This document shows, piece after piece, positions 1 to 26,138 of a DNA stretch of 26,138 nt. Position 1 is the first letter of the stretch. Each line of letters opens with the position of its first letter. Both the position numbers and the translations under genes were made by a program. The notes beneath the pieces were generated by a model, which was not told the origin of the DNA, ran no database searches, and saw only the letters and a program-made list of their open reading frames with translations. This stretch comes from Gracilaria domingensis (taxonomy: Eukaryota > Rhodophyta > Florideophyceae > Gracilariales > Gracilariaceae): the NCBI GenBank assembly GCA_022539475.1, contig VCMS01000469.1:1-26138 (forward strand), in the 5' to 3' direction.

Positions 1-1058
1 TAAACCATTAAAGCACATATCTGTCCCAGTCGGGCATCCAGTAAAGCTCTCTTCTTCACAAGCACATGTCTCTCTACGGCTGCCTCCATGTCATCCACTA
101 TGCCTCTTCTCGTAGTCATGTACCTCCCACCATCTGCGTTGATGATCGGTATCCATGTGATTCGATTCTCTGGTATCCTAAGGTCTGGAGCCCTCTCGAA
201 GTCCCTTCGGAAGAAGTCCAGTAATTCCACAGTAAAATCACCGTCAATGAGCTTGCTCAAACTCTCTGTCAGCTTCACCAACTCTCCATCCGATGCAAAG
301 CCGTCCAGAATACAGAAACCTCTCTCTCGAAGCTCGACGTTCTTCTTCACAAAATAGACATACGCAAGAGAGTCGTTCTTCAGTGCATCCCCCCATAACG
401 TCTTCTCGTCGACCTCCATGCCTCCCATTGCCGCGTTCAGGAGTTTATGGCCATGATACGCTGCATGCCAAAAGACTGCATGGTGCACACTTTCAAAGTC
501 CTTGGGCTCCAACAAGTGGCCTCGGTGTCGCTTCTGGAGATATATCGCATCCATCCACGGGTACACAGGTTTAATGACATTGTCCACTCCAGTCGGCCAC
601 TTGCTTGGTAAGGTCTTCACCAACTTTAGCCACGAATCGTCACCTTCATATGCTACTTCTTCCGCCTTCTTCAGACCAGGCGCCAACACCTGCGGTACTG
701 TGTCATCGAACGGGTCAGTGTCCTCTGCCTGTGAGACCACAATTGGTACTCCATCTGAGTCTGTGTCGCTGCCAATGGATATCTGATGACTTTTCAACAA
801 ATTTCTCACCCCCTTCGCACCAAGACTGCGCAGATCACTGATAACTTCATCCTGAACAGATTGAATACCCTCCGTCCTTGACTTCTTCCGTTGATTAGGG
901 TTCACGTCTCTCATTGCATTCCTTCGTAGACAGCTTCGTCTTGAAGTCCTCATGCTTCTTGTCTTCGATGGCATATTCTCTTCACTTTCTACATCAGAGT
1001 CCTTAGAGCCCTTGCGCACTGGCGCTTTGGCCTTCCTACTTGCCGAACGTGTGGCCAT
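1..1058 (-). CDS. Partial gene, possible 2OG-Fe(II) oxygenase-like N-terminal region, cut by left edge
   Basis: A continuous minus-strand frame runs from an ATG at 1058 to the window edge (about 352 codons, no stop). The first ~70 residues are very basic and Ser/Arg-rich, then an acidic stretch with DTDSD, then a folded-looking part. Around residues 245-262 the segment RERGFCILDGFASDGEL resembles the opening strand and helix of phytanoyl-CoA/prolyl hydroxylase-type 2OG-Fe(II) oxygenases (G-[FY]-x-[IV]-x-[DR]-[GN]-F). The catalytic HxD...H would lie beyond the edge, so this assignment is weak. The frame is also open upstream of the ATG for 13 codons to a TAG at 1098-1100, and beyond that TAG it continues in the same frame as the segment at 1098-1493. 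The ATG may therefore be internal to one longer gene. Every open frame on the opposite strand here is a shadow of this one. Confidence 0.6.
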   Translation of the reverse strand, partial: MATRSASRKAKAPVRKGSKDSDVESEENMPSKTRSMRTSRRSCLRRNAMRDVNPNQRKKSRTEGIQSVQDEVISDLRSLGAKGVRNLLKSHQISIGSDTDSDGVPIVVSQAEDTDPFDDTVPQVLAPGLKKAEEVAYEGDDSWLKLVKTLPSKWPTGVDNVIKPVYPWMDAIYLQKRHRGHLLEPKDFESVHHAVFWHAAYHGHKLLNAAMGGMEVDEKTLWGDALKNDSLAYVYFVKKNVELRERGFCILDGFASDGELVKLTESLSKLIDGDFTVELLDFFRRDFERAPDLRIPENRITWIPIINADGGRYMTTRRGIVDDMEAAVERHVLVKKRALLDARLGQICALMV

Positions 1059-1097
1059 TCTCTGCGTTGTAGACTCGTCTACCGCTTTGGTCTCAGA

Positions 1098-1493
1098 CTA
1101 TGGTTCAGTCGGCGTAGTACCAGTGGCAGATTTCAACATATCCACCCCTAAACTCTTTGCCAGCTTATCACGAGCAATCCAGACTCTTCTCGAAATCCTT
1201 CCTTCCCAGAGCTTCTTATTCGAAGGTACTTCAATTCGTGCTGCCTGTGTCGCAAGGTACTCACGAACGGTGCGCATTTCAAACTTTGTCACTTCCACCT
1301 TCATGGCATACGCTTCTTCCAATGTAACTTTCTTCTTCTTCGAAAGCTCCTCCGGCAAAGATTGAAGCCTCCTGCAGCAGATAAAGAAGTATTTGCGTAC
1401 GTCTTCAAAACGACCCGTCAGTTTCGACACTCGCCTCCTGGAAAAGTATGCAACCAGAGCGTCGAGCGTGAAGTGGGTTGTATGCTCATCCAT
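1098..1493 (-). CDS. Helical basic segment, probably part of the ParB-like gene, between in-frame stops
   Basis: This 131-codon segment begins at an ATG in a good context (ACCATGG at 1493) and ends at TAG 1098-1100. It is mostly predicted helix, with a basic KKKK run near residue 55 and no recognised domain. It is in the same frame as the ParB-like segment upstream (ending at TAA 1635-1637) and as the partial gene downstream. The 141 bases between (1494-1634) read as protein-like sequence containing only one further stop, a TAG near 1560. The simplest reading is that this is the middle of one gene broken by nonsense codons. The alternative is a short separate gene. All three stops lie where a Gln codon (CAA/CAG) would fit, consistent with C-to-T changes. 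Confidence 0.4.
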   Translation of the reverse strand: MDEHTTHFTLDALVAYFSRRRVSKLTGRFEDVRKYFFICCRRLQSLPEELSKKKKVTLEEAYAMKVEVTKFEMRTVREYLATQAARIEVPSNKKLWEGRISRRVWIARDKLAKSLGVDMLKSATGTTPTEP

Positions 1494-1634
1494 GGTAAAG
1501 AATTCATCACTTGATATACAAGAAATTCCAATCTCATGGTAGTCCCCACAAATCCGCTACAAATGTTCCAGCAATCCAGGACTTCTCGCCACCTTCAACC
1601 CCATCTCTGCAAATCTTGCCAAATGCTTGATATT

Positions 1635-2250
1635 TTACTGGCCAATGATACCGCAAACACTTAGTGCACCTGCGATAGAGGTCCTCGTCATCTCGCTCAA
1701 GTCCTTCTTCTCTTCTTCAACCAGGACCCTTATAAATGACACAATAGAATGCACCTTGTCAGCAAAACCCATAAGACGAGCTTGCTTCAATCCATCGTTT
1801 AGCACATTGCCAAGGCTCAAGATTTCCCTCGTGGTCATCTTCTGTCCATCTTTTGTCTTCCACAGCGAAACAGAAAGACCTCCACACAGATTCCTAATGT
1901 TGGGCATAGATTCACAGAGCTCTTTGAGTGCTACATAACGATGAGCTCCATCAATCAGCACACATTTCACTTTCAAGCGATTGTTCTGCACTATGTCCTT
2001 CTCGGACACATCCTGAGACAGAACAGCAACGCTCATGGTCCCAAGTGCCTGTAAGAAGCTTTTGCGTCCAATCTCTTCTTTCAGAGCCTCGACATGATTC
2101 CGGAACAACCCTCTCAAAGTCATTTCCGGAACTTGAATGAGCTCAATATCGACCTGAACAGACACATACTCGTAATGATCTAAGTCAAATACCAAACTCG
2201 CTAAACTCGTATCGACATCATCAGGAGGTATCACATCACCTTCATCAAAG
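1635..2250 (-). CDS. ParB/sulfiredoxin-like domain segment
   Basis: About 200 codons. Residues 92-106 (counting from 2234) read VLIDGAHRYVALKEL, the signature of the ParB N-terminal/sulfiredoxin-like fold (hydrophobic strand, then DG-x-H-R, then A-x-x-x-L). It is preceded by a strand-rich segment with the usual VxIxxI...P pattern near residues 26-37. In bacteria and phages this fold binds nucleotides and often accompanies or is fused to DNA methylases; its role in a eukaryote is unknown. There is no ATG at the head of this frame: the codon at 2234 is GTG, and the frame stays open only to about 2250. It therefore probably continues from the upstream SIM protein through a one-base frame change or a splice. 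It ends at TAA 1635-1637, but coding character persists beyond that in the same frame. Likely a decaying gene, or one decoded unusually. Confidence 0.55.
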
Positions 2251-3205
2251 AGTCATTGACGTTGCTTCCGAGGCTTTCCTTCACTAGAACCACGTCTTCG
2301 TCTTCGTCTTCATCCACGTCAATCACTTCCATTGTCACTCCACTGCAATTTCCAGCCTGAGTAATAGCTTCCGCAGTGCTGTTCCTCGATGCTCCAGACT
2401 GCACAATCGTAGCAGTTTGTTTACGAAATGCCGATACAGCACTCTCTGGGGTCGTGGTCATCTTGAATTCTTGCATCTGCTCTCCACCACCGTGAACGTC
2501 CGATGGTGTTCTCAGCTTTGGTACTGGCGCTTGTTTCCCGCCTTGGAGTTTTTTAGCATTCGACGGGGTTTTCACATGAGCCACTTTCATCTGCATTCGC
2601 TTTCGGGCACTGGATGGAGTTTTAGGTTCTACCACTCGCACCCGTTTCCCAGCAGTATTCGATGGCTTCTCAGGGGCGACGAATTTGGAACTCGGAGCAC
2701 CCTTGTCTCCTTCATCAGCGCTTACGACGTCACCCACCTTAGACATTAAGTTCAGGTCCCAGGCGTAGAAACCGGGCCTGTTCATGTCCTTCAATGTCTT
2801 CGGAACAGAATCTTCATCGGTACACTTAAAGGGATAGGGATAGGGAGTGTCAAGCTCATGAGATATCTTCGCTCGCCATATACCAACTACATCTTCCCCT
2901 GGTTTTCCCTGCAGAGCATGTCCATGCATTTCCCTTCTGAACGTTGTCTTCCCTCCACCAGCGTCCACTTCAACGAGAACAGCTTTCCCAATCGCTGCTT
3001 TGTTCCCTCCTGCCCCTCCCAACAACAAGGTCACTTCTTCGCCTGGTGCGGGCCTCGACTTCATAGCTGTGGATGCGTTCCCCGTCGCTGCGTTCGGTTC
3101 AGCAGTTCTCGTCCCGCTCCGAAGTTGTGGTGCCATGGTTCGTCGAGGCTTTCTCACCTTTCGAGAGTGTCTCATTTGACCCTTTCCCAGTCCCCTCATA
3201 TCCAT
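2231..3205 (-). CDS. Basic repeat-bearing protein with C-terminal SUMO-interaction-like motif
   Basis: From ATG 3205 this gives 324 residues; ATG 3136 (ACCATGG, MAPQLRSG...) is an equally good start. The apparent earlier start near 3337 is GTG and was not used. The N-terminus is Arg/Lys-rich. Around residues 160-245 there are three to four loose repeats of about 17-20 residues built on K/R-T-P-S-x-A-K/R-K, which look like proline-directed phosphorylation sites next to basic patches. Near residue 294 comes VIDVDEDEDED, a classic SUMO-interacting motif shape (hydrophobic core followed by acidic residues). The middle (residues ~65-125) is Gly-rich and folded-looking but unrecognised. The stop at 2231-2233 overlaps the head of the ParB-like frame, so the two may be one polypeptide. 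A nuclear, chromatin-associated role is inference. Confidence 0.5.
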   Translation of the reverse strand: MDMRGLGKGQMRHSRKVRKPRRTMAPQLRSGTRTAEPNAATGNASTAMKSRPAPGEEVTLLLGGAGGNKAAIGKAVLVEVDAGGGKTTFRREMHGHALQGKPGEDVVGIWRAKISHELDTPYPYPFKCTDEDSVPKTLKDMNRPGFYAWDLNLMSKVGDVVSADEGDKGAPSSKFVAPEKPSNTAGKRVRVVEPKTPSSARKRMQMKVAHVKTPSNAKKLQGGKQAPVPKLRTPSDVHGGGEQMQEFKMTTTPESAVSAFRKQTATIVQSGASRNSTAEAITQAGNCSGVTMEVIDVDEDEDEDVVLVKESLGSNVNDSLMKVM

Positions 3206-3485
3206 TATATGGTGCCAGTGTGTGTGATATACACGAGTCCTGGTGTTCTTCAAATCGTACGTTTGCTCCCGTGAAGTTGCAACCGCTCGTGTTCGAATCT
3301 CCGCCCTTTCTCGCGTGAGCACAATGGACGCAACCACTCACGTTCAAAACGGCTGCAATGCCCACGTGAGCAGTGTGGGTACAGTTCCTGATGGTTATAA
3401 ATGGTTGGATCAATGTCTGATTGCGTCCTGGTTGACCACTGTCCCCGCCTTTCATCATCTTTGAACATCGCCCGAGCGCGGTGTG

Positions 3486-3561
3486 GGAACCGCGGTTCGC
3501 CGAGTTCATAGCCGAGATCATAGCTATGATCTAGGCTATGAACTCGGCGAACCGCGGTTCC
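3486..3561. repeat. 76-bp near-perfect palindrome in left arm of the foldback element
   Basis: The dyad is centred on ATAGCTAT near 3523. The arms are 38 bp with a single mismatch (GCCGAGATC against GATCTAGGC) and no real spacer, so it could form a cruciform or, if transcribed, a long hairpin. It includes AACCGCGGTT blocks at both ends. Confidence 0.9.
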
Positions 3562-3974
3562 GGCACGGCGCATCTGACGAAACGCCACGTGTATACCGCC
3601 GAAAGGACTCCCCCTGAGGACACCCTGGAGACCACTTCTACTACACAATGCGCACCAAAGCACCTGTTCTCACCCACACCACCACTACCTGGTGGTGTTG
3701 CTGGCGTTTATGTAGGCAGTGAATAAGTGACGCCCCGTCGATGGCCGCCGCCCTCCGTGCGCTGCTCCGCTCCCACCGCATCGTCTCTCCTCCTCAAGCC
3801 CTTCCCCTCCGTCTTCCACGCTTGCTACACAATGTGTCCGAAGTGTCATCCGCGTCTCCATCGCTCTCCCGTTTATTCGACGTCACTGCCCACATAAACG
3901 CCAGCAAGGGGTCCTCCAGGGGGGTCATCAGGGGGGGTCCTACACGTGGCGTTTCGTGAGATGCGCCGTGCCGG

Positions 3975-4046
3975 AACCGCGGTTCGCCGAGTTCATAGCC
4001 GAGATCATAGCTATGATCTCGGCTATGAACTCGGCGAACCGCGGTT
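3975..4046. repeat. 72-bp perfect palindrome in right arm of the foldback element
   Basis: The dyad is centred between 4010 and 4011 (CATAG/CTATG). Both 36-bp arms match exactly, starting and ending with AACCGCGGTT. It is the counterpart of the palindrome at 3486-3561, differing by one base in the centre-right arm. Exact symmetry suggests recent origin or gene conversion between arms. Confidence 0.95.
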
Positions 4047-4359
4047 GCCACACCGCGCTCGGGCGATGTTCAAAGATGTACGAACCCAGTGTTTTCTACG
4101 TTGGTTTTACATACTAGACATATAATGCACTGCACATACTGAGGTGCCCGACCGGTTTGATGTGTTTAGATCCCACTCTCGTCTCTCTATTTCATTACCC
4201 GCTCAGTTCTCGGTAATCCGTCGCAACCGCGCTCTCCACCATTGTTTCCGACGCTTCCCGACGTTTCCGACGCTTCCCACCCATTTAAACATCTCCGAAA
4301 ACTTCTACCGTTTCACAATACTCGTTTATTTCGCGTCCTTTCCGATTCTCAGTTCTTAC

Positions 4360-5814
4360 ATGGCGTCCACCGGAAATGACGCTCCTCGGACTGTTAAGCA
4401 GAGTGTGCTGGCCGATGAGAACCACGGCACGGTATCCTCTAGCGCATCCTCTAGCGCGTCGTTCGATTCAGCCAGCATGGCAACGCGTTTCTTGAAATGT
4501 TGGGGGTTGTTCATTGAATTGCGAGATGCGTATGCCGCTTCAAGAAGTGGTACTGGTAATCCGCGTGAAGTTGGGTATACGGAAGTTGTGGAATACGCTG
4601 TATCAAACCGTGAACACCTGGCATGTGCACGAGAGTTCATCACCACTGCGGTCAAGGGTCCTTTCCAAAGCTACTCCGCAAAAGAAGTCACGAAGATCTG
4701 TCTGGACGTGCGTTTTCTGAGCAGGGTCTACAAATATACGCGTATCACTGATCTAGACGACGAGAATTCTGATCGGCGCGTGAGAGATTTGTTTACCTGG
4801 AGTCTTGAAAAGGATGTCGACAACGGTAACTCGTTCATAGAACGGGCTTTCTGGAATGACCTTTTCAAACGACATGGTCCAGGCAGTAAGCAGACGAAGA
4901 GAACTACGTTCAGGATTGGGCCTCCCACTCGTTTTCAGCAGTTACTCTATCTCTCTTTCGTGAAGCATATAACTTCGGAGAGAAATCTCCCAGCGGCGAA
5001 GAGAGGAAAGACCGGGAAGGGAACCCATAGAGCTGTGCAGTTCGTCGACGGCTACATAGCTTCGAATGGGACGCACGGGAGACGGATGGCACATGCAGTG
5101 CAAACGATTTGTAAGGGATGGGATTTCTTTGCCTCAACCTTAGGCTTTGGTGATGGTGAGCAGATGTTGCTGCCATACCTGCTTGTAGAAAAGAAGTCGC
5201 TTGGGTTCCATGTCATTGAATCTCGCTCTGTTGGGTACAGTCCGGAGTCAGCTTTTCATACGTTGGGGGAAGAACTGAAACCCACGTTGGATGTGAACGA
5301 CACCGTTTCTTGGGTTCATACTCTTCCGGATACTATCGACGCCAACTTACGGGAGTTGGCAAAGGAATTCTTGGCAGATTTCAGCAAGATTGTGTTGAAT
5401 GGCTTCCTATACAAAATGTCCCCAACGTCAAGATGGAATTTGTTGGAAAGCTTCAGACCTGGCCGCCCCGCAAGAGTACCACCCCGTTTCAATGTATTCT
5501 CCAAAGAGTACGTGTCTTCTATTCGTCAAGCGATGTCTGTACATAACCTCCAACCATCTCGACTTATCCCTAGGGCCGCTTCTTCAGGGCAGGATGGAGG
5601 AAGTAATACCGTCACGGTTAAGGTTGAGGACTCGATACAGATTCCGAGCTCCTCCAAGAGGAACGCCGCAGAGAAAAGCTCAGTTAACTCCGATGTCATC
5701 GTCATCCTCGATAGCGACAATGAAGAAGGTGATACACCTGGTGCCTCTGTTGGGGCGAAAGATAACGTTCCAGATGGGGTTCTCCCCCCTCCGTCTGTCT
5801 CTTGCAGATGCTAG
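4360..5814 (+). CDS. Unknown 484-residue protein with SUMO consensus site and C-terminal SIM
   Basis: The frame is open from 4144, but the first codon there is GTG; the first ATG is at 4360 (MASTGNDAP...), giving 484 residues. The N-terminus (1-40) is Ser-rich and disordered. Residues ~42-390 look folded, helical and aromatic-rich, with no motif I recognise. The tail is disordered and carries VKVE (Lys ~421), a canonical SUMO-attachment consensus, then VIVILDSDNEE from residue ~446, a textbook SUMO-interacting motif. This pairs it with the divergent minus-strand gene, which also ends in a SIM. The stop is TAG 5812-5814. A pyrimidine-rich run ending TTGCAG at 5806 could be a 3' splice site, so the last residues may differ in the mature mRNA. 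Coding potential is strong; the function is unknown. Confidence 0.75.
   Translation: MASTGNDAPRTVKQSVLADENHGTVSSSASSSASFDSASMATRFLKCWGLFIELRDAYAASRSGTGNPREVGYTEVVEYAVSNREHLACAREFITTAVKGPFQSYSAKEVTKICLDVRFLSRVYKYTRITDLDDENSDRRVRDLFTWSLEKDVDNGNSFIERAFWNDLFKRHGPGSKQTKRTTFRIGPPTRFQQLLYLSFVKHITSERNLPAAKRGKTGKGTHRAVQFVDGYIASNGTHGRRMAHAVQTICKGWDFFASTLGFGDGEQMLLPYLLVEKKSLGFHVIESRSVGYSPESAFHTLGEELKPTLDVNDTVSWVHTLPDTIDANLRELAKEFLADFSKIVLNGFLYKMSPTSRWNLLESFRPGRPARVPPRFNVFSKEYVSSIRQAMSVHNLQPSRLIPRAASSGQDGGSNTVTVKVEDSIQIPSSSKRNAAEKSSVNSDVIVILDSDNEEGDTPGASVGAKDNVPDGVLPPPSVSCRC
5781..5806 (+). other. Possible 3' splice acceptor near the end of the 4360 gene
   Basis: A run of pyrimidines (TCTCCCCCCTCCGTCTGTCT) leads into CTTGCAG. 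GT dinucleotides at 5729 (AAG|GTGATA) and 5741 could be donors. If 5729-5806 is removed, translation would pass into a frame open to TAG at 5966-5968, giving a Ser/Lys/aromatic tail right after the SIM. Without transcript data this remains an option only. Confidence 0.3.
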
Positions 5815-5824
5815 TTTTTGGCGA

Positions 5825-5924
5825 GGGTCGTCCAGAAAGTGGCAAGGGTCGTCCAGTAAATTTTTTGAAAAAATATCGAGATCAATTATTTCAAAATTTG
5901 AAGATAACTGCTTGGGTCGTCCAG
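5825..5924 (+). repeat. Three copies of the 11-mer GGGTCGTCCAG
   Basis: Exact copies start at 5825, 5846 and 5914, spaced 21 and 68 bp, just downstream of the 4360 gene's stop. The first two also share a flanking G/A-rich context, making a 21-bp tandem unit. They could be protein-binding sites in the 3' untranslated region or a minor duplication. Confidence 0.6.
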
Positions 5925-6289
5925 AATCGCTGTGCAGTAAATACTGGTGGGTTTTCCACTCGTGCTAGTTCTTTAGTCGAAGTCTACCTGAACGGTATTT
6001 CGCGAAGTCTAGGTTCAGTTTCCATTAAGGTGCACATTACACGATACCTTCTGCGGAATAATACCCTGCAACGCATGGAATACTGTTGCTAGTACAGATG
6101 ATGTCCATTATAAAATCATACCGTTTTATTCGTATCTATTCTTCTATCGACCGTTTTTGCTCACCACTACTTCGCTATATTAAACATACCATTTCCCCAT
6201 GATGAAGCGGGTGTAGGCGCAATCTGCGGCAGATGCCGCAGAGGGCACCTCCACCGAAGTGCAGTATCGGTAGAACACATACGCACTCC

Positions 6290-6322
6290 GAGAGGATGAG
6301 GCGCGAAGCGCCTCATCCTCTC
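6290..6322. repeat. Perfect 15-bp stem hairpin
   Basis: GAGAGGATGAGGCGC at 6290-6304, a GAA loop, then the exact complement at 6308-6322. It is GC-rich and immediately followed by a second hairpin, so the two form a paired structure. There is no U-tract typical of a terminator. Confidence 0.85.
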
Positions 6323-6323
6323 C

Positions 6324-6375
6324 GTTCCTCATGTAGGGAACCATGCCCAGATGCATGGTTCCCTACTTGAGGAAC
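6324..6375. repeat. 23-bp stem hairpin next to the preceding one
   Basis: The left arm 6324-6346 begins GTTCCTCATGTAGGGAACC; the loop is CCAGAT; the right arm 6353-6375 is complementary with one mismatch. The length and near-perfect pairing resemble a small-RNA precursor stem or the two ends of a tiny MITE. Confidence 0.8.
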
Positions 6376-6789
6376 CCGCACCTGCAACTCGTGAGCTACG
6401 TCCGCATCAAAATTCGTTTACCTCTATACGCAAGCAGAAAGTATCCATAAGTTAGTCAAAGATCCGTTGGATACATTTGAAATGCGATGGAACGTACCAT
6501 TGATAAAACAAAACAGAAACGTTGCGCTAGAAAATTCGAGGGACCTAGTAACTCGCAAAAGGAAGAAGAAGAAGGAAAGGGATCCGTTAGATTACCAGCA
6601 ATTCATTCATCGTAAAACGCGAATGGTCTCGAAGCGAGAACTCACAAGCAACGACACCAAGAATGCTCATGCAGCAAACATACCGCAAGATGCGATAAAC
6701 GAAAGAGCAGCCTATGTCCTAACCAAGTACCAGAATCGTCTATCCCGAACAGTCAGAGATCCAAGATCGCCAAGAAACCAACTTGGTTT

Positions 6790-6874
6790 GTTGCGCTATA
6801 GGCTCTAGCTTCTCGCGTCTTGCGCTACTTTTGAAAAGTAGCGCAAGAGGCGAAACTAGAGCCTATGGCGCAAC
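6790..6874. repeat. 85-bp inverted repeat (about 40-bp arms)
   Basis: Arms starting GTTGCGCTATAGGCTCTAG and ending with the complement CTAGAGCCTATGGCGCAAC meet at a centre of CTTTTGAAAAG. There are a few mismatches (for example T/C near the outer end and a TCTCGCG/CGAA difference mid-arm). It could be a MITE or a microRNA-type precursor. Confidence 0.8.
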
Positions 6875-7127
6875 GAAATGAACCATTAGTCGCGTACTTA
6901 CAGTCGTCACTTTGGGTTACCAGGTTCCCGTTTTCACCCTTCAACTCGTTCTATATCTTGAGCAAATAGAAGAAGTTGGGGGTGATTAGCTTATTTCTTG
7001 CCGTTTGCATGTCGCAGAGCGCGAAGAAACGTGGTGAGGATTGGTTAGTTTAGAGCAAAGATACGTGGAAGGATATGGAAGAACGTACGAATAGACTGCA
7101 CGGAATACATCCGTGAGATACGGATGA

Positions 7128-7201
7128 CTCCGTCCTACTTTTTTCCGCCCTCTACTTTGAGGAGCCTCCATAAAGTAGAGGGAGGAAAAAGAGGGACGGA
7201 G
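7128..7201. repeat. 74-bp imperfect inverted repeat
   Basis: The left arm (CTCCGTCCTACTTTTTTCCG...) and right arm (ending GAGGGACGGAG) are about 31 bp each, with a short loop GAGGAGCCTCCAT that is itself partly self-complementary. Flanking CGGATG/CATCCG fragments suggest the symmetry once extended further. Confidence 0.7.
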
Positions 7202-7474
7202 CGGAGTATAACGCGAGGATGTGGATGGCACGGATCACGACGGTAACGGAAGGTCGGACGTCGGAGGCGCGGCGGCGGCGGCGGAGGGAAGAGATTTATT
7301 TTTCTGTGCGAGATTGGACAGGTGTACAGCTTACAACGTTGGAGAACCACAGGTTTATAACCAGTGGTAGATGATACGAGAAGTAAACCCTTGTGTTGAG
7401 GTCGACGTGTACCTACGTTCGTTTTTGAACGAAAGCACGTGATTTAAACTCAAAATATATTCTCCGTTCTCAGC

Positions 7475-9480
7475 ATGACGTCGATCTTGACTGTCGCTCG
7501 ACATCCTTCTCCCTTCGGACGACCTTTCCTTGAAGTCTTTGTCGTCGTTTCTCGTTCATTTCTTCTTCCCATGGTCTACTACTGTACACATGAGAAGCGT
7601 GGGTGCCCCTTCGTTACTCGCCGAGGAGTCTTATCTCTTCAACAGCATGTCAACCATTGCCCGTTTCGTCTGAAAGCTGCGCTGGAAGACGACAATAGGC
7701 GGCCCATTCGGAGAAGCAAACGTCTCAAGCTTTCCGCGCACGCGGCCGCATCTTCCGAAACGGTCACTGCCCCTTGTCGCCTTCCCGAGCCTCCGGCGTC
7801 CGAGGACATCGTTGACCACACTCCGTGCGCCCCTCCCATTCCGGACACTTCGCATTGTGTTTCTCCTTCCCCGGGTTCCGCGTCGTTAGAGCAAGAACAC
7901 GGAAGCAATTCCCGCCCAGTGCCTTCTGAGGAGGCCCTCGGTGATTTGCATATGGATTATCTCACGGTTTGTCTGGTTTCAGTAGCTTCCAACCTTGGTC
8001 ATCGTGAGGCACACGAGCTAATTGAGCTACTTCGGGGCCCGCGATTCTCGCAAAAGCGATTCAACGAGACCATAACAAGTTCCAAGCGCTGTACAGAACT
8101 GAAGAACGCCATTTTCGACCGATACGCCTCAAAGGACGGTTTCAATCGAAGAACTGTCTGGCCAGAAGGATGTACGTTCAGCGCCACCCTCTACACGAGA
8201 GACCCCGTTCAGACACTTTTGAAACAGCTCCAGTTGGCTAACAACGAAAACACATTCTTCCACCCTATACCTCAGACCCACTCCACGAAAATATCTCACC
8301 CCATGTCCGGCTCTCTCCCAAGAGACGCCACCTCAAAACTTAAGGAAATGGTCATGGGCTCGTTGGATAGTAGAATAGTGTGGTACTCCCAAGAAATAAG
8401 TTACAGTGAATCTTTCGTAGGTCTTCTGCAGGTATACACCGATAAGTCTTCAACAACTCTAAAGCAAACATCAGTTACCGCCTATCCTCTTCACCTCATA
8501 TTTCTCAACTTCTCCGACGAGCTACGCCGTAAGTGCATCCGTGATGACCTCACAGTAGTGGCATACTTCCCTACCACACTGATCGAAGTTTCCGCATCTG
8601 AAGCAGACGCAATGCCATTCGTTTCTAGCAAGTCTCTACGCGAGTCCAGGATGCAAATCCTTCAAGAATCTCTTCGTCAAGTCCTGGAGCCCATTCTAAA
8701 TCTCACGCAGAAAGTTTTCAGTTCATCGGCGAAGACAAACTAAGTCGAGTGTGCCATCCTCTGCAAGTTTTCGTGCGGATACATTTGAGGCTAAAGACAT
8801 TCTGTTAACTCTTCACGCGACCAAAACGGGGAGCTCCTGTCATAGATTCGGGGCCCCTCCCTCATCTTTATGCAGTAGTATTCTTACTTCATTCACTGGA
8901 CCCTCTCATGACCAAACCAAAAGCGTTAGAGATACATACTCAGTTATTCTAGAATATGCAAAGAAAGACGAGGCAGGAAGAAGTATATGTCTTGCGAGGG
9001 AGAGTATATCTCAGGCGGTACTCTCAAGCGTTCTGATTACATATCTCTTATTCCGTCGTTCATCGAAACCCCCTTGACGGTAGGATTGATCCAGAGTTTG
9101 TTTCTATGCATTCTGTTGGGAACAAGGAGAGCTCTCTTCGAACAGTTACGCAACTTGCATCCAGACAAATTGAAGCTGATTAATACTCCAGAAATCGAAA
9201 ACCTCTAGTCAGAGACGCTACTCACTGCAATAGAATCATCCAGTCACGTTTATTTCGAACGATACGTACTCAAATCAGCAACTTTACAAACGCAAATCTA
9301 TCCCCAATGCAATGCAACTTTTTTGCCAAAGGTTTACATATAGATTTGTCCACGACGAAGAAAGGCAGGTCACTGAATGGAACCTTCACAAACGCAGATC
9401 TCCTTTGAATGATGGAGGCCAAAGCATACAAAAACCTTGACATGGTTTTCCTTTCGTAAAGGAATTCTTTGAAATCTGAT
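7475..9480 (+). pseudogene. Decayed Plavaka/KDZ-like transposase, copy 1
   Basis: The longest intact part runs from ATG 7475 (or, better by comparison with copy 2, ATG 7571) to TAA 8741-8743. It starts with a C2HC zinc finger (Cys5, Cys12, His26, Cys30 counting from 7571), then a Pro/Ser-rich linker. A conserved block follows (SATLYTRDPVQTLL), then TDKSSTTL...AYPLHLIFLNF...RRKC...VVAYFP near 8430-8590. That is the pattern SDKT-LT...YPV-L-IGN...RRK...L-AYLP of Plavaka/KDZ transposases. Line-by-line similarity to the minus-strand copy at 20.6-23.8 kb continues past the stop in shifted frames. PSSASFRADTFEAKDIL lies near 8751, and HIDLSTTKKGRSLNG and LDMVF near 9340-9445. The frame breaks at about 8716, and stops interrupt the later part. 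Similarity is lost after ~9480, so the C-terminal third is missing or unrecognisable. No terminal repeats or target duplication were identified. Confidence 0.7.
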
Positions 9481-10838
9481 AGGGAGCGCAGGACAGGGCT
9501 TCAATCAAAACAGTTTTCTCTCAGTACTCGGGCGTCGCTTGCACTAGTTATAGGTGCAATCGTGGCGCATGATGTAATGAAAACTCTATTTCGTCCCTTC
9601 GGTGGCAGATTGAAGCCTTTAACGCTCCTCGACAAAGTCGTGGGCAGGAATTCATAGCTCTAGAACTGGGAGTCTGAGGTTTTATCTCATATCTCAACAG
9701 AAGAAAAACTAGCACCATTGGCAGCCTTTTACGGCATCTCCGCAACACGTCGGTTAATGTCTTCTCTTGTATTGTTGGTGACAGGCTTTGTTAACGGAAG
9801 GTGAAGCGATACGATTTCAAAATCGGAACGATAATCATGTGCTACCACCTCAAGCACACAGGGCTGAACGGTTTTCATGTCTACCATCTGTTTTGCTTTC
9901 TGCGACGACTCTCGTCGCCATTCTGTTTCATAGAGTTTTATACTGAATGAATTTAGCATACAAGAGCTGCTACAAACCCCGTTCTCTAAACCTCTGAAAA
10001 TCATGTAGTAGTTAGCCTATCAGGACTCCATTTAATTATTTATGGTGTTTCGCAGAGAGCTCGCTCTATTACCCCTATAAATCCGGTATTATATGGTCGT
10101 TGGAGGCCTTCATCGCTGTTTGTCAGACTGTCACAACGAACAAATTAGATTCAGATATATAAATTGAACGCTAGAGCGGAAGCGCTCATGCTATTAGATA
10201 ATACCTTATCTTCATCCTCGGTAGAATTTGTATCTTCACGGGAAAAAGTGGTGGCGAGTATTTAAGTAGCTACATGCTGTCGTCACTCTGTTTTTTTATG
10301 CATCTCATCCCTGCGCATTACCACTTTTGTGCGTGAGGGTGTTGGAGCGCTTCGGTGGTACGTCTCTTCGCCACTTCGATCAGTTTAAATAGTGTAGTGT
10401 GTCAGACACTACACAAATTGTAACAAGGTCGCGTATTATGTTACTGGTTGAGCATCAATTGGATGAAAAAACTAGTTGATTTATCTCTAAAAGATCTGTA
10501 CTGAGCTCGCAACAAAATCGTTGCCAGGAATGCAACCGATTGTGTTTTGGGAGGTATCAAAACGCTACAGAATGGCCTCAAAAAGTTCCTTCTAGCGAAG
10601 GGTTTTGGTGGACGTAGATTTATGCGAACAATGGTAGCGCTCTCCATTCATGCGTTTTGAAGCGCTCCTAATACTCAAGATATACTCTAATTAATGTACA
10701 GCTTTTTCCCATCCCGCCAATCCACGTAGACAGCGGTGCCAACGTGTTCGCGGGCGGGTGCATGGTAATGAGTGCAAGAAGTGTTGAGGAAGGGTTTTTG
10801 GGAGGTCTCGGCATGGTGCTAAAATGTGACCAGAACGT
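9481..10838. other. Non-coding or unrecognisable stretch
   Basis: No gene is supported. Minus-strand open frames (for example 9729-10004) have no recognisable motif, although the stretch could include the eroded 3' end of transposase copy 1. A 9-bp hairpin (GTGTAGTGT/ACACTACAC) is at 10392-10414. The sequence is AT-richer than the block that follows. Confidence 0.5.
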
Positions 10839-11262
10839 GCCCACCGGCGTGGGGGGGATCGGTTGTGTTAGGGTGGCTACCATAACACAACCGCACCCCC
10901 CCGTCCGCGGGCACGTTTTGGCCGGTTTTTTAAAAAATTTGCTTTTTTATGCCCTCGGGCGGGGGGGTCCGTTCGTGTTAGGGTACCTACCCTAACACGA
11001 ACGGACCCCCCCGCCCGCGGGCACGTTTTGGCCGATTTTTTCAAAAATGTGCGATTTCATGCCTGCGGGCCGGGGGGTCCGGTCGTGTTAGGGTACCTAC
11101 CCTAACACGACCGACCCCCCCGCCCGCGGGCTCGTTTTCGCCTCATTCTGGTAGCGTCCACAGACCTCCCAAAACACACACCGCACGCATATCCAGCCGA
11201 AACGTAACGTGCCCGCGGGCAGGGTGGTCGAGTTGTGTTAGGGTAGCGACCCTAACACAACT
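10839..11262. repeat. Array of four GC-rich palindromes with TTAGGG/CCCTAA centres
   Basis: Four dyads are centred at about 10876, 10986.5, 11096.5 and 11246.5, giving spacings of about 111, 110 and 150 bp. The best (10951-11022) has 35-bp arms with one mismatch and a 2-base CC spacer: a G-run, then TCCGTTCGTGTTAGGGTA and its complement. The third (11061-11132) has one extra base in an arm. The first and fourth are more eroded; in the fourth only AGTTGTGTTAGGGT and its complement pair exactly. Between them are related spacers (CACGTTTTGGCCG...TTTTTTCAAAAATG). The arms begin in GCCCGCGGGC, itself a palindrome. The structure is a tandem array of a unit of about 110 bp rather than a single transposon. 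Confidence 0.85.
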
Positions 11263-11675
11263 TGATCTCGCGCGCTGCCAATACGACAGAATGACATTAC
11301 GACATGTCTGATGACACCCGTCTGCAACAACCCATGCCAGCAAACCTCCGCGCCGCCCACGGAGCGCGCGGCGCCATTCCTGCAGGCGGTGCGTCGTTCA
11401 ACGACGTTTGCGTGCCAGCTCATCCTGGATGGCCCATGCGTGCGAGACTTGGCTGCTGTGAGCGCGTCATCATGCTACGTGAATCAGCACCAGTTTATGT
11501 GCACCGCGCGGGACCAAGCGCCCTTCGCTATCATGGAGTGGAGACCGGAAACCTCAGGATTCGGGCGCCGCGCACAGTGCGAGGAGTAGCGCGGCGGCGA
11601 CCGCGCTTGTGTGCAGCGCGCGCGTCATGGCGACGAGCTCATTCCGTGCGGCGGCGATGCGTTATATTACCGCGC
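11263..11675. other. GC-rich non-coding stretch
   Basis: Long open frames exist on both strands because of high GC content, but none shows a recognisable domain or persistent coding pattern. Confidence 0.4.
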
Positions 11676-13480
11676 TCAAAGGCGCGGTAGCGGAGCTGGT
11701 TCGCTTTGGAGGCGCGAAGTAGTGACCAAGGCGCGCCTTTTGGTGACGAGGCTGAGCCACCGCGCGGCTCGTGGCGGCTGAGAGCGAGGCGCCCGCAGAA
11801 ATTGCGCGGACGTGGCCCGTAGTAGAAGGTGACAAAGTGAGATCAGACTCAAGCAACAACTGCGGCGAAAACGGCGAAGCTCGTTTACGCGCTCAATATG
11901 GTGTATTAACTCATGCAACAGCTGGACGCGCATCGCTCGCCCTTGGCGCACGCACGCCCGGCTGCGAAGTGCGCGCCCCTTGCCGCGATACGCTTCAGGC
12001 AGCGCTGCGCGTTGCGTGGCCGCTGTTTCGCGCTCGTCAACGCATGGCGCCAAACTCGGCGAGCACGCCGCCGGCCACGAACGCGAGCGCGACGGCAAAC
12101 GGCGGCGATGAGAAACGAGCGCTGCCACTCGCACATCGCCACAAGCATCACCGCGGCCTTGTCGGCGCGCGCAGTGCGGGTGTGCACGTCGGCGCCGATG
12201 ACGCGCGTGATGGCGGCCTACGAAGGCTGCGCGCCCACCAGCAGCACCTCGAAGCCCTTGATCAGAAGCGTCACGGCAGAGAGCACGTCAGTGAGCAGCT
12301 TGTACAGCAACATGCTTAGCGTGTCAACGTCTGCGATGAGTTCCACCGGCATGAGGTTGAACAGCAACGGCAGCTTGAAGATGGCCACGCTGCTCACTGT
12401 GAGCGCGTCGTTGTCGCGCTGCAGCGCGCGCGCGCACAGCAGCAGGGCCAGCCGCATTGGCGTATAATCGCGCGCCGACGGCGACAGCAGCTCACTGCCG
12501 AGCGTCGCACTGCCTGGCAGTGCCACGAACGCCCGCGCTGGAACGAAGCTGGGTGCTGTCCAGTTGCGGCGCTCCGCCACCGTCGTCGCCACCAGCGTCG
12601 CAGCATCATAGGCGACGCGCGCAGCCACGGGTCCAGTTAGGCGCTCACGAACGTGCGCACGCGTGGCGGCATGCCGAGGCCCGGGTTGGCATTGGTGGCC
12701 GCAGTCGCCACGTACCACGCGCCGCCGCGCTCGGCGAACAACGCCGAGTCGCGCACGCAGTGCTGCCCGCCCAGCCCGGCCGCCGCGAGAAAGAGACGCC
12801 CGGCGCGGTGGCGTGGCAGTGCCGACAGCACGGCCAGCGGCGGCGGCAACGTCGCCGCGCTTGGCCTGACGAAGCGCGGCACGGCGCGAGCCAGCGCGCC
12901 GGAGAAGTCGGCAACGCTGCCACACAACGCGCCCGCGTGCAGCTGGGGCGCGGCGGAAGCCGCTAGCGCGTCGGAGACTAAACTAGGGTCGGGCACAGCC
13001 CAGACGCGCACCGTAACCTAGCGCCACTGCACGCCGTTCCAAGGCCAGGGGGTTGGCGGCGCGCTGATCACACGTGGGCATGGCAGCGCGCTCGTCTACC
13101 AGCAGCGCCGATCGCAGCCGCGCCTCCAGAGGCGGCAGCTGGGCCAGCAACGCCACTACCGAGCGCGACAGCGCGCGTGCAGCCAAAATTGGCGCCTCTG
13201 GCAGCCCCAGCAGCGTGGCGTTTACTGGCACCACCGTTGGCCACGGCCGGCGCCGCCGAGGCTTCTGGCAGCGAGTCGGGCGTGGCCGGCTGGGCTCACG
13301 CGCGTTTGCAGTACAGCAGCAGCGCTACAGGGAGGGCAAGGAACCGGAGAGGGAACGCGGTACGGCGCGCTCATGGCACGTGAGTTGGCCATGGCGGCGG
13401 CAGCAGCGGAGTGAGACGCATAGCATGCCCGTTGGCGGTGCGCGCCGGGCGGCGCCGCGCGCGCGCACGATGCCCCGTTT
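11676..13480 (-). pseudogene. Eroded, GC-rich gene remnant of unknown function, membrane-protein-like
   Basis: On the minus strand, protein-like segments follow one another in different frames: near 13234-12983 (hydrophobic, Ala/Leu-rich), 13011-12637 (ordered segment containing ATNANPGLGMPP), and 12925-12218 (ending with RLALLLCARALQRDND and LLFNLMPVELIADVDTLSMLL). The last part looks like one or two membrane or amphipathic helices. The order and polarity suggest one former gene read from ~13.4 kb down to ~11.7 kb with several frameshifts. I do not recognise the family. Competing plus-strand frames (11771-12319, 12457-12966, 12653-13021) are Arg/Ala-rich and look like GC-driven shadows. GC content and codon use differ strongly from the intact genes at 4.4 and 15.9 kb. 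Confidence 0.3.
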
Positions 13481-13529
13481 GAGCGCTCTGCGGCGGCACG
13501 GGGCTTTGCTGCCGGCGTCGCGTCATGCG

Positions 13530-14184
13530 ATCCGCGTCCAAGATTGTACGTCCATCTTTTCACCATACTGTTGGCCAAACACAATGGCGGGAAGTAAGCC
13601 CTTCGCGAAGAGAATCTTTTAGGGCCAGGTAAGCATATCATTATTTCTCAAGATGACCAGCACACCATTCAAGGGTGCTGGAACCAGGCAGAAAAGTCAA
13701 AGCGTAAGTAAAGAGACGGTATACGAATCAAGCCATCTTGTTCAACGCTCGGCATCCGCTTCATATTAAAAATCATGGAGTGCTCCTTCCACTGCGAGCG
13801 ATCCTCAATTGCCAGTTCTTCAAACAGTCGCAGTATATTCGGATGAGCGCCAAAGAAGATATGCAAGTCTGTATCATACCAATTGCCGTCTTGATCCTTA
13901 CAGGTTGCAACCTTGCCGCCAAGCACATCGCGTGCCTCATACACCACATGGTCGCAGCCAGCATCGGCCAGATACTTGGCACAAGACAGACCAGCCAGCC
14001 AGGCGACCACAAAAGCGACGCACGGCGGCGCGACATCCTGCGACAGTCGGAGCGGTGGTGGTGAGACAGTAGCGTCTGCCTTGTTCATGCGCACGGCGCA
14101 CAGACGCACGCTGGAACACAATGGCGGACGAGCGCGCGGCTGAAGCGGCAGTGATGGGCAAACGGCCTCCATTTGGGAGCTCAT
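13530..14184 (-). pseudogene. PDS: Phytoene desaturase pseudogene fragment
   Basis: From ATG 14184 on the minus strand, after ~55 residues that could derive from a plastid transit peptide, comes [14 protein letters not shown], then [22 protein letters not shown], and [14 protein letters not shown]. This is unmistakably the FAD-binding N-terminal part of plant/cyanobacterial-type phytoene desaturase (carotenoid synthesis in plastids; 15-cis-phytoene to zeta-carotene). The dinucleotide-binding motif is damaged (AWLAG where GAGLAG is expected) and the conserved TGLHIFFGA is TDLHIFFGA. Near 13685 the frame shifts, after which [20 protein letters not shown] and FAKGLLPAIVFGQ continue in another frame. 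A TAA replaces the Glu codon expected in TWPEKI. Similarity ends around 13550-13530. Only about a third of the protein is present. No functional product is expected; the working gene should lie elsewhere in the genome. Confidence 0.9.
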
Positions 14185-14323
14185 AACGTGAGTCGGATGA
14201 GGAAGAATGTCGTCGACATTAAGCGAGCGCGGGAAATTGATAAAGTGTGTCGTTAAAATGTTTACAAAAAAGAAATGAGCTTCAGGCGCACTGCAGCCAC
14301 GATGCAGTCATATGCGATCAGCT

Positions 14324-15194
14324 CTACGAGACAAAGCAGCCTTCTCCCATTAAAAGTGCCAACGGCGCAACGGCCACGTTGTCATCGCTTCCAATCTCGT
14401 CCGCCACCAGCTCTGCGTCCGCGCTCAGCAACGCAATAAGCGCGAACAAGGTGAAGGTACCCGTGCCAGGCAGAACGGCCATTTCGAAGCACGAAAACCA
14501 GCGCAGCAATGCGAAGAAGCTCGTCGATGCGCCCAGCACAAACGCGATGCTGCTGGCCACACTCTGGCCGCTTCTGAGCCACTTTATGGACTAGACTCTG
14601 CGTCCCACCACCTCCAAGCTGGTCGCCAACGCACATGTTCGCCACGGCAACCGCTGTGGCTTGCGTGCCGAACAAAAGTAGCGTGAGCAACAGCAGCGTC
14701 ACACTATAGATCAGCGGTCCGTGAAGAGCCTCACACGCGCTTCCCCCCTTGACAACGCGCGCGCAAACTCGCTTCGCGCGGAGGCGGCCGACGACAAGCC
14801 CGACACTACAAACACAGCGAAGAACAGCAGCGGCACGCAGAAGGGCACACAGATGCGCGTGGGGTATCGCGCTATACAGCGGCCACAACGCAAGGGTTGC
14901 CGGCCGGCAACTGATGGGGATAATCTTTCTCGTCGTGCGCGAAGAAACAAGCCCAAGCGCTGCTACCGGTTGGCAGACGCTCAAGCACAGCGTGACGGCG
15001 CCGACGATCGCCAGCGTGAGCTGCGTGTCGCGCAACCCGTCGGTGAGCGCCGGCAGCATGAGCGCGCGCATCGCGCGCGCTCCAGGCAGGCATGCCGTGC
15101 GGGGCTGATGTAAATGAGCGCGATGCGACGTAGAGCGTGCGTGGGGGCGTGGGATCGGCAGCTCAGAAGCGACGGAAGCGGCCGGAGGAAGCAC
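14324..15194 (-). pseudogene. Eroded multi-pass membrane protein gene remnant
   Basis: The minus-strand frame from 15194 includes several hydrophobic stretches: LTLAIVGAVTLCLSVCQPVAAL near 15030, then HGPLIYSVTLLLLTLLLFG near 14710. Other frames supply further plausible membrane segments (CVPLLFFAVFVVSGL near 14830 and FALLRWFSCFEMAVLPGTGTF near 14490). Switching between frames gives a more protein-like chain than any single frame, which points to decay by indels. The GP-LL...LLFG pattern faintly recalls Yip1-type Golgi membrane proteins, but I would not assign it. It lies directly upstream of the phytoene desaturase fragment on the same strand. Confidence 0.35.
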
Positions 15195-15894
15195 GTCGCC
15201 TTCATGGCGGAAGGCCGCGCGATAAATGTGAGGGTGTAACGCGGCGAGCGAAAGCGGCTAGGCGTCAGCAGATGATGGTCGACTGCGGAGGTCGGCACCT
15301 GAGTCGTCAGCTGCGATCATCGCCAATAGTCAGCTAGAGGAAGCCTCGCGAGACGCCTCCGCGGCATGCGGCCGTTTTGGGGCGAGGCGGGTGCACGAGA
15401 TTGGGGACGGTTCTCACACGTACCTCTACAGAATAACTTTCCGGGAGACAGAGAGGAAGGATCCGAACGCGTGATGTGCGAGATATAGGTGAAGAGTGGG
15501 GACGGTGCGGAATGGGAAGGAATGGTGGGATAATTGAGGTGAGATGCGTTGCGATTTGCATCGCAACTCGGGGAAAAATGGAAACGCAAACTAGCACAAG
15601 CGCAGATTAGAGAGAGGGTCGCGGAAAAGAGTGGATGGGGCGGTGCGGCGAAATAGAACCTTTACAAAAACTAGGAGACCCAAGAATTAAACTGCACGAG
15701 ATGGAATTTAATATTCCAAAATTTCTTAATTCTTTGAGTGCCAGCCACTGCCACCCCCTCGCGCGCCCCAAAAAGCCCAAAAACTAGCTTAGTTTCCAAA
15801 GCGAACACACTATATTCCACTTCGCAGAACACAGACGTCATGACTTTGATGACACGCGCAGGTTAAATGCAATCTAGATGTGGTGCGAGGAAGC
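15195..15894. other. Upstream region of the methyltransferase-SET gene
   Basis: No gene is supported. GC content drops from the eroded island to ordinary composition across this stretch. A nested inverted repeat lies at 15682-15734: outer arms AAGAATTAA/TTAATTCTT around the palindrome-like GGAATTTAATATTCC at 15703-15717. A smaller one (AAACTA/TAGTTT) is at 15781-15795. A TGA at 15850-15852 closes the coding frame upstream of ATG 15895. No clear TATA box can be assigned. Confidence 0.5.
15682..15734. repeat. Nested AT-rich inverted repeat upstream of the methyltransferase-SET gene
   Basis: The 9-bp exact outer arms AAGAATTAA (15682-15690) and TTAATTCTT (15726-15734) flank an inner dyad GGAAT...ATTCC (15703-15717). 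It lies about 160 bp before the start codon and could be a regulatory dyad or chance AT symmetry. Confidence 0.5.
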
Positions 15895-17577
15895 ATGGAG
15901 AAGCAATTCTCAATGCATTGTGTCGGATATGACGAACTGGTGGAGGCCCATGGTACTATCTTCCCATCGGATACATCTTTGGAAGGCAACGTTCAGTTCG
16001 TGCTCACAGACCCACCATATGGCATCCGCGACAGCGAGTACGACGAATTGGCTGACGATGATATGGACAATAATGCGGACATCATGGCATCCATGCTTCG
16101 ACCAGGAGGACATTTCGTTTTGTTCTGCAGTATCGACCAGTTTGGAGACTGGGAAGAGATTTTGCGAGAGCACAAGTCGGAGGACGCAAGCGGAAAGAAA
16201 ACCGCATCATTCTTATTGGATTCGACGCCCATGAACTTCATTCGTTCTCGTTCGAACCCCTTGAAGAACCCTGCGCGTAATACTACTCGCCTGTTTGGGG
16301 CGACGGAGTACGCCGTGCATGGCGTGAGGAATGGAAACCCGTACGCGGAACAGAAGGTAATGGTGAACTATCAGAACTTCAACTACGTTTCAGCTCGCTA
16401 TCCTGGGCACTATTCTATCATTGACCAGGTTCCAAATCTTACGCCTGGGGAGAGTCTCCGATGGACAGTGAAGAGTGGTAGAAGAATTCGAACCGCGAAG
16501 GCTCGTCCAGAACAAAAGTCGAGGCAACTACTGATGGAGCTGATAGCGAGGTTCTCGAATCTCGGGGATGTTGTGGTTGATCTCTACTCCGGGACGTTCT
16601 CGTGCGCGCTGGCATCTATGGATATTGAGGGGCCTCGGCGTTTCATCGGATGTGAGCAAGATGAGCAGTGTTTCTCTCATGCCAAGCACAATGCTATTGT
16701 GCATTACGCAAGAAAGGTGTGGCGCAATGAATTGAAAATGAAAGAACCGGTTACGAATGAGGTAGTTCAAGCGTCTTATGTGGTGGATGCCAAATTTCCT
16801 GAACGGAAACGAAAGACTTCGACTATATGGAATGCACCCAAGGGATTCCCATCGTACCAATCTTTCCCATTCCATATCATGTCGTACCTATCCACCTATT
16901 GGAATGAACCTGGTCTTATCACTACGTACAAAGAGAAACCGTTCCATGAGTGGCCACTTGCCTTACAAGGGAAGATGACTACGTTGGACAGTCACACTTT
17001 ACTCTCTGTCGAGGCGACATCGCTATGGCTCTATGTGAAGAAGTCGAATATCAAACATGCAGCAAGTGGAAATGGAGTATTTACGAGTAGAGCGTTTTCC
17101 GAAGGGGAGTTTATTGGATACTTTTATGGGACCTTGGTGTATCATGATCTAAGCCGAAGCAATACCACACATTTGACGTATGGAGACGGAATGCTGGGGG
17201 CCACTGCATCTCGGTTCAGAAAGTATTGCATGCAAGTGAGGCTGAAGGGGCAAATGTACAACACTCTCCCGCATTATGATACTGAAGTCAACGCTGGTCA
17301 TGCCTGGATAGTTCCTGCTCCTTTCTGTGTAGCGGGCTATATCAATGACGCGTCATATCGTGAAGGTGATGAGGACAAGGAATTGGAAGAAATGGATTCT
17401 AACATGGCACGCAAACCAAATGTATTCATTCGCCAGCCCACAGAGTATCAGGCTACAACTTTGGGGCTTTTGGAGAACTACAGACTCCTCGTAGTCACGG
17501 CCTCAAGGGACATTAAGGAGCACGACGAAATTTACGTTGACTATGGACCCACATATCCTTGGGAAAGGTTAACCTAG
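15895..17577 (+). CDS. Beta-class DNA amino-methyltransferase fused to a SET domain
   Basis: The first ATG is 15895 (the two codons at 15880-15885 are GTG); stop TAG 17575-17577; 560 residues, uninterrupted. Residues 33-46 (QFVLTDPPYGIRD) contain the catalytic DPPY, followed by MLRPGGHFVLF at 67-76. After ~130 residues come EQKS (207-210, the usual TQKP position), VVVDLYSGTFSCALA (227-240, AdoMet motif I) and IGCEQD (251-256). The order DPPY then AdoMet motif defines the beta class (N6_N4_Mtase), typical of bacteria and phages; DPPY favours N6-adenine, though N4-cytosine is possible. Residues ~378-551 form a SET domain: GNGVFTSRAF, then GEFIGYFYG, GYINDAS (Asn-Asp in place of the usual Asn-His) and EIYVDYG. 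No cysteine-rich pre- or post-SET is visible. The protein would couple DNA methylation to lysine methylation, presumably in the nucleus. The bacterial-type half suggests horizontal acquisition. Confidence 0.88.
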   Translation: MEKQFSMHCVGYDELVEAHGTIFPSDTSLEGNVQFVLTDPPYGIRDSEYDELADDDMDNNADIMASMLRPGGHFVLFCSIDQFGDWEEILREHKSEDASGKKTASFLLDSTPMNFIRSRSNPLKNPARNTTRLFGATEYAVHGVRNGNPYAEQKVMVNYQNFNYVSARYPGHYSIIDQVPNLTPGESLRWTVKSGRRIRTAKARPEQKSRQLLMELIARFSNLGDVVVDLYSGTFSCALASMDIEGPRRFIGCEQDEQCFSHAKHNAIVHYARKVWRNELKMKEPVTNEVVQASYVVDAKFPERKRKTSTIWNAPKGFPSYQSFPFHIMSYLSTYWNEPGLITTYKEKPFHEWPLALQGKMTTLDSHTLLSVEATSLWLYVKKSNIKHAASGNGVFTSRAFSEGEFIGYFYGTLVYHDLSRSNTTHLTYGDGMLGATASRFRKYCMQVRLKGQMYNTLPHYDTEVNAGHAWIVPAPFCVAGYINDASYREGDEDKELEEMDSNMARKPNVFIRQPTEYQATTLGLLENYRLLVVTASRDIKEHDEIYVDYGPTYPWERLT

Positions 17578-18041
17578 GTTCTCAGACAATGTCCTTGGAC
17601 TTCGTATGGGCTCAATGTAGTGAGAAAAGCTTTTTGTTGAAGTAAATTGTATTGAACACTTCTGCTATGATTGCAGAAATACTACTCATATGTACACTCA
17701 AGCTGTACTGTGTAACATATTGATGCATATAGTGGTATGAAAGATCGTTGAAAGTGCCGTACTTGTATATGCAGGGCGCAACATCCGGGAAAATCGGACC
17801 AAGTCCGGAATATGGACCCGGGAAAGGTCCAAAAATTGAATGCCGATCCGCCACAAATGCTGCAGAATGCTTTTCTCCATATATGCAGTACGAGGTTAAA
17901 TTCCCCTCCCATTCACATATCAGTCCTGCACACCGAGTACGTGACCCTCACATATCACTCTCAATCATATACCTTCAGTATCGTTCACGTTTCTATATCT
18001 GTTCCGTAATACTACCGCGCACGAAGGCCGAAGGATCTCGG
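17578..18041. other. Spacer between the methyltransferase-SET and coiled-coil genes
   Basis: No gene is seen. It probably holds the 3' end of the upstream gene and the promoter of the downstream one. No polyadenylation signal of the AATAAA type and no clear TATA element can be assigned with confidence. Confidence 0.5.
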
Positions 18042-20594
18042 ATGGCTCCTCAACGTGCGGAGCATGCAGGTGGTAAACCGCGAAAGGCATCGGTACCGCC
18101 GGAGCGCTGGGATACTGGGGTGGCCAAACGTAGGAGCGCGGTCGTCTCACGAAGTAGTGCTACTAATGGGAGAGGTAGCCGAGGCCGAGCACCTCGTGCT
18201 GAACTTCGTTAACCAAAATCTTCATCTACAGTATCGGAAGTAAAACCGAGAAGGAGGTCAGGAGCTTCCACATGCACTACGGAACGCACAGTAAGTGAAA
18301 CCGTTCAAGCCAAGGATAGTGCAATGCGTGGGCCTGTTACACGCCACATGGCTGCAATGGAAGAGCCAAGGGTCAGTGATGATGGAAATGTAGATATCAA
18401 AGCGATGAAAGGAAATAAGAGAAGAACGGCTGTACGTCAGAATGTAAGGAGGACAAGAGGCAGTGGAGGAACAGAAGGTCCTCGTATCGATGATTTTTTC
18501 GACAAGGTGAGAAGTGCGGATGACAATGCGGAGATGGAAACCGTGGATTGCGCCATCGTGAGAGCCGAACCTAGAGCCGAACCTGGGGATAGGGAGATAC
18601 CCAGAAGCGCTGCCGGAACAGAACGTAACAGTTATGATTCGAGAAAAGTGAAGAGGAACGATAAAATGAATGAGGGTGTTTCTCGTGCCAAGAAAAGCAG
18701 CAGAAGAAAGGAGCGGGAGTCCACGGACGCAGTAGATATCCCAAGTGACGTCGAGGACAAGGATAACGTGGAGGCGAACGACATCGTGGACGCCGGAAAT
18801 GCAACGCATATGGCTCCCATCGAAGGCAGGTATGATTCCGTCCCTCATATTGGGTCCAGACACAAGGAAGACGAAGACGAAGACGAGATACAACCGACAC
18901 CAGTCACAGGTGAGTCACAGAGAAACAGGTTCAATCAGGTCAGAAGAAGGACGAACCACGGAAATGAGAATAGACGGGTGGGGAACGATCGGCAACCTGT
19001 CATAGCAAACGCCCGTAGAGAAGTATGGAACGATAAAGATGTTGATCGTGGTGCTTTGTCACGGAGCTTTTCCCTGCATGGTGCAATGGAAGAAGATGAA
19101 GATGAATCCCTTACTCCGCGATACGAGCTTTTGGAAAAGATCGGGAGACTGAAGGGAGATCTGTATCGTACAATAGAGGACATGCAAAGTCTGAAAATGA
19201 GCGTACGACTTGCTCAGAAGAACATAGAGCAACTGGAGGTTAAGGTCAGAGAACAAGAGGTTCTCATACACTCTTTGAGAGAGGCTCTCAGACGTGGAGG
19301 GAAAAGGAACGAACGTGACAGTAACAAGAGCAGGAAGCGGTACGACATTGACGCGAACGACGAGTTTGTTGGTGTTGCGAAGACCGCCTATGACTCCATA
19401 CTTCAATACGCCAAAGACGAGACAAGAGAGCTATGCTTCGAGATGAGTATACCGGCAAGGAACTGGGGCAACCGAAGTGAGACAGTTGGACCTGAGAAAG
19501 ACGACAGTGTGCTGGTTGTTGATGGGAAGGAGATAGTGCCACGGTGCCCAATGGATCTTGCCATAGAGATGAAGGCGTACACGCCATCCGTACGTGGTGG
19601 AGGCGACCATTTGTTGATGCAAATTGCGGAGACGGAGGTAATGATGCCACGTTGGGAATCTATCCGAGTAATGAAAATGGAAGATGGCTGTGTGAAACAG
19701 TTAACGCACGACATTTGTTTGCCCAGAAGGTTGAACCAGGCTTTAAGTGATGCAATAGGTGTTCGAAAACGCCATGCGAAGAAGAAGTTATTGATGGGAC
19801 TAGGTTACGACATGCTTGTAAGGACCCCGATAAAAAATGATGAAAGGGAGCAGAACAAGTATGAAATACAAACCAGAGAGGTACGTGAAAAACTCCTACC
19901 CGAAGATGCAAATGGATGTGAGATTCTGTCGTCGTGGAGAACTCAGAAGGTAGAAGATATATGTTTCTCGGGCTTTAACCCATATCATGCAACCGAAGAT
20001 GAACCATGTGACTTGCTTTTTCGGAACAGCCTGAGCTTGGAGGTGCTGCGTGAGTTCATGGGCTACGACGTTTTACAAACAAGTTCGAGGAATACCGAAG
20101 AGAGGGATCCAGTGGATGGAACAATTATGCATCTGGCACGTCTTGATGCCTGGATAGCGTCCGTTGTTCGCGCGACAGAGTCTGAACGAGGGAGAGGTGG
20201 TAAGAGACAAGTGTTGTTCTCCAACTTGTTCGGGAAATATCTACCACTGGCACTTGAGAGTATACTGAAGACCGTGAGGGTCCGCATGCAGCAGAGTTAT
20301 CCAACAGAGTTCAGAAATGGCCCATCGAATGCTGAAGATGCGCCGCATGGAAATGATGACCGGGTGGGCACTGTGGTTTACTGGATTCCGTCGAAAAGGA
20401 AAATGTACCTTGCTGTCCGAGAAGATGTGTTTATGGGAGAGATCTCTGAGAAGCTCGGAGCTGTACTGGATTGCTATGTTGGATGCTGCAGTCCGGGAGA
20501 CCGTATGTTCTACGACATAACTGCAGAGAGGGATGTGAGGGAAAGGTCTGTGCAAGAAGGATTACATGAGGAGAATTGGATAGAACGTCACTAA
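18042..20594 (+). CDS. Charged coiled-coil protein of unknown function, with one in-frame TAA
   Basis: Two continuous same-frame segments: ATG 18042 to TAA 18210-18212 (MAPQRAEHAGG..., basic, 56 codons), then coding-like sequence straight through to TAA 20592-20594. If translation starts after the TAA, the first good ATG is 18324, giving 756 residues. Residues 1-260 (from 18324) are disordered and highly charged, with Arg/Lys patches and acidic runs (EDEDEDE near 182). Residues ~266-324 have a heptad pattern typical of a coiled coil (LLEKIGRLKGDLYRTIEDM...). Residues ~345-756 look folded but match nothing I know. The N-terminus MAPQ-R resembles that of the minus-strand SIM protein. The TAA sits where CAA (Gln) would fit, as in the 1-2.2 kb locus. 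The stop is 16 bp from that of the convergent transposase. It lies on the same strand as the methyltransferase-SET gene and might act with it. Confidence 0.7.
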
Positions 20595-20610
20595 TTCATT
20601 ATGGTTTACG

Positions 20611-23600
20611 TTACGAAAGTTTGGTGATTGGATGGTAGTGTAAACGAGCTCGGGGATTGCGATAGAATTTGTTAATGTAGAATCGGTGGAACTTCCAGTG
20701 CAATGGAGGGAAAAAGGGGCGTGCGGGATAGTTTTGTCGGAGGATGTGTACCGAGCCTTTGATCGAAGAGAATGGGACGAGACCGAACCATGGGGATACA
20801 GATGCAGTTGTTGACCGTTTTAGAGAATTGGAGGTTTGCAATGTGTGATCTTCCTCGTCATCCGTGGCCCAGCGGAGAGAAATGCAGTTCAAGGATTCGT
20901 CAATGTTATCCAACGGCTCCGTTACCTCGAAGAAGCGAATAAAGGCAAATTCAGAATCGGAATTGCTTTGGTTACATCTGCTAAAGCGAACCAGGGCAAA
21001 GACTTTGCATACCCATGCGGTCGGGAAGTCACAACCGGGAGGAGGAGTTCCATTAACCCGGACGGTAGAGAATTTTGGGGACTTGGAAGGGCCGAAAGAA
21101 GTGGTTGCAAAAATACGTTCACACAAAGAGACCTCCGGCTCTCGCAGTCTAATGCATTGAAAGTGACGATCGTAGTCATCCAGCGAGGGGCAGAATCCAG
21201 AAACAATGTAAGCGGAGTTAACGACGGTGATTTTGATGTCATGGGGGTTGTCCAACGGTTGAAGAGTTTCTAAGCTTAGGGTACGGAAGGAAGAGAGGGC
21301 GTCGCGAGAGATTTGGTTGATGAACTGCAATGTAGTTTTGGAGAACAAATCTGTGAGAGCAGATGACGGGACGTTTGGATGGGACCGTAGATACTTGTCG
21401 GCCGTGATGATGTCGAAGAGGGAGAATGAACTACCATCACGAACCATGGAGGGACACCGCTGCGACCAACGACTGGCCGAGTTGGTAGACATGGAGAAGT
21501 GTTTCCTTACCGAGATGGAGTGTAAGAAATCCTGCGACTCTTGGATTGAGTCCACTGTTTCCTTATGCGCAGTTGATCTTCTGCGAGAGGTACGGCGGTA
21601 GTGGTTCTTGAACAGGAGATGCGCGTGGTCGTACACACCTGCATCACCGAAATGGAGGCTTCCGTATCGACGGATGTCTGGAATGATGTGATCCAGGAGA
21701 TGGAATTTGAGAGTACGAAAGTTGGAGGCCTGGTATGGACCCAAAACTGAGACAGTTTGAGTCTTGAAGTTCTTGATGAGAGTCTCCAAAGAGCGTAAGC
21801 GATCATCAGTCCATTCTGGGGCAGTGTGGTAGTGAAGAACGTTATTGACGAGGTCGGCGTAAGAGGTGAAAATGGTGGTTATTGGGGCGGGAGATACTTC
21901 ACCGCAGCAACGGTCGAAGAATGCACCGATGAAGGGGAAGACCATGTCGAGGGAGCGATAGTCCTTTGCTTCTAGCATGCCTCTGATTCCGTCAGTGGTG
22001 AAGAAGCCGTTGAGAGACTTACCTTTTCAGATGTCGAGAAATCAATATGAAGCCATGGAGCCGGAAACGAGCGTTCGATGTCAGCTAGGATGGAGTTGGC
22101 GTGAGTGAGAATAGATGTTCTGATGGACCGAAACGACTGGAGGATCCATTGAAGCCCACGGAAGTGTGAAGAGAATCGGACTTCAGGCGTTCGATTGTGG
22201 CGAGTTTGATGAGTTTAGAGATGCCAAGGTGAAAGTTGTGAAGGGGCTCGAAGGAGAAGATTGAATAAGGAGTGAGCAGTGAAGAGATGTTGAGAAGAGG
22301 GTAAGATTCCATAAAGGACTTGTATGGAGAGAGAGAGGTGAAGTGGAGAAGTTCTGCAGCTTCTTCTTGAGGTTCCTTGCAACCCGTGGTCTATGGGAGA
22401 GGAGAACAGAATCTGCCTCGAGAAGTAGGTCATCATGTCTTTTTCTGGTTTGCAAAGTGTGTGAGAGGGTTCGCTCTGTGAGAGTAGGTTGGTAGAGGTT
22501 GAGTTTTGAACGAGGGAGGAGATACCGGTGGCAGGGTTTGCTTGGCTTTGTCCATGAAGTACTGCGAGAATGTCCTTGGCTTCGGGGATGTCAGCGATGT
22601 AGTTGGAGATGATGGATGGCATTGACGAAGGACTCCTTTGGCGTCGCGGAAGGGAAAACCCTTCATAAGGATATGATACAAAGGTTTGAGGATGGTTTCT
22701 AGGGACTCCTGAAAGAGCTGCATGCGCACAATGCGGGTCACGCTGGGGGTTGAGGGAGCGACTTCCAAGGAATCTGTGTCAGTGGAGGACGAGTCGGAGG
22801 TGAAGGATGTGGGGTATGTATCCGACGAGTGTGTAGTTCTGCGTGATGCACTTTCTGCGGAATGAGTCATTGAAATTGAGAGGGGTGATGTGAAGAGGAT
22901 ACGACGTAACAGAAGAACTTTTCAAAGAGGTGGAAGACTTGTCTGAATATAGTTGAACGAGGCCGACGAACGAGTCTGTGCCGGTGATACTGGGATCGTG
23001 CCAGATGACGTCGGGGTCCGGAGAATGCATGATATGCCTCTTGATAGTCGGGACGACATGGCGGCCGAGTTCCGAAGCCATAGGGTGTGCGATTGCGGTA
23101 GTTCCTGTTCTTGAAGCTTGTTTGACTGGATGAAAGAAGGAGTTGCTGTGGAATGCGAGACGAAGTTGTTGTAGGAGAACCTGAACGGGGTCCCTGAGGT
23201 AGAGGGTGGCGGAGAAGTTATGGTTTTTGTCATGGATTGATGGTTGAGGTGAACCCAATGGAGCTGACTGTTTCTTCGAAGATTTTGAGTGCAGTTTCAG
23301 ACATTCGGCAGCGGAAGTGATGGAGGTCTGGAAGAGGGAAGAGGGAAAGGTGGATTGCTTGAGAATGTTGATGAGTTCGTCAGCAGAACGCTTTCCGAGT
23401 TTTGTGGCGATGGAGGATATGTAGGTGACGAGGTTATGGATGTGGTCTTTCTGTGAGCGTGGAGAGGGGGAGAAGGCGTTACCTGAGCCTGTGGAAGGGG
23501 ACTGGGAGGCGAGTTGGTGATGCGGGCTGAGTATCTGTGCTGCGTCGGATGAGCGTAGGGAGAGAGCAAGCTGTTCCTGGAGATAAGGGTCGTCGTCTGC

Positions 23601-23824
23601 GAGTGCTACGTTATCGGACGGGCGGTTAGAGGGGGGGAAGGAAGGGGGTTCGGTGTTGTTGAGTCTGCGGCGCTTGGTTCGGGGAGGGAATGGGATCCTC
23701 GATGAGGTGTTGTGGTGAGAAACGGGTTTGGGTCATTCCTGTGTCTGCATCGCTTCTGATGCTGGGCGAGAGAGGCGAGGGACTGTGTATGGAATGAGCA
23801 GCGGGGGAAACAACAGTTGTGCAT
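20611..23824 (-). pseudogene. Decayed Plavaka/KDZ-like transposase, copy 2
   Basis: Starts at ATG 23824 with a C2HC finger (Cys5, Cys9, His22, Cys26). After a frame change near 23605 it runs on to ~22780 through a helical block (HIHNLVTYISSIATKLGKR) and SATLYLRDPVQVLL. Next comes YSDKSSTSLK...YPLHITPLNF...RRKC...LVGYIP, the conserved Plavaka/KDZ core. Further frame changes near 22800, 22622, 22440, 22315, 22090 and 22030 are needed to keep alignment with copy 1. IISNYIADIPEAKDIL (near 22600) and EPLHNFHLGISKLIK (near 22240) are conserved family blocks. The last 455 codons (21978-20611) are uninterrupted and include KFHLLDHIIPDIRRYG near 21660, the typical C-terminal transposase region. Total about 1,070 residues, a normal length. 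Many single-base shifts but few stops suggest a fairly recent inactive copy, or assembly indels. Confidence 0.75.
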
Positions 23825-25900
23825 GGCTGGGTGAGAGGGTATGAAAGTAGTGAGGGAAGTTGCTTGCAGAGGGAGGTCGGTGGTGATGGTGCGGCGCAGA
23901 ATCTTGGAGCACCCTGCAGGGGAGAGTATAAAGGTGTTTATACGCCACCAACTCACCGTGCACGTGATCGTTTACGTACCTTTCCTGCATGTTTCAGTGT
24001 GGGGAGGATTTCGAACTTATCTGAATCACAACTTATTCAAATTTGTTCGCGGGACGGCGCATTCCATGGCCGGCGGATGATAATAGAGATAGATGATAGC
24101 TGCGATTGAAGTTCTTCTTCTGTGAGCTCAGTGGGCGTTGCCTCTCCAAAGAGTCCTGTCCTAGGGATGGAAACGACGAAAAGGTAAGTCGAGCGTAAAT
24201 GGTTTGATATGCGAATATGGCGCGACTGCTGACCATAGTTGTTTTTGAGCGCGGGGCGGCCTGTGTGCGAGAATAAAGCGCGACAGGGTTCATGAGCTGC
24301 AGCGTGCGGCCATCTTTGATGGAACCGAGGTAGTTCAGGATTATTATATTGAGATAGATGAGGAGAGGTTAAATGTAACTGAGACCTTTTGATGCTGATG
24401 GTGTTTGCGGCCTATGCGGAACGTTAGTGATTTTGAGAGAGAGAGAGGTATGAGAGCAGAGTTAGCGTGAAAGTATTGGGCGGGGCGCTATGGGTAAGTT
24501 TGAGAAGCTTTTTGTTCGACTTTTGATGTGAATGCTAACTGGATAATGTTGTATGCGTATGCGTAGGGCTTTTGGAAGTTTGATGCGTGTTGTCGAGGTA
24601 TTGGTGAGGTAGGGGACACATGGTAAGTAGATGAGTGTTCATTTGAGATGTTTCGAAGAGCGAAGAGTTAGCTAACGGGATATGTGACTGGCGGGCGGGG
24701 GCTGTTTGCGAGAATGAGCGCGATAGGTTCATGGAGTTATAGCGTGCGGGATCTTTGGATTGGAAGTGGAATGGGGATGGGGCGGAAGGCGGTGGTTTAC
24801 TTCGTTTTCCTATTGTAAAACGTGTTTTTTGAGGTGAAGTGGATAAGGGAGATGGTTACGATGTTGGCCTGGGTAAATTGGGGTTTCTAGAGGAATCATG
24901 CTAATGACCTGAAACTCTGACTAACAAGGAGTTTGGGGTCATAGAGAGAATGATTAACCTCAACGGAGCTTCCAGAGTTATATCTTTGAGTATTACTTGT
25001 TCGTCAGAGTTCGGTGTGGATGGCAAGGTACGCGTCGGGGTAAGGTACGAGAGATGGTTTTTTGTTCGAGTTCCTGATAAGAAATGCTAACTTTGGTTAC
25101 TGTTTTTATGTGTATGTGGCAGGATTTCGGGACAGTTTGATTGCGTGTTTTCGAGGCTATTGGTGAGGTAGGGACACATGGTAAGTGGATAAGTGTGCAT
25201 TTGGGAAAGTTTCGAAGATGGAAAAGTATCTAACGGAGTATTTGATAGCTTGTGTTTGTGCATGTGCAGGTGCGTTGGATGGCATGGATCGGTGGCGGTG
25301 CTGGAAATTGTGCAGTTGAGATGTTTTCGAGGGAGTTGGGGAGATGAAGATGGCGAAGAATGTTGAGGTAAGTGTGTTTATTTCCATGTTGGGATGGACG
25401 AAGAGACTAGGCAACAGAAATAACCAAGGGGATGTTACATTGAGGGCAACGAGAGCATTTTCAGGGGTATTATTCGGTGAGTTTTGATGCGTAATTGTCT
25501 TCCAATGATACAGGGCTTCTTTGGTGATGTCAGAATGGATTTTCGGGGGTGGGAAGTAGGGTGGAGATGTGTACGATGACCGGTTTTGGACCTGTTTTCA
25601 TGTGGTGCTATACCTTGCATGAACCTGCAATACTGCATCAATAACATTCATTTCTGCTAGGATGGAACTTCCACCGTGCTTCGGACCGATGGCTCTTTTG
25701 GACAGATGGACCGGTAGTACTAGTGAACTAGCAGAAATGGAACTTAGTTCTAAGATTCTAGCAACTTTCATATTGCTTAGAAATAGCTCGTAGTTTGAAA
25801 GTCAAGCCTAGTATTCCATTCAAACCATACTGCAGAATCTGGAGTTACTCTAGTTTTTCTTCCACTTCAAACTTCCACTAATCGCAATTTAACATATGAA
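23825..25900. other. Upstream flank of transposase copy 2 and non-coding repeats
   Basis: No gene is supported; minus-strand open frames are short and without motifs. Region 24.2-25.3 kb holds the degenerate long repeat listed separately. At 25649-25660 and 25728-25739 there is an exact 12-bp inverted pair (CATTTCTGCTAG/CTAGCAGAAATG), each followed or preceded by GATGGAACTT-like sequence. Confidence 0.5.
24245..25238. repeat. Degenerate long tandem repeat
   Basis: Two blocks recur in the same order and orientation. Block A is at 24245-24318 and again at 24691-24758 (shared GCGAGAAT-AGCGCGA...AGCGTGCGG...ATCTTTG). Block B is at 24507-24680 and again at 25057-25238 (TTTGTTCGA..., then GGTATTGGTGAGGTAGGG-like and ACACATGGTAAGT). 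Spacing is about 445 and 555 bp, so one ancestral unit was duplicated and then diverged by indels. No coding content. Confidence 0.6.
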
Positions 25901-25935
25901 ATACTAGCATTTTTTTCTGCGGTTTTTGGACTGTA

Positions 25936-26120
25936 AACTAGCATCCGGAACACAGACGTAGCTTTTCTCCTTCAGGTCTTTGAAGGCTTTACCCATCTCA
26001 TCGTTGAATTCTAGCTTCTGATTTCCGGACGTTGCTGCATGGAGGATTGCCGAAGTTTTGGCAAACTGGCGTGATAACCAACGGTAGTAGCCAGCAGCCA
26101 AGGAAGACTCCTCAGTTCAG
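25936..26120 (-). mobile_element. Ty3/gypsy retrotransposon pol remnant
   Basis: Minus-strand translation gives AAGYYRWLSRQFAKTSAIL, then LEFNDEMGKAFKDLK and VCVPDAS. This is the stretch joining reverse transcriptase to RNase H in Ty3/gypsy polyproteins (GYYRRFI-NFAKIA-PL...F-W-E---AF--LK...P-L--PD). The frame is closed by TGA just upstream (near 26112) and by TAG at about 25904, and there is no ATG head, so it is a short broken fragment. No LTR is visible in the window; the element may continue past the right edge in decayed form. Confidence 0.7.
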
Positions 26121-26138
26121 TGGTTGTCTTAGGGATTG

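Follow-up and report, generated by a model that had tools for sequence, protein, structure and literature searches.

The window analysed here, a stretch of 26,138 nucleotides from the red alga Gracilaria domingensis, carries on its forward strand an open reading frame at positions 15895-17577, which encodes 560 aa from an ATG start and has no internal stop. Judged against the curated Pfam gathering cut-offs, both halves of the encoded protein score above threshold: an N6_N4_Mtase domain (PF01555) occupies residues 33-264 (positions 15991-16686; E 3.9e-12, 47 bits versus a cut-off of 26.7) and a SET domain (PF00856) residues 392-551 (positions 17068-17547; E 6.2e-7, 30.2 bits versus 22.4). The first domain presents DPPY at residues 39-42, followed by the AdoMet motif VVVDLYSGTFSCAL at about residues 226-239 (RPEQKS...DLYSGTFS) and by IGCE at residues 251-254, that is, motif IV precedes motif I, which is the beta-class order. 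The SET half contains SGNGVF, YIND and VDYG, which we take to be the GxG start, the Asn motif and the C-terminal Tyr of the domain, with N484-D485 at the position where Asn-His is usual. On these points the initial annotation, which had described one uninterrupted 560-codon frame, beta-class motif order, a SET domain and the Asn-Asp pair, is borne out, and the HMMs recognise both domains.

In the PDB, the first half matches adenine enzymes by sequence (DpnA, CcrM and MboIIA), and among phage protein families this half matches the PHROG 67 DNA methyltransferases (E 1.9e-23), with ~22% identity to phage DpnA-like enzymes. A tblastn search with the methyltransferase half gave methyltransferase-like matches in 23 phage records, 20 of them listed, and in one plasmid record, with 21.5-25.9% identity among the matches listed. 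Searches of viral contigs by single protein or profile, as well as of prokaryote contigs, detected no relatives, each search relying on two to six short peptide patterns that distant relatives would escape. Motif I is atypical, reading YSGTF versus FMGSG in DpnA; the first glycine is kept and the second is replaced by Phe. Pfam scans of the protein found no chromodomain, SET being present instead. Structure models from single window sequences reached mean pLDDT values of 39 and 29 and were too poor to use. By family and motif order, the first domain is a beta-class DNA amino-methyltransferase, with N6-adenine more likely than N4-cytosine as its target, and membership in the two families predicts AdoMet-dependent DNA amino-methylation and lysine methylation as the chemistries of the protein.

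The gene extends beyond these 560 codons. On contig C12 the MTase-SET gene is a single open frame of 1,055 aa, of which the N-terminal part takes up ~495 aa, and a diverged copy on C157 is likewise open over 1,057 aa; compared with other copies, the frame in the window makes up the last 560 of their roughly 1,055 residues. The N-terminal ~495 aa matched no known family. Comparison of copies locates ~477 aa of this part in the window at positions 4360-5791 of the forward strand, cut off from the remainder by a nested Plavaka-like element of 10,046 bp (positions 5792-15837) with the ends CGTCTGTC..CACAGACG and the target site duplication (TSD) TC at 5790-5791 and 15838-15839. The nested element contains a fragment of a Plavaka transposase on the forward strand (positions 7475-8743; PF18759, 28.6 bits). 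Because of this insertion, the frame described initially opens with a Met from inside the gene, and the N-terminal part is absent from it. The insertion site is uninterrupted in all 14 sister copies of the same subfamily (A) that were compared; some of these copies have other breaks, C166 harbouring part of a related element a few hundred bases farther upstream and C277 a deletion. An intron between the N-terminal part and the methyltransferase was considered and ruled out, since no copy of subfamily A (14 of 14) is interrupted at the junction, and neither are three of six of subfamily B; the short DNA query did not match the remaining three (L024, L025 and L027). The two halves in the window differ from C12 at about 1% or less of their sites (pS 0.013-0.014, pN 0.006-0.008), so the separation of the two copies is recent. 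Hence, the view of the locus as one intact eukaryotic gene needs revision: the fusion is eukaryote-encoded, in frame and conserved as a fusion, but the gene is neither whole nor intact, being split by the nested insertion and belonging to a multicopy Plavaka-type transposon.

The nested element contains a GC-rich stretch (window positions 11000-15837, with 59-70% GC at 11-15 kb). On the reverse strand, this stretch carries an open reading frame at positions 13669-14184 encoding a flavin amine oxidase-like fragment (PF01593, E 1.4e-22, covering the first 79 of 443 profile positions), which is perhaps phytoene-desaturase-like and possibly a captured piece of a host gene.

In the genome to which the window belongs (77.9 Mb, 680 contigs) the protein has 89 matches, which merge into 77 places. 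Fifteen matches are full-length at 96-100% identity and a further 16 span the protein at 64-70% identity, a spanning match being one that begins within residues 1-40 and ends within residues 545-560. Both domains are spanned at 31 of the 77 places, which argues against a fusion by chance; 12 of these 31 are stop-free and 19 contain stops. Several copies have frame breaks between the halves, which we read as decay, and three pairs of equal score (C110/C440, C324/C571 and C159/C509) may be duplicated assembly pieces.

Comparison of copies also yielded a terminal inverted repeat (TIR), CGTCTGTGTTTCCGG. The 16-base TIR pattern, allowing at most one mismatch, matches 84 times as opposed to twice for the reversed control. 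When an inward-facing repeat at most 20 kb away was counted as associated, 25 of the 77 places had a TIR on the 3' side (14 of the 25 at 8,371-8,463 bp from the match) and 21 had one on the 5' side (12 of the 21 at 9,836-9,864 bp); repeats on both sides occurred at nine places and on neither side at 40, and 46 of the 84 repeats were used. The spacings on both sides lead to a full unit of about 20 kb, and the C12 copy extends over C12:65378-85356. The right TIR of the element in the window (CCGGAACACAGACG) lies at positions 25945-25958, and to judge from the spacing ~4 kb of the left end should lie past the contig start. A run of N opens directly after the window (C469, 26139 onward). A 2-bp TSD accompanies six of ten TIR pairs (TA, TA, TA, CG, AT and AA), and Plavaka elements likewise have 2-bp TSDs (PMC12730594); the other four pairs have no matching TSD, one of them, on C61, pairing two same-type ends, and none was seen for the C12 copy. 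The element terminates in CGTCTGTG..CACAGACG, and the published termini are TGT..ACA for PlavakaA and CATCA..TGATG for PlavakaB (PMC12730594). Since its termini match neither type described in that source, we classify the element as Plavaka-type by its transposase and not as PlavakaA or B.

The transposase gene of the host element lies on the reverse strand of the window at positions 20611-23258 (PF18759) and is in pieces. In C12 it comprises an open stretch of 735 aa (84.4 bits to PF18759) inside an open frame of 1,110 aa. Using the best 123 of 672 candidate transposase matches, we found a Plavaka transposase at most 12 kb downstream and on the opposite strand at 27 of the 77 places among the matches listed, and the same 27 places were obtained with 50 of the 123. 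The gap measures 4,631-5,245 bp in 26 of the 27 cases and 7,593 bp in one. Among the matches listed, the controls gave none downstream on the same strand and one upstream on each strand, and 50 of the 77 places had no adjoining transposase. A companion open reading frame on the forward strand (positions 18324-20594) encodes 756 aa in the window, with stop-to-stop frames of up to 953 aa elsewhere, and has no family match over cut-off. The MTase-SET gene thus resides on a transposon. We also considered an ordinary host gene, present once, that had acquired a bacterial methyltransferase by horizontal transfer. This would suit the bacterial type of the domain and its presence in a eukaryotic genome that encodes phycobilisome linkers (PF00427; 14 matches spread over nine contigs, with four on C680) and hence belongs to a phycobilisome-bearing alga, most likely a red one. 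The copy number refutes this explanation, however, and the 77 places together with TIRs, TSDs and transposase leave it practically no probability.

The fusion frame is under purifying selection, being preserved in two subfamilies that are near synonymous saturation. Over 1,040 codons, the C12 and C157 copies share 64.3% amino acid identity with a pS of 0.694 and a pN of 0.216, and omega is about 0.13 (bootstrap 0.09-0.17). By part, omega is 0.18 for the N-terminal region and 0.16 for SET, the latter with 71% amino acid identity; in the methyltransferase part dS is saturated, with 72.6% identity and a pN of 0.154.

The architecture also extends beyond these two subfamilies. The genome holds no fewer than 150 matches each to PF01555 and PF00856, with 150 of 328 and 150 of 311 candidates scored, respectively. 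Of the 150 PF01555 matches listed, 76 are followed on their own strand by a SET match at a distance of 365-445 bp, and a further 34 fall in places of subfamilies A and B. The controls, with SET downstream but on the other strand or upstream on the strand of the match, gave none among the matches listed. Thirteen typed SET matches share contigs with the 31 places of A and B, and none of them overlaps these places. Two further lineages, C (C47) with 39-41% and D (C382) with 35% identity to the protein in the window, have both PF01555 and SET over cut-off, and from this recurrence we conclude that the fusion architecture is older than one copy or subfamily. The best PF01555 match (C6:483851-484588, 74 bits) has no SET match beside it among those listed and may be a different methyltransferase gene.

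Spacing to the transposase recurs as well. Among the matches listed, 25 SET matches have a Plavaka transposase at most 12 kb downstream on the opposite strand, 21 of them with gaps of 4,459-4,496 bp and the others with 3,538, 3,828, 9,676 and 11,814 bp, as compared to none on the same strand; for PF01555 the corresponding figures are 32 and one. Transposase and MTase-SET genes hence keep their arrangement and distance in more than one lineage, and this is consistent with a role in transposition itself, in which methylation of the ends would regulate transposase binding or couple excision to replication and the SET domain would methylate the transposase or another non-histone protein. We rate such a role as quite improbable.

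Motif IV reads DPPY in the window and in the subfamily B copies C157 and C231, and DPPF, HPPY or NPPY in the other B copies read. The Asn-Asp pair of the SET domain is invariant in six aligned copies of two subfamilies and recurs in lineage C, which combines DPPF with YIND, whereas lineage D combines EPPY with YINH and thus has Asn-His. Lineage D (L058-L059, C382) is reversed relative to A-C, with EPPY/Asn-His as opposed to DPPY or DPPF/Asn-Asp, and which half is active may differ between the lineages. The changes to ND, DPPF and EPPY would also fit a protein in which one half is dead and acts as a scaffold or reader, for instance with SET inactive in A-C (ND) or the methyltransferase in D (EPPY). 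With 73% amino acid identity retained in the methyltransferase and 71% in SET between C12 and C157 at near-saturated synonymous sites, we regard a dead half as possible, yet doubtful.

A second element gene, on the 5' side and the reverse strand (positions 3-3337), is in pieces, runs off the contig start and contains a ParB-like motif recognised by eye, LIDGAHRYVALKEL. In other copies (L054, L029 and L033) its C-terminus carries HTD...HAGA, also identified by eye, which is conserved between the subfamilies; over this C-terminal stretch they share 64% identity with a pS of 0.653 and a pN of 0.238. The arrangement HxD...H is the pattern expected of 2-oxoglutarate/Fe dioxygenases. The gene has no significant match in Pfam, NCBIfam, PHROGs or the PDB, the best ParB lead being SbnI (E 0.61). 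Tet_JBP does not occur among the Pfam matches of the gene pieces scanned, the genome search with PF12851 gave no matches with the control genomes likewise silent, and the control genomes were silent with PF05063, too. Going by the motifs seen by eye, the gene may encode a ParB-like protein joined to a candidate 2-oxoglutarate dioxygenase. Searching exons singly, we detected no C5 DNA methyltransferase (PF00145) in the genome, with positive results in 10 of 14 controls. Together, these observations would be compatible with a red-algal transposon lineage equipped with a self-directed epigenetic kit, that is, a single-chain DNA/histone writer plus a ParB-like/2-oxoglutarate dioxygenase protein that might erase or modify marks, in a genome devoid of enzymes for C5-methylation. 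This idea is speculative and on balance doubtful; were it correct, the host would owe its DNA-methylation mark mainly to the element.

We favour, with a probability of about 0.6, the interpretation that the fusion, encoded by the transposon, acts as a dual writer on the DNA and chromatin of the element itself, probably in a permissive manner. In this model, the N-terminal region or the transposase would bring the protein to the element's own DNA, where the MTase domain would methylate bases and the SET domain histones on the same chromatin. The element's copies would thereby gain a distinct and probably permissive chromatin, which would favour transposase expression and recognition of the ends. 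Self-targeting and the permissive outcome are pure conjecture on our part. A permissive mark is preferred because in other eukaryotes 6mA accompanies permissive chromatin marked by H3K4me3 (PMC12695648), and because an element would be less likely to retain a gene that silences it. Against the dual writer we counted the atypical motif I, the DPPF and EPPY variants, the Asn-Asp of SET and the many decayed copies, and furthermore the 50 of 77 places without Plavaka transposase among the matches listed, the 40 of 77 without TIR, the 4 of 10 TIR pairs without TSD and the unmatched termini.

The main rival is modelled on bdelloid N4CMT. The same transposon-borne fusion could set repressive marks, either limiting its own transcription and copy number or hiding the element in silent chromatin. 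N4CMT places 4mC on transposons with silent chromatin, and bdelloids lack C5-MTases (PMC8885841), just as none was found here; however, that source describes N4CMT as a host gene, and a strongly selected self-silencer in a multicopy element is less expected. We consider such silencing unlikely. The dual-writer interpretation, if correct, predicts that dozens of copies of the 20-kb repeat, including many partial ones, bear N6 or N4 methylation, although no C5-MTase was found in the genome. The fusions would then explain most of the N6_N4 methyltransferase-like sequences listed (34 plus 76 of the 150), and a fused writer kept under selection in diverged lineages would show that mobile elements are able to establish a coupled DNA-histone mark as well as to evade one.

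Epigenetic cargo on transposons is already in print. The HarbingerS and MuDR transposons of Phytophthora encode a SET methyltransferase (Kojima and Jurka 2014, cited in PMC12730594) and hence resemble the present element as DNA transposons with a SET histone-methyltransferase gene, but they belong to other superfamilies, and a fused DNA methyltransferase is not mentioned in the passage of PMC12730594 that cites them. Fungal Plavaka, KDZ and other transposons carry TET/JBP genes, for which evasion of silencing has been proposed (PMC12730594). They share with the present element a Plavaka transposase, a DNA-modification enzyme and 2-bp TSDs, whereas their cargo is a mark-removing dioxygenase and not a predicted writer of DNA and protein methylation, and they are fungal with other termini, the element described here being red-algal. 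In the light of the transposon-borne SET genes and TET/JBP cargo covered by that source, the predicted fused writer is a variant of transposon epigenetic cargo. A search of open-licence papers met neither a single-chain fusion of an amino-methyltransferase with SET nor a red-algal Plavaka element. The giant Plavaka repeats of Amoebidium contain recombinase genes with matches in red algae (PMC11244446); their described cargo are tyrosine recombinases, and no MTase-SET gene appears in the passages of PMC11244446 on these repeats. DpnA, CcrM and MboIIA have in common with the present protein the beta-class motif order and the AdoMet-binding region, but they lack SET, and the second glycine of motif I is replaced in the red-algal protein. 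The parallel to bdelloid N4CMT, drawn in the initial annotation, stands insofar as both proteins combine a bacterial amino-methyltransferase with a chromatin domain, and bdelloids lack C5-MTases (PMC8885841), none of which was detected in the present genome either. Their partners set them apart: as described in that source, N4CMT is a host gene with a chromodomain, that is, a reader, whereas in the present transposon gene the partner is SET, a predicted writer.
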